A stretch of DNA of 64,000 nucleotides. Source: Strigamia acuminata (Eukaryota; Arthropoda; Chilopoda; Geophilomorpha; Linotaeniidae). The translations under genes were made by a program, and so were the position numbers. Within the stretch, counting starts at the first letter, position 1; the number at the start of each line of letters is the position of its first letter. The stretch covers positions 57,421,369-57,485,368 of the forward strand of contig OX442314.1 of the NCBI GenBank assembly GCA_949358305.1, given 5' to 3'. Positions 1-64,000 of this stretch are shown here, one piece after another. A model generated the notes under the pieces. It did not search any database and was not told the origin of the DNA. It saw nothing but the letters and a program-made list of their open reading frames with translations.

Positions 1-2187
1 GTCAGCCACGACGTTATATTTGCCGGGCTTGTATTGAATGGTCAAGTCGCATGCCATCAGTTCTAACTGCCATCTGGCTAGTCGACCAGCTGGCTCCTTT
101 AATTTCATCAGCCATTGTAACGCTTGATGATCTGTGTGGACTACAAATTTGGTATATTCGAGATAATCTCTGAATTTCCTTATGGCCCACACAACGGCCA
201 AACACTCCAACTCTGTGGCGTTGTAATTTTTTTCAGCGCCTTGGAGTTTGCGACTTATAAACATGCACGGCAGGTCTTGTTCGACTCCGTCGCGCACGTG
301 TGTTTGGAGCAACGCCGCTCCTAACCCAACTCTGCTGGCGTCCGTATGTAATATGAACGGCCGGTTTAAGTCGGGTAGAGGCATTACGCCGACTTCCGTC
401 AGCATCCTCTTTATCGCATTAAATGCGATGTTGCACTCATTTGACCATACAAATTCGTTTTCATTCTTCAGGAGGTCGGTAACTGGGGCTGCCACTTCAG
501 CTAGACCCGGTAGCAACCTGCCGAAGAAGTTTATCATTCCCATAAACCGTTGGACACCTTTAACGTCCTCAGGTGGTGGGAAACGATTAATCGCATCGAT
601 TTTTTCGGGGCCAATAGCTAAACCATTGACTCCAATGCGATAACCCAGGAAGGCAAGCTCCTTTCGACAGAACTTGCTCTTGCCCGGGTGAACGTGTAAC
701 CCAGCTTTTGCCAGCCGGGTGAGCACTTGGTCGATGTGCTCAATGTGCTCTTCGAATGTTTTAGAGGCAATAACTATGTCATCTAGGTATGCCCACACAA
801 ACTGATGCAGGATATCACCCAATACGCTCTCGATTAGTCTCTGAAAGGTACTGGGAGCATTCACTAAACCAAACGGCATGACGTTGAACATCAACCGTCC
901 AATTGGCGAGTAAAATGCTGTTTTTAGCTTATCCTCTGGCCTCATCTCAACTTGCCAGTATCCCTTCGACAGATCCATCGTCGTAACCCAAGAAAAGGGG
1001 CTAAGCTCTCTCAAAATGGATTCGATAGACGGCATCTGTATGGGATCTATCTCTGTCACCGCGTTTAATGGGCGGTAATCAATGCATAGGCGTGGGTCCG
1101 AGCCCGGGCGCATCACGAGCACAACTCGCGTCGCGTATTCTCCCTGGGCCTCGGAGACAATGCCACTGTCTAGCATTTCTTGGCACATTTTTTGCACTAT
1201 TTCACGTTTTTGCGGGTTCATTCCCTTATACGCAACTCGTATAGGTTTATTATCCGTCAATTTAATTTCGTGAATAGCCCTATTCGTTCGGCCCGGTTTT
1301 TTCGACAGGATCCCCTCATATTTAAGTAGGACCCTTCGTAGGGCTGCCGCTTCGTTTAATTCTAAAGCGGCGTCGGCGACAAGCGTTTCCACTACATTGT
1401 CCCGTTGCAATTCTGCTACGAATGCTTTAAAATCGTAGTCTTGAACGAATTTCTTTAGGCCTTTCTCCCACTGTGTCTTGTCGGCCGCTTCTTTTATAAG
1501 AGCTGGTGGCACGACAATTGCGGGTCTCTCTCTATCATTTCTGATATAATTCCAAGATTTCGTTATTGGATTTGGTTGTATTTCCATTGACGCCATGAGG
1601 TCTAAGCCCAACAGAAAAATTCTGTCGCATGTGGGCAGGACCAGGAAAGGGTGCTGTTCTACCCCTCCGAGCCACTCCATGGTCAATAATATAACTCCTT
1701 TTGGACGCGCCATTCCGTTGGCGGTTTTTAGACGTACATTTTTATTAACGCCTTTTATCTTATCGGTGAGACCCAATGATGCTACTATGTCTTCGGAAAC
1801 GAACGAGCGATCTGCTCCCGAGTCTAGTAGCCCCATAATTTTTTCGCGTTCTATTGTCATGGGCAGCATACATAGGCGGCTGGTGTATTCGACTGCCACG
1901 TTGCACATGAAAACACGAAATTCTTCTGTGTCTTCGACTACTTGAGGTAATTCTTCAAGCAGTAGGTTCGGTTCTTCCGCCTCAGCCTCAGCGTTTGCGG
2001 TAATTACCTGCAAAGCGTTGTTGGCCCTGTCTTGAATTTGGGCGTTAGCTATGTCACTACCCATTTCTTTGACTGGTGGCGGCTTATCGAACCCTTTGTT
2101 AAACCCCTTCTTTTTCATGAATGGCGCAGACGGTCGAGAAGTTATTTCTTCGCCGCCTGCGCTGACTCGTTTTTTGACTCGTTTTTT
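1..2187 (-). CDS. pol: Pol polyprotein of element 1 (protease, reverse transcriptase, RNase H; truncated by window edge)
   Basis: Open reading frame in the -1 frame relative to gag, entered at the slippery site near 2187 and still open at position 1. It shows an aspartic protease motif LLDSGADRS (about 1815-1840), an RT core with MPFGLVNAPSTFQ and the active site YLDD (about 778-789), then RNase H with HTDAS (about 334-345), TELECLAV, HTDHQAL, and the NVVAD end at position 1. Protease, RT and RNase H signature residues are all kept. The protein is predicted to be made only as a Gag-Pol fusion by ribosomal frameshifting. Integrase must lie left of the window. No in-frame stop was found. Confidence 0.92.
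2124..2187 (-). promoter_or_regulatory. Gag-pol -1 frameshift signal with two tandem slippery heptamers and a downstream hairpin
   Basis: On the minus strand the canonical heptamer A AAA AAC occurs twice in the gag frame, at 2187-2181 and 2175-2169, exactly four codons apart. A hairpin starts 6 nt after the second: GCGCAG (2162-2157) pairs with CTGCGC (2129-2124). CGG (2155-2153) with CCG (2133-2131) and GAAG (2151-2148) with CTTC (2141-2138) continue the stem. The gag stop (2144-2142) lies in the loop. The pol frame is open across both heptamers, so slippage at either works. Confidence 0.85.
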
Positions 2188-5100
2188 GCCATGGCGAGTT
2201 TAATCTCTGCCATCTGCTTCATTATCGCGTCAAACTTAGCGTCTTCTTTCGCTGTTCTTGGGCACTCATTGGAATAGTGACCCGGTTGGTTACACTTAAA
2301 ACAACGAATATTTGATTTGTCTCTTGGGGCTTCAATCGATTTTTTCTTTTCAGGGTCTGCTTTCGACGGTGGCGTGTAATTTTTCCGAAAATACTTCGGA
2401 ATTCGGCCGGCATTTGGTTTTAACCTGGCGCGAAATTCTTCTACCGCTCTATCTCGATGGATGAGATGTACTAGCGGTCCTTCTTCATCGCAACCTGTTG
2501 ATAAGGTATCGCGATAGCTTCGTATTTCTTCGTCCGTCGAATAATCGTCTTTTTCTTCTTTTTCGTCTGATTTTCCGGCATCCTGTCCGGCTTCCTCCCC
2601 CTCCTTGACCTCCTCCAGTGTCGCTTGCATGGCTGATGCTGTCGGTGCCTTTTTAGGGGCGGCCAAAGGGTTGGAAGGCAGCGTGGATGTCAGTTTATTT
2701 TTTATTTGCAAACCAACACTAGCTTCCGCCAGTTCCATTATACCGCTAAGATATTCAGTAGGGCGCATGATTTTGTCTGTCGCCCCATATCTTTCCGCAC
2801 TCAACTTGAGACGTTTAGCGGTTGCTGCTTTCTCCGCTTCTGGTAAAGCGGAATAATATCTCTTCTCGATATCTATCGTGTTCTCGAACAGGAAGGCGCT
2901 CATCTCCTCGTAGCTACCCCCTGTCGGTGCCCTTTCTTCAAGTAACACCCGTTGCGAGTACTCCGACAAACCGCCGAGAAAGAAAAGGTTGAATCCCGTG
3001 GCATGAAATTCCATCGGGGCCTTTTCGAACAACAATCTGGCGCGAATGTCGTAATCCATTATGGTTTCACCAGGCATCTGGCGAAGACCTCGCATCTTTC
3101 GGCTCACCTCTTCGGGTGTCTCGCCGTAGCGCAGGTCGAATCTCATTAAAAAGTCGTCCCAATTGACGCCTTTCAATCCTTGGTACCACTCACGTGCTGA
3201 GCCTGTCATTAGCTCGACAATACCGTGGGTGAGCATGTCTCCTACGGTGGCTTTAGTGGCAGTCTTAATTCGAATTACTTCGTCAAGGAAGCGATCTCCC
3301 GCTTTCCATGACCCGTCGAAACGGTTCTGAATATAAAATTGCCACCTAATATTCCCGGTAACACTCATGGTGTCACGTCGGGAGACAGCGTATTTTTTCT
3401 TTACGCGGTCACCAGTGTTACGATTACGATCATTTCGTTTGCTCAGATCGATTCCCTCGGCTTTTAACGAGCCAAGCAGGGCTCTTCCAAGCTCTCCCAT
3501 CGTATACTGCCGACCCGTCGAATCGGTAAACGCGCTTTGTCGGGGAAGGTCCTGAAACTCCTCCCGTCGGTGGTCGCTATTTTCCGATCGACGTCGTTTC
3601 TCTCTATCGCGCGGAGAGTTGGATCTCTTCCGGCGATTACTTGATTTATTTTTTCGTCTGTCGTCGTTGGACGAGGGGTCGGAGCTGGGGTCGGGAGACG
3701 GTGGACGGCGTGGCAGGTCGCGCCGTGAAGAGCTTGACTCTTTCCGGCCCCTACGACGGTCGTCACGTTCCCTTTCCCTGCGTTCATTGCGTTCTCTTTC
3801 CCTTCGTCTCTCTCCGGAACCTCTCTCCGAATCGTGATGACTGGGTGCATTCGACTCCAGTCCATCCGACGACGAATCACTGTTTCCGTAGTGATACTGT
3901 TGCTGTCCTCTGTCGCGTTGACGTTCCTCTCGTGACGAGGTGCGGTCTTCGGAATGTTTTCTCGAAGGTCCGTCGTCTTTGAGGATGGGCACCGGCTGTG
4001 GCCAGTCGCTACCCCGCGGGTCGTCGCGTTGTCGGCTCGTGTGAGTCTGTTCTTCGTTACGACGCGCGTTGTTCGCATTTATTAATCGGTTGATAGCGTT
4101 GTTAGTGTTATCGTCTAACGCCATCATGCGAGGTCGAACGCGTTGTCCGGTCGAAACTTCCCGTTTGCGTGGAGTGACTGGCACTTCCTTTTTTCGCTCG
4201 GGTTCGGGGCTGACCTCCGGCGTGCGCTTCGGGTCGCCTTCGACGCTCTCGTCGGACAATTCGGACGAGCTAACTTCTGGCTTGCTAACGGATTTTGGTT
4301 TGTCTCGTTGCAGCCTAGTTATGAAAGCTTGTTCAGCTTCTTGTTGAGAACGGAATGCATAACGATGTGCATGTAAGTCTCGATCAACTATTTCGACTTC
4401 TTCTGGAGTAGTCGGAACGCGCTGGGATTTGCCGTACTCGAGAGCTCGCGCTTCTCTTTCCGCCAGCTTCCGCTTTCTCTCGCGGATGGCTTGCTGGGCC
4501 TCATTCTCGGCATCCGCTTCGAATTGAGCGGAATCTACCATTTGTTGAGCGTATGCGCCTTCAACAACGGTGATTTCTGGGGATAACCTGTGCGCTCTTA
4601 AAGCTGCACGTACGATTTGTAATGTTTCGTACACAGTTATTTTTCCCGTTGGCAGAGTGTATCGTACACCTTCTGCCTGTGCCAACTGCATCGTGTCAAC
4701 CAATGTGGCCGAGACGCTGTAAGGCTGGCTCGGAACACGCTCAGTATTTGACGCATTGGACTTGTGTCCTTCGGACCTGACCGAAGCTGGGCGGCTTTGT
4801 GTAATTGGCGTGTTTAATGCCGAATTAGCTGTCGTATTTGAGGCCGTCTTTTGTATTGGAGACGCCGCTTTCGGACTGCCCACCTCGGTGTCGTGCGTTA
4901 GACGAGGCGATGGGTTACGGGATAAAACCTCGTTTCCGCTCGTCTCGCCGTCACGGTTAGAACGCGGTAGTTTGGAGTGAGATTGCTCTTCACCCCGCTC
5001 TGTCTCGTCCAATCGCTGCCTCGTCTCGGCGTGAGACGGGTGCGATGCCTCTGATGCGCTTCTGCGATCGGGTTTAGGCTTGCGCCGTTTTTGCCTCGCT

Positions 5101-5222
5101 TCGTGCGCTGAGGCTTTGGGTAAGGGACCTCCAGATCGCAAATGATAATCGGCGCCTTTACGGCTACCGGCCCTCTTGTTTGCGTCGGAGTCGGAATCCG
5201 TTACTCGGATATTGTCTGCCAT
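2142..5222 (-). CDS. gag: Gag polyprotein of element 1
   Basis: A 1026-residue Gag, starting at the ATG at 5222-5220, which follows the primer-binding site by about 50 nt; an in-frame TTG further upstream is less likely. The N-terminal half is low-complexity, with Arg/Glu- and Ser-rich runs (roughly residues 380-600). A retrotransposon capsid-like region follows (about 640-860: GNIRWQFYIQNRFDGSW, REWYQGLKG, then LSEYSQRVLL). The C-terminus carries one zinc knuckle, CFKCNQPGHYSNEC (C-X2-C-X4-H-X4-C, about 973-986), which should bind genomic RNA. It ends KNESKNESAQAAKK at the frameshift signal. Unlike elements 2 and 3 it lacks an N-terminal RGRP motif. Confidence 0.92.
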   Translation of the reverse strand: MADNIRVTDSDSDANKRAGSRKGADYHLRSGGPLPKASAHEARQKRRKPKPDRRSASEASHPSHAETRQRLDETERGEEQSHSKLPRSNRDGETSGNEVLSRNPSPRLTHDTEVGSPKAASPIQKTASNTTANSALNTPITQSRPASVRSEGHKSNASNTERVPSQPYSVSATLVDTMQLAQAEGVRYTLPTGKITVYETLQIVRAALRAHRLSPEITVVEGAYAQQMVDSAQFEADAENEAQQAIRERKRKLAEREARALEYGKSQRVPTTPEEVEIVDRDLHAHRYAFRSQQEAEQAFITRLQRDKPKSVSKPEVSSSELSDESVEGDPKRTPEVSPEPERKKEVPVTPRKREVSTGQRVRPRMMALDDNTNNAINRLINANNARRNEEQTHTSRQRDDPRGSDWPQPVPILKDDGPSRKHSEDRTSSREERQRDRGQQQYHYGNSDSSSDGLESNAPSHHDSERGSGERRRERERNERRERERDDRRRGRKESSSSRRDLPRRPPSPDPSSDPSSNDDRRKNKSSNRRKRSNSPRDREKRRRSENSDHRREEFQDLPRQSAFTDSTGRQYTMGELGRALLGSLKAEGIDLSKRNDRNRNTGDRVKKKYAVSRRDTMSVTGNIRWQFYIQNRFDGSWKAGDRFLDEVIRIKTATKATVGDMLTHGIVELMTGSAREWYQGLKGVNWDDFLMRFDLRYGETPEEVSRKMRGLRQMPGETIMDYDIRARLLFEKAPMEFHATGFNLFFLGGLSEYSQRVLLEERAPTGGSYEEMSAFLFENTIDIEKRYYSALPEAEKAATAKRLKLSAERYGATDKIMRPTEYLSGIMELAEASVGLQIKNKLTSTLPSNPLAAPKKAPTASAMQATLEEVKEGEEAGQDAGKSDEKEEKDDYSTDEEIRSYRDTLSTGCDEEGPLVHLIHRDRAVEEFRARLKPNAGRIPKYFRKNYTPPSKADPEKKKSIEAPRDKSNIRCFKCNQPGHYSNECPRTAKEDAKFDAIMKQMAEIKLAMAKNESKNESAQAAKK

Positions 5223-5270
5223 TTTTGGGTATGAAAATGATCTCAAGTTCTATTCGAGTCGTTTAAATCG

Positions 5271-5288
5271 ATCCCGGACAGGCCCCCA
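5271..5288 (-). other. Primer-binding site of element 1, tRNA-Pro type
   Basis: The minus strand reads TGGGGGCCTGTCCGGGAT two bases after the LTR end. It matches the tRNA-Pro primer-binding site known from murine leukaemia virus (TGGGGGCTCGTCCGGGAT) at 16 of 18 positions, so minus-strand DNA synthesis is probably primed by tRNA-Pro. Confidence 0.82.
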
Positions 5289-5290
5289 CG

Positions 5291-6289
5291 TGTCGCGCTC
5301 AACTCGGTCTGTCGCTGATACGTGGTCTGAGTCACTCTCTAATCTCGCAATACCGCTTTACTCAAGCGGTTACCCAAATAATGTGAAACGGCAAACAATG
5401 TAAAATGGTAAATATAATAAATGTATTTATTATACGGGAATGTACAGGTAAAAGGGATAAAATATGTAAGGGAATAAAAAGGTAAAAGGTTGGGGTGTGT
5501 GAAGTTGGCGGGAAACTGGTCGAGGTCGTCCTTTGTTGGCGCTCTGGATCCAAGATGGCGTCCGCGTGGCAACGTGGTGTCGTCTTGGGCCGGCGTGGCA
5601 ATGAGTGGCGTCCTCGTCTCACGTTTCTCGTTCGGTCCTTCGGGCTCACGCTGGTCGGGCGCGAGTGAATGCCTAAAAGGTCTTACTTCTGGTCTGTTGT
5701 CTAGGTTTAGGGTTTTGTTTAGGTGTCCGGCGATCACACAGCGGCGGACGCTTGGTGGTTCCCGGCGATACACACAGCGGCGGGAACGCTCGTCGTGGTT
5801 ACTGCAATTTAGGCTTGTGCGACCGTTTGTCTGCACAACTCGCTAAATTGGAGTAGGTTTACTATTTCTAGCTGGCTTGCTAAAATAGTGTGGTAATCTT
5901 GTTTCGCAGGTTACTCTGCGGAGGTTAACACAAATCAATCGTACTCACGTTGAAAGTCCCTTGTCCTAGGTCACTCCTGAAGTCTTTGTACTTAGGCTTG
6001 ATCGTTTTAGGACGTTTGGCTTTTACGTGTATCTTGGTTGATTTTTGTGTTGGTTCTGCCCGCTCAGTGCAAGGCGAATTCCTTTGCACAAAGCGGGGGG
6101 TGACAGGTGACTAAAGCCACCCAATAGTGGAGAAGACGAATCTCCCCCACTCCCCCAGGGCAGACGCCCGTCCATTGACTGGATGTCAATGCTCTGAGGG
6201 AAGGGAGGCGCGCGTGCGACTCCCCTTCTTTACCCGTATGTAGGCCACGAGAGAAACTCTTCGTGCCCCACCCCAGTCGGGTCACCACA
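5291..6289 (-). repeat. 5' LTR of element 1 (999 bp)
   Basis: On the minus strand it begins TGTGGTGACC at 6289 and ends ACA at 5291, two bases before the primer-binding site. The start matches those of the LTRs of elements 2 and 3. It contains AATAAA-type polyadenylation signals in its AT-rich 3' part (about 5400-5470). Two hairpins share a loop core but have different paired stems: GTCCG/CGGAC at 5725-5749 and GTTCCCG/CGGGAAC at 5758-5787. The partner LTR is outside the window. Confidence 0.85.
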
Positions 6290-6321
6290 ATATAAATGAA
6301 TAAATACATAAATACATAGGC

Positions 6322-6519
6322 TTTCTGTGGAAATTACAGATATTTCCACAGAAATACTCATGTAAATTCCACAGAAAATCTGCACGTATGCAGATCGTGT
6401 ACGTATGTGCTATGTAATGAATTTGTTAAATAAAATATTTTTTATTTTTTAATTCTTACATAATCTCTATAAAATTTCTGTGGAAATAACACACAGAACA
6501 CGTGGTTATTTCCACAGAA
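6322..6519. repeat. Inverted repeats sharing a TTTCTGTGGAAAT arm (possible MITE)
   Basis: Arms TTTCTGTGGAAAT (6322-6334) and ATTTCCACAGAAA (6342-6354) form a perfect 13-bp palindrome with a 7-nt loop. TTCTGTGGAAATAAC (6476-6490) and GTTATTTCCACAGAA (6505-6519) form a perfect 15-bp palindrome with a 14-nt loop. Further partial copies lie at about 6365-6380 and 6518-6530. The AT-rich DNA between and around them (6290-7107) shows no gene. Confidence 0.6.
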
Positions 6520-7107
6520 TTTCTGTGGGTTTAACGACTCCATTAAATATATATTGTAAATAATTGGTTTTTTTGAGAATTACGTATTTAGTTTGATTTT
6601 TACCATCTTTCCCCGCGTTTTTTCGATGAGTCTCGGCCAGGCGGTCACGTTTTCGAGATAATTTGCTGTTTAAAATGCAGGGGAGGATAAAAACTTATTT
6701 GTATCGTTATTAACCTTCTTGTGGATCCATAAGAACACGGGAAATGTGGCAGCAACTCCGTACATGTACCATCGCCACGAATTTGCACGAATTTGGCCGT
6801 ACTCTATGCGTATGTAACCGAAAATTTCATGTGCCTTTCAGGAGGTCAGATTTTTATTTTAATTCTGCAATAAAAAAAATATTAATCATTAAAACATGCC
6901 GAAATTTCCAAAAACAACGAAAATCTTACCTCGAATATACCAGAGAAAAATCCAAATATTGTCCACCCACAACAGCTGTTTTGAGGCACAATAGATGGTA
7001 TCTGCGCCGTCATTGGTTGGTTTTAGCGGGAATGTGTGGAGAGCTGTGATTGGGCGCGTATGTCTCTCGACGCAGAACGACAAGAATAAACTCAGTTGAA
7101 AAAAAAA

Positions 7108-7407
7108 ATGGCAGCCAGCGGTCGTAGTCGAGTCAGATCAAAGAAAAACGAGGACGAAACCGAAGAAGAATATGCGAGTCGACTGATTAAAAACGAAAAT
7201 GAACGAGGACGGAAAGATAATAAAAAGGAAGAACAACAAGAAAAAGAGAACAGGTTGGAGTGGGATTTAACCTACGCAAACATAGAAAACACATGTTTGA
7301 AAAATCAACTGCTAGCACGGGATACAAAAATCGTGCGCTTAGAAGTGCAATTAAAGAAAGTAAAAAAAGAATTATCTGACGTTAAACAAGGTTTTGTTCC
7401 GACCTAA
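7108..7407 (+). CDS. Small charged, coiled-coil-like protein, unrecognised
   Basis: A 99-residue ORF starting at an ATG after a run of A (an in-frame TTG lies 12 nt upstream). It is very rich in Lys, Glu and Arg; the N-terminal part has basic and acidic clusters and residues about 55-95 have heptad-like spacing (ENTCLKNQLLARDTKIVRLEV). I do not recognise a family. Upstream (about 7010-7060) are two ATTGG/CCAAT-like boxes, which fits a promoter-proximal position. It could be a first exon or a transposon accessory ORF; no partner exon was identified. Confidence 0.4.
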   Translation: MAASGRSRVRSKKNEDETEEEYASRLIKNENERGRKDNKKEEQQEKENRLEWDLTYANIENTCLKNQLLARDTKIVRLEVQLKKVKKELSDVKQGFVPT

Positions 7408-7548
7408 TATGCTTGCATTAGGGTTTGTTGTGATTTTTTCAACTATTTTTTCAACCATTTTTTTGGCGTTTTGGTATCAATAACTAAACAATTTTGTGTG
7501 TGTTTTTTTTTTATTAATAACTAGAGTATTTTTGTGTTTTGTTTAATA

Positions 7549-7648
7549 AGGGGGTGACAATCCAACTCTCTATCTCCACGTGGTTGCCCCTGGATAAACT
7601 GAGCAGATTACTTGTCTCAGTGAAACCAGAAGAGAGCTCTGGTCGTTT
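7549..7648. repeat. Dispersed repeat, copy 1 (partner near 35682-35784)
   Basis: About 100 bp resembles 35682-35784 at roughly 80% by eye, including the shared string CCAGAAGAGAGCTCTGGTC. A G-rich run precedes both copies (AAGGGGGTGACA here, GAGGGAGTGTAA there), as in the polypurine tract to LTR junction of an LTR element. The similarity stops after about 100 bp here. Confidence 0.5.
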
Positions 7649-7674
7649 GAAAATTTCTGTGGCATCGTCTAGTT

Positions 7675-7872
7675 GTATTGTAGGCACACATTCAAGAAGG
7701 AATGTGGCATTTACAATTCTTATTGTATTGATAGCCCAAATTCATTATTTTCATGAATGTTGCATTTACATTTTTTATCGTATTGTAGGCCCATAATCCT
7801 CCATGATTGTGGCATTTACAATTGGTATTGTAAGACTGCATTCCTACATGAATGTAGCATTTACATTTTTTG
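7675..7872. repeat. Degenerate minisatellite, about four units of 50-56 bp
   Basis: Four units share TATTGTAGGC and TGGCATTTACAATT blocks. Each unit contains a small inverted repeat whose arms differ between units but remain complementary, for example CATTC/GAATG and AATC/GATT. From 7873 to 8160 I see only AT-rich DNA. Confidence 0.5.
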
Positions 7873-8160
7873 AAGTTTTTAAATATTTGTGCTGGAATCC
7901 TTATTTTCCTGAGAAAATACTTTTTTTGTTTTTGGTATTCTAAATTTTTAATGGTGCACACATTCGAACACTTATGATGCTAGAAGGCCCTGATTTAATT
8001 TTTAGAAGAATTTACTAATCAGAAAGATACGTATACACTTGCACATGAATAATACACTCAATAATTCTCACAAAAAAATTATTTAAAGCAAAATAGCGTT
8101 TAATTAAACATGCCTAAACTTAAAATACAAAACAAGTGTGTTTTCACACTCTTGGTTTCC

Positions 8161-9103
8161 TTAATCCTTCTGAATGGGGCGTCTGCTATGATTGGAAAAT
8201 TCGAGGTACCTATGGTGCTTAGCCACAGATATTTGATAATCCATATTTTTGTGTGACCTTTGTGTTGGCACTGGTGTCCGGGTCATTTTTGCATTCTTGA
8301 CTTGTTGTGGATTATTCTCCGGTGTTATGGTGCGTACAAGAGCTTCAAGTTTTTGCTTGAGCTGTTTTGTTACTTGGCCTATTGATAAAAATCTCAACAA
8401 TTATTAATTATTATTATTACAGACACCTGGTTTTCAAAAGCAGACCGGAAACAAGGAGGCATGGTTGTTTTTAGCGATTCTTGTCAGGCCAGAATATTAG
8501 TTGCTTAAAGGAATCGTACATAATGTCTAACATTTTGTAGAAATTCCTTTCCATGGTCGAAACGTCAAATCTGTACGCTAAATCTTTAAAAGGACAATTT
8601 AATCTTAACTTCATAAGCAAATCTCTGAAAAAAAATGTCAAATATGTGCAACCGATTTTGAATGCGACATGTTTTTCGCAATCATTTCTTGAAGATCCTG
8701 ACTCAGCTCACTTTCTCTTGACAGGGACATGGCCATCTGCCTAAACTTGGTTGTGTTTATAAGAGATGGAATTTCAAAACCAATGAGCGGCAGTACGTAC
8801 TCAAGTGTTGCTTCATACCTTTGTTGACCGCAGATGCATCTGCGTCAGTTTTTATGGTTTTTTATGTTTTCCAAGTCTTCCAGTGCAAGGTACATTTTTA
8901 TAGCCTTTTTAGTGGTAACACTGCTCGAATACGGGTCGCCTAAGCCAATTTGTTGGATTTTTCTCCAAACTGCCCGTGTGAAATGGAGAAAATAACCTCC
9001 AATTCGTGCATTGGGAAATGAAACAGTTGAACTTTGCGTTCATCACTGTGTGAACTCGTTTACATTCTCGTTCACTAGGATTTTTTTCAAAGTGAACTAA
9101 CAA
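8161..9103 (-). pseudogene. Decayed PIF/Harbinger-like (DDE superfamily) transposase
   Basis: The minus strand from about 8632 to 8470 reads DLLMKLRLNCPFKDLAYRF, then a segment ending KQLIFWPD. This resembles the helix-turn-helix that precedes the DDE_Tnp_4 nuclease of Harbinger-type transposases (family knowledge). A stop follows, and in another frame MPPCFRSAFENQVSV continues the expected start of the nuclease domain, so there is at least one frameshift. The rest of the catalytic core is lost in AT-rich sequence near 8410. Upstream remnants between 8700 and 9100 have further stops. A basic 79-codon ORF at 8161-8400 may be its tail or unrelated. Nothing was seen from 9104 to 9328. Confidence 0.5.
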
Positions 9104-9328
9104 GGAGAGTGCAGGAGTGTGTCCCTCACAATTGTTTAATTTTTGTCAAAATAAAGTATTGTTATTATCTAAACAGTCAATATTTTTATTATTTAAATGC
9201 AACGCTCTTTCACATTGTTACAAACAGTCAAAACACACAGGATTCTTTACTGTGTGTAGAAGCATCCTTCTTTCACTTTTTTGAGTAAAAAGGTCAAGAT
9301 AATAGATAAATAGATAAATAATTAGTAC

Positions 9329-9960
9329 TGTGACCAGCTGTTCACTCAGCCTGTGTCACTTCACTGCAACACACGGCGCTTCCAAGCTCTCGCGCACCTC
9401 GTGTGTTTCTCGTGCGCGACCTGGCGCGGTCCCCCGCACCAGGTGGAGCTGTCGGTCGTTGGTCCGGCAAATTGGGAACTGGAAGTGCCCCTTCCGGAAG
9501 TGGTGGGCCCTGCAGTAGCCCGAGAGTTGATTCTTGACCAGCATGGCGAACGGTCGCTTTCCGACCCTCTTCCCAATGCTGATCACAAGAGAGACCAGAA
9601 TGACCGACGCAGCAATGCTGTCGCCGGTCGGGACCTGAGCGTCCAACACGCCGTGTTCGCCGCACGTTCCTAAAGAACGTTGCGACGACGCGGCACAAAC
9701 TGCATTCACCAACCTCGCTTGTCATGGCGATCTACCGATTGCCGTGACACGTGGTCAAATCAGGAATGGCGGCAAAACCGCCATTACACTTGGGAAATAC
9801 ACCTTGAGACACCATATCATACTCCTAGACAACAATAAAGCAATAACCAAAACCTAAACTTGTGTCTTTTGTGTATTTCGTGGGATTTATCATCGTGTGT
9901 GTTGCGTCCAGCGCCTCGTGGTCCTCCCCAGACCACGTGGCGTTCGTCCAAACACTCACA
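9329..9960 (+). repeat. 5' LTR of element C
   Basis: Runs from TGTGACCAGC to ACTCACA. It contains a polyadenylation signal AATAAA at 9834-9839. The copy at 17760-18389 differs at about 16-17 positions. ORFs across it on both strands are GC-rich shadows with no family resemblance. Confidence 0.9.
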
Positions 9961-9962
9961 AT

Positions 9963-9980
9963 TGTGGGCCCGTGCGAGAT
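9963..9980 (+). other. Degenerate tRNA-Pro-like primer-binding site of element C
   Basis: TGTGGGCCCGTGCGAGAT begins two bases after the LTR, the same spacing as in the other elements. It matches the tRNA-Pro site at 14 of 18 positions. It may be a decayed proline site or may fit another tRNA. Confidence 0.5.
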
Positions 9981-12175
9981 TTTAAACTCTCTGGCGAAAA
10001 ATTTTTTGTGTACTGATGGTGCAAAACACCTTATTAAACGAATCTCTTACCTTTCAAAAGAGGGGGAAATTTCTTTAGTCATGGTTGTGACAGGGGGTCA
10101 GCAAGCGAAACAGCCGCTAATCGCTGACCATTGGACCCTGATCTGACAAAATTTTTGGCTGTGCATGTCCAGCTTGCCTGGGTAATGGCAAACAGGGACT
10201 TACATTAGCCATACTTTCCAAAAGTCTCCTATTTTCTTTAGCTCAGCCTAAAAAACTGAGTGGTTGGGAGGGAAATATGATTCTGAACCTTCCTTTTATT
10301 TTTATTTCATTTGGTGCGAAGCCCAAGTAAATAATGACACTGTAACTGCAGAAGTTTTGAATCCGATTAGAGGTGGAAGTGCGCTGGCGACGGCTAGCAA
10401 ACCGAAAACCCACGGAAGAAAGGCGGGCATAATCCAATTGCCACACTGCAGTTCCATTATGGGCCGGGCGAGGAAGCGAGAATGGACTGAGCTTTGACAC
10501 AAAGACCTTTTGAAGACCGGGGTATTACCTGGTATCCAGGTTGCTATTACGGGGAAGTTGCATGGCATGGAACACTCAGGATGCACTGAGCGGTTGTCAA
10601 TAAATGGGATCCAGGTAGCAACGAAGTGCTGGCAAGCATGGGAAAAGTGGCGATTCATAAGCTCTGAATTGCCCTGCTGCTGCTCAAGGCGCTCATTCGG
10701 GTCCATTTCGTATAATTCCTACCCTGTCCCAAGTACTGGTTAGAAGCAATTGCAAGTTGCAAATTACAACCCAAGAATTGCTAAAACTGGGACTTGAACA
10801 GCAGGGCGAGCTGCCGGAGGTACGGGGATACCGATGGTGAAGTACTCAACTGGTGCAGAGAGCTCGTTAGAGCGTAGGAACGATATCTGTATATTCAGGT
10901 GGCTACCAGCTTTGAAAAAAGACTGGGAATCCAGCCTGTAACTTTATTTTCAATTTTTATTCATCTTCTTTGAACTTTTCGAGTTGTTACTGGTTGTGTA
11001 GGGACTGTGCTCGAACCACAGTTTTAAAGCAATCTTTGCAGTTTGGGAGTTTTATATTTTTATTTACACTTTTTTCATTTTTCTTTCTCTTCAAAACTTT
11101 CTCTATCTATTATTTTCATGGTTTCCTTGGGACTCCACATCGGACAGTAGTTACATGTAACTCGTAAAAGTGCCGGCGATATAGTACCAAAATGGAGGGT
11201 ATTGTAGCTTCGTGATGGCAGCTGAAAGATGGGACCCAGGGAGATTAGGGACGACAGGTGCGTTTGCCTCTTACTTTTAAAATGCACCTGATTGTCTCAA
11301 ACAAACAACCACTTCATTGGGATGAGCAGACATTCCAGTGTAGGCACGTTTCTGTCGAGAAGGCAGCCTCGTGCAGACTGAGGTGAAGGCCTCAGCGTAG
11401 GCGAGCGGGCGCAGTTGCGCTGATCTCTTGGGGCAGAAGGAAAGATTAACAATATCCTCGTTTATTTCTGCAGACTTCTGCTAAAAATTGTAAGTTTGGG
11501 GTGATTTTCTTTGGGAAATTCACACACCTTTATAGTTTTTCATTGTATTTTTTCTTGCCTTTCTTCTTTTTGTGAATTCTACTTCTTTGTTGCAAAACAA
11601 TAAAGTTGTGGGATTATTTAACGCTTTTGCGTGTCACCTTACCGTTGTTTTAACAATGGTAAAAACCATTTGTTTGGTAATGTCGAAGCTTTTGGGACAC
11701 GATTTAGGTGCTTTATTTTAAAGTACAAAAGTCATGTTTCAATGGAATCAGACCAATTATTGATCTGGTTCTATGGCTTCAAGGACCAAACAATCACCTT
11801 CTGTTGTTTTCGAAATGTTGGTTTTTCTGCAAAAACAGAAATAATCAAATCATTTTTTGTGGTCAAAGTTTTTATTTTTTCAAAAATCAAAGATGGCGAC
11901 CTGGAAACAATTGAAAAACCATGTGGAAATCTAAGATTTTTCCAGAAATTCTGGAATTTCGAGAAACTAAAGTTTTTGGAACTCTGGGAAATAACTTCTG
12001 GAAATTTCGAACCAATCACGTGATTTTTGGGGATAATGGGGGGGAGTGACCTCACTAATCCCTCCCCCATGAATGGCCAATCCACACAACATTGCTGACC
12101 TCTAATTGGCTGCAAACTAATCCCTTGGGTCCATTTTGTTTTTCTGCGGACCTGCTATCTGGCACATTTCAGCCA
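9981..12175 (+). other. Long non-coding leader of element C
   Basis: About 2.2 kb between PBS and gag without a credible coding frame. A near-direct repeat, GGTATCCAGGTTGCTA and GGGATCCAGGTAGCAA, occurs near 10530 and 10610. It could include an older nested insertion or a leader intron; neither could be delimited. Confidence 0.55.
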
Positions 12176-13796
12176 ATGCCATACACCAGATCAGGCAAGA
12201 AAACGGTGGAGTCACCGGCGATTAAATTCGTTACAACAGAAGAAGATTCCGACGTCGATTCAAACAATTCACCCCTGAATTTAACAATCGAAGAAGAAAT
12301 GGAAAATAAAGGTAACAAACCGTTGGACCAAGCAATGCTTGAGACGACATGTCAAATTTTCGATCTGAAAATCGAGAATATAACCACGTACGCCGTATAG
12401 GAAAGCGCGCTGCTTGCAGTGGCCAACCATACAGTGGAAATCAAGCACGAAGCTGATGTTTTAAAGCAACAATCAGTCTAATTTAACGCGGAAAATGACG
12501 ACCTAACCAGCCGTCTTAAAGAAGCGGAGATTGCAATTCGTTCGCATCTGTGATCGATAAAAACCTTGTCAGACCTGTTGACCCAACAGAAGTCTGTCAT
12601 GGACAACGTGACAGCGGCGGGCCAAGCAATGGTCGAAGCCGACAGAGTGGCAAACGCTGCAAAAACAGCTGTCGCACACGCATTCAAACACGCCAGTAAT
12701 TGTGAACGGCAATACGCAAAACGTAACGCCACCAACAATTACTGCAGATCCGACGTTTCTGGCCTGGGGTAATACCATCAGCCAGGAAGTGGACGAACCG
12801 TCAAATGATTTTAAACCCAAAGATGCGATTGATTTGGTAAAACATATCAACGCAATTGGAATGGAAGCTTTCCACGGAGAAAAGACAAAAGCCAAAGCTT
12901 TTCTCACTGACCTGAAGAAAGCTTTAAAATATGTCAATCCGTACATAAATCAGGTGCTTCAACACCACCTATTTAAATTCTTTAGAGGCGAAGCGGGAAC
13001 ATGGTTTTCGTCAGCTAATAAGGAATCATGGCAGAAATTCGAAAACGAATTCATAAGAAGATTTAAGCCAAGCGACACTGCGTTGCTGGCTGAAATTGAA
13101 AAGGTGAGACAAGCATCTTACGAGTCGGCCGCGGAGGTTGTCAACAGACTTGAGAAGCTGTACCAACAGCTTACTATACCGGTGCATGAAAGCCAGCAAA
13201 TTCGGAAAGTGCTGTCAATCCTGCGACCAGCAGCTAAAGATATGGCACGAGCAGCATTGCATGCTAATAACTCGTGGACATCACTAAAAAATGCTTGCGA
13301 AATCACCGAAGCCTCTGTCCTTAACGAGGATACGGTGATTCCAGCAACTCCCTTGGCGGGAAAGGCAGAAACTGTTTTCCCACCAAAACAAACTCCACAG
13401 CAATTGGTAGCAACTGCGACCATCACTGCTGCAGAGAAGACTAAACCATTTGTTCCTTTTGGGATGAGAAATCTCAATAACCGAACATTATTTCCCGCAC
13501 CAAAAAACGCTGCTGTAGCAGCAACCAAAGGCGCGGAGAATACCGAACGTTCGCTAGTTCCCAGCAATAAGCTGAAGGACTATGCAAACAAGCCACGAGT
13601 CGGCGGTTGCTGGAGATGTGGAGGCCCTCATTTTGAGCGACAATGTCCTCATAAAGAAGAATCCGCCAAAGCAACCATCGAGTTGATCGAGGCAACCAAA
13701 CTTCACCTGGCACAACAAATGTTTATGGCCAGTGAATTTAGTTGGAACTCGGTGACGGGAAACGAGGAGCCGCAGTCGGAGGAGACTTCAGAGTAA
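12176..13796 (+). pseudogene. gag: gag of element C, interrupted
   Basis: Starts MPYTRSGKKT at ATG 12176 and is broken by TAG 12398-12400, TAA 12479-12481 and TGA 12551-12553. A frame change near 12700-12770 leads into the frame that then stays open to 13796. The capsid-like part lies at about 12950-13330 (YINQVLQHHLFKFFRGEAGTW and RRFKPSDTALLAEIEK). A zinc knuckle GCWRCGGPHFERQC near 13606-13650 has three residues instead of four between the second Cys and His, an unusual spacing. The end overlaps pol in the -1 frame. Confidence 0.85.
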
Positions 13797-13808
13797 TTGA
13801 CGACTGCG
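13757..13808 (+). promoter_or_regulatory. Gag-pol -1 frameshift signal of element C
   Basis: Canonical heptamer G GGA AAC at 13757-13763, in the gag frame. After a 7-nt spacer, CGCAGTCG (13771-13778) pairs perfectly with CGACTGCG (13801-13808). The gag stop is within the 22-nt loop. The pol frame is open across the heptamer. Confidence 0.83.
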
Positions 13809-16800
13809 CCCTTTCAACAATTCTGATCCCTTCGAAGGAAGACATCTATGATTCTCTGTTTGATGATGTGTCATCAGAGAAACCAAATCCATGCATTGTT
13901 TTCTCGTCAAAACCAGAAACTGACCAAGTCAATGTTGCATTGAAAAAAGGAAAAAGCGTTTCACCAATGCCCTACCTCAAGACAACTTTGAATGGTATTA
14001 AAACAACCACTCTGATGGACACTGGGGCAACTCATAAATACATCAGTGGTGGAATGCTAAAGAAATTGGGCCTTCTCAGGTACATGACTCCATTTCTAGG
14101 AAATAGAGTTGTGCAAACTGGTGATCGACCAACTCGTCCAACGGGAACCATCACTATACCATTTAAATGGCGAGGTGGTGAATTCCCAGAAACATTTACA
14201 GTACTTCCATCAGCTTCTGAATTTATTGTATTGGGCTGTTCATGGATTGTAAAACATGAAGTTGTTCTTAACTTAAAAAAGCGAGAATACTTTCATATCG
14301 ACTTTCCGACTGAAACTTTTCCTTTTGATGTTCTCCCATCAGCGGAAGATTTTGGGAATGCTGTAAGCTTAATTGAACAATGGGAAGCTTTGATTGCAGA
14401 ATCGAAAGAATCTGCAGTTGATACATTGACTTTGGAGGAGCAACTCTTATCCAAAAGTCACTTATCAGCAAAACAAAGATTTCAAATCACAGCTCTTGTG
14501 AACAAGCACAGACATGTGTTTAGTAGCAAAGCTGGCTGTCACCCCACATTGGAACATCCAATTCCAACGGGTGATGCACCAGCATTTCGATGCAAAGACC
14601 GACCTATGGATCCGAAAAAAGCAGAGCTTTACCGAGAATTGGTCGCGGAACTGTTGAGAGATGGTTGGGCTGAACCATGCGAAGAAAGCTATAAAAACCC
14701 TCCTGTGATTGTTGCCAAAAAAGACGGTGGATATCGCCTGTGCATCGATTTTTGCTGGTTAAACAAGATTACAATAAAAGATGTCTATCAAATGCCATCA
14801 ATTTCAATGATCTTGGCTTGCTTGGGTGGGAAAAAATTCTTTTCCACATTAGATCTAACCAAAGGTTATTATCAAATCAAGCTCAAACCAAGTGATAAAA
14901 TAAAAACCGCTTTCTCTACTTCTGACGGAACATACCAGTTCACTCGTATGCCCTTTGGGTTATGTAATACACCAAGTGCATTTCAGAGAATGATGGATAA
15001 AGTTCTTGGCACTGCTCAGTACAAATAGGCCTTAGCCTATTTGGATGACATTATCATTTTTAGTGATTCTTTTGAAGAACACTTGCAACATTTGGACGAC
15101 ATCTTGTCCAAACTAGATAAAAGTAAATTGACGGCTAGTCCATCAAAATCATTTCTTTGTCCAGAAAACTTACATTTTCTTGGATTTACAATGAACCAAG
15201 GGAATTACAGCCCAAACGGTGATAAAGTGGTAGCCATCGTTAAATATCCGACACCTTCCAGTATAAAACAGCTTCAGCGTTTTATTGGAATGGTGGGATT
15301 TTACGCTGCATTAATTCCAAACTTGAGTATAACTCAGAAACCATTTTTCGCACTTTTAAAGAAAGATGTGAAGTGGAAATGGACAGAAGAGTGCAATAAC
15401 GCATTCGAGATTCTAAAAAAGCAGCTTGCAGAAGGAATTATGCTGCCTTTGCCCGATTTTTCCCGCAACTTTACCATCCATGCAGATGCAAGTGGCGGCG
15501 GGCTTGGTGCAGTCCTTATGCAAATTGACGATCATGGGGCTCTTAGACCTGTTGCTTACGTTAGCAGAACACTGCAAAGCGCAGAGAACAACTATAGCGC
15601 CACTGACTTGGAATGTTTAGCTGTGGTTTGGGCTGTAGAAAAGTTCAGGCCATATATTGAATATTTCGAATATGAAGTTGAGACTGATCATCGTGCTCTG
15701 AAATTTCTGATGACGATGGAAAATCCAACTGGAAGATTAGCAAGATGGGCAATGAAATTACAAAACGAAAATTTCACCATTAAATACAGGAAAGGCACCG
15801 ACAACGAAGTTGCAGATGCTTTATCCAGAGTCTCCCTCGATAATGTTAACCCATTAGAGGAAACAAGGACATTGGAAGAAATCACAGAGACTAATGCTCT
15901 TACATTTCTATCTTACGAAGTCGATGATTCCATGTCTTTTGAAAACATCACTTTAGAGCAAAAGAAAGACAAACATTTGTTCCTTTTGATGGAATGGTTG
16001 GAATTGGACGAGGAACAACCTCGCCCAGTACTACCTAAATTTCTAGAAGACAGACAATATGATTGTACACTCACAAGAAAAGGTATGCTTATTATATATG
16101 CACCTTTTAAGTCAGATCTCTTTGCTGAGGAGTCAGATTTAGGAACGGGTTTTAAAATATTTGTTTTTTCATCTTTCAGATTGGCAGCACTTCAATTAGT
16201 TCATGACCACCCAATGGCTGGTCATGGGGGAATTGAGGCGACATTGGAAAGACTGAAAAGAATCTACTTCTGGCCAAACATGCAAAAAGATGTAAAATTA
16301 CACGTGGCTAGCTGCGATCGCTGTCAACGTTGTAAACCAATTCAGAGGAAGCCAAAAGGACTTACAAGTTATGATCCCGACTTCCCCAAAAATTGGACGT
16401 TTTGAAAAAGTAGGAATAGATTTGATAGGTCCATTGCCTCGAACTCAAAACAGAAATAGATTTATCCTAGTTGTGGTGGACTACGCCACAGGTTGGATGG
16501 AAGCTACACCGCTGAGATCAGCCAAAATGAATGCATTAGCACCCATTTTGAAGCGATTCTTTAGCGCTCATGGGTGCCCTCGGTTTATGCTGAGCGACAA
16601 TGGCCCCCAGTTCATTTCAGACGTTTATGAGAGACTTTGTGAAGATGCAGGAGTTGTTCCCATCAAAACAACTCCTTACCATCCACAAACTAACCTCACT
16701 GAGCGCGTGAATAGAAATATTAAAATCAAGCTTCGAATTTTCACATTTGAACATGACCAATTACGACAATTGGCTGATTACCAACGACACACAAACGCCA

Positions 16801-17369
16801 TCGCTGATACCACATCGAAGGCAACAGCAACAATCACGAGCGAGACAGCCAAGACTGTTTCGCCAAAAGTAAAGCGGACGGAGAAAACTCCGGAAGAACT
16901 GAAAGGGGTTTGGAGTCAAATATTGCCTGCCCCATTTTTTTCTTTGCCGTTGACAGCTTCGACCGAAGCTGGAACCATCGCAAACTCGTTCGTTTTTCCT
17001 ACGGCAAGCGCACCGCTGCAACCAGCAAGCGAACTGTTCGCCACCGCACCGGAAACATCAACAGCCATCGAGATGCCACCAATATCCGGCGACATCCTGA
17101 CAGATCTTGTTTTCGGCGGTGAGACCGAAGTCACGCCGATGATCATCGAGGATGCAGACACGACGGTCCAAACTCCAAAAGCCGAGGAAGATATCACGTC
17201 GAATCCAAAGCCGAAATCAAAGTCCATCGCCAAAAAGAATCGGGATAAAAGAGCGCGCCACCACCAGACGAAAACGAACCGAGATCTGGCGGAGAAGATG
17301 TCGCCAATTTGCCAAGAAGAGGCGGATCAACTCGACGAATTGCCAGTGACACCGGGAAAGTCGTTGTAA
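13757..17369 (+). pseudogene. pol: pol of element C, with one nonsense codon and one frameshift
   Basis: Order: protease (LMDTGATHKYI, about 14015), RT (KDGGYRLCIDF; FSTLDLTKGYYQI; MPFGLCNTPSAFQ), TAG at 15026-15028 where related elements have Trp before ALAYLDDIIIF, then RNase H (HADASGGGLGAV, TDHRALKFL, VADALSR). The integrase zinc motif ends in CDRCQRCKP. A frameshift near 16380-16395, at a run of C and A, moves into the frame that carries the integrase core: D in GIDLIGPLP, D in LSDNGPQF, E in LTERVNR. Soon after (about 16750) the protein switches to a Thr/Pro/Lys-rich stretch unlike an integrase C-terminus. This suggests an internal deletion that joined integrase to the tail of a third ORF ending at 17369. 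Confidence 0.88.
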
Positions 17370-17748
17370 CCGAAGGAATAAGCAAATAAGCGTTCAGGTC
17401 TCTTTAGACCTACATCATCACAGTGTTTTTATTGTATAACTAAAAGTTTTTTTTCACATTTTATTTTCAACTTACCTTTAAAGTTTTTCCATTTAAATAA
17501 CCACGAGTTATAAGTTTAAAATTCAAATAACATTTTATTCATGTTCAAATTTACAAAGTGTTTCTTACAAATTATTTATTATACAGTGTATTTCAAATTT
17601 TCTGTTCCCATCCTGGGGGTAAGTGTGGTCCTTGAGTGTGCGTTTCCCGCAGTGTTTTCCTGTCAAAAGAAGTAATATTCAATTAACTTTTCAAATCACT
17701 TTCGTGAAGTGTGTTGTCAGTTCTCCTTTCTAAGACTTACCTCTTTTT

Positions 17749-17759
17749 AGGGGGGGAGA
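17749..17759 (+). other. Polypurine tract of element C
   Basis: AGGGGGGGAGA lies directly against the 3' LTR start and is the expected plus-strand primer. Element 4 has the identical tract. The 380 bp before it (17370-17748) is AT-rich 3' untranslated sequence without an ORF. Confidence 0.85.
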
Positions 17760-18389
17760 TGTGACCAGCTGTTCACTCACCCTGTGTCACTTCACTGCAA
17801 CACACGGCGCTTCCAAGCTCTCGCGCACCTCGTGTGTTTCTCGTGCGCGACCTGGCGCGGTCCTCCGCACCAGGTGGAGCTGTCGGTCGTTGGTCCGGCC
17901 AATTGGGAACCGGAAGTGCCCCTTCCGGAAGTGGTGGGCCCCGCAGTAGCCCGAGAGTTGATTCTTGACCAGCATGGCGAACGGTCGCTTTCCGACCCTC
18001 TTCCCAATGCTGATCACAAGAGAGACCCGAATGACCGACGCAGCAATGCTGTCGCCGGTCGGGACTTGAGCGTCCAACACTCCGTGTTCGCCGCACGTTC
18101 CTAAAGAACGTTGCGACGACGCGGCACAAACTGCATTCACCGACCTCGCGTCATGGCGATCTACCGATTGCCGTGACACGTGGTCAAATCAGGAATAGCG
18201 GCAAAACCGCCATTACACTTGGGAAATACACCTTGAGACACCATATCATACCCTTAGACAACAATAAAGCAATAACCAAAACCTAAACTTGTGTCTTTTG
18301 TGTATTTCGTGGGATTTATCATCGTGTGTGTTGCGTCCAGCGCCCCGTGGTCCTCCCCAGACCACGTGGCATCCGTCCGAACACTCACA
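17760..18389 (+). repeat. 3' LTR of element C
   Basis: Starts TGTGACCAGC directly after the polypurine tract and ends ACTCACA; it is near-identical to 9329-9960. Downstream DNA begins GTTTATG and belongs to a different context. Confidence 0.9.
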
Positions 18390-18392
18390 GTT

Positions 18393-18865
18393 TATGTAGC
18401 AAGAAATAGACAGCATCACCATTTCCCCATAAGTTATGAAAAGTTTTTTAACTTCCTCCATGATTTCAGGGTCGTTAATTAAATCTCTCAACTCCTTTGG
18501 GGTTTGAAAAGTAGAAATAGCGCTTATGATGTCTTCGTCTTCACCGATTTTCATAACCTTTCTCATTTTTAGTCAACCAAGTGACGCAACTTGAAACCCT
18601 CCTCTATCACTTCGGCCTGCTTCTTGCCTTTACATTTCATAATTTCTTCTTCTTGGGTGAACTAGTACTTGACTAAGTCCGTAATGGTGTGGATAGTTTC
18701 TGGGTCTTGCAGAATTTCGTGTACACGTTGTCCAATGCGCAGGGCGGTTCCGATTGCGACGGCGTTGTCAGAAGTGCTGAATTTCGGACAAGGAGCTTTG
18801 CGAAGCGCAGAATTAGTCAGCCCGAAAATGCAGGCACTGACAAAAAGGTACCGGTATCTAAACAT
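18393..18865 (-). pseudogene. Small minus-strand gene or gene remnant, unrecognised
   Basis: At 18865 an ATG opens a 67-codon frame starting MFRYRYLFVSACIFGLTNS, which looks like a signal peptide, and containing ILQDPETIHTITDLVKY. A TAG follows, after which the same frame stays open for about 39 codons (CKGKKQAEVIEEGF). A second frame from 18566 encodes LRDLINDPEIMEEVKKLF, similar in pattern to the first (a short helical DPE block). It is cut by the 3' end of element C. This could be a small secreted or helical repeat protein broken by a nonsense mutation and the insertion. No family was recognised. Confidence 0.35.
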
Positions 18866-19238
18866 CTAATTGTATGACAAAGATTAATACGAATACGATA
18901 AATACAACACAATAGGATATAATACGATATAATAGGTAGGTGATTTTGCGTGTCGATTCAAAACTGACCTTGGTTAATTTGTTCTTTCTGTTGTCTGCTG
19001 TCCTAGAAATAGCACAACTGATTGCTTCACAAATCCACTCCCAGCTTTTATATTTTAATGTCTACCGTAATACTCTTATTTTATTTCCTCATTACTCATG
19101 CAGGCCCACATTTGCAGATAAAAATCAGCTTGAAGAAAGGAATGCAAACAATTACAAATCAAAAGAAATATTTTAATTTATTCACATTTCAATTTCTAAA
19201 GATTCTACCACTTGAAGCCGGAGGTATTTTGTTCGATC

Positions 19239-19640
19239 TGTGACCAGCTGCCCCTGCGCACGGGTCGCTGCACTGCAACAGCAATGCACTTGGCGCAGCT
19301 CCAGCGCATCTCGTCTCTCGCGCAGCCTGTTGCGGACCCCTGCAACCAGGTGGAGCTGCGGGCCCTTGATTGTTAGAACCGGGCCCCGGAAATCGCCCTT
19401 CCGGAAGTTGGTGGGCCCCGTAGGGACCCACGAGTCGTTCAACAACCAGCAAGGCGAACGGTCGCCTTGCGACATCCTCCGAAACTGGCTGCGAAAATAA
19501 CCAAAACGATCGGCGTGGCGACGCTGTCGCCTGCCGGGACCTGAGCGTCCAGTTGCGCCACGTCCGCCGTGCGTTCTCCGTAACTTACAACAGTCATACA
19601 AATGGCAGTCCATCACCTCGCTGGTGGAGAATAGCCGGCG
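19239..19640 (+). repeat. Diverged, truncated LTR related to element C
   Basis: Begins TGTGACCAGCTG and follows the element C LTR in order (CTGCAACA, CCAGGTGGAGCTG, CTTCCGGAAG, GGTGGGCCCC) with many substitutions; similarity fades near 19640. No internal element region is attached, so it is a fragment or an old solo LTR. No genes are seen at 18870-19238 or 19641-19978. Confidence 0.65.
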
Positions 19641-19978
19641 AATCCGGATCAAAAGCTGCTCGCTTAGTACTGACTCTTTCTCGGATCACTACCAAGTCTT
19701 TTGAAAATTCGGAATCGTTTCAAGAAAGAAAAAGAAATCGTTTTGGAAATTCAACACAGACTTACTCGACGACCAGCGCTTTTGTGAACGTTTTTCACAA
19801 AAATGGGGCGATTGGATCCATTTTTACAGTTTTTAGTTGGTGCAAAATAATTGGATGACCAATGGAAACAACCACGCAGGAGAAATTGATGAAATTGTGT
19901 TTTGGCTGCGCAGGAGTTCTAGAGTGTTGCTATTTTATTGTTATTGATTGTTTCATTAGGTTGTGTTAGTTGTATTTG

Positions 19979-20612
19979 TAAAGGTGGGTTCACACTTGGA
20001 AGTAAAGTAAGGTAAAGTAAAGTAAGCTCAGATAAAGTAGAAGTAAGGTAACGCAAGTGTGTTCACACTTGTTTTGAGTTGAAGTAAAAATGAACCAATC
20101 ACAATGTAATGCCAAGATCTCAATCCAGAACAAGATATATTTTGAACTTTGAAAATAATTATGATGAATCAGATTTAGAGGACTTGTTTCTAAATTTTTA
20201 TTTATTTTATTTATGTTTTTTTTTCTACCTCCCTGCGCGCTTCGTCAAAGCGATGTTTGGTTGCATTCAATTGCACAAATGCGGCCGATGTTCGGCCGCA
20301 TTTGCGCGATTGAATACGGCCGATGGTCCGCCACATTTGTGCGATCGATTGCGGCCGATGTTCCGCCACATTCGCGCGATCGAATGCGGCCGAACATCGC
20401 CCGCATTTGTGCAATTGAATGCGGGCAAACATCGCCCGCATTTGTGCATTGAATACGGGCGATGTTTGGCGAACATTTCGCAAAAACGTCGCGAATAACG
20501 AATAAAAATACCTTGCGAAAACGTCGCGAACACGGCGCAAATAACGAATAATGACACGTCGCGAATATTTCGCGAAAACATTGCAAAACCGTCGCGAATA
20601 ACGAATAAAAAC
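19979..20612. mobile_element. Left half of a small DNA transposon, split by element 2
   Basis: Starts with TA followed by AAGGTGGGTTCACACTTG (from 19981). The inverse complement, AAGTGTGAACCAACCTT followed by TA, ends the right half at 33465. The 19-bp inverted ends differ at one position. With element 2 removed, the transposon would be about 880 bp with no transposase, so it is probably non-autonomous. The flanking TA suggests a TA-targeting superfamily. Confidence 0.65.
20278..20480. repeat. 35-bp satellite array, about six units
   Basis: Units start at 20278, 20313, 20348, 20383, 20418 (34 bp) and 20452 (partial). Several units hold a palindrome: TGCGGCCGA/TCGGCCGCA in the first and ATGCGGGC/GCCCGCAT in the fifth, so the arms changed together. 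A second set of related units with CGTCGCGAATAACGAATAA follows to 20610. Protein-like ORFs over this region are products of the repeat. Confidence 0.8.
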
Positions 20613-21678
20613 TGTGGTGACCTCAAATATTCGTATCTGAGTGCCCACCATATTTCCAAATTGTCTTATGAACATATCAAACATTCCTATATGTTTTGTT
20701 CCAATGTAAATTGAAATAAAACATACATTAATAAAATATAAAAACAAGGCACAATATTACCCAAATAATATTGTGTTTCGCAGCAAGTTTTGGCCCAGCA
20801 ACAGCGTCAACCAATCACGTTGCAGCGTGCATTGCTTTGATGATGCTGCTAGGCGTGTGCCTGGGCGGAGCATCCCTTCCCCTCGCGCGTGCCCGACTCA
20901 ATTGTTGCACACGACCCGAAAGCGGCCGTGTGTGATCTCTGTGCAACTCGTCATCTGCGCAGCTTTTCTGAGCAGATTTAGAAGTGAGCCAAACGGTTTT
21001 GGCCCACTCTTCCCGCATTCTTGATTCTGCTTCCAAACCATTCACATCTGTGTCAAACTTATGCCAACCATTGCTAAGTGTGATCTGTGATATCTGGAAG
21101 AGTTGAGATTCATTGCTGGTCCGTGCCAACTGTACGGAATAGCGCCCTTCTGCTTGAATTACTACGCGTAATTTAAGCCATTTCTGTGTGTGAATTGACA
21201 TTGAGCTTGCTCTGTTAATTTGAAGGCTTTGTGTCGAGTTTAACTCCACAAAGCAATTTGTGTAAAGACCGATTGTTACGTCGAGCTTGCTCCGTAATAA
21301 TCGAATCGCTGTGTGCAAGACGTATTCTCGTGTCGAGCGTGCTCCACGAGGATTTTTAGTATATTCAGCAACGTATTTTAGCGTCGAGTTTACTCCGCTA
21401 AAATCCCGCGCTCACACGACGCCGTCGACGCCATCTTGGAGCCAACGGTCAACTGTGAGTGTATATTTGAAGAAGAAGCCAGATCGACCCCAAACATTTT
21501 GAATAATACCTCCTTTGTATTTTGAACAATTAAAGCTATTTAATTTTTCCTTTACTCTGTGTAAAATCATTCCCCTAGACAAACATTTGGCCACAGAGTA
21601 GAAGTCCTGTACGGCATCTCTACGACGATTGCTTATTGAATTTATATAATTTAATAAGTAAAAACCCGGATCGCCGCA
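20613..21678 (+). repeat. 5' LTR of element 2 (1066 bp)
   Basis: Runs TGTGGTGACC to CGCCGCA. It includes AATAAA-like (about 20710) and ATTAAA-like (about 21528) signals and an array of hairpins described separately. A 167-codon ORF on the opposite strand (20815-21318) has no recognisable domain and runs across the hairpins, so I do not treat it as a gene. Confidence 0.94.
21120..21404 (+). other. Array of covarying hairpins in the element 2 LTR
   Basis: Five hairpins share a plan: outer stem, 2-nt 5' bulge (TC or TT), inner stem GAG(C/T) with (G/A)CTC, and a 2-3 nt loop. They lie at 21193-21220, 21226-21254, 21271-21302, 21324-21353 and 21375-21404. Outer stems are 8-10 bp and all different: AATTGACA/TGTTAATT, GCTTTGTG/CACAAAGC, GATTGTTACG/CGTAATAATC, ATTCTCGTG/CACGAGGAT, ATTTTAGCG/CGCTAAAAT. 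Two more hairpins precede them: TCCGT/ACGGA at 21120-21138 and GCTTGAATTAC/GTAATTTAAGC at 21152-21178. The array is duplicated in the 3' LTR (+11540). Its place late in the LTR suggests it is transcribed, but the start site is unknown. Confidence 0.8.
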
Positions 21679-21680
21679 CT

Positions 21681-21698
21681 TGGGGGCCTGGCCGGGAT
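21681..21698 (+). other. Primer-binding site of element 2, tRNA-Pro type
   Basis: TGGGGGCCTGGCCGGGAT, two bases after the LTR, matches the tRNA-Pro site at 15 of 18 positions. Confidence 0.75.
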
Positions 21699-21770
21699 AG
21701 TTTTGATTGTTAAAATCCGATTTTTGCAAAAAGATCCTTTATTTCCATTGTTCTTTTTCAATTTGACAAA

Positions 21771-24671
21771 ATGGCGACGCCAATGCAAATTGTAAAACGA
21801 CAGCGAGGTCGACCAAGCACTCAGAAACGAGCAGCGACGGTTTTGCCGGCTCTCGAGCCTGAAATGCTTATGGAAAAAATTATTTCTGAAGAAATAACAC
21901 CAGTTCCAGATCCGAATCAACTTAAGGATGCTGAAAATGAAGTTGCTCGAGCCCTAAGCGCATCAAGTGCGAGTTCTAACGAACAAGAACTCCCGCCACT
22001 TCCACTGGAGGAAGTGGAAAATACGTTACGTGAAATGGAAAGTGAATCGTCTCACGAATCACCTCCTCGCATGACCATGTTGGATGCTTTGAGAAATCAA
22101 GCACGCCAGGATGGCGCCCAAATAACGGACGACATGACGGTGGAAGAGATTCATCGCGCCATGATACGACTTCACACTGACCGCGCCGTTTCAGATTTAA
22201 AATTTGAAATGGAACGGAAAGAAGCCGAGCTTCAACAACAAAAAGCGGAGGTTGAGCTCCAACACATGGAACTCAATCGACAAAATGAGGAATTTCTAGC
22301 CCAAAAAGCTAGAGAATACAGACTAAAAGGTGAAGTGGAAGATCTTTCTAAAATGAATGTTAGAAATGAACTTTCAATTCGCTCACACCAAGAGGCGCGA
22401 AAACAACTCGAACTTACCAAAAGTAAGTTAGAGCTGAAAAATAAAGAATTGATTGATTTGGCAGATCACTACCAACGCAATCATAATCAATTAGTAAGAT
22501 ATGCTGCTGAATTAGACACCCGTGCTAAAACACAGCGTACTCGCGAAAGTCGAATAGCTAGGCGAGAAGACGAGATTTTCCACTCGCTGGATCAACCCAG
22601 TACGAGCGGACAAGTCAAGTTTAGCAACCCTGCTGACCAATCACCACCCGTAGAAGCGGACAATCAACTAAGAAAGAATGAAATTCTCAGAGCTGATTTG
22701 TTACGCGCTCAAGAAGAGCTTGCAGAAATGAAAGATCGTTTGCAAGCAAGAAATTATACTGAACAAATGGTACGACCTGAATTAGTGGCACCAACTGTTC
22801 CTATTTTGACTCCCGAAACAATAACAATTTCTGTTGTTTCTGAGTTAAGTAGCCAATCTGGATTATCGAGTGATGACGACCAACGTTCGCGTCGCCGCCA
22901 TCGCTCAAAAAGAAAACGTCCTTCAGATTCCGAGGAACGGAGAGCTGATCGCAATCCGCTCCCAGGTAATCGAAATCCTATTTTTCACAACAGTGATCGA
23001 CTGTTAGGAATGGTAGACGACCGAAATAGGCAACATGAAACTGGTGTTCATGCTGCCAGAACGATACCGATTGCTGCGCAACAACAAGACTCGTCGAAAA
23101 GAAGTCGACGAGACACGAATCCAGCACGCGAACCACCCGACGGACATGAAAGCCCGCCAGGTGGGGGTCAGTATAGGAGAAATCCACCAGATGGAGGAAA
23201 TCCAGATGGACATGGAGATGGACCACCTGGAGGTGGACGCCGACCGCCAGACGATGGTGACGGCGACCCACCCGACCCACCTGAAACGCCACATTTCAAC
23301 ACGCCTTCAAATTCACAATCTGATTCAAGGTCGGATTCTGATGTGAATGCGCAACAAGAACGCGATAATCGACATCGATCTCATCGACGTCGACATCGAG
23401 GCCATTCTTCTCGGCGTAATACACATTATTACACTGCTGAAGAAATTGATCGATTATTAGCTGATCGTCGATCTGCTGATCGATCTGACGCTACTGCCGA
23501 TAATGCTGACATCGCATTACGACAGAAAATTGCACAATACACTGCCAACAACTGGACTCACGATCTAGTTGATGAAAGAACTATTAGATGGGATCACATT
23601 AAACCCGCTTTATTCGATGGAGAATGGGAAGCTGGATCCACTCTTTTAGATGAAGTTTTACGAATTTCAAGGTTGAATGGCATTGCATGTCACACTGCTT
23701 TGAAAAGAGTAGTACCAAAAGCTCTTATAGACCGAGCTGAGAAATGGTTTTATTCTAAACAATTTCAAAATTGGAACCACTTTGTAGAGGAATTTATGAC
23801 TGAATATGGAGAGTCAAGTGAAGACTTACTACAAATGTGGGATAATCTTTCTCAAAATAAAGGCGAAAGTCTTCGCTCTTATTTAAGAAGGACTGAAGAT
23901 TTATTGGTAACTCTCCCTTATACGATGGGAGACGCAGCCATTGATCGTCAATTCCGTCAAGGATTGACAGATTATTCAAAAAATGTTCTACTGTCAGTAC
24001 GAGCACCTTATCCGGGTGGTTTCGCTGAATTAGCCAAATTTATGCGAGCCAATCAGATAAGGATTGACGAAAATTACAAAGCTTACTTACCAGCTGATGA
24101 AAAGGTTGCGTACGCTAAGCGACAGCAAAGGAGAAAGGAATTGGCAAAAGACACACGTTTTGCTAATACCCCTCTTTTGCAACCCCCAAAACGAGGAGAT
24201 TTTTTGGCAGAGACTGCTAAGGAATCTAAAAAGGGATCGGATGGGAAAAATCCACATCCAACCCCTAAAGCTCACTTAGCCGAAGTGACAGAAATGGAAA
24301 CTGCTTCTGAACCAGAGAAATCTGACTCGGAACCAGAAAGTGAGGCTGCAGCTGCTTTATTAGCCCGTAATAACGCAGTAGCTCGAAAATTTGGACCAAA
24401 GATGGCGCCTAAAAACGTTACTTTTGGTTCACCAAAGACAGACGCGCTCAGTAGATCGAAGTCGCCGACCACTAAAAAGGACGAAGCCAAACGTTCAAGT
24501 TCGCCTTCGCCAAAAGTCGCTAAATCGCCCGCTACTGATCCATGTAACATCTGCAAAAAATTGGGACATTGGGCTAAAGAATGTCCTGATAGGAAAACGA
24601 GCAAAGACAAGATTTTGGAAGAGTTCGAAAAATCGATGAAATCAATCGGCGAACTTCTAAAAAACTTGTAA
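21771..24671 (+). CDS. gag: Gag polyprotein of element 2
   Basis: 966 residues from ATG 21771. The N-terminus KRQRGRPSTQKR carries an RGRP core flanked by basic residues, as in AT-hooks (minor-groove DNA binding; family knowledge). A Glu/Gln/Lys-rich coiled-coil region follows (about 125-270), then basic Ser/Arg segments and a Gly/Pro/Asp-rich linker (about 450-520). The capsid-like region is at about 590-780 (NNWTHDLVDERTIRWDHIKP and GESSEDLLQMWDNLSQNKGE). The zinc knuckle is CNICKKLGHWAKEC (about 924-937). The frame is uninterrupted. It ends LLKNL at the slippery site. Confidence 0.93.
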   Translation: MATPMQIVKRQRGRPSTQKRAATVLPALEPEMLMEKIISEEITPVPDPNQLKDAENEVARALSASSASSNEQELPPLPLEEVENTLREMESESSHESPPRMTMLDALRNQARQDGAQITDDMTVEEIHRAMIRLHTDRAVSDLKFEMERKEAELQQQKAEVELQHMELNRQNEEFLAQKAREYRLKGEVEDLSKMNVRNELSIRSHQEARKQLELTKSKLELKNKELIDLADHYQRNHNQLVRYAAELDTRAKTQRTRESRIARREDEIFHSLDQPSTSGQVKFSNPADQSPPVEADNQLRKNEILRADLLRAQEELAEMKDRLQARNYTEQMVRPELVAPTVPILTPETITISVVSELSSQSGLSSDDDQRSRRRHRSKRKRPSDSEERRADRNPLPGNRNPIFHNSDRLLGMVDDRNRQHETGVHAARTIPIAAQQQDSSKRSRRDTNPAREPPDGHESPPGGGQYRRNPPDGGNPDGHGDGPPGGGRRPPDDGDGDPPDPPETPHFNTPSNSQSDSRSDSDVNAQQERDNRHRSHRRRHRGHSSRRNTHYYTAEEIDRLLADRRSADRSDATADNADIALRQKIAQYTANNWTHDLVDERTIRWDHIKPALFDGEWEAGSTLLDEVLRISRLNGIACHTALKRVVPKALIDRAEKWFYSKQFQNWNHFVEEFMTEYGESSEDLLQMWDNLSQNKGESLRSYLRRTEDLLVTLPYTMGDAAIDRQFRQGLTDYSKNVLLSVRAPYPGGFAELAKFMRANQIRIDENYKAYLPADEKVAYAKRQQRRKELAKDTRFANTPLLQPPKRGDFLAETAKESKKGSDGKNPHPTPKAHLAEVTEMETASEPEKSDSEPESEAAAALLARNNAVARKFGPKMAPKNVTFGSPKTDALSRSKSPTTKKDEAKRSSSPSPKVAKSPATDPCNICKKLGHWAKECPDRKTSKDKILEEFEKSMKSIGELLKNL

Positions 24672-24700
24672 GCGCGCATCCAGACGGTCTAGTGGATGCG
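24659..24700 (+). promoter_or_regulatory. Gag-pol -1 frameshift signal of element 2
   Basis: A AAA AAC at 24659-24665 in the gag frame, two codons before the gag stop. Nine nt later CGCATCCA (24675-24682) pairs perfectly with TGGATGCG (24693-24700) across a 10-nt loop GACGGTCTAG. Element 3 has the same arrangement with a different stem and a shared GGTCTAG in the loop. Confidence 0.85.
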
Positions 24701-27700
24701 ACGCCTAACGCCTCGGAAAACGAACTAACACCATCTCAGATTTTAGATGAATTTTTAAATACTCAGATTAAACTAGAAATTGAAAATAATTTGCAATTTC
24801 CAAAAATTGATGTTTCCAGTTTAAAGCTTGTGCTGCAAAATGAAAACATCACTGAAGAATTTTTTAAAGAAAAAGTTCAACAATTAAAAGTTGATTGGGA
24901 ATCTAAAATGAAAGATGCTGTTACTTTACTAGATGAAAAAACTAGGCCAACACCTGAAATCATTGAAAGGTCAGATAAAATTGATTTACCTGGTCTTGAT
25001 GAATGTATTGAAAAATTAATGGCTACAACGCTAGTCACTAATGATTTATTGGACGAATTACCATTGGATCCGCCGATAGAAATTAAACCACCGCGACGTT
25101 TTAAATGCAAGTATGCGGACATACCAAACAGCAATGATTTGCCGACGATTCGATTGCAGACGGCAAACGGTATGATAACAGGGATGTTAGACTCTGGAGC
25201 TAATCGAAGCTTCATGGCCTACTCCGTAGTAATTTCGCTGAAACTGGAAGATGAAATTCGACCAATTGGACCGGATGTGAGAGTTACGACTGCTTCAGAA
25301 GATGTAGTCCCTGAAGGAACTCTCCTACTTTCTTTTGCGTAGACACACGAGATGTTAAGTCATCCATTCATAATTTTAAGAAATAAATATCCTATTATTT
25401 TATTAGGATGTGATTTCATGAATCGACTCAATATTCAACCAAATCCTAAGACCATGTCTTGGAATTTTGTCAAGTCTTTGAAAGAAGATTTACCTTTTGT
25501 TCCTCAAGCAATTCTTGATCGTTATCAAGAGTTCCTTGATCCACCCGAAGAAATCATGAAAAGCGACTTTATTAAAGTAAATCACATGAAAGCTGGTTCC
25601 GCCACTGCATGTCAAGCTAAAGTTGCCGATGAAGAAAATATAGTACAAAGACTTGTTAGCGACGCTAATTTGTCAATGGAAAATAATTTAATGCTTGAAA
25701 AAGTATTAAAGAAACATGAAAAGATTTTATCACGCCGACCAGGTAGAACACACCTCGTTAGGCATGAAATTAAACTGGACACTAAAGTTCCAATTTGAGT
25801 TCCGTTTAAAAGCGTAAATCCACAGAAACGTGAAATTATCCGTCAAATCTGTCAAGATATGTTGGATAATGGGTACGTTGAACAAGCCACTGGAGACTAT
25901 GGGATGCGAATAGTTCTAGTGATGCGTCCGGATTGTGATCCGAGACTCTGCATTGATTTTAGACCACTCAATGCACATACATTATACGACCCTCCTCAAA
26001 TGCCCAGCATTGAGGAAATCTTGCGAGAACTCGGAAGATTTGAATGGGTCACAACGATAGATTTGTCAAAAGGCTATTGGCAGATAGAGGTTCATCCGAA
26101 CGACCGTGCTAAAACTGCGTTTTGGAGCCCTTTGGGTCGACTACAATTTCGAGTCATGCCCTTTGGCCTCGTAAATGCGCCGTCAACTTTTCAAAAGTTG
26201 ATAGAAAAAATTTTGGGGGACGCCTATCGAAAATTCGCATGGGCATACCTCGATGATATAATTATTATATCAAAAAATTTTGAAGAACACATGATTCATC
26301 TGGAAGAAATTCTGAGTAAACTTGAAAATGCAAATCTTCATGTTCATCCAGAAAAATCGAAATTTGGCAGAAAAGAATTAACTTTTCTTGGCTACAAGTT
26401 AAGTGTTCACGGAGTTAGTGTCGACCCTAAAAAAGTCGCCGCCATTAAAGAAATGCCAGCTCCTTCAAATTTGAAAGAGTTGCAAAGATTTTTGGGAATG
26501 GTGAACTTTTTTCACCGATTACTCAAGAATCTAGCAGTCATGACAGAACCTCTACGTCCTTTACTCAAAAAGGATGTGGAATTTATTTGGTCGGAAATTC
26601 ATCAAGAAGCTTTTGATCAAATAAAAGATGCTTTAACAAATGCAGAAACAATGGCCATGCCTGATTTGACAGAACCATTTATTGTGCATACCAACGCTAG
26701 CAGGAAAGGACTAGGCGCCGCGCTTATGCAAATGAGGGAAATCGATGATCAAAATATCGAAGTGCCTTGTGTTTATGCCAGCAGAAGTTTGCAACCTGCT
26801 GAGATAAATTACAGCGCCACAGAATTAGAATGCCTTGCGGTAATCTGGGCATTACGTAAATTTCGACATTATCTGGAATTTACCACATTCATAGTTAGGA
26901 CTGACCATCAAGCACTAAAATGGTTGATGCAGTTAGACGAACCTGCCGGAAGGTTAGCGCGTTGGCAAATGGAGCTGATGCGCTACTCTTTCGAAATACA
27001 ATATATTAAAGGTCCACTAAATGTTTTAGCGGATGCTTTATCCAGATCACCGATTGATAAACCGGAAAATCCTGAAGATGATGGAGATAATGACGAATTA
27101 TTATCTTATTGTCCATCACCACAACGAAATTGGAAAATGGGAAAATTCCATGAGCTTCCTGTCTCCACATTAGAGGAAAAGGAAGATCACGAATTCGTCA
27201 ACTATTGGACTAAAATTTATGACCCCTCTGAAGAATCAGATGACGGCATAAGAGCGCAAATTTCAAGGAAATTTCAAATTCCTTCGTCAAATGTTTTAAT
27301 AAAAGCATTTGTCGCCAAAATTGTAGAGCGTCTTGATTGTGAACCCCCTACAAGGGAAGACATAATCAAGGCCCAAAAAGAAGATAAAATTTGCCAATTA
27401 ATGCGTAATTTTTTAAACTATAATCAATTTCCGCCTGACGTCACAACGCGACTCCAGAGGAAACAATATAGAAAACACGCAACCACCTTCTTAATTGAAG
27501 ATGACTTATTAATGCAATTTCATCCCACAATGTCTGATGAATTGGGGGAGGATGGGAGAGCACTCAAAGTTTTTGTACCTCAGACATTGAAGTATAAAAT
27601 TATTTGGCTAATGCATGGCCACCCACTTTCTGGCCACCCAGGAATTGCAAGGACTCTTTATTGAGCACGCCGAATTTATACCTGGAAAGGCATGAAATCG

Positions 27701-29140
27701 GACATTACGAGATTCATTCGACATTGCGAGCGTTGTCAAGCTTGCAAACCTCGAACGAAAGGACAAATTGAAGCAGCGCAAATGGGTCCTTACAGCCCAT
27801 TTGACTGTCTAAGTGTTGATTTGACCGGCCCGAAACCTCGGACGCGCAAAAACAACACACATATTTTAGTCATACTTGACGTGGCAACTCATTGGCCAGA
27901 ATTATATCCAATGTGTAACCCCACTGCCGGAAAAGTAGCAAATTGCATTTATCACCTTTCCATGAGCATGGGATTCCCTCGTAAAATTATTTCTGACAAC
28001 GGCCCGCAATTTCGTGCCCAAGTCTTTAAAAAATTTTGTGAAAAGTTCAAGATGGTTCCAACACCAACTTCAACGTATCACCCACAAGCTAACCCGGTTG
28101 AAAGGGTTAACCGTGACATCAAATATTTGGTTGCAATTTATTCATCTGTTCATTCCAAATGGGACGAATATTTGCGTGAATTTGCATTTAGTTTGAGAAC
28201 TACGGTGACGAGAGGAAGAGACTTCTCTCCCGCATTTCTTAACTTTTTTCGCGAACTCAGAGTACCTTGGGATCCAAGAATACCTGAAGGAATTTTGGTC
28301 GTAGATCCAAAAAACCCACATTTATACGTGCAAAAATTAGAAGCCGTTATCGCCGAAACATATCAGCACATGATGTCGCACGTGTTAGATTTGCGTAGAC
28401 GAGTTAATCTTAAAAATGAAGGTGAGAAGTTCTCCAATTTTAAATTAAACGATTTAGTTTGGAGAGATTCTCATGTTTTGTCGAGCGCTGCCCGCGGCAT
28501 TGCAGCTGGCATCGCTGATAAAAGAACAGGACCTTATGTAATAACCAAAGTATTACAGGGAGGTTCGGTAGAATTGAGAAAGCTAGAGAATAACGAAATA
28601 TTTCCAGCTGTCCATTCGTCTGAATTAACTCCGTATTTCCCGAGTTTCGACCAGGAAGTATGGTTAGAAGGCGAAGAAGTCGGTCAAAAGACTGAAAATA
28701 TAATTAATACGTTAGATGACGATGAATTAAAGAAAATACCTATCGATAATTCATCCAAACCACAAATGGAGTCAGACCTCGTGAATAACGACGTTGAGCT
28801 TCGTGACAGTTTCAAAAAACTTGAAATTGCTAAAAAATTAAATAAAAAGGTGTTTTTAGAAAAGAAACAAAAAACATCTGAAATAAAAGACTCATCTGAC
28901 TCAGTCTCCGATGACAATGAAGACGGCGATTTAAATACAATAAATCCCTCGCCGACAAAGAGATATAATCTTCGGACTCGTAAACCGAGAGGAAAAAACA
29001 ACATGTGTCTTCTCCCCTCGATAACCTCGAGATCCAGGGATCAGCCGTATGACGTAAGGAGCAATTCCTCAAGCCATACTCAAACCAATCAAACAGTAAG
29101 ATTGGATGACGTCACTAACAGCGACGTTACCCAAACGTAA
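24659..29140 (+). pseudogene. pol: pol of element 2, one frame with three nonsense codons
   Basis: Protease (MLDSGANRSFM, about 25190), RT (MPFGLVNAPSTFQ, AYLDD), RNase H, integrase with an HHCC zinc motif (HGHPLSGHPG to CERCQACKP), DDE core (D in SVDLTGPKP, D in ISDNGPQF, E in NPVERVNRD) and a GPY module (RTGPYVITK). Stops are TAG 25340-25342 (Trp in element 3), TGA 25796-25798 and TGA 27662-27664 (both Arg in element 3). The first RNase H aspartate is Asn (HTNAS, codon 26693-26695). All four changes are G-to-A or C-to-T, three in a CpG context. The rest of the frame is well kept, so inactivation was recent. Confidence 0.92.
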
Positions 29141-29264
29141 CTTCCGGTATTTGAACTGATCACTTCGCGTCTGAGTTCACTTCGATCTCACACGTGTGCT
29201 AAGTGCTCATCCCCAAAAAACCAAAAGCGAAACAACTGGATTATTTCAACGGGATTCTTCAATT

Positions 29265-29342
29265 GTAAGTAGTTTTTTCTTTGGAATTTTCCAAGGAAAA
29301 ACTAATAAATTAATTTTCGTTTTTCTTTTCCATTTGGATTAG
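29265..29342 (+). other. Predicted leader intron upstream of ORF3, element 2
   Basis: Consensus donor GTAAGT at 29265 and a pyrimidine-rich acceptor ending AG at 29341-29342, 8 nt before the ORF3 ATG. Element 3 has the same arrangement, which supports a spliced ORF3 mRNA. The acceptor may in practice pair with a donor further 5'. Confidence 0.5.
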
Positions 29343-29350
29343 TCGTTCAA

Positions 29351-31978
29351 ATGGAAGGAGAGGAACCGAAAGAAGGAAGCGAAGCCGGCGCCAACAGCCT
29401 CGAATTAGAAACAAATTCGACGCTGCTGGGTTCCGCAAATACTTCGAACACATCTGTGGATGTCACCGAAGAGTCCGCCGAAGCGTCCGCCGAAGCTCAA
29501 GCCGCTCTGGCCGACGCTGCTGCCTGTTTGCCAGTCACGCCGCCCCAGCCCCGACTACGAGGAGGCCTATTCGCCGATCCAAACGGCGAAACTCGTGCAC
29601 AGAGACACGACCGGGTAAATAATTTAAAATAAAATTACCTTTCAGTCATGAAAAGTAATTAAAAGTGCATTTTCACTCAGAAAAAGCGAAAAGTTCGTTG
29701 GTAACGCCTTCGCAAGAAGGCGCCGCCATTATTATCATCAGATGGCGCTGTGTCTCGTTTTTGAGGCGTTGCTACGGTAACGCTCCAACATTGAAACATA
29801 GCCGTCGGAAACAACGTTTTTCACGATTTTTCAAATATTTTGAAAAATTTAACGAATCTAAACCGTCGAATGAAATCTCGCCCGTGATTTTATTCACTGA
29901 AAATTCGGAAATAATTATCTTACACGAAAAAATGGATTTTAATTATTTCTTCGAATATTTTACAGATCATCCAGCTTCGGGAGACGCATCTCGAACTGCA
30001 CCCCGATGTTCCGACAGCTCCTGGTGTCTGGCGACACGCTTTGCCACCGGAGATCATAAAGTCTAAAGGACGATTGACGTTTTGGGCGGCCCGCCACAAA
30101 TTCTCCAAAGCTTTAAACAAGCGATGGGGAACGAAGTTTCGGATCGCCTATTTAATCGATGGATTCGGTCATCGCGACGCCCTCGAGTGGGCAATGAAGC
30201 GCGACACCTTCGGACCGACATGCCAATCGGAGATGCATCAACTAGCCATGGGCGGATGTTTCCATGCTGATTTCGTGCCAAACCCGTATCCAGAGCCCGA
30301 GCCCCGGGTACAGGTCGCTTCCACCATCCACGTGGTGCCACCGCGCTCCACGTCGAGGTCACGATCATCGAGGTCGCCCTACAGTAGCCGTCGCTCCTCC
30401 CCAACACAGTCGTCGGGGGAAGGCGCCATTGGAGGGTTACCTCCACTCCAGAAGGCTCGTCATCGCTCACATCACCGACGCGAGTCGACGCCGCCAAAAA
30501 GACATTCGAAGTCCGTGTCGAGACCCACATGCCGAAGCCGACCTCGAGTGCAATCGCGCCAATCTTCCACGAGGAGTTCACTCTCGTCGCGTGAAGAAAG
30601 GTCCAACGCTTCACAGCTTAGCGCTTCCTCCTCCGGCCGGATTGACTGGTCGGACGAGATAGCGAAAGAAGATCGACGCATCGCCGCATTGCAAGCCGGT
30701 CAAGGAGACGTCAACACCTCTTTGCCGTTCGCTTGCCGTCCAGTCACCAGCGACATGCGACCAGACCCATCGGTGCCCGTGCCACAAGTGACATCGGTCA
30801 TCCGTTTTGAGGGATACGTCTCTCAAGAACCATTTCCCGCACAGGAGTGCGCTGATCTCTGGAGGCGATTCTCATCGTTTCCCGAGACAGCCCAAACGAT
30901 GTACCTCGCGCATCTGGACGAATACCAGCTCGCTCAGATCCGCGAAGGTGAGAAGGAATGGCAATGGCTTGCCAGAGAGCTTGCGTCGTGCAAGTCCGAC
31001 AAGCAACTGCAACGGACGCTGCAGAGGATGAACAGGAAATTGTCGGAGGGACTTCTTCGAATCCTGTTCCAAGGAGTCTTTCCCGACCCACAGATTGCTC
31101 TGGCGGCCGCCACTCGATTGTGGACCGTGCCGTTAGGGCTTCCACGAGCTTTGCTGGACGATTGGGAGTCAGTTCGCCCCGATCCTCCAACGATGCTCGC
31201 CGAATTGACGCAACAAGCCGAGGCGACTGGCGAAACTCCGGCTGGATCCGCCATTCGACTACGGCAGGAATGGGCTACGCTGAAGCAGCGACGCGCGGCG
31301 GAACGTGCTACCGCCCGTCCCGCTGGCGCACCACCGTCATCCGCAGCTCCACTCCACGCTGCTATCACGGCAACGTCGAGTGTTTCCCGTGCAACCGAGG
31401 CACCGAGTTGCGACATCTCGTCTCCAATGGAGTGGCTCGACAGCGACGATCGCGAGTTCGTCGTGCCTGTGGCCAGCGGTGCCAGACCAAAGACGCGCAC
31501 CCCGGCTTCGCGCAGATCCAGATCCCTCTCGATCTGCAAGAAGTCGCCGCCACCGCCGCCTCCTCCAAAGGATTCGCCGCCGAGAGATAGGGGATCGAAA
31601 ATGGCCACCTACCTCACCGCCTATCAACGTTTGCGCTCTTTATACGCTTTTTGCTACATAACGAGCGCGACGAAAACGATTCTCCAGAACAGCGAGGATT
31701 TATGCAACCGAGTCCTCGCGTGGCTGGAGAACCACATCAAAGAACAACAGCCGTGGATCCTGCATCAACGCCTGGTGTTCGCCCGAATTACGCCTCAAGA
31801 CCCGCAGGAGTATTTCGAGATGGGTTTTGGACGAAGGGATGGTGTGGACCGCATCAAGCAAGTGTGGCTCCACATCAACCCTGGCTTCCGGTCAGGACCA
31901 AACGCCGGCCGACCTTTGTGCACCGTCACAGAGCACAAAGATCCAAACGATCATTCGACGGACATGTTGCCTAAATAA
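29351..31978 (+). CDS. Third ORF of element 2 (spliced, about 758 aa, unknown function)
   Basis: Exon 1 is 29351-29614 (88 codons, acidic, Ala/Glu-rich); the predicted intron is 29615-29965 (GTAAAT...TTTACAG, phase 0, with an in-frame stop); exon 2 is 29966-31978. Joining them gives a segment similar to the uninterrupted ORF3 of element 3, for example ALPPEIIKSK against ALPEKIRRLK and ARHKFSKAL against LRHDFSKSAL. After this domain come a Ser/Arg-rich stretch (RSTSRSRSSRSPYSSRRSS), a helical middle (PAQECADLWRRFSSFPETAQ), a polyproline run and a C-terminal domain starting MATYLTAYQRLRSLYAFCYI. I see no signal peptide or membrane anchor, so it is not an obvious Env. Function unknown; nucleic-acid or RNP binding is a guess from the SR region. 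Confidence 0.75.
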
Positions 31979-32138
31979 TTAGGGAACATACCCGTCCATT
32001 AAAAATAATTACTTTTTTATTTTTTATATTGTAATAAAAAAGAATAAATATATATCCTGTTCCATTTTACTTTGAAACCTTGTGTATTTATTCCTATACT
32101 TACCTGTCTCTTTTTGGAAAAGAATAAGATTCTTTCTT

Positions 32139-32152
32139 AAAAGGGGGGGAAG
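32139..32152 (+). other. Polypurine tract of element 2
   Basis: AAAAGGGGGGGAAG directly abuts the 3' LTR and is the expected plus-strand primer. Only AT-rich 3' untranslated DNA lies between ORF3 and the tract. Confidence 0.88.
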
Positions 32153-33218
32153 TGTGGTGACCTCAAATATTCGTATCTGAGTGCCCACCATATTTCCAAA
32201 TTGTCTTATGAACATATCAAACATTCCTATATGTTTTGTTCCAATGTAAATTGAAATAAAACATACATTAATAAAATATAAAAACAAGGCACAATATTAC
32301 TCAAATAATATTGTGTTTCGCAGCAAGTTTTGGCCCAGCAACAGCGTCAACCAATCACGTTGCAGCGTGCATTGCTTTGATGATGCTGCTAGGCGTGTGC
32401 CTGGGCGGAGCATCCCTTCCCCTCGCGCGTGCCCGACTCAATTGTTGCACACGACCCGAAGGCGGCCGTGTGTGATCTCTGTGCAACTCGTCATCTGCGC
32501 AGCTTTTCTGAGCAGATTTAGAAGTGAGCCAAACGGTTTTAGCCCACTCTTCCCGCATTCTTGATTCTGCTTCCAAACCATTCACATCTGTGTCAAACTT
32601 ATGCCAACCATTGCTAAGTGTGATCTGTGATATCTGGAAGAGTTGAGATTCATTGCTGGTCCGTGCCAACTGTACGGAATAGCGCCCTTCTGCTTGAATT
32701 ACTACGCGTAATTTAAGCCATTTCTGTGTGTGAATTGACATTGAGCTTGCTCTGTTAATTTGAAGGCTTTGTGTCGAGTTTAACTCCACAAAGCAATTTG
32801 TGTAAAGACCGATTGTTACGTCGAGCTTGCTCCGTAATAATCGAATCGCTGTGTGCAAGACGTATTCTCGTGTCGAGCGTGCTCCACGAGGATTTTTAGT
32901 ATATTCAGCAACGTATTTTAGCGTCGAGTTTACTCCGCTAAAATCCCGCGCTCACACGACGCCGTCGACGCCATCTTGGAGCCAACGGTCAACTGTGAGT
33001 GTATATTTGAAGAAGAAGCCAGATCGACCCCAAACATTTTGAATAATACCTCCTTTGTATTTTGAACAATTAAAGCTATCTAATTTTTCCTTTACTCTGT
33101 GTAAAATCATTCCCCTAGACAAACATTTGGCCACAGAGTAGAAGTCCTGTACGGCATCTCTACGACGATTGCTTATTGAATTTATATAATTTAATAAGTA
33201 AAAACCCGGATCGCCGCA
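32153..33218 (+). repeat. 3' LTR of element 2 (1066 bp)
   Basis: Same length as the 5' LTR, with about four transitions. It carries the same hairpin array at 32733-32944. It is followed by the target duplication AAAC. Confidence 0.94.
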
Positions 33219-33222
33219 AAAC

Positions 33223-33465
33223 GTTGCTAATAATGGCGGCGAATTTAGTCTCGTTCAGTCTCGTTTTTTCTAACCTTCTCGCGAGATTGAGATTGTTCCG
33301 GATTGGCTGGAAGTAAGCTTGCTGCATTGCGTTACTTCCTACTTCAAAACAAATTTGAAGTAGCTTTTTTGTTACTTTACTGCAAAAACAATCCAACAAT
33401 GCAATGCGCAGCAACATTGCGTTGCGTTACTTCATAGTGTGAACACAAGTGTGAACCAACCTTTA
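33223..33465. mobile_element. Right half of the small DNA transposon
   Basis: Contains GTTACTT and GTGTGAACAC motifs mirrored in the left half and ends AAGTGTGAACCAACCTT plus TA. From 33466 to 33671 I see only AT-rich DNA that may include the 3' UTR of the next gene. Confidence 0.62.
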
Positions 33466-33671
33466 GAGCTATCAGAAACAGGTTGAGTGGATATATACAT
33501 TTAGGTGAAGGAAAATGAATTATCAAATCTACTCCGTATTATATAATTGTCAAAGATTTACAGAGATAGACAACATTCTTACAAAAAATACGTGGACAAG
33601 TGTTTAATTAGTGTCATACTGTATCTAATGGATTATATTTATTCAATATTTAAAAAATTTGAATGCTCTAT

Positions 33672-35159
33672 TTATTCAATTTCATATTCACCTTCACTTT
33701 TGTCTCCACCTCCTATATCTTCACTATCTTCACTTTTTACATCATTTTCATCATCATCTTCTCCGTCTACATCATTTTCATCATCTTCTTCTCCGTCTAC
33801 ATCATTTTCATCATCTTCTTCTCCGTCTACATCATTTTCATGTTCAATACGCACATCCAGATTTTTACTTTGGACATGAGCCACAATCTCGTCATATTCT
33901 GGAAAATTAATATTAATGCATCCAATGACGATTAATTCAGTCAAGCGATTATCTGTTTCTAACAATTTCGTGATCGAATTTACATCGATTGAATTACAAT
34001 AATAAAGTGCTAAAACTTGAAGATTTGCAAGTGCATTCAATTCAACAATTTCCGATATGACACTATCTGTAAATGTTTGACAGCCAAACAAACGCACGTT
34101 TACTACACTTGGACACGACACTGTCAGAAGCATTTTTATTTGCGATTCGGTAAATCCGCCGTTTTCAAATTCATCCTTGATATGCAGTTTACGCAGATTC
34201 TTGAACACAGTACGTTCGGCCGAATCGACAATGGTACAATTATTCATCTTTAACGTCTCCAACATTGGACAAGAGCGAGCGGCAAGTCTAATATCAATTA
34301 ATTGAACATTGAACAGCCAAAGGCTGGTCAACTGATGCATTAACGTATGCTTCAATATAATATTAATATTCATAGGAAATTGGTGAGACAGGATAATATT
34401 TAAATTGCGTAAATTTGGGAAAATTGAGGCCAGAATGGCAAAATCTTCGTCGTTTTCTATCAGGGTGTCGCTGTTTTCGATGCAATAAGTGCGCAGTGTC
34501 TTGTTTACTCTGAATTGTTGTATTAACAGTCGAAACAACGCCCGGTCGTGGCCGATTATAAAAGCTTTTAGGAGGGGAAGTTGGTTGAGGATCATAAACA
34601 AACCGTCTTGACTGATAAGAGTGCTAGTGAGATCCAAATACTCGAGTTTTGCACAAGTGGTCAAACAAAGCGGCCCGATTAATGTAACGTTGATGCAAAA
34701 CGACAAATCCAGATGTCGCAATGCCGGACAGTTTGCGGCGATTTCGCCAACAACTCGGTCGGTGCATTCTCGTCGTTTCGATAAACTGAGGCGTTGAAGT
34801 TTCGGTAATTGGCGCACCAATTTTACCAGCGATTCAGACGGAATTTTTATATCGGATTCCAAATCCAGATGTAGGAGGTTGCAGCAAATTTGGCCTATTC
34901 TGTCCAGCAGAAGATGCGCGGGTCGATCGAACACGTGCAAATGGTGCAACGAATCTGCGCCGGAATGGATGAAAACGTCGGCATCCAGACGCGGATCGGT
35001 CGGTCGAATTCGACGACACATTTGTTGGAAAACGTCATTGACTAGGCGGCTCGGTTGATAATTCAACAGTTGATTTTGCACGTTTGTGTCTGCAAAATTA
35101 GTCGTCACTGAGTTTAAACACAAATCGAAGAGGCTGGATGTTGATTTTCGGCACGGCAT
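33672..35159 (-). CDS. ZYG11/ZER1-like leucine-rich-repeat protein
   Basis: 495 residues, single exon, ATG at 35159-35157. The N-terminus SLFDLCLNSVTTN followed by LVNDVFQQM resembles the VHL-box start of ZYG11/ZER1 proteins, substrate receptors of Cullin-2 ubiquitin ligases (family knowledge; similarity judged by eye). Leucine-rich repeats follow from about residue 90 to 425 (LRHLDLSFCINVTLIG, LEYLDLTSTLIS, VNVRLFGCQTF). The tail (about 430-495) is strongly acidic with three 10-residue repeats of the ENDVDGEEDD type, coded by a 30-bp repeat near 33749-33840. A TATA box and a heat-shock-like element lie upstream. It is the intact member of a tandem pair; an F-box/LRR (AMN1-like) identity is possible. 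Confidence 0.62.
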   Translation of the reverse strand: MPCRKSTSSLFDLCLNSVTTNFADTNVQNQLLNYQPSRLVNDVFQQMCRRIRPTDPRLDADVFIHSGADSLHHLHVFDRPAHLLLDRIGQICCNLLHLDLESDIKIPSESLVKLVRQLPKLQRLSLSKRRECTDRVVGEIAANCPALRHLDLSFCINVTLIGPLCLTTCAKLEYLDLTSTLISQDGLFMILNQLPLLKAFIIGHDRALFRLLIQQFRVNKTLRTYCIENSDTLIENDEDFAILASIFPNLRNLNIILSHQFPMNINIILKHTLMHQLTSLWLFNVQLIDIRLAARSCPMLETLKMNNCTIVDSAERTVFKNLRKLHIKDEFENGGFTESQIKMLLTVSCPSVVNVRLFGCQTFTDSVISEIVELNALANLQVLALYYCNSIDVNSITKLLETDNRLTELIVIGCININFPEYDEIVAHVQSKNLDVRIEHENDVDGEEDDENDVDGEEDDENDVDGEDDDENDVKSEDSEDIGGGDKSEGEYEIE

Positions 35160-35308
35160 GTTGAAAATGATGCTGCGAATGGTGAATCAAATTAATTCTG
35201 TTAGAACGTAATCAATGCGTTGGTAGTGGCTTCACTGCAGAGTTCTTGTCAGCGTAAATGTTATGTGGCATACAAGATAACTTTGAAGTACCGTAAGAAC
35301 TTTGGGTG

Positions 35309-35346
35309 TTTATATACCCAAAACACTGAACGTTCATAGAACGTTC
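35309..35346 (-). promoter_or_regulatory. TATA box and heat-shock-like element upstream of the LRR gene
   Basis: On the minus strand TATATAAA lies at 35316-35309, about 150 bp before the ATG. Just upstream at 35346-35328 is GAACGTTCTATGAACGTTC, made of GAAnnTTC units as in heat-shock elements, although the middle spacing is three rather than two bases. From 35347 to 35681 no gene is seen. Confidence 0.55.
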
Positions 35347-35688
35347 TTTATGTACTTTATTCGTAGCCTACGATGGACGGAACTGGCGGGAATGTTTGAT
35401 AATTGTGAATCGAGACGAAGCGAAGTCGTTCGTTCGTATCTCTGGTCGGTGACGATGCGAAGGCGATGATTTTACCTGAATTAAACATCAAATCTGGTCA
35501 TTTATCACGAAATTTGTACCATATTAACTCAATTTCACAAGTTTTTGACATTTTCATTGAAACTCATTTTTATTTTTATTTCTAATAGGCCTACAAACTT
35601 AATTTCAGTAATATTTAAAATTTAAATTGAGTTTTTCAGTCCAAGTTGCTTTTCAGTTTGTTTGTCGAGTGGTGTTTTTTTGAGGGAG

Positions 35689-35965
35689 TGTAAAATCCAA
35701 CTCCCTACCTCCACGTGATCACCCCTGACTAAACTGATGACTTGAAACATCTCAGTGGAACCAGAAGAGAGCTCTGGTCATTGATTTGGGTTCTTAAACT
35801 TAGACTTATAGGAATATCAGTTCTTTGTCACTCTAACAGGTGCAAAGGATCAGTTATATTTGCTCCAATAGTTAAAGAATAAAGTCAGCACCAATGTAAA
35901 TTCAACTTTCAACCTGCGTGTTTTATTTTCTCTGCATCTTACGCCATTTTGAACATTTACATTTT
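35689..35965 (+). repeat. Possible solo LTR or related repeat
   Basis: Starts TGTAAAATCC after a G-rich run and contains AATAAA at about 35878. It shares about 100 bp with 7549-7648. The end is uncertain (a CA-ending site near 35965), and no target duplication was found. Confidence 0.35.
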
Positions 35966-36088
35966 ACTATAACTTTTAGAAGAATTAATTTGAGCAGAGT
36001 CTAAAGCACTATTCGCACTCTATCGAGAGCACTTAACTCATCCGCTTGTTTTTCTGGTAAAAAAGGTGGGACGAAGGAGAAATTGAAA

Positions 36089-36286
36089 TTAAAGGTAATA
36101 ATATTTTGGATCAAACTTATTAAAAATTTCCGTGAACCACGGTTCACGTTTTAGCTCCCAGTCCTCATCCTGCTCGTAGCGCTCGAAAACGGGTGCGTGG
36201 GTAGCCGTTTGGAGATCCAAAAGTTGAAAAACACAGGAAAAACGAACAAATTTAGTCGGGCCTAACTCCTGGTCAACAGCTAACAA
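36089..36286 (-). CDS. Short ORF or exon remnant, unrecognised
   Basis: 65 codons containing PVFERYEQDEDWELKREP and EIFNKFDPKYYYL. The composition looks protein-like, with many aromatic and charged residues, but there is no recognisable family and no adjoining exon. It may be the end of a gene duplicated with the LRR pair. Nothing was seen at 36287-36555. Confidence 0.25.
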   Translation of the reverse strand: MLAVDQELGPTKFVRFSCVFQLLDLQTATHAPVFERYEQDEDWELKREPWFTEIFNKFDPKYYYL

Positions 36287-36555
36287 AGTTCCATCAATGC
36301 AGAAAACTTTACAAAAACTTGCTTGAAGAGTTGTCCTTATGTACTGCGAAGATTTCTATCCCATCCTTGTCGCCAAGTTAGTATGTATTTACTGAAGATG
36401 TATTTCGGATCTTGAGTCACCAAAGAACAGATCAGCCATTACGATTGGTAGAATTACAAGTATTTTATTTTATCCTAATTTTACATAGGAGGCGCGGGTA
36501 CAACGCCAATAACAACCAGTGTTAGAAAATACTGGCAATGCAGTGAAGCGAAACG

Positions 36556-39014
36556 CTACAATAATCTTCTCCTGCAGAATACAGTATAAATACTCCATAA
36601 TATTAATCCAGTTGTGATGGCAATGATAACACGACGCTTCACACTAACTCCTTCTACATGATCATTTTCATCATCTTCAACTGCAGCTAAATCATCATAT
36701 TCATGTTCAATACGCACATCCAGATTTTTACTTCGCACATAAGCCACAATCTCATCATATTCTGGAAAATCAATATTAAAGCATTGAATTAAGATTAATT
36801 CAGTCAAACGATTATCCGTTTCTAACAATTTCATGATCGAATTTACATCGAATTTACATCGATTGAATCACAATAAAGTGATAACACTTGAAGATTTGCA
36901 AGTGCATTCGATTCAACAATTTCCGATACGACACTATCGGTAAATGTTTCACAGCCAAACAAATCCACTTTTACTACACTCGGACACGACACTGTCAGAA
37001 ACATTTTCATTTGCGATTCCGTAAGTTCGCCGTCTTCAAATTCGTTATCGTCATTACCACAAACCAAACGCAGTTTACGCAGATTCTTGAACACAGTACG
37101 TTCGGCCGAATCGGAAATGGTACAATTATCAATCCATAACTTCTCCACCATTGGACAAGAGCGAGCGGCAAGTCTAATATCAATTAATTGAAGATCGAAC
37201 AGACAAAGGCTGGTCAACTGATGCATTAACGTATGCTTCAATATAATATTAATACTTGCTGCGATCCGGGTTGATATCCACTTAATTTCTAATAAATTAA
37301 GCAGAAACCGCAGGTGAATGCTAAAATAGACTTACAATCAGCGGCCTTAAACTTGTCTAGGGTTAAGTTTAACAAGGAGAAATAAAAAGACGGTTTTATC
37401 AATAAAATATACACTTTTTATTCGTTTAATTACAATGACTAGTTTTAATATGAATTATAAATATCACGTATGCGACAAGTCGCGAAATAATGAGCGGGAA
37501 ATAACAATGGAAGGGCTTGCAACGACTGTTGCAAGCTACAAAGCGCGGCGAATGCGCTTGACAACCAAAGTTGTTAGGAAAATGGCTTCCACTATTTTCC
37601 TCGTCTTCACTCACACGTACGATGATCCTCGGATGATGGTTCACGGTGAGTCTTCCACACGAAGTACGATGGCACGGGGCGGTGGTTCACGTTCGGGCAG
37701 GCGTCCGTTCACGTCCGATGGCGGTGGCAGCAGTTCGCGCTACTGCGACGGCGATGGTTCACGCGACACGGGAAACTTCTCGTTACGATAGCTGGAATTA
37801 GCGACGGCTAATTCAAGCAAGATTGCTGGCTTTGTAAGTTGTTACAAAGCAAGCAGGTGAAACTGAGAAACACGAGTCCACTATCAATACTTTTCTTTCA
37901 GGAGCAAAAGCAGTGATGTTTGTGGTTGTGTGTTATTTTTCAGAGTCCCGATTTGAGCCAAGGCGCGAGCCCAGCACGCTTCAATATTGCGCAGAAAACC
38001 TGCGCACTTAGCTCAAATGGGTGCAACTAGTGGTTATTACACCATATTGCACCATAACGGTTAATAACCGTCTTCACCCCGGACAACCTGGGGTGATATG
38101 TGCCTAGAGAGGATTTCTCCCCTCGGTCACATGATCTGACTTGGCGTGTGCCACAGTCAAATTAATTAGAAGACAATTAATTTTATCTTCTAAGTTGGTG
38201 AAATACATTGAGATCACCACATACTCATAGGGAATTGGTGAGACAGAAAAATATTTAAATTGCGCAAATTTGGGAAAATTGAGGCCAGAATGGCGAAATC
38301 TTCGTCGCCTTCTATCATAACGTCTTTGTCTTCGATGCAATAAGTGCGCAATGTCTTGTTTACTTTGAATTGTTGTTTTAACAGTCGAAACAACGCCTGG
38401 CCGTCGTTGATTTTAAAAGTTTTTAGGAAGTGAAGTTGGTTGAAAATCTTAAACAAACCTTCTGGACTGATACGAGTGCTAGTGAGATCCAAATACTCGA
38501 GTTTTGCACAAGCGGTCAAACAGAGCGCCCCGATTAATGTAACGTTGACACAAAACCACAAGTCCAGATGTCGCAATGCCGGACAGTTTGCGGCGATTTC
38601 GGAAACAACTCGGTCGGTGCATTCTCGACTTTTCGATAAACTGAGGCGTTGAAGTTTCGGTAATTGGCGCACCAATTTGACCAGCGATTCAGTCGGAATT
38701 TTAACATCGGATTCCAAGTCGAGATGCAAGAGGTTGCAGCAAATTTGGCCCATTCTGTCCAGTAGAAGACGCGCGGGTCGATCGAACACGTGCAACTGGT
38801 GCAACGAATATGCGCCGGAATGGATGAAAACGTCGGAATCCAGACGCGGATCGGTCGGTCGAATTCGACGACACATTTGTTGGAAAACGTCGTTGACTAG
38901 TCGGTTTGGTTGATAATTCAACAGTTGATTTTTCACGTTTGTATCTGCCAAATTAGTCGTCAATGAGTTTAAACACAAATCGTAGAGGCTGGATGCTGAT
39001 TTTCGGCACGGCAT
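36556..39014 (-). pseudogene. Second ZYG11-like LRR gene copy, disrupted
   Basis: The N-terminal half (39014 down to 38226) is close to the intact copy, including MPCRKSASSLYDLCLNSLTT and the LRRs. It stops at SHQFPM where a 965-bp solo LTR is inserted. The coding sequence resumes at 37252 with INIILKHTLMHQLTS. An 11-bp tandem duplication (GTAAATTCGAT, about 36838-36860) then shifts the frame and gives a stop at 36843. The last part (36834-36556) ends differently from the intact copy, with a hydrophobic stretch VIIAITTGLILWSIYTVF. At least two lesions make this a pseudogene. Gene and promoter similarity show a tandem duplication. Confidence 0.85.
37257..38221 (-). mobile_element. Solo LTR of the element 3 family inserted in the LRR gene copy
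   Basis: 965 bp, minus orientation, from TGTGGTGATC (38221) to CGCAGCA (37257). It is flanked by a perfect 4-bp duplication TACT at 37253-37256 and 38222-38225. It aligns along its length with the 972-bp LTR at 54362-55333, including the conserved hairpins. It probably arose by LTR-LTR recombination after insertion. Confidence 0.93.
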
Positions 39015-39197
39015 GTTGACAACGACAATACGAATAGTGAATCAAATTAATTCTGTAATAACGTAATCAATACGTTGGTAGTGGCTTTACTGCAGTGTTC
39101 TTATTAGCGTGAATGTGGTTATGTGGCATACAAGACAACTTGGAAGTAAGAATTAACTTTATTCAATAACTTTGAGTGTCTAAATACCCAAAACACT

Positions 39198-39216
39198 GAA
39201 CGTTCATAGAACGTTC
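39198..39216 (-). promoter_or_regulatory. Heat-shock-like element, second LRR copy
   Basis: The same GAACGTTCATAGAACGTTC string as in copy 1. The neighbouring TATA has degenerated to TCTAAATACC. From 39217 to 39784 the DNA is duplicated promoter and AT-rich sequence without genes. Confidence 0.5.
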
Positions 39217-39784
39217 TTTATACGCTTTATTCGTACTTCGTAGAATACGATGGACGGAACTGGCGGGAGTGTTTGATAATCCAACAGTAAATAATGGAGG
39301 AAAAGAGTGTTTTAATTTATTGGCTTCGTTGGTAATGTATTTAATCAATGTGGCGTCAAAAGTTGGATATTTTTTATTAAAATAATTAGATTCTTTTGGT
39401 CAGCTAATCGTGTAGTTCTCTGATATGAAATGGCTAAACTTTCAATTTTGAAAAACAATTATTTTTAGAATGAATTCTTTAAAATAAGAAGTACGTAATG
39501 CAAACTTAGAGATTTGTTCTATCTAGATGAGCTCTTCCCCCGTTTTTCGTTTGTGAACGCCATATCCACAACAATTATGAATCGGTGAAGATGATCGAAG
39601 GCGATGATTATACCTAATTTGAACATCAAATTGGTCATTTATCACGAAATTTGTAACTGTGAGAACCGAGTTGATTGAAGATTGAGCAACTAGTGAGTTT
39701 TATTCTGCTGAATAATATTAGGGAAGGGTTGGTCAAAGTACAAGTACAAAGTACAGCGTTTTTTATTCGATATTAAAACAATGA

Positions 39785-39867
39785 GGCGATATTATTCGAT
39801 ATAGCTGGCGATATTATTCGATATAGCTGGCGATATTATTCGATATAGCTGGCGATATTATTCGATA
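39785..39867. repeat. 22-bp tandem repeat, about 3.7 copies
   Basis: Units GGCGATATTATTCGATATAGCT at 39785, 39807 and 39829, with a partial copy at 39851. The first three are identical, so the expansion is recent. Confidence 0.85.
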
Positions 39868-39963
39868 ATGCATTTAAACTAAACAAGCGATATAAAACAT
39901 ATATAGGAAATATTATTATTTAATTTTCACACGGCCATTGACTGCTGTTGTGAGCGTCCTCGG

Positions 39964-42487
39964 TCACAGTGTCGGATCCTCCTGGTCGTTGAAGAAAATT
40001 CGAATTTGGCTGGCATGGGCAGTTCGTTCTCGGTTGTCATCCTCTGCTCGTAAAATGTAGGTGTCCTCGCCTAGTGCCTTTGTGATGACGTGTGGACCTG
40101 CAAATAAACAACCAAATTTTCCCTGGCGTGCACCCTTGTAGTACAGTACTCGTTGTCCTTTTTGGATAGGGGATTTGCGGTGATGAGCATCGTATCGAGT
40201 CTTCTGTGAGTGTTGCGCTATACGCAATTTCTTGTGTGGTTTTGATGCGATTCCGTTCATTACGTTCTGCATAATGTATGGGGCTGAAGCAACTCCCATG
40301 GGCATGCGACAAAATTCCATCCGAGGAGTGTTAAAAATGCGGTTTTGTGTCGATCGCTGGGCCTGATGGGAATGTGATAAAATGCCTTCTTGATGTCCGT
40401 TGTGCAAAATATTTTACCGCCAAACCCAACAAGAGATTCAATTGTTTCGTCAATTGTTGGCATAATGTAGGATGATAAGTCAAGAATTTTATTCAAATCT
40501 CGAAAATCAATCACCGGGCGTCGAGGCGTGCTTAAATGATTCGGCTGGTCAACCATAAATAGTGGAAAAGAATACCGTGAGTTTGAGTCTTGGCAAATAC
40601 CCAATTCCTTCCATTCCGTAATTGTATCTTGCAAAAATCGTTTGTCCGCTTCATTATATCGAAATGGTTTAATTCGTATTGGTGTATCGTGTTGCAAGGG
40701 AATTTCGCATTCCTCGTCTGAGCATAGGCCTAATTTTCGTCGATAGGTAAATGCTTCAATGTTGCGTATCAAAATGTTGCGTAATGTTTCACGTTGTTTG
40801 GATGACACAGGAATCGTTATAGCGGTCATCACGGCCTGCAAATCTTCGAGAAATTTTTGCGGTAGGGCCTCGTTTGAATTCATGTCTGTCTCCTCGTTTT
40901 GTGCCATAATTTCGGATTTGTGTCTAGCGTCGGTCGTCGCGTCATCGCATGTTCGTGTTGTGATGTTACTCGAGTCGGTCGGTGTATCATCGCGTGTTCG
41001 TGGTTTGATGTCACTCGTTTCGGTTGGTGCATCAACTTGTTCCGTTTTGGTGATGTCGCAACTGGTTTCGGTCAGTGCTGCACCTCGTTGCGTTGTTTCG
41101 ATGTCGTCACTAGTATCGGTCAGTGCAGCATCTCGTTGCGTTGGTTTGATGTCGTCACTTGTATCAGTCAGTGCAGCATCTCGTTGCGTTGGTTCAATGT
41201 CGTCACTTCTATCGGTCAGTGCAGCATCTCGTGTTGTATTTACGTTGGTGTTGCTGGAATCTGTTAGCAATCCACGAATCGCAATATATGACGTTTGGCT
41301 CGTGGTTGATGGCTTTAAACAGACTTATATCACCATTTTCGTCTTGCAGCCAAGCAATGCCTGCTTGTGCTTTCCAATCAGTCCCAATGATGAGAGGAAC
41401 AGGCAAGTTCTGAATTACGGTTGCGTTTTTGATTCGGGTTTTAAATGTTCCGAAGTGGATGTCTAAATCGACGGTTCCGATGGTCGGAGCATTTCCATTC
41501 GCGGTGTTGATGACAGTCGAAGGTGGTGACGGTCGAATTTGTGTCTCGGGCAGCAAAAAGACTTGATCAATCATCGTGGAATTTGATCCGCTGTCAAAAA
41601 GTGTTTCTAACTTCTTTCCCGCTTGCACGACATGGCAATTGGTCACAGAAAGTCCTTTATCCGGCCATTTCGATTTGATTGTGCACAAATTAATTTTGTC
41701 ACCTGTTTTGAGTGGCTGATGAGGTGCGTTTTTGTTGCTAGGAGTCGTTTTCTCCTTCGTGGGGCGAGAAGTGCGCGTGTCGGGCAGTGAACAATCACTC
41801 GAAATGTGCCCAACGGCTTGACATCGATAGCACGTGACCTCTGATTTGTCCATACCTCGGTGATAATGTGCACTCGTCTCGATCTTTTGTGTCGTTGAAT
41901 TTTCCGTGGATGATGGTTTCGTATATTTTTTATTTTTGTTATTGAAATTCGTAATTTGATTTCCAGTATATGCATCTTTTTCGCCAGCAGTGGTCAGCTT
42001 TCGACGACAGTCTAAAATTTGTGCCTTTTCTGTCAACTCAGCAACTGACGAATAGGAGTGGGCAGCCAGAGGGTTTGCCCAAACATCTGATGTAATGCCC
42101 GCAAGAATGAGAAATGCGCTCATCCGTCGAGAGTTTGTATGGCGCCTTTTCTAACATTGCATTTTTGTCATAGATGTAATTGTTTCAGACGGTGAGAGCT
42201 GGCGTGCAGCTTGATAAGTGAAAAAGTCCTGCAGTTGCATTCGATGTTTAAAACGGTTGCAAATTTCGTTTTTCCATAGGTCCCATGTTGCAATCGTTTT
42301 TCCACATGTTTTCTGCCAATTTGATGCTTGACCTCCAAGTCGAGTTGCAGAATTCAACATCGTGAGAGGTGGCGTCCAGTTTGCAGAGTGGACACTCGTT
42401 CAACCTCTTTGATCCATTCAGTAACGTTGTCATGTTTTTCTCCGTTAAAACATGGACAGACCTAAGACGGCGTTTTACACACCTCAA
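39964..42487 (-). pseudogene. Internally deleted Ty3/Gypsy element (gag, protease, part of RT, integrase tail)
   Basis: Read from right to left: gag remnants in two frames (42487-42151, ASNWQKTCGKTIATWDLWKN), then 42123-41209 with a zinc knuckle CYRCQAVGHISSDC and protease FDSGSNSTMI. The frame from 41270 to 40260 carries the RT start (RPVIDFRDLNKI, FCTTDIKKAFYHIPI) and is entered by a +1 shift or a mutation. The frame then changes near 40320 and jumps from RT (RMPMGVASAPYIMQNVMNGI) to an integrase-tail-like module (KGQRVLYYKGARQGKFG, GPHVITKALGEDTYIL) ending at 39964. The YxDD motif, RNase H and integrase core are missing. Between protease and RT, about seven 16-residue repeats of the RDAALTDTSDDIKPTQ type (41010-41260) are unusual. 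No LTR was identified. Confidence 0.8.
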
Positions 42488-43855
42488 GGTACCTTTCAGT
42501 TCGTGAAATTGCCCTACGGATTGTTAAATACACCTGTGGCATTCCAGCGACTAATGGGAAAGGTGCTCGGCGAATCGAAGTTTAAGTGGGCGTTGCCCTA
42601 CCTGGACTCGATTGTGGTGTTCAGCAAAACTTTTGAGGAACACCTGACACACCTGTCCGACGTGCTGAGCAGGCTGAGCAAATTTTGCTTGACCGCTAGC
42701 CCGTCTGGATCTTGTGTGATATCTACTTCTTGGGACTTTCTTGGCTATTCTATGACTCCCGCAGGTTTTCGACCGAACGAACGCCGTGTTCAGGCGATTG
42801 TGGACTACCCGCGACCAGCGAATGTCGCCCAGCTGCGACGTTTCCTCGGCATGTTTGGAGGAGACACACCGCCGATCGAGGGACTGGAACATCTGTCAAA
42901 CCCGCTGGATGACCTACTCACAGTGGGTACGGAATGGAATTGGTCCGACGAGTGTCAGGGAGTATTCGAATTTTTCAAGGATCATCTTTCGCGTGGGATC
43001 GTGCAGCCGATGCCTGATTTCGGCAAGATCTTTGTCATCCAGGCTGCCGCAAGTTTGACCGGGCTCGGTGCAGTCCTCACGCAGATCGATCATCTGGGGG
43101 TCAAAAGACCCGTTGCTTACGCGAGTCGTGCGCTGCAAGGCGCCGAGACAGTGTTAAGCCCGCCGGAACTCGATTGTCTGGCAGTTCTGCAGGCAGTCGC
43201 TTCCTTTCGATCTTTCATCGCGTATTCAAAATTCGAAATCGAAACAGGTTGCGTGGCGTTGTTTTGGTTATTACACTCAATCAACACGTCAGGTCGCCTG
43301 GTGCGGTGGGCAATGCAACTCCAACAGGTGAGATTCTCGTTTAAATTCAGGAGAGATGTGGACGATCGGATCGCAGTTGCTCTTTCTCGTGTGGGCCTAG
43401 ATGACGATGAAACGACATTGGCGGCCTCACGCGAAGAAAAAGCTGCTTCCGCGCTTGCCCACACTCTTGTTTCAGAAAGCCTCGCTGGTGCGATCATGTC
43501 TTACGATGAGATTAGGCAGAACCAGCGGGCAGACGCAGACTGTAGCGCGATCATGAGATGGTTAGACGAAGACCGAGATGACGACAGTCTTCTGGCCCAA
43601 ATCCCACCATCCATGGCGCAATACATGTCCGATTATACGTTCGGCGATTTCGGAGAACTGTGTATCAATACCCCGTTCTCGTCCGAATCGTCACTGACCA
43701 GGGCGGAGCAAGGCTTGGACGTAAAAATCCTGATGCCTGCACCGCTAGCTGACCGTTGCCTCGACGTCATTCGATTGCATCCTCGCTACACGCAGGATAA
43801 CGCAGCCGAAATGGTGAAAAGACTACGACGCATTTTTTTCTGGCCAGGAACTTAG
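42452..43855 (+). CDS. Open RT-RNase H fragment with catalytic residues replaced
   Basis: 467 codons from ATG 42452 without a stop. The RT palm is recognisable (KTAFYTPQGTFQFVKLPYGL, NTPVAFQRLM), but the YLDD box reads YLDS (42599-42610). The RNase H positions are also changed: the first Asp is Ala (QAAAS, codon 43046-43048), the Glu is Asp (ELDCLAV, 43172-43174), the TDH Asp is Gly (ETGCVAL, 43247-43249), and the last Asp is Val (AVALSR, 43376-43378). The fold-supporting residues around them remain. It ends after an integrase-type lead-in (RRIFFWPGT). It is either a decayed fragment that escaped stops or a pseudoenzyme kept for another role; expression is unknown. Confidence 0.75.
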   Translation: MDRPKTAFYTPQGTFQFVKLPYGLLNTPVAFQRLMGKVLGESKFKWALPYLDSIVVFSKTFEEHLTHLSDVLSRLSKFCLTASPSGSCVISTSWDFLGYSMTPAGFRPNERRVQAIVDYPRPANVAQLRRFLGMFGGDTPPIEGLEHLSNPLDDLLTVGTEWNWSDECQGVFEFFKDHLSRGIVQPMPDFGKIFVIQAAASLTGLGAVLTQIDHLGVKRPVAYASRALQGAETVLSPPELDCLAVLQAVASFRSFIAYSKFEIETGCVALFWLLHSINTSGRLVRWAMQLQQVRFSFKFRRDVDDRIAVALSRVGLDDDETTLAASREEKAASALAHTLVSESLAGAIMSYDEIRQNQRADADCSAIMRWLDEDRDDDSLLAQIPPSMAQYMSDYTFGDFGELCINTPFSSESSLTRAEQGLDVKILMPAPLADRCLDVIRLHPRYTQDNAAEMVKRLRRIFFWPGT

Positions 43856-46234
43856 AAATTCCTTGTTTCGGCTGGATTTAAAGTGAAGAACGTTCGTCAG
43901 GCGTAGACACGGCGAATCCTCGTCATTGTCACACCGACAAACACAGAATTGAAACCGTAAGTTTCCCTGCAACGATGACTTATTGAAGCGGATGTTTTTT
44001 ATTTTTTATCGAACTCACCCGTTTTGTAGCAGTCACTTGTTGCTCGGTAAAGTTGGGAAAATCGATTAGCAGGCCCGTGATTCGTCTCGATGGTCGCCGA
44101 TCGATCAGTGTTGGTCACTGGACCGGTGACACTGTTGGAATTGATTGGTTAAGTCACTAAGATTGGTCGGAGAAGTTTGTTTAATTACCTGCTTTCCGTG
44201 GCCAGTTTCAAGCAGTCATGTTGCGGTCTCCACCGATGAGAATCGTGGCGTTCATGTGACGTCACGAAATCTCGAGGAGGAGCGTACTCATGGCGACGGT
44301 CTCAGCACCGCAGCCGCGATTTTTAAGCAGGTTTTATTTCTCTGCCCGGGGATCGTGGGAGTTTTCGCTAAAAAATTCGGAAAATTGTTGTGGCAATAAA
44401 ATAATATTGTTTCGTGGTGTTTTTCCTGCGCTTTCTGAGAAAGATTGTCTCTTTAGGTTGGGAATTAGTTATTGCACCAATTAGAGGGGTGAGGGTGTCG
44501 TGGGACCCAATCACAGGTCACGGGTCGAGGATTGTTCTTTGTTTAGACTCGAGGTTTCTTGTTTCTGGACATAGTCCCCGTGTGTCACTTGTTTTCGAGA
44601 GGGCGATCATACAGCATCAGCTGACTTTTTGCTTGTGTTCGTGTTCGAGAAAGTTTTGAGTTGCGATATGAGGGTAAGACACAAATTTATTTTCGGTTTG
44701 CATCATTTACTGTGGCCCTTTTTCTCGATAAAACCCGTGACCGATTGCTTTCTTTCGTACCCCAGCCCCGTTATTACGTGCAACTTAGCGCTCGAGCAGG
44801 CAGTTTCGGCCGCCGCTCCTCGCTAGGAACGCAGGCGGATCAAAGTCATTTTGGCCGCCGCGATCGAATTGATTCACTGAAACACTTGTGGTTTCGACCA
44901 TTTAGTGTTCAGAAAACATTTTAAGAAGTATTTTGTGTGAAGAAAACCTGAAATTTTGGCGTTTTCTCTCACGAAGCGCTTCGTGATGCCTGGTGCGATT
45001 GGTTTCGGTTTGCCGTCCGTCCTCCATCTCGAATTTTCTATCACTTCGTTTCCCTTTTCTTTCTTCTTTTTCCGATGTTTCTGTGAAAGGTTCTCTCGAT
45101 TAGTTTTCCTTCTTCAATTCAGTTTTAATTTTTTTTTTTGTTTTATTTTTCATTTTTTTTTGATTACGTATCTTTTTTTTTGTTTTTGCCTCCATTCGCC
45201 GAGTCCCCGGTTTTTCTTTCTGAAATAAGTGGGTATCGGCGTCGAATTCGCGAGTCAGCTGGCAAAGGTTACACCGTGACCCACGCCTAACCCCTCGGAA
45301 TTCGTGCATCCCTCGTTCCTATTGTCCCTAATTGAGGTCAACGACCTGCGCGCTGGTCACTTGAGTGGCCAGCGGCACGATCTGAGACCCTCAATCTGGG
45401 AAAACAATAGCGGGCGGTGAGGGGTTGTCGCCGCGGTAAGAGGAGCCGAGAAGTTCGCTTCCCGAATCACTCGCCGCCGCGGCGCGACCCGAAGAAATCA
45501 AAGTCCACTTCCGTTTGGAGTTTTTCGTTTTTCTTTTTAGTTTTTAACCCCTCCTTTGTTTATTTTGCCCCGAACTCGAGTTTCTTTCTCGGCTGGCGCA
45601 TCTAAATTCGTTTTTTTTTTAATTTGATAAGATTATTTGGTTTTATTTCTTTTCTCTTTTCGCTCGCGTTCAGGCAGAAAAGGTGTATCACTTTTTCGCT
45701 CGTTCGCATATTTCTTTTCAAGACGTCCTTTTTGTCACAATCGATGGTTTGTTCGTGTTTTCTGCGACTGAACTGGGTTCTGATTCAGGCGCCAGACTTC
45801 ACCGACATGCCGGGCCGTTGTGCAGAACGGTCCGCCATGTTGGTTGCGGTTTGCATTGCCGTCACCATCCCTTGCCGTGTCGTGTGTGAAATTCTTACAA
45901 CCATCATTTCTTAGACCAGGCACCACGCTTTGGTCAGGGTTTTATATCATCCTGATTCGGTTTAACGAATTCAGGAAATTATTTCGGCTTGCATCGCCGG
46001 AGCACCGAAAGTGGCTTCTGCCAGCTCGGTGTCTTCGACGGTTATGTAACATCCACTGACGTCATGTGTTTGCACGTGATCAAGTGCTCGCGTGGGAGGT
46101 TGATTTTGTCGCCCCCTCGTGCCGGAATCCTCATTCATAGCCCTTACGTCACACTCTCAGCCCAACTTTTCCCCCCTTCCCCTTTCACTCCTTGATATAG
46201 TTTATTAATTTTTTTTATTTTTTATTTTATCTAG
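43856..46234 (+). other. Non-coding stretch between pol fragment and ORF3 of element 4, possible intron
   Basis: A consensus donor GTAAGT lies at 43957. At the other end a T-rich tract leads to TTTATCTAG, with the AG at 46233-46234. Between them are only low-complexity ORFs and T-rich runs (45040-45180). The donor-acceptor pairing is inferred; the intron may equally start further 5'. Confidence 0.4.
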
Positions 46235-48556
46235 AATTCGGGAAATGGTGGCGGCGACGGTGGCGAACAGTGGCACATCTGCCCTGTTTGCTCGGGAGAG
46301 CGCTGGGAGACATCTGCGGGCGGATGGGATTCGCCGTGCGGCAACTGCCTCGGTATGGGGCTGGTGCATTTTTCCATCCCCAGGCAGAGGTGGTATGCGC
46401 GCCACTCGCAGCGACCAGGCGGCGACCGGGGTCGCGCCCGTTCGATGGTATCATGGATGAGCGTCGACTCATGGGAGAGGCGGACGCAAGACCTGTTGCG
46501 ACATGGGCATGCCCTCCTACCACGTGGTTTGACGGTGGAAGCTGTCAGAGCGCGGGACGGGCAGCCTGGTCCATCGGGTTCCGCTCCTTCGGCACCAAAG
46601 GTTCAGGCGGGGCGGGCGGCTTCAGCGGAGGCCCCAACCCAGCCGAACCCGAAGCGCCAGAAGCAAGAGCCAGCGCCGTCAAAGTGGACGGAGGAGATGA
46701 CCGTACGGCTGGAGACCTCGCTAGCAGAGTGGCGGGCGTCCTACCCGCACGCGACTGCGGTTCAGATCGAGTCCGCAGGGAAGCTGCTGCGTCGTCGTAT
46801 CAAGGACAACGCGAGGAAAGCGCGGTCCGCCGAGGCGGCGAGGCAAGCGGTGGCCGCAGCTGAAGCTGCCACTGTACCACCGGTCGCTCAGCGGTCATGT
46901 GGGTCCGGTGACAACGAACTGGTCATTGTGTCCGTTCCTACGGTTGTCACCCTCCCCGTGATTGACAGTGCGCCGGAGCCCGCGCAGCAGATAGGGGTGG
47001 TCGGAGACGAGGTACAGGCTGATTCAGCAGTGTCCCTCGCTCTGGACCTTCCCAGAGTGTCTGACGAGCAGGTGGTCGAGATGCCCTCGGAGGAAGCCGG
47101 CTGCAGTGAGCAAGCAATCGCTTGCGCTTCACTCGCACTCGGAATCCCCGTGGCGCAGTTTGACGAGACGGGAGGACTGCCCCATCACACTTGGGGTAGC
47201 CTCATGAATCTCGCGGGACGATCGGAGCCATCCACACCGCGGGAGGAATGTGTTGTTTCCCAGAGGCAGGACGGCGCTTGCGCCGAACTACCAATGGTGC
47301 AACCCCAGATGCCAGCGCCGGATGACGAGATGATGGAGTTGTCCGTCGCGGAGGACGATGTGCTGCAATTGTCTGTGTTAGAGGGTTTGTCTCTCGAAGC
47401 ACAGCTGTTGCGGTGCGGCGACCCCGAGATGGTCGACGCAGGAGTAGAAGCTGCCGGAGGAGGCGAAGGCCCTTCCCAGGAACCACACCCCTCTGGACAG
47501 CACGAAGGGGCGGAGTTCTTGGAGCCCGTCGTGGGCCAGGTTCCGCTCGAGGTCGCCGACCTACCGCCTGGTGCTCCGGTGGTCTGCACGGCGCTTGTGC
47601 TGATGGCAGTCCCACGCCTCAAGCATGCGAACGCTGAGGTGGTGGCGCTCTGGGTTGCCGAAGCTAAGCGGTGGAGGGAACTTCACCTGCGCTTTGTGGA
47701 CGCGGCCGGGAGCGACATCAGGACGACCAGAGCTATCGCCCTGATCCGACAGAGGATGTGGATAATCCTCAACATCCCCCCTGTCGCATCGGCCGCAGCA
47801 AGGAGAATCAGGTGGTTCGAGACGGTGCGCATCGTCGCGTGGGCGGTGGGCACTGCCATGAACGCATGGTATCTCCACCTGCCATCCCCGTTCGTGGTCC
47901 AAAGTTGGACTCTAGAGCAGACGGTGGGGGCGGACCATGCAGATTTCGACCCGGCAATCTGCCGTGGCTACGTGGAGACGCTGGCCGGGCTCCCGAGGTT
48001 GACCAATAACTACGGTCACCAACGGATGTTCGTACCGGCGTCCCACGAGCCTGTGCCGATCGTGATGCCACCAGAGTTGGCGGCACACTCACCACCACCC
48101 CCGCCCACGTACGAAGAGGTGGTGATGAAGCGGGTGCATAGACGGAACGGTTATCCCGACCAATTTAGCCCCGACGTCTGGGATCCGATCGAATCAACCC
48201 ACGATGCTCGCAAGCTGAAGGGGAAGGGGAAGAAGTCCCGCACTGCTCAAACCATAGCGGCTTCGAGAGAAGAAGCGGCGGCGCGACGCGCCTTAGCCCC
48301 AGTCAAGACGACGACAACGGAGGAGGTGCCTCAGCTACCCCCCCAGTCGGCGTCAGCAACGGCAGGAGCGGTGGAGGCGGTGGAGGCGGAGGACGGACAA
48401 CTGATACCCCCGCCGCCATCGATACGGTCTGTGCTGGAGGCGGCGAGAACGTCGCCAGCCCCAGCAAGACCCGCAGCGGTTGCAACTGAGACTGAAGAGG
48501 AGCCGCAGGACCCCTCTCAGCAGCAGCCATCGTCCGATGACGAGCCGAAGCCGTGA
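46235..48556 (+). CDS. Third ORF of element 4 (773 codons, zinc-ribbon-like start, PPxY motif)
   Basis: The frame opens immediately after a 3' splice-like AG at 46234; the TAG of the acceptor is itself the in-frame stop. The first codons give CPVC and, 24 residues on, CGNC, a four-cysteine zinc-ribbon-like pattern. The first ATG in this frame is at 46355, after that pattern, so a start codon in an upstream exon is likely. The middle is Ala/Glu/Pro-rich with a basic SANT-like patch (PSKWTEEMTVRLETSLAEW). A helical region follows (about 47610-47900) and then PPPPPTYEEVV (about 48090), which contains a PPxY motif known as a WW-domain ligand and late domain in retroviral Gag proteins. No membrane segment. 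Homology to the ORF3 of elements 2 and 3 is not evident. Confidence 0.68.
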   Translation, partial: NSGNGGGDGGEQWHICPVCSGERWETSAGGWDSPCGNCLGMGLVHFSIPRQRWYARHSQRPGGDRGRARSMVSWMSVDSWERRTQDLLRHGHALLPRGLTVEAVRARDGQPGPSGSAPSAPKVQAGRAASAEAPTQPNPKRQKQEPAPSKWTEEMTVRLETSLAEWRASYPHATAVQIESAGKLLRRRIKDNARKARSAEAARQAVAAAEAATVPPVAQRSCGSGDNELVIVSVPTVVTLPVIDSAPEPAQQIGVVGDEVQADSAVSLALDLPRVSDEQVVEMPSEEAGCSEQAIACASLALGIPVAQFDETGGLPHHTWGSLMNLAGRSEPSTPREECVVSQRQDGACAELPMVQPQMPAPDDEMMELSVAEDDVLQLSVLEGLSLEAQLLRCGDPEMVDAGVEAAGGGEGPSQEPHPSGQHEGAEFLEPVVGQVPLEVADLPPGAPVVCTALVLMAVPRLKHANAEVVALWVAEAKRWRELHLRFVDAAGSDIRTTRAIALIRQRMWIILNIPPVASAAARRIRWFETVRIVAWAVGTAMNAWYLHLPSPFVVQSWTLEQTVGADHADFDPAICRGYVETLAGLPRLTNNYGHQRMFVPASHEPVPIVMPPELAAHSPPPPPTYEEVVMKRVHRRNGYPDQFSPDVWDPIESTHDARKLKGKGKKSRTAQTIAASREEAAARRALAPVKTTTTEEVPQLPPQSASATAGAVEAVEAEDGQLIPPPPSIRSVLEAARTSPAPARPAAVATETEEEPQDPSQQQPSSDDEPKP

Positions 48557-49258
48557 AAAGCCTCGATCGTCGTCCTTGGACGTAGAATTGTACAAACGAC
48601 GGACCTCTGGTCCCGATAATATTTTTTCCCCAGCAGCATGCCGTGAGATGCCTGTCCTGGGACATGAACGCCGAGCCGGAGGCGAGTGACGAGACGGAGA
48701 CGCCACGCCACAAGCCCACGTGCCCGACGAAAACGGATACCGGAGTTTTCCCGTTCCATCGGTGGATCTCCCGGCCGTGGATCTTGGTCAGGTCCCGGTC
48801 GTTGTATATATATTATTTCTTTTTTTATTATTGTTTTCATTGTTTGTTTAACGTAACTTTATTTCCGATTATTTTATGAGAGGATTGACCAACCTCTCCC
48901 ATCCTTGTTTTCATTTTTTTTTGTTTACATATACCGTATTTATTTTTGTTTTATTTTAATTTTTGTTTTATGATTTCGTCCCGGGCTTGTTACGTTCGAG
49001 CCCGGTGAATTATTATTTACATTGTATTACATCAATAGTTTGTTTTGTTTTCGGCCAGTCTAGGGCGAGGTGATTCCTGTCGCCCAGTGCTGCTAACATC
49101 GTTGACCGACGGTGCGGTGGTTTTCGGTCCACCAGCACCGAAGGTCGGCGCCGGTAACCCGACAAGTTGTGGTCTTCGACTGACTTCGTTGTTGTGTCTG
49201 CCTCGACTTGCGTGTCCCCGTCGGTGTTGTGTGTGGCCCCTTAGACCTACCTTTTCTT

Positions 49259-49269
49259 AGGGGGGGAGA
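49259..49269 (+). other. Polypurine tract of element 4
   Basis: AGGGGGGGAGA, identical to that of element C, directly precedes the LTR. From 48557 to 49258 is 3' untranslated DNA without a gene. Confidence 0.83.
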
Positions 49270-49862
49270 TGTGACCGCCAGGCCACCTAGGTGACCTACG
49301 GCACTGCCACACACCACCGTGCGGCCCCAAAGGTCAACCCCTACGTGGGTAATTGACCTAGCCCGGGGAGGAGGGAGTGGAGTGGTGTGGTGAGGAGGGA
49401 GTGTTGTGAGTGAGTTGAGTGTTGGACACGGCCTGAAAAGGACGTGCCTGCAGCAGCTCCCCGAGAGGAGAAGGTGTTCATCTGGGAGGGACAAGCAGTG
49501 TCCCGGTTTGACTCTGTACTCCTCACCATTCACCACGATGATACTCAGTATGACGGCTCCCACCGTTATACAGCCTCCATGAGTGGACGCGTGGGTCGTA
49601 GGTAAGTACGACACGAATGTTAAGTCGAACCGACCACGCCACGCATTGGGTTCCCACCCAGTGTGTGGCGGGTCGGTTGCCGGTGCGGTGTGCCTTCGTG
49701 GCACCTCTGCAGCGGGTGACGGGTTTCCCCATACCCCTAGACAACGCAATAAAGGCCAACCAACCAATATTGTGGGAAGTCTCCGTCATTTACGTGAAGT
49801 ATGCGTCCCTACCAAGTGTTCTCAGTCCCCTGACTACACTGGAAGAGACCATAGCAGTCACA
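49270..49862 (+). repeat. 3' LTR of element 4
   Basis: Starts TGTGACCGCC after the polypurine tract and contains AATAAA (about 49749). The end is set at a CAGTCACA string by analogy with element C (ACTCACA) and is uncertain, because no second copy is in the window. No gene is seen at 49863-50284. Confidence 0.65.
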
Positions 49863-50284
49863 AACAATGAATCGCTTTTGCTGTATCCATCGTGGAATGA
49901 ATTTGAATAGGATTCGAAATGTTGAGCTGGGCAGCAGCAAGTTGTTTGGTTAAGTTGGCCAAACTCGTCAACAGATCGTTGGGCGTCGTGGGTGGTAGTG
50001 GGTTGGAAAATTTTGCCAAATTTTCAACAATCTTCAATCAATTGGTTCCTTTTTATGTTTTCCGTTTGTGTCTATATTTCGAGAGTTGCACTCATTTCTG
50101 ATAGCATCAACAGTCATTAGGTTCAAAACGTTTTCATCAGTAGAAAGAAAAATTCCATGCGTAGCAGAAGCCATTTTTGGAAAGAAAAATACAAATTTTG
50201 TAATAAAATATCCTACTTTTCAGTGCTCGTCGTTTACACTGGTCGGTTTTGGTTTCACTTTCTCACAAACACAACTTTGGCCGG

Positions 50285-50694
50285 GATAGAGCAAAATTTT
50301 CAATTACAAAGTTGTAGAGCACCATCAAATTAGTACTATCCAACTTATCTTACAAGTTAGTCACCTCAAGTTAAATGTTTTTTTTTTTAAAAAAAAGGAA
50401 AACAAATCAGCAAATTGAAATTTTTTATTCTTAGAAAATAAAATAAAAAGGCATTAAAAAAATACAGTTGTTTTTCTTGTTTACTTGCATAATAATGCAA
50501 ATTTGAATACATTTATTGAAGAAATTCAGTACTTTTGCAGTAAAAATTTATTTTTTGCCAAAATCGCTGGCTTTATTTCAGCTGATTTGTTTTGATTTTA
50601 AAATGAAAAAGTTAACTTAAGGTGACTAAGATAAGTTGGATAGTACTAATTTGATGGTGCTCTACAACTTTGCAATTGGAAATTTTGCTCTATC
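50285..50694. mobile_element. MITE-like long inverted repeat (410 bp)
   Basis: Arms of about 90-100 bp starting GATAGAGCAAAATTTT (50285) are repeated in inverse complement ending at 50694, with a few mismatches and a 10-bp insertion in the left arm. The spacer of about 210 bp is AT-rich with long T/A runs. There is no coding capacity. A transcript would form a long hairpin. Confidence 0.72.
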
Positions 50695-50887
50695 TTGACC
50701 AGATAACGAGTTAGCGAATGAAAAGTGCATTGTTGCATGTCTGGCATGAAATTTGATTAAACCATTGGATTCGTCATCCCTACTTTGCTACAGGCTAGTC
50801 TGCTTGGTTTTTTAAAAAAACATATACTTATTCTGGAAATTGACTGGGCATCTTAAACGAAACACCCTGTATATTGGCGCAACATTG

Positions 50888-51060
50888 GCGTTTTCTTACA
50901 TCTTGACATTGGCCCAATATTGGGACACAATATTGGGCCAATTTGGTGTTTTCTTACAGCTTGACATTGGCCCAATATCGGCGACATTATTGGGCCAATA
51001 CTTGGAACCAACATTGGTCCAATATATGGTCCAATACATTGGTCCAATATATGCGATAAA
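50888..51060. repeat. Tandem and palindromic repeats with ATTGGCCCAAT cores
   Basis: A 34-bp block starting TTTTCTTACA at about 50891 recurs 58 bp later. ATTGGCCCAATAT and its inverse complement ATATTGGGCCAAT alternate, followed by ATTGGTCCAATATATG copies. No gene. From 51061 to 51533 I see only AT-rich DNA, probably including the 3' UTR of the next gene. Confidence 0.6.
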
Positions 51061-51533
51061 AATTAATTCCATGAAAAATTTCTTATAATTTTCTTAGAAA
51101 TCATCAGAAAAGACCTTGTTTAACCTTTGTGAAACTCAAACATTAGAGTATTCATGCACAGCCACAATATAAAAGCAGAGCAAAATTTGCAGAAGGCAGT
51201 TATACAAACTCCCATCAATGGCAATGGTGTTCCACACACGCCGAATGTCGAATGGAAAAGACATCTAAAGTGTCATTACCTGTCAAATTATGTGTGTTTC
51301 TTAAAGAGAAACTATAAAAAATCTGAAATCCAGTCAATTCATAAAGGTTTAATTTATTAAATATACAAAATTCAACAATACAATTACAAAGTTATTGCTT
51401 TTATAAATCGCTTTCATCAGATGAATCTGTCTCACTTGACTACTCACTGACTTCATACTCACTGCCAGATAAATTAAATGATTGCTCACTGTCATCTGCC
51501 TCTAACTTGTAAGTTCACACTCTCAAAGATGAA

Positions 51534-52490
51534 CTATGATTCGTCCAAGTCTAAGTCGACTTCTGTAATATTTCTCTCAGGTCTGCCTTCAAACAAAACC
51601 TCAACTTCAACTTGCTCTTCAACTAAATCTTCAATTGACAATTCTGATAGCCGAGGCCGAACTTTCCTTTCGTTTCTCTCCAATTCCAACACACTCGCCA
51701 TCCCAGGCCCGGCAATCGCTATCGCGTGCTTAATTCCATCCAAGTGCTGCTTGTAAGGAATCGGACCGCTCAAAGTCACCTCATTCGGATCCAAATTAGC
51801 TTTCTTAACGTGCGCCGCGCTCTCCAAGTGCTGTTCGTGCGGTCTTTCACCGCTAAACTTCTTATCGCACACCAAACAGGAAAAGGGAAACGGTAAACTC
51901 GCGTCTGCCATTGAAATCGAACTCTCCGTCGCCTCGTTTTCAATCCCGCTTAGAGTTTTCATAATCACTTTTCGCAAATGCAGCGCGCTGGCCAAATGCT
52001 GGTTGTACGGCTCTTTGCCGTTGAATTTCTTGTCGCAAGTGTCGCAAGCGAACGGGAAGGTGTCTTCCAGCAAATTCTGCGCTTTTTTCAAGTGCAGCGC
52101 GCTGGCCAAATGCTGTTTGTAGGGTTCGTCGCCCGTGAAGTTCTTGGCGCAAGTTTCGCAGACGAATGGAAATGCACCGTCGACGCGCTTTTCAACGTGC
52201 GGTTTGTTCTGCGCTTTTTTCACGTGTTCTGCGCTGTTGAGATGTTGTTGGTGAGGTTCTTTGCCGGTGAATTTCTTGTTGCAAGCTGTACAGGCGAAGG
52301 GAAATGGGTCGTCGATGTTGACGGATCCTTCGGTCGTATTCGGTTCTAGCGATTGAATCGCTTTGAGTTTCTTTTGGTGCTTCGAGCCCACGAGATGTTG
52401 CTGAAACGCGACTGCTCCCGTAGTAAACGTTTTGCAAATCAGGCATTCGAAATTGTTGACATCGTTTTCATCGTTGATCAATTTGTCCAT
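51534..52490 (-). CDS. JAZ/ZNF346-type multi-zinc-finger protein
   Basis: 318 residues from ATG 52490-52488; the same frame reaches a GTG 60 nt upstream. Five fingers of the form C-X2-C-X12-H-X5-H (CLIC...HLVGSKH, CTAC...HLNSAEH, CETC...HLASALH, CDTC...HLASALH, CLVC...HLESAAH), each preceded by a Pro-Phe-type linker. This spacing is that of JAZ/ZFR/ZNF346 fingers, which bind double-stranded RNA (family knowledge). A sixth unit keeps the His pair (YKQHLDGIKH) but has lost both Cys. The C-terminus is acidic and contains a Glu/Val-rich stretch. Single exon. Probably nuclear and RNA-binding, inferred from the fingers only. Confidence 0.78.
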   Translation of the reverse strand: MDKLINDENDVNNFECLICKTFTTGAVAFQQHLVGSKHQKKLKAIQSLEPNTTEGSVNIDDPFPFACTACNKKFTGKEPHQQHLNSAEHVKKAQNKPHVEKRVDGAFPFVCETCAKNFTGDEPYKQHLASALHLKKAQNLLEDTFPFACDTCDKKFNGKEPYNQHLASALHLRKVIMKTLSGIENEATESSISMADASLPFPFSCLVCDKKFSGERPHEQHLESAAHVKKANLDPNEVTLSGPIPYKQHLDGIKHAIAIAGPGMASVLELERNERKVRPRLSELSIEDLVEEQVEVEVLFEGRPERNITEVDLDLDES

Positions 52491-52704
52491 TCTAGAGTGG
52501 TTGATGTTAAACGTTGAGAGCAATGAACGGAATACTTTGTGAGTGGACACATTCTCTTTAAGTACTGTGAATGTCGGTCACGTAGATGGTACGTATCGGC
52601 AGACAACTATAACGTATTATACACGTAACGGTTGTCCAATCGGCAGCGTCTACGGTGGCCGCCGTGACACGGTCTTGTTAGGGATGGCTGTTGTATTAAA
52701 CTGC

Positions 52705-53252
52705 AGGCGCATTCAATAACTCCAAAACGGTCGTTTAAACCCGTTTCCACGAACTTTTAAACGAGATTCTCGTTTAAAAGCTCGTTTAAATAGGTATAAA
52801 CGGGCTAAAAGTACACGACCTTTTTAGGTCGTTTAAATCTCCGTGTAACGAGTTTTCTCGTTTAAATTGCATATTTTGGCCGCCATCTTGGATCTCCGTT
52901 AGATCGATTGCAACGATTGGAGATGTAAGTACAATTTTGCAGTTGTTATTATTTTTTTTATGGTGAATGATGATAATAATCATCACCTTGATTATAATTA
53001 GGGCTTGAAACAAAATAAAAATGCGAGGAAAGAAAAATTTCGAAACGAAGTACCCGTATGCGACATGTAGCGGGAATTCCGATCTAGATCTTGATCTGGA
53101 ATCACAGCAGTTGGTTAAACAATGTGGTTGAACAATCGTTTATTTGCTAAATAAACGATTACATAAATAAACGATTACATTCAGAAACGAGGCTTTTCGT
53201 GTAAAAATTCGTGCGAGACGAAAATTTACACGAAAAGTTATTGAATGCGCCT
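52705..53252. mobile_element. MITE with perfect 17-bp terminal inverted repeats
   Basis: AGGCGCATTCAATAACT at 52705-52721 and its exact inverse complement at 53236-53252. The interior has many hairpins built from CGTTTAAA (for example CTTTTAAACGAG/CTCGTTTAAAAG near 52755-52781) and a short duplication of ATAAACGATTACA (about 53150-53180). No clear target duplication. The DNA from 53253 to 53586 shows no gene. Confidence 0.72.
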
Positions 53253-53586
53253 AGTGTCTTTGTTGTATTTCGTGGATGATTTCTATCGTGTGCTATGATT
53301 CTGTTAATCCTTCTGAAACTGCTACATTTTCAGATCGCGCTTGCCCGCATTACAGAGCAGCATTTGTGACACTTCACTCTTCGCTCCTTTAATTTAATCT
53401 TAACAAACATGTCAATAGGAATTTTATTGCAACCAAGTGAAATATATTGTTACAATGGCATAAAATGATGAATGAAAACTTAAATATTTATAGTACTTTA
53501 TTGCAGGAGAAAGGATGATGTGCAAAAACAATTGCTATTAACAAATTTAATTCGAGAATCATGGGAAAGGATTTGGTTCGATTTCT

Positions 53587-54361
53587 TCACTTTGTTGTTC
53601 GTTTTCGTTTTTCTGTTCTGGTTCGATCGGTTTCTGCGTTTCCAGCTCGGTCGCTGTGACCGGTTCCACCGATACATTTTGTTTTTAGAAGAATCGTTGC
53701 ATTACCATTGGTTAAATTAGAAGAAACTAAACAAACAAGTGTTAATTAATCGATTAAATGTTAAAAAACGGTTCAAAAACACAGACCAGTAATATCATCG
53801 GTTACATCGTTGCCATTTATCCCGAGTCGAATCAATTCTTCGTGAAATTTCTTCGCCTCGCGTTCAAAAATCTATTTAAAAAAAAATAAAAAATAGAATT
53901 TCTAAAAAAGACGAAATATTTGATGGAATTACCTGAGCAATACTCTCACCATTGCTGACAACGAATAACGATTTAAATTTCTTATACAGGCATTCGTTCG
54001 ATCGGTAGCATCGACACTATAAATAAAAATTATTTAGAAATAAATTCCCAGCACAACTTTCGTCGTTTTTCTTCGATTCACCTTCTTGATTGTGCGGACA
54101 ATATCGGGATTCTTTTTGAGCATCAAAGCAGTCAATTGGAGAACGTCAAGTTCCGACATAACTTGAACGCAACGATCGTGGTCCTAAATCAAAATATTTT
54201 TTTAAAAAATTAAAAATTAAAACGAAATTTTATATTTCGAGATTTTATCAATACCGGGTTAGACATGTTCAGACTTTCTTTAAGAGCTGAGTCAATCTTG
54301 CTAAGCTCTTCCGTTATTTCATTCGGTTTAGCTTTTCTCTTCTTCCTCGGCGGTTTTGTCG
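53587..54361 (-). pseudogene. PSIP1/HDGFL2-like: LEDGF/HDGFL2-like gene, integrase-binding-domain exons, cut by element 3
   Basis: Exons on the minus strand: 54361-54255 (cut at its 5' side), 54183-54082, 54016-53933, 53871-53787, 53726-53587. Introns are 71, 65, 61 and 60 nt with GT..AG ends; the first three exon junctions are in phase 0. The translation gives a basic lead (KPPRKKRKAKPNE), then LSKIDSALKESLNMSNP, DHDRCVQVMSELDVLQL, CLYKKFKSLFVVSNGES. It follows the LEDGF/p75 and HRP2 integrase-binding domain in order, including the hallmark Phe-x-Val loop (FVV). The Asp that contacts lentiviral integrase is Ser here. The last exon join is less sure; reading through the fourth exon instead gives an early stop. 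The PWWP-coding part would lie beyond element 3, outside the window. Confidence 0.78.
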
Positions 54362-55333
54362 TGTGGTGATCTCAAAATACTTCACCAACTTAGAAGATAA
54401 AATTAATTGTCTTCTAATTAATTTGACTGTGGCACACGCCAAGTCAGATCATGTGACCGAGGGGAGAAATCCTCTCTAGGCACATATCACCCCAGGTTGT
54501 CCGGGGTGAAAACGGTTATTAGCCGTTATGGTGCAATATGGTGTAATAACCACTAGTTGCACCCATTTGAGCTAAGTGCGCAGGTTTTCTGCGCAATATT
54601 GAAGCGTGCTGGGCTCGCGCCTTGGCTCAAATTGGGACTCTGAAAAATACAACAACAACCTCAACATCACTGCTTTTGCTCCTGAAAGAAAAGTATTGAT
54701 AGAGGACCGTTGTAACTCAGTTTCACCTGCTATCTTTGTGTCACCCAAAGCACAAAGCCAGCAATTCAGCTTGAATTAGCCGTCGCTAATTCCAGCTATC
54801 GAGAAGTAGAAGTTTCCCGAAGTGACGTGAACCATCGCCGTCGCAGCAGCGCGAACTGTTGCCACCGCCATCGAACGCCAGTCGGACGCCCGTGACCGTG
54901 AACCACCGCCAGCGAGCCGTCGTACGAGTTACGGAAGAAACCCACGAGAACCATCGTCTTCGATCATCGTTCGTGAGTTTACAGAACGAAGACAATTTGC
55001 CTTCGCCTAACAACTGTGTGTTGTTTAAGCGCCATTTTAGCGCTTTGTAGCTTGCAACAGTCGTTGCAAGCCCTTCCATTGTTTCCGCTCATTTCATTTC
55101 GCGACTTGTCGCATTTTGTGATATTTCTAATCATTTTAAACTAGTCATTGTAATTAAAACCGAATAAATACATATTTGTGATTTTTATTGATAAAACTGT
55201 CTTTTTATTTCTTTTCCTTAAACTTAACCCCTAGATAATTTAAGGCCGCCGATTGTAAGTCTTTTATAGCATTCACCTGCGGTTTCTGCTTAATTTACTA
55301 GAAATTAAGTGGATAAAAACCCGGATCGCAGCA
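54362..55333 (+). repeat. 5' LTR of element 3 (972 bp) with hairpin array
   Basis: TGTGGTGATC to GCAGCA; same family as the solo LTR at 37257-38221. Hairpins lie at 54488-54508 (CACCCC/GGGGTG), 54511-54527, 54577-54595 (TGCGCAG/CTGCGCA), 54734-54757 (CTTTGTG/CACAAAG), 54773-54792 (GAATTAGC/GCTAATTC), 55027-55045 (AAGCGC/GCGCTT) and 55050-55071 (GCTTGCAAC/GTTGCAAGC). The solo LTR keeps these stems, with changed loops or paired changes at some. Confidence 0.92.
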
Positions 55334-55335
55334 CG

Positions 55336-55353
55336 TGGGGGCCCGTCCGGGAT
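55336..55353 (+). other. Primer-binding site of element 3, tRNA-Pro
   Basis: TGGGGGCCCGTCCGGGAT, two bases after the LTR, matches the murine-leukaemia-virus tRNA-Pro site at 17 of 18 positions. Confidence 0.88.
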
Positions 55354-55444
55354 AGTCATTGTATAACTTTGTTAGTTAAAATTTACCCGCCATTTTTATC
55401 TTGCTTATCTTTCTTCTCTATCCTTTCTAAATCCTCATTGAAAA

Positions 55445-58400
55445 ATGGCGACTCCTTCAGAGAAGAGACCGAGAGGAAGGCCGGCGAAGAGACGAGTGGC
55501 GATCGATCTACCAGTCGTGGATCAAGAAGTGACTGAGTCACAAGAACTGTTTGAAGCCATGGATCAAACAGCTAACTCTAACTCGGCACAGTTAATCGTG
55601 AATGAATTCACGCAAGCGTTGGAGCGACAACAGCCATCCCCGCCCAGCGGCCAGTTGGACTTAAATAATCCAACTGGAAGTGGCCGTTCCAAGACGCAAA
55701 ACGATGATTTGAATTTACGAATTCAATCGTCAAGTGCAGAGCACTCGCTGAATTCATCACCAGTCCAAGGTGCAGCACAGCAAGATTCTGAGAATTCCAA
55801 TATGGAAGTTTCTCATTCTCCCGTGCGTGTTACCATGATGGACGCACTCCGTGAGCAAGCCAGGCTCGAGGGAGTAAAAGTCACTAGCGAAATGACTGTG
55901 GAACAAATCCACAAAGCTATGGTTCGCAAACAAAGCCAAAAAGACGTTGAAATTGTGAGAACAGGCTTGCAAGCAGAGTTCGAGCGAATGCATGCAGAAA
56001 TGCAGCAGCAAAATGCCGAACTAAAACAACAACGTGCGAATGACCATGTTAAGTTGTTACAATTAGAGCAGGAAAAAGCTTCCTGGCTAATTACTGACGA
56101 AGAGCAACAACAAAGGCTCGAGCAACTAAATCAAGCACAAAAAGATTTAGAAATTGCTAATGAAAATTTGAGATTGGCTAACGCAAATTTGCGAGAAGCC
56201 AACACAAATTTAATGACTGCCGAACTAACCGCCCCAGTTCGAGCGAGGGAAGCAATCCCCTCATGTTCTCGAAATTACGAGAATTATGCTGCAGAACAAG
56301 CAGCAAGAGCTAAGAGATTAGCACAACGAGAAAACGAAGTATTTCTCGCTCGACAGCAGTCAGTAATTGATGCTGGTCAAGCCGCCAAAAGTCAAAGTAT
56401 TGCAGAGCAGTTATTGCGTGCCGACTTAGCTGCGCAAGCTCGTGAAAACGAAATTCTTCGCGCAGATCTATTGACGGTACAAGAGAACTTTGCAGTAGTC
56501 GTACAAAAAGTACAAGACGATTGTGGCGAAGATAATTTTGCAAAGCCAGCCCCAGTTTTGCAAAAAGGTGCTTCCAAATCACCTGAGTTGATTGATTTAA
56601 CATCAGCTAAACCAAAAGTCAGTCGACAATCAAGTTGGACTGACAGTGATGACTCACGCAGTAGTCGTGGAAGCCGTAATAGTCATCACAGTCGCAAAAA
56701 GCGAAAGCGACAACCAGACCCGACCGAATATCATTCCCCAAAAGTTCCGCAAGATTCGGATCGATTCTTTAGCAATAGCGACCGATTAATTGGATTGCTA
56801 GAGAAAAAGAACAAAGAACGTGGGAAACCACACGATCGTGGACGCACACACGATAATCCGCGAGAAGGCTCACCAAAACGCGATTGTCACAACGACATCC
56901 GTGATGGGCCGAGATACCGTGGAAATCCACCAGGTGGTGACCCACCAGGTGGAGATAGTTCAGATGGACATGGAGGTGGCCACTCACGTGACCACAATTC
57001 GAATGGCAATCGAGGTGGAAGGGGACCACCAAATGGAGACCGTCGTCCGCCAGATGGCGACGATCCTCCGGACCCTGATCCGCCGCCAAATCCGAATCAT
57101 GAATCTGCGTCAGATACAGATTCCTCACACCCCAGTGTGAGAGGGCGATCTCGTCATAGAACGCGTGGGAGAACTCAAAGACCCGATTTCTACACGAAAG
57201 ATGAGATTGACCAGTTGTTGAGGCAAAACGCTCAACAACAGCGAAAAAACAGAAGGGATAAAATTATTCTGCAAAAAATAAATGAATTTACTTCTGATAA
57301 ATGGACTCATCAAACAACAGATGAAAAATTCATTAGATGGGATCGAGTTATCCCACATGCCTATAATGGAAGTTGGCAAGCAGGGTCAAACCTCTTGCTG
57401 GAAATATTCGAACTAGGCAAAGTTCATAGCTTTAGCTGTGAAGGTGCATTGGCCCATCTAGTACCAAGAATACTGGTTGGCGATGTCAAGGAGTGGTTTC
57501 GCAGGAAAGACTTCACGAAGTGGGATGACTTCGTTAAACAATTTATGTTTAAATTTGGTGAATCGAGCGAAGACATCAAGACGCTCTGGAGATGTCTTAA
57601 GCAGCGAAAAGGCGAAAGCTTACATTCGTACATGCTAAGAGCAGAGAATCTGCTTGGCAGAATGCCACATGCTGTTACTGATGCAACAGCAGATGATCAG
57701 TTTAGAGCTGGTCTCACAGAATATAGTAAAAATATTCTGATGATGTCGGACGCTCCCGACCCGGGGAAATTCTCCGAGTTAAATGAGTTCATGGAGGTCA
57801 ATCAATTGCGCATTGACGAAAAGTACAAAGCTTACCTTACAGATACCGAAAGGTCAGCGTACTTAAAGCGAGAGAAAAGACTTGCTGAGCAAAACAATGA
57901 AACCTTTAATGGTTTGAAATTGTTGCAGCCACCTAGTTACGAAGACTTTCTAGACGAGGTGGAAGGGAAGAGTTCGAAAAAAGAATCTTCCAAAAAGGAC
58001 GTCAAAAATCCTCATTCAGTTCCTAAGTTACATGCAAATATAACTGGAGCTGAAACTCCGCCGTCTGAAGCTGAAGAAGCTGAAGAGGAGGAGGAAGAAG
58101 GAGATGAGACGTTGGCTTTATTGGCCAAAGCAGCGGCGTTGTTAGCAAAAAATAACCCCGTTGCAGGCAAATGGAAGCCAAGAATGAAACCAAAAAATGT
58201 TTCATTTGACGCATCAAAGGTGAATACCGAAAGGAATTCAAAGTCACCTGCGGTGTCGCCCGAGCGCCGGTCTGACGCTCGTTCTCGTTCTGCCTCGCCA
58301 GCAGCAACGAAAAAGAAATCGCCTGCCACTGATCCATGCAATTTATGCAAAAAATTAGGGCATTGGCAAAAAGACTGCCCATCCTCCAAAAAGGACAAAC

Positions 58401-58468
58401 CAGTGTCAACAGCTGAGTTTGAAAAAGCAGTCAAGATCATAACTGACATGTTTCGAAAAAACTTGTAG
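55445..58468 (+). CDS. gag: Gag polyprotein of element 3
   Basis: 1007 residues from ATG 55445, uninterrupted. Residues 7-17 (KRPRGRPAKRR) form a textbook AT-hook core, PRGRP in basic context. A Gln/Glu-rich coiled-coil region (about 170-330) includes an ENLRLANANLREANTNLMTA heptad stretch. A Gly/Asp/Pro-rich linker follows (about 490-560). The capsid-like region (about 610-800) contains SDKWTHQTTDEKFIRWDRV and GESSEDIKTLWRCLKQRKGE. The zinc knuckle is CNLCKKLGHWQKDC (about 965-978). It ends RKNL at the slippery site. Colinear with Gag of element 2. Confidence 0.93.
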   Translation: MATPSEKRPRGRPAKRRVAIDLPVVDQEVTESQELFEAMDQTANSNSAQLIVNEFTQALERQQPSPPSGQLDLNNPTGSGRSKTQNDDLNLRIQSSSAEHSLNSSPVQGAAQQDSENSNMEVSHSPVRVTMMDALREQARLEGVKVTSEMTVEQIHKAMVRKQSQKDVEIVRTGLQAEFERMHAEMQQQNAELKQQRANDHVKLLQLEQEKASWLITDEEQQQRLEQLNQAQKDLEIANENLRLANANLREANTNLMTAELTAPVRAREAIPSCSRNYENYAAEQAARAKRLAQRENEVFLARQQSVIDAGQAAKSQSIAEQLLRADLAAQARENEILRADLLTVQENFAVVVQKVQDDCGEDNFAKPAPVLQKGASKSPELIDLTSAKPKVSRQSSWTDSDDSRSSRGSRNSHHSRKKRKRQPDPTEYHSPKVPQDSDRFFSNSDRLIGLLEKKNKERGKPHDRGRTHDNPREGSPKRDCHNDIRDGPRYRGNPPGGDPPGGDSSDGHGGGHSRDHNSNGNRGGRGPPNGDRRPPDGDDPPDPDPPPNPNHESASDTDSSHPSVRGRSRHRTRGRTQRPDFYTKDEIDQLLRQNAQQQRKNRRDKIILQKINEFTSDKWTHQTTDEKFIRWDRVIPHAYNGSWQAGSNLLLEIFELGKVHSFSCEGALAHLVPRILVGDVKEWFRRKDFTKWDDFVKQFMFKFGESSEDIKTLWRCLKQRKGESLHSYMLRAENLLGRMPHAVTDATADDQFRAGLTEYSKNILMMSDAPDPGKFSELNEFMEVNQLRIDEKYKAYLTDTERSAYLKREKRLAEQNNETFNGLKLLQPPSYEDFLDEVEGKSSKKESSKKDVKNPHSVPKLHANITGAETPPSEAEEAEEEEEEGDETLALLAKAAALLAKNNPVAGKWKPRMKPKNVSFDASKVNTERNSKSPAVSPERRSDARSRSASPAATKKKSPATDPCNLCKKLGHWQKDCPSSKKDKPVSTAEFEKAVKIITDMFRKNL

Positions 58469-58502
58469 ACGCAGATCCATCAGGTCTAGTGGACGCTGCG
58501 TC
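58456..58502 (+). promoter_or_regulatory. Gag-pol -1 frameshift signal of element 3
   Basis: A AAA AAC at 58456-58462 in the gag frame. After a 5-nt spacer GACGCAG (58468-58474) pairs with CTGCGTC (58496-58502) and, inside, CCA (58477-58479) with TGG (58490-58492). The 10-nt loop TCAGGTCTAG resembles that of element 2, while the stems differ. Confidence 0.86.
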
Positions 58503-61500
58503 ACCTCCGAAATCGGAATCAGAGAATGAAAATCTGAAGATAATGGAAGATGTTGGAGAAGTTATTGATGAATTAATTCGTCAAACAGAACTAAAAGAAA
58601 AAGAATCTCTTGAGTTAAAGAAGGAGATTGTCGGCGAAACTCCGACTGAAGAAGACACTTCCAACATTCAAGATAAAGTCGAAGTTAAAGACGATAGACC
58701 AAGCTCAGTTCCAGAGACACCTGGAATTGAGGAGTGCATTAAGTTATTTGCAGCTACAACTCTTGATACCAATGAGTTATTAGATGAATTGCCTTTGGAG
58801 CCTCCAATTACAACTCATCATAAATTGCGCAAGTTTGAGTGCAAACTGGCTGGAATACCAAACAGCCAAGACCTTCCGACGTTAAAGTTAGAAACGTTAA
58901 AAGGTGTAATAACTGGTATGTTGGACTCAGGAGCAAATAAGAGCTTCCTAGCCACTTCAGTTATTAATCAATTAGGTCTAGAAAAATATCTACGACCTAT
59001 CGGACCTGGTGTCAGAGTTACGACGGCAAGTGAAGAAGTCACTCCAGATGGAACCATTCATCTTTCATTTCGATGGACACATGGCACGTTACGTCATCCG
59101 TTCATCGTAATACCAAATAAGTATCCCATGGTACTATTGGGTTGCGATTTTATGAATAAATTAAAAATCCAACCTAATCCACAGACGATGTCTTGGAATT
59201 TCACGCAACCTGTGGATGCAGATTTACCCTACATTCCACAAGCGTTGCTGGAACGTTATTTGGAGAAAATAGAGGAACCCGATTCCTCATTTATGACCTT
59301 TGCAAAAGCTTACGCTGCAAGTGTAACTCAAGGCAAAATTGATGAAGAGAATTTTATCCAAAAGTTAGTCGAAGAAGCTAACTTAAATTTGGAACAATCC
59401 AAATTATTAGAAAAGATGTTATCCAAACATAAAAGGATTATTTCTAAAGATCCAGGTAAAACACACCTGGTTAAGCACAAAATTGAGCTTGACACGGAGA
59501 AACCCATCCGTGTCCCCTTTAAGAGCATAAACCCTCAAAAAAGGGAAATAATCAGACAACTTTGTCAAGACATGATTGACAAAGGCGTAGTCGTCAAAGC
59601 TGAAGGCGATTACGGAATGCGGCCAGTCCTAGTCATGCGACCTGGAAATGACCCGCGTCTGTGTATTGATTTCCGCCCCATCAATACACATACTAAGTAC
59701 AACCCACCTCAAATGCCAACAATTGAGGAAATTCTGCGAGAAATCGGAGAATTCGAGTGGGTCAGTACTATAGATCTGACCAAGGGATATTGGCAGATAG
59801 AATTGCGACCTGAAGACAGAGAAAAAACTGCCTTCTGGAGCCCAATGGGAAGACTAATGTTTTTAGTCATGCCTTTCGGATTAGTAAACGCACCAACTAC
59901 TTTCCAAGAATTGATGGAAAAAGTTTTGGGTGACGTTTACAGAAAATTTGCATGGGCATATTTGGATGACATAATTGTTGTATCTAAATCGTTCGAAGAA
60001 CACATTAAACATTTAGATATAGTGTTTAAAAAATTGGCAGAAGCTAATTTACATGCGCATCCTGGCAAGACGCATCTCTGTAGAAAGGAATTAATTTTTC
60101 TAGGCTACAAAGTAGGAGTAGAAGGACTTGCAGTAGACCCTAAAAAAGTCGCTGCAATTACGCAATTTCCGGCTCCTACCAATCTTAAGGAATTACAAAG
60201 ATTTCTAGGCATGGTGAATTTCTTTCACCGCCTAATCAAGAATTTGGCCACAGTGGCAGAACCACTAAGGCCACTCTTGAAGAAAGATGCGGAGTTCGAT
60301 TGGGAACTGCATCATCAGGCAGCGTTCGACGCAATAAAAGACTTGCTTACGAATGCTGAAACAATGAAGATGCCTGACTTGTACATGCCATTTATTGTTC
60401 ATACTGACGCCAGTAGACAAGGGTTGGGTAAAGCCCTTACACAAAAGAAAAATGTGGATGGCCAAGAAGTCGAAATGCCATGCGTGTATGCAAGCAGAAG
60501 CTTGCAACCCGCTGAAAAGAATTATACTGTGACAGAATTAGAATGTCTCGCAGTAGTATGGGGATTGCGCAAATTTCGCCCATATTTAGAGTACACTACA
60601 TTCACTGTACAAACGGATCGCCAAGCACTTAAGTGGTTGATGTCGTTATCTGACCCGTCGGGCAGATTAGCTCGTTGGCAAATGGAGCTGATGGCGTATT
60701 CGTTCAAAATACAATACGTCAAAGGTCCGCTGAATGTAATAGCAGACGCATTGTCACGTGCACCTGTCAGCGCGCCTGACGAACCAGAAGACGATGGCGA
60801 TAATGACGATTTATTATCATATTGTCCATCTCCTTGCCGAAGTTGGCAAATGGGAAAATTGAACGAATTACCCAAGTCGATAATAGTCAATGAAGATGAT
60901 CAAGCATTAATTAATTTTTGTATTAATATGCATGATCCGTCAGGAACCCCTGACGTCGAATTAAGAGCTATGATGGCTAAAAAATTTGAGCTGCCAACAA
61001 CGAATGTTTTAATAAAAGCATTTGCAGCTAAAATTGCGAAGCAATTAGAATGTGATCCTCCAACGAGAGATGACATTATTGCGGCGCAAAAAGCAGACAA
61101 ATTTTGCCAACATATTCGCAATTACTTGTTAAACAAGCAATATCCAAGTTACATAGTAACTCGTCTTCAAAGAAGAAATTTTGAAAGGCACGCGAGTACT
61201 TATCTCATTGAAGAAGATATGTTACTCCACTATCATCCTACCTCTACCGATGAATTAGGAGAGGATGGTAGGGCACTTAAAGTTGTTGTGCCAAGAAAAT
61301 TGATTTATAAAATCATATGGTTGATGCACGGACATCCACTGTCCGGCCACCCAGGCATTGCGAGGACAATGTACAGAACTCGAAGAGTTTATACCTGGAA
61401 AGGTATGAAACGTGATATTACACGTTTTATTCAACATTGTCAAGGATGTCAGGCATGCAAGCCGAGATCGAAGACCGAAATTGAAGGTGCTCAAATTGGA

Positions 61501-62714
61501 CCATTTGGACCATTTGACTGCCTCAGTGTGGATTTGTCTGGCCCAAAACCCAGAACCAGAAGAAACAATACCCACATTTGCGTCATCGTAGATGTCGCTA
61601 CACATTGGCCCGAATTATTTCCAATGTGTAATCCAACGGCAATGAAAGTTGCCAACACAATTTATCACTTATCAATAACTTTTGGATTTCCAAGACAAAT
61701 TATAAGTGATAATGGACCTCAATTTCGATCACAGGTCTATAAAGAATTTTGCAAAAAATTCGACATGTCGCCAACACCGACATCAATTTATCGGCCACAG
61801 AGTAATCCTGTAGAAAGGACCAATCGTGACATAAAATATTTGGTTTCGATTTATTCTGATATTCACGACCAATGGGATGAATATCTGCGCGAGTTCGCAT
61901 TCAGTTTGAGAACAACTGTAACAAGAGGCAGAGATTATTCTCCAGCTTTCTTGAATTTTTCCGAGAATTAAGAATTCCTTGGGATCCAAGAATTCCGGAA
62001 GGAATTTTGGTCATTGATCCAAAAAATCAGCATTTATATGTTCAGAAATTAGAAGCAATAATTGCAGAGACGTATCAGCATATGATGTCTCACGTCTTAG
62101 ATTTGAGACGCCGTGTCGAAGCTGAAAAATCAGATAAGAAATTCGACAACTTCAGACAAAATGATTTAGTCTGGCGAGAGTCTCATATTCTCTCAAATGC
62201 CGCTAAAGGAATAGCAGCAGGCATTTCACCGAAAAGGAATGGGCCTTATGTAATTGTCAAAAGGTTGCAAGGAGGCGCCTTTCAACTTCGACGGCTGAGC
62301 GATAATAAAAATTATCCAGCCGTTCACGGCACTGAATTAATGCCGTACTTTCCCGTTTTCAACCAAGAAATTTGGCTGGAAGGGGAGGAAGTGGGTCAAA
62401 AAACAAAAAATATTGTTAATACCTTGGATGATGCTGAATTATCCAAAATTCCTGTCGAAAACACGGAATCGAGTGAAAAATCGAAACTCAAAAATAACAA
62501 AGTCGATGAAATAAACAAGCGACTTGAAAATGTTTCTCTTGATGAAAATCTAGAAAAGGAAATGTTTTTAGAAAAAGAGAAAATTTCAAACAATGAAGTA
62601 AATAACTCATCTGACATTGGAGACGATGCTGATGACAATCTAAACAAGTTGGATTGTACTTCGCGAAAGTCAAAGTACAACTTGAGATCTCGCGTTCCGC
62701 GAGCCAAGACATAG
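58456..62714 (+). pseudogene. pol: pol of element 3, one frameshift in integrase
   Basis: Open from the frameshift site to 61971: protease MLDSGANKSFL (about codon 157), RT with MPFGLVNAPTTFQ and YLDD (about 501), RNase H HTDAS (about 650), integrase zinc motif (HGHPLSGHPG, CQGCQACKP) and DDE core (SVDLSGPKP, ISDNGPQF, NPVERTNRD). At about 61955 a T-run is one base shorter than in element 2, giving a stop at 61971. The frame that continues (62007-62714) carries the GPY module (RNGPYVIVK) and the acidic tail. In RNase H the usual TDH reads TDR. A single indel in a homopolymer could also be a sequencing error; otherwise pol looks intact. Confidence 0.9.
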
Positions 62715-62954
62715 CGTTGACTTTCACCTTTTGGGTTTACCCAAAAAAGATCCGAGAGAGCAATCTCGTGACGTCATTCGTAGTCCACACTCGAATGGCA
62801 ACGTTCACAATGCGTTATAATTTGTGACGTCATTCGGTGTCACCGAAACAAGTTCGTTTCTCCAATCAACGAACTTAGCCACTTTTCCGATAAGTTTTGA
62901 AGTGGATGCATCGACTCCGATACAGCACGACAGTTTTTCTTGATTCAGCGAACT

Positions 62955-63020
62955 GTAAGTTATTTTTCTGAAAGAAAAATTCGATAAATATATTTAATAT
63001 AATTTATTAATTCTTTCTAG
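62955..63020 (+). other. Predicted leader intron upstream of ORF3, element 3
   Basis: Donor GTAAGT at 62955 and acceptor TTCTTTCTAG ending at 63020, 38 nt before the ORF3 ATG. Same place as in element 2. The 240 bp between pol and the donor has no ORF. Confidence 0.5.
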
Positions 63021-63058
63021 CCGAAAGAATTTCTTTTTCGACGCGAAAAAGAAGGAGA

Positions 63059-64000
63059 ATGGCAGACGACGAAGTCAACCTCCATGCGGACGATGAAACG
63101 CCGATGGAAGGAGCCGGTAACGACGTCCAATTATCGTTACAAGAGAGGATCGAGAGGGATCGAGAAACGCCATTCGCGCTTCCCGATCACGTGCCGACTC
63201 AGCACCCGCTGATTTTTCGGGCGGCGTTGCCCGAAAAGATCAGAAGACTGAAGACGGCAAACAACACGTGGTGGAAGTTGCGCCACGACTTCTCGAAGTC
63301 CGCCCTGCAAGGTCTTGGAGCAAAAGGCCGGTTCATCGAGCGCCTTCACGTCAACGGAGTCGACGAAATCGAGTGGACGCTCGACGAGAGCCCCCCAGGA
63401 CCACTAGCTGCCGAGTTGCTGCACAACCAGTGGCCAGTGACGCCTCGAGAGCGTCACGAGCGCAGAAGAGTGCTCAGGAGCACCGGAATTAATTACGGTG
63501 CTCTCCACCAAGTGAGGAAAAACCTCAAAACGACTCAGCGAGAAGTCGTTAAGCGGTACCGTCAGTCCGTTCGTGACGGAAACCCGCAATTTCCCGTCAC
63601 ACAAACCGAGCTCCACCAGTTGGCGCTCGCCGGGTGCTTCAATGATTTTCCGGGATTCTTCCCGTCGAAAGCACTCCGAGCCGCCGCAGTGCAGCTTCGC
63701 GTCGACGAAAATCGACAACTGGCTCAAGAACACGAGGCAGAGGAGCAAGCGCGATGCGCTCTCCCTTTCTATCGAGAAGATGAACTCCCGGCCCCAGCGG
63801 CCATCAATCCTCCGCCGCAAGACGAGGATTTGAGGGTGGGAAGACTCCCTCCGCCGGATCAAGCAACACGCCCGATGTTTCGAGAATCCAGCCGCGATCG
63901 AGAGGAGCGACAGAGGCGATCGCGCCTATATTCGACTGAAGCACCGCCACCACGCGCGCAGTCGCGACGAGGACGGACACAAGAGACGTTTGGCTCGTCG
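63059..64000 (+). CDS. Third ORF of element 3 (partial at right edge)
   Basis: Open for at least 314 codons from ATG 63059 (MADDEVNLHADDETPMEG) and still open at the window end. Residues about 45-115 match the joined exons of the element 2 ORF3 (ALPEKIRRLK, LRHDFSKSAL, IEWTLDE against LEWAMKRD). There is no intron at the place where element 2 has one. A mixed helical region follows with LHQLALAGCFNDFPGFFPSK; element 2 has HQLAMGGCFHADFVPNPYPE at the equivalent place. Then comes an Arg/Pro-rich stretch (RDREERQRRSRLYSTEAPPP). No signal peptide or membrane segment is seen so far. Function unknown. Confidence 0.78.
   Translation, partial: MADDEVNLHADDETPMEGAGNDVQLSLQERIERDRETPFALPDHVPTQHPLIFRAALPEKIRRLKTANNTWWKLRHDFSKSALQGLGAKGRFIERLHVNGVDEIEWTLDESPPGPLAAELLHNQWPVTPRERHERRRVLRSTGINYGALHQVRKNLKTTQREVVKRYRQSVRDGNPQFPVTQTELHQLALAGCFNDFPGFFPSKALRAAAVQLRVDENRQLAQEHEAEEQARCALPFYREDELPAPAAINPPPQDEDLRVGRLPPPDQATRPMFRESSRDREERQRRSRLYSTEAPPPRAQSRRGRTQETFGSS

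Follow-up and report, generated by a model that had tools for sequence, protein, structure and literature searches.

A tandem array of compensated hairpins with a TAR-like core in the LTRs of a Ty3/gypsy-type retrotransposon of Strigamia acuminata

The stretch of DNA analyzed here (the window; 64,000 nucleotides of Strigamia acuminata assembly GCA_949358305.1, 57.42-57.49 Mb of contig C1) carries a Ty3/gypsy-type LTR retrotransposon of 12.6 kb at positions 20613-33218, which is the host of the hairpin array described below. Its assignment follows from the presence of LTRs, a primer-binding site, a polypurine tract, gag, and an RT/RNase H domain located 5' of the integrase; the two LTRs are 99.5% identical, and the element is flanked by a 4-bp duplication, AAAC, at 20609-20612 and 33219-33222. 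The features of the element are as follows.

20613..21678, + strand: 5' LTR of 1066 bp (TGTGGTGACC...GCCGCA), placed by its TG..CA ends, the flanking duplication and the primer-binding site
21681..21698, + strand: primer-binding site (TGGGGGCC...), 2 nt past the LTR, tRNA-Pro type by resemblance only
21771..24671, + strand: gag ORF, with Retrotrans_gag and a zinc knuckle
25859..29140, + strand: pol, with an RT/RNase H ORF (25859-27664) and an integrase ORF (27692-29140)
30041..31978, + strand: ORF3, in the env position 3' of pol, basic and Arg/Ser rich
32153..33218, + strand: 3' LTR, with the polypurine tract directly 5' of it

The RT/RNase H and integrase ORFs share one frame and are separated by a stop in the window copy. 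RT matches were 34-48% identical among the 120 matches listed of 2547, and no Gag homologue was found among 7993 candidates at an E value of ≤0.001. The pattern of the primer site occurs 911 times in the genome (237.5 Mb), and a tRNA gene turned up at none of the ten matches that were sampled. A 35-bp tandem repeat, rich in palindromes, lies directly 5' of the 5' LTR (20245-20460). Elsewhere in the window, a 97% identical direct repeat without the hairpin core (9329-9960 and 17760-18389) may represent the LTRs of a third element around the ORFs at 12702-17369, and a 48-bp tandem repeat at 41010-41249 overlaps long open frames.

A second Ty3/gypsy-type element, element B, extends from 54362 to beyond 64000 and is approximately 72% identical to the first in pol DNA. 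Its LTR folds strongly and is devoid of the hairpin core. Inverted copies of LTR pieces were noted at 37257-38221.

About 54362-55334: LTR of element B
55445-58468: gag of element B
58489-61971: pol ORF of element B
63059-64000: env-position ORF of element B

A first-pass annotation, made from the sequence alone, had described five tandem hairpins in the LTR, each with a conserved inner stem, a 2-nt bulge on its 5' side and an outer stem that differed from copy to copy. The hairpins were found where that annotation had put them, at 21193-21404, and each folds alone as described.

21193..21220, + strand: hairpin 1; outer stem of 8 bp with one G-U, bulge UU, core GAGC-UU-GCUC
21226..21254, + strand: hairpin 2; outer stem of 8 bp, bulge UC, core GAGU-UUA-ACUC with a 3-nt loop
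21271..21302, + strand: hairpin 3; outer stem of 10 bp with one G-U, bulge UC, core GAGC-UU-GCUC
21324..21353, + strand: hairpin 4; outer stem of 9 bp with one U-G, bulge UC, core GAGC-GU-GCUC
21375..21404, + strand: hairpin 5; outer stem of 9 bp, bulge UC, core GAGU-UU-ACUC
32733..32944, + strand: second five-hairpin array, in the 3' LTR, 100% identical to the first over 212 nt
21115..21143, + strand: upstream hairpin a, without the shared core and with a G-A mismatch in its stem
21152..21178, + strand: upstream hairpin b, an 11-bp stem without the shared core

The earlier description also held for the loops (2 nt each, 3 nt in hairpin 2), for the single G-U pair that hairpins 1, 3, and 4 each carry in the outer stem, and for the occurrence of the array in both LTRs. 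Folded singly, hairpins 1 to 5 gave -7.8, -13.1, -14.7, -12.3, and -10.2 kcal/mol, values reached by 1, 1, 0, 3, and 1 of 200 shuffles each, respectively. When the window was scanned for the bulge plus GAG..CTC plus at least five outer pairs, the 10 matches on the + strand were exactly the five hairpins of each LTR, with a single match on the - strand and a chance expectation, estimated from 20 mononucleotide shuffles, of 0.2 per strand per 64 kb; the array was found nowhere else in the window, LTR B included. A 321-nt region containing the array, folded whole as the first-pass annotation had proposed, was more stable than any of 100 shuffles (z = -5.35), and its minimum-energy structure contained hairpins 3-5 as drawn but not hairpins 1 and 2, of which the centroid structure included hairpin 2 and part of the stem of hairpin 1. 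Judged by sliding-window fold z-scores, the array does not stand out: scores equally low or lower were obtained for other LTRs and for further parts of its own LTR. At positions 20600-21800 there was no Rfam match above the gathering score, the one match up to an E value of 1 lying outside the array with 16.8 bits against a gathering score of 86, and a known Rfam element was accordingly rejected as the identity of the array.

That the outer stems differ yet pair was borne out. The independence of five stems seems doubtful: hairpins 3-5 have linker words and an AUU..AAU stem base in common, and we read them as probable copies of one duplicated unit whose stems have diverged with compensation. 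Such common linker words, as read from the sequence, together with the relatedness of the genomic copies, are what would be expected if the array were a by-product of tandem duplication and shared ancestry, devoid of function, and the covariation analyses bear directly on that possibility. In an alignment of 37 arrays that covered seven hairpins (the five core hairpins and upstream hairpins a and b; 86 pairs), 99.5% of cells were paired and 19 of the 86 pairs showed double changes, and pairing fell to 33-43% when partners were slid by 1-3 columns. Upstream hairpins a and b contributed 97.8% and 99.8% paired cells, respectively, each with double changes in 2 of 11 pairs. Four of the five covariation measures were reached by none of 500 shuffles; the fifth, further pair types, stood at 38 against a shuffled mean of 36.0 and was reached by 28 of 500.

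A larger set of 98 arrays was, like the 37, gathered by similarity, with stretches covering less than 180 nt left out and the stems unfiltered, and yielded 75 distinct rows in which the two LTRs of an element were counted apart where they differed; no two rows came from one place among the 73 checked. The five hairpins of these rows comprise 4349 Watson-Crick, 216 G-U, 18 A-C, and 25 other cells. We compared them with a tree-based null in which the changes of each column were dealt to random branches (300 runs). Varying cells were still paired at a frequency of 0.85 (null mean, 0.40; null maximum, 0.63), double-change cells numbered 160 (null maximum, 66), and 18 pairs had a double change (null maximum, 11), figures to be read with the knowledge that varying cells are roughly twice as frequent in the null (mean, 689) as they are in the data (338). 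In 37 tree events, a Watson-Crick pair gave way to A-C or to some other mismatch. Mean column identity was 0.94 in stems and 0.95 in the core, and it was lower in linkers, at 0.86. A further alignment, of 45 hairpins chosen from 88 that combined the core with 7 or more of 9 outer pairs, showed 96.6% pairing, partly by selection of its hairpins, and two of its five measures were reached by shuffles (132/500 and 7/500).

The same pattern extends to diverged relatives. In five subfamilies (L039, L063, L064, L065, and L092), whose LTRs are approximately 70-77% identical where they can be aligned, the scan still picks out three to five hairpins, whose stems are new, and a covariance model run on four of the diverged subfamilies recovered four to five hairpins in each. 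Stems that decay uncompensated in homologous LTRs, the outcome that the first-pass annotation had named as speaking against its reading, were looked for and were not seen, and its proposal of selection for structure is confirmed by the covariation in 37 genomic arrays (shuffle null) and 75 genomic arrays (tree null). The stems thus differ by paired changes, both between hairpins and between copies, the linkers are less conserved than stems and core, and the tree-based null did not reach the data in 300 runs. We therefore consider a functionless by-product of duplication to be barely credible, barring a serious fault in the null; one source of such a fault could be recombination between copies, a process that occurs in LTR elements and that the null assumes to be absent.

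The first-pass annotation had left a choice between RNA and cruciform structure. A G-U pair on the sense strand reads A-C on the opposite strand, and one-sided tree events away from Watson-Crick pairs, scored on the sense strand, comprised 52 to G-U and 17 to A-C; in cells, the counts were 114 and 19, against null means of 167 and 218. This excess of G-U over A-C favors a sense-strand RNA over a DNA cruciform, which we rejected. In the outer stems, 95 G-U and 12 A-C cells were counted after two pairs, for which G-U is the usual state in the 75 arrays, had been left out. No preference for G-U was apparent in the inner GAG/CUC pairs (2 changes to G-U, 5 to A-C, and 6 others), as befits a part that is read for its identity and not for pairing alone. 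The wider proposal that the array acts as DNA, either as a cruciform or as a protein-binding palindrome in a promoter or insulator, can draw on the palindromic GAGC..GCTC and on the location inside an LTR; a DNA structure does not predict the 52-to-17 bias or two pairs that are usually G-U, however, and a DNA-binding site would fix the sequence of outer stems that instead drift with compensation, so that we regard this proposal as very unlikely. We are highly confident that the structure exists and that it is selected as sense RNA, both points having good support.

Several sequence features bear on whether the array is transcribed.

20737-20744: TATA-like stretch, with another candidate transcription start downstream of it
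21110..21115, + strand: initiator-like TCATTG, candidate transcription start
21529..21534, + strand: ATTAAA, possible polyadenylation signal, 3' of the array

Both candidate starts would place the array downstream of the start of transcription. The upstream half of the LTR cannot be aligned in L064 and L092, and only its first blocks can be aligned in L065, whereas in all three the part from about 21130-21173 to the primer-binding site is recognizable; such a pattern is to be expected if the array lies in R-U5. In other diverged copies of the same alignment the upstream half is preserved in part or in full, and L064, L065, and L092 could alternatively be nested or rearranged. From these features we infer that the array is located in the leader/R region of the RNA.

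The array is confined to one family of elements in the material that we sampled. An extended core pattern was found 207 times genome-wide and once with the reversed control, and each of 40 further places, obtained with a pattern of the core and three outer pairs, proved to be the LTR of this element's family. Among ten places drawn from the 911 primer-site matches, the array was present in one, L108, which belongs to the same LTR family, and the core was found in none of the nine others; these represent perhaps five or six families, since L100 and L104, L101, L106, and L107, and in part L099 and L105 are alike. The idea that the array is a feature of all elements with such a primer site was therefore rejected, and its restriction to one family indicates that it answers no general need of such elements. 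The number of hairpins varies: L061 (G000:C1:8946100-8947900) has seven, hairpins 1 and 2 being doubled, and the inserted unit of this type was present in 20 of 24 genomic places examined, including six pairs about 11.8 kb apart, the spacing expected of two LTRs. Two other observations concern these surveys. A place with a core pair at C1:28384010 is not visibly of this LTR family. A single hairpin resembling upstream hairpin a (21115-21143) occurs about 550-750 nt before the PBS in L100, L101, L105, L106, L107, and LTR B; in the five sampled elements it is of the UCAG-GCC..GG-AUUGA type, and it is possibly near the RNA start. Our literature searches found no report of such a hairpin array in the sources consulted, which were seen in part, and descriptions of cis-acting RNA elements in animal LTR retrotransposons are, to our knowledge, scarce.

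The constraint on the core is narrow. The first bulge base was U (T in the DNA) in 364 of 365 hairpins of the 75 arrays, whereas all four bases occur at the second, C and T by far the most commonly. The pairs directly above the bulge were G-C in 359 of 364 cells, A-U in 362 of 364, and G-C in 358 of 365, and the fourth core pair was, with a single exception among the cells, C-G or U-A. Loops are of 2 nt, except that hairpin 2 mostly has 3 nt, and the second loop base was U in every lettered row of hairpins 1, 3, 4, and 5; in the window copy, four hairpins have G-C as the pair below the bulge and the remaining one has A-U. In those parts of PMC11885821 that were consulted, HIV-1 TAR is described as having an essential U23, which forms a triple with A27-U38, a position 24 at which any base works, and a U25 that can be deleted, as in HIV-2; Tat binding is abolished by swapping G26-C39 or G28-C37 (PMC11885821). 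The array core resembles TAR of both viruses, as described there, in its 5' bulge beginning with U below G-C, A-U, and G-C and in its free second bulge base, and it resembles HIV-2 TAR in its 2-nt bulge. The parallel is exact for the positions of the bulge and three pairs, as a likeness of constraint and not as a binding result. Since the core module fits the arginine-fork site of TAR, its likeliest reader would be an arginine-rich protein; reading of the core by an arginine fork is nonetheless a specific proposal that we make tentatively and rate as somewhat doubtful.

Narrowing the roles that the first-pass annotation had listed, we suggest that the array is a functional sense-strand RNA element, a multivalent platform for protein docking that is read probably through arginines, and we give this reading a probability of about 0.5; a protein-docking role of whatever kind we regard as likely. 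Each hairpin would present one recognition module, the U-first 5' bulge below G-C, A-U, and G-C, and the outer stems would serve only to hold this module up, as the pattern of constraint suggests, and would therefore be free to drift with compensation. Several modules in a row would provide avidity and cooperative loading, and the reader could be the Arg/Ser-rich ORF3 protein of the element, its Gag, or a host factor. With the array in the leader/R region, the bound protein would single out the genomic RNA in its unspliced form, whether for export from the nucleus, for activation, or for packaging. An Arg-rich segment of Gag, residues 372-383 (RSRRRHRSKRKR), was dropped as specific evidence because the Gag of element B is also Arg rich and the LTR of that element has no core.

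The favored version, export of the genomic RNA mediated by ORF3, would depend on the properties of a protein that had no Pfam match and no homologue at an E value of ≤0.001 among 7993 candidates. ORF3 is under purifying selection, with a pN/pS ratio of 0.13 in its C-terminal two thirds (78 pairs from 13 distinct places), and 61 of 68 long genome matches, which were those scored of 1803 candidates and included the window's own, have no internal stop; the window copy is about 64 residues shorter than the other copies listed. Its net charge is +28, and it contains a long Arg/Ser-rich stretch that falls largely outside the part in which selection was tested. An identity as Env was rejected, since no membrane segment was found in the shorter window copy, where the highest 19-residue hydropathy was 1.09. 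A single comparison of ORF3 with its env-position counterpart in element B showed local similarity (E = 2e-5), which suggests common descent. ORF3 may have a role like that of CERV, the Cer1 protein discussed below, with the array as its target. In its strongest form, in which ORF3 loads cooperatively on a response element of five to seven hairpins with an arginine-fork core of the TAR type, such a scheme would amount to a convergent or ancient counterpart of the Tat-TAR and Rev-RRE circuits, and we think this form improbable.

Two other functions compete with docking through arginines. The hairpins could form a packaging or dimerization signal, by which the nucleocapsid zinc knuckle of Gag selects genomic RNA without recourse to an arginine fork or a regulator. 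Retroviral leaders commonly contain hairpins to which nucleocapsid binds, a zinc knuckle is present in this Gag, and the conserved U at the second loop position could be read by it; a knuckle that reads the loop leaves unexplained why the bulge base and three pairs are kept as strictly as the loop base, and the array, if it lies in R, would be found at both ends of the RNA and probably on spliced RNA too. We view a packaging signal as unlikely, if a serious competitor. Alternatively, a host export or RNA-binding factor might bind the hairpins directly, as in a constitutive-transport-type element, with no need of an element protein. There are multiple copies of a bulged module, the env-position ORF presumably needs splicing, and an RNA structure of Mason-Pfizer monkey virus is described, in the sections of the source consulted, as binding NXF1/NXT1 directly (PMC10309623). 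The LTR has no Rfam match, however, and the core occurs in one element family only, though the problem of export is common to such elements, and direct recognition by a host factor appears to us rather improbable.

The array that we propose as a docking platform is small, its core is well delimited, and it exists in numerous natural variants; since the same element also encodes a candidate partner, binding and export are directly testable. If the core is read as TAR is, an arginine-fork site arose, or was kept, outside the lentiviruses; if the ORF3-array circuit is true, trans-acting RNA regulation of the retroviral style exists outside the retroviruses.

Among known systems, TAR is like the array in lying in the LTR, the array being probably in R, but the array differs in consisting of five to seven short hairpins and in belonging to a Ty3/gypsy-type element of an arthropod with no known Tat. 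The 6-nt apical loop of TAR, which binds cyclin T1, is not present in the array, whose loops are of 2-3 nt. HIV-2 TAR may fold as three stem-loops, according to the consulted part of PMC10970485. Also comparable are CERV and the Rev/RRE pair of lentiviruses. CERV, from the Cer1 element of Caenorhabditis elegans, is needed for export of genomic RNA, and the consulted sections of the paper do not name its RNA target and call the Cer1 primer site, TGGGGGCCG, tRNA-Pro (PMC10309623). As far as those sections describe it, Cer1 shares with our element a primer site of the TGGGGGCC type, positions 21681-21688 agreeing with TGGGGGCCG to the eighth base, and an ORF in the env position without known homologues; unlike CERV, ORF3 is Arg/Ser rich, and no cysteine-rich cluster was seen on reading it. 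A nematode host, to which the likeness to Cer1 had pointed, was rejected on the telomere-type repeats of the genome: TTAGG, the arthropod type, gave 18,915 overlapping hits (21 in the control), whereas TTAGGC gave 2, both at one place. The export element of Mason-Pfizer monkey virus, the constitutive transport element, is a structured retroelement RNA, as is the array, which possibly also serves export. Finally, errantiviruses are insect endogenous retroviruses with an Env, in which RT precedes integrase, the target duplication is of 4 bp, and a third ORF follows pol; our element resembles them in all three of these features and differs from them in an ORF3 that has neither a membrane segment nor a Pfam match.
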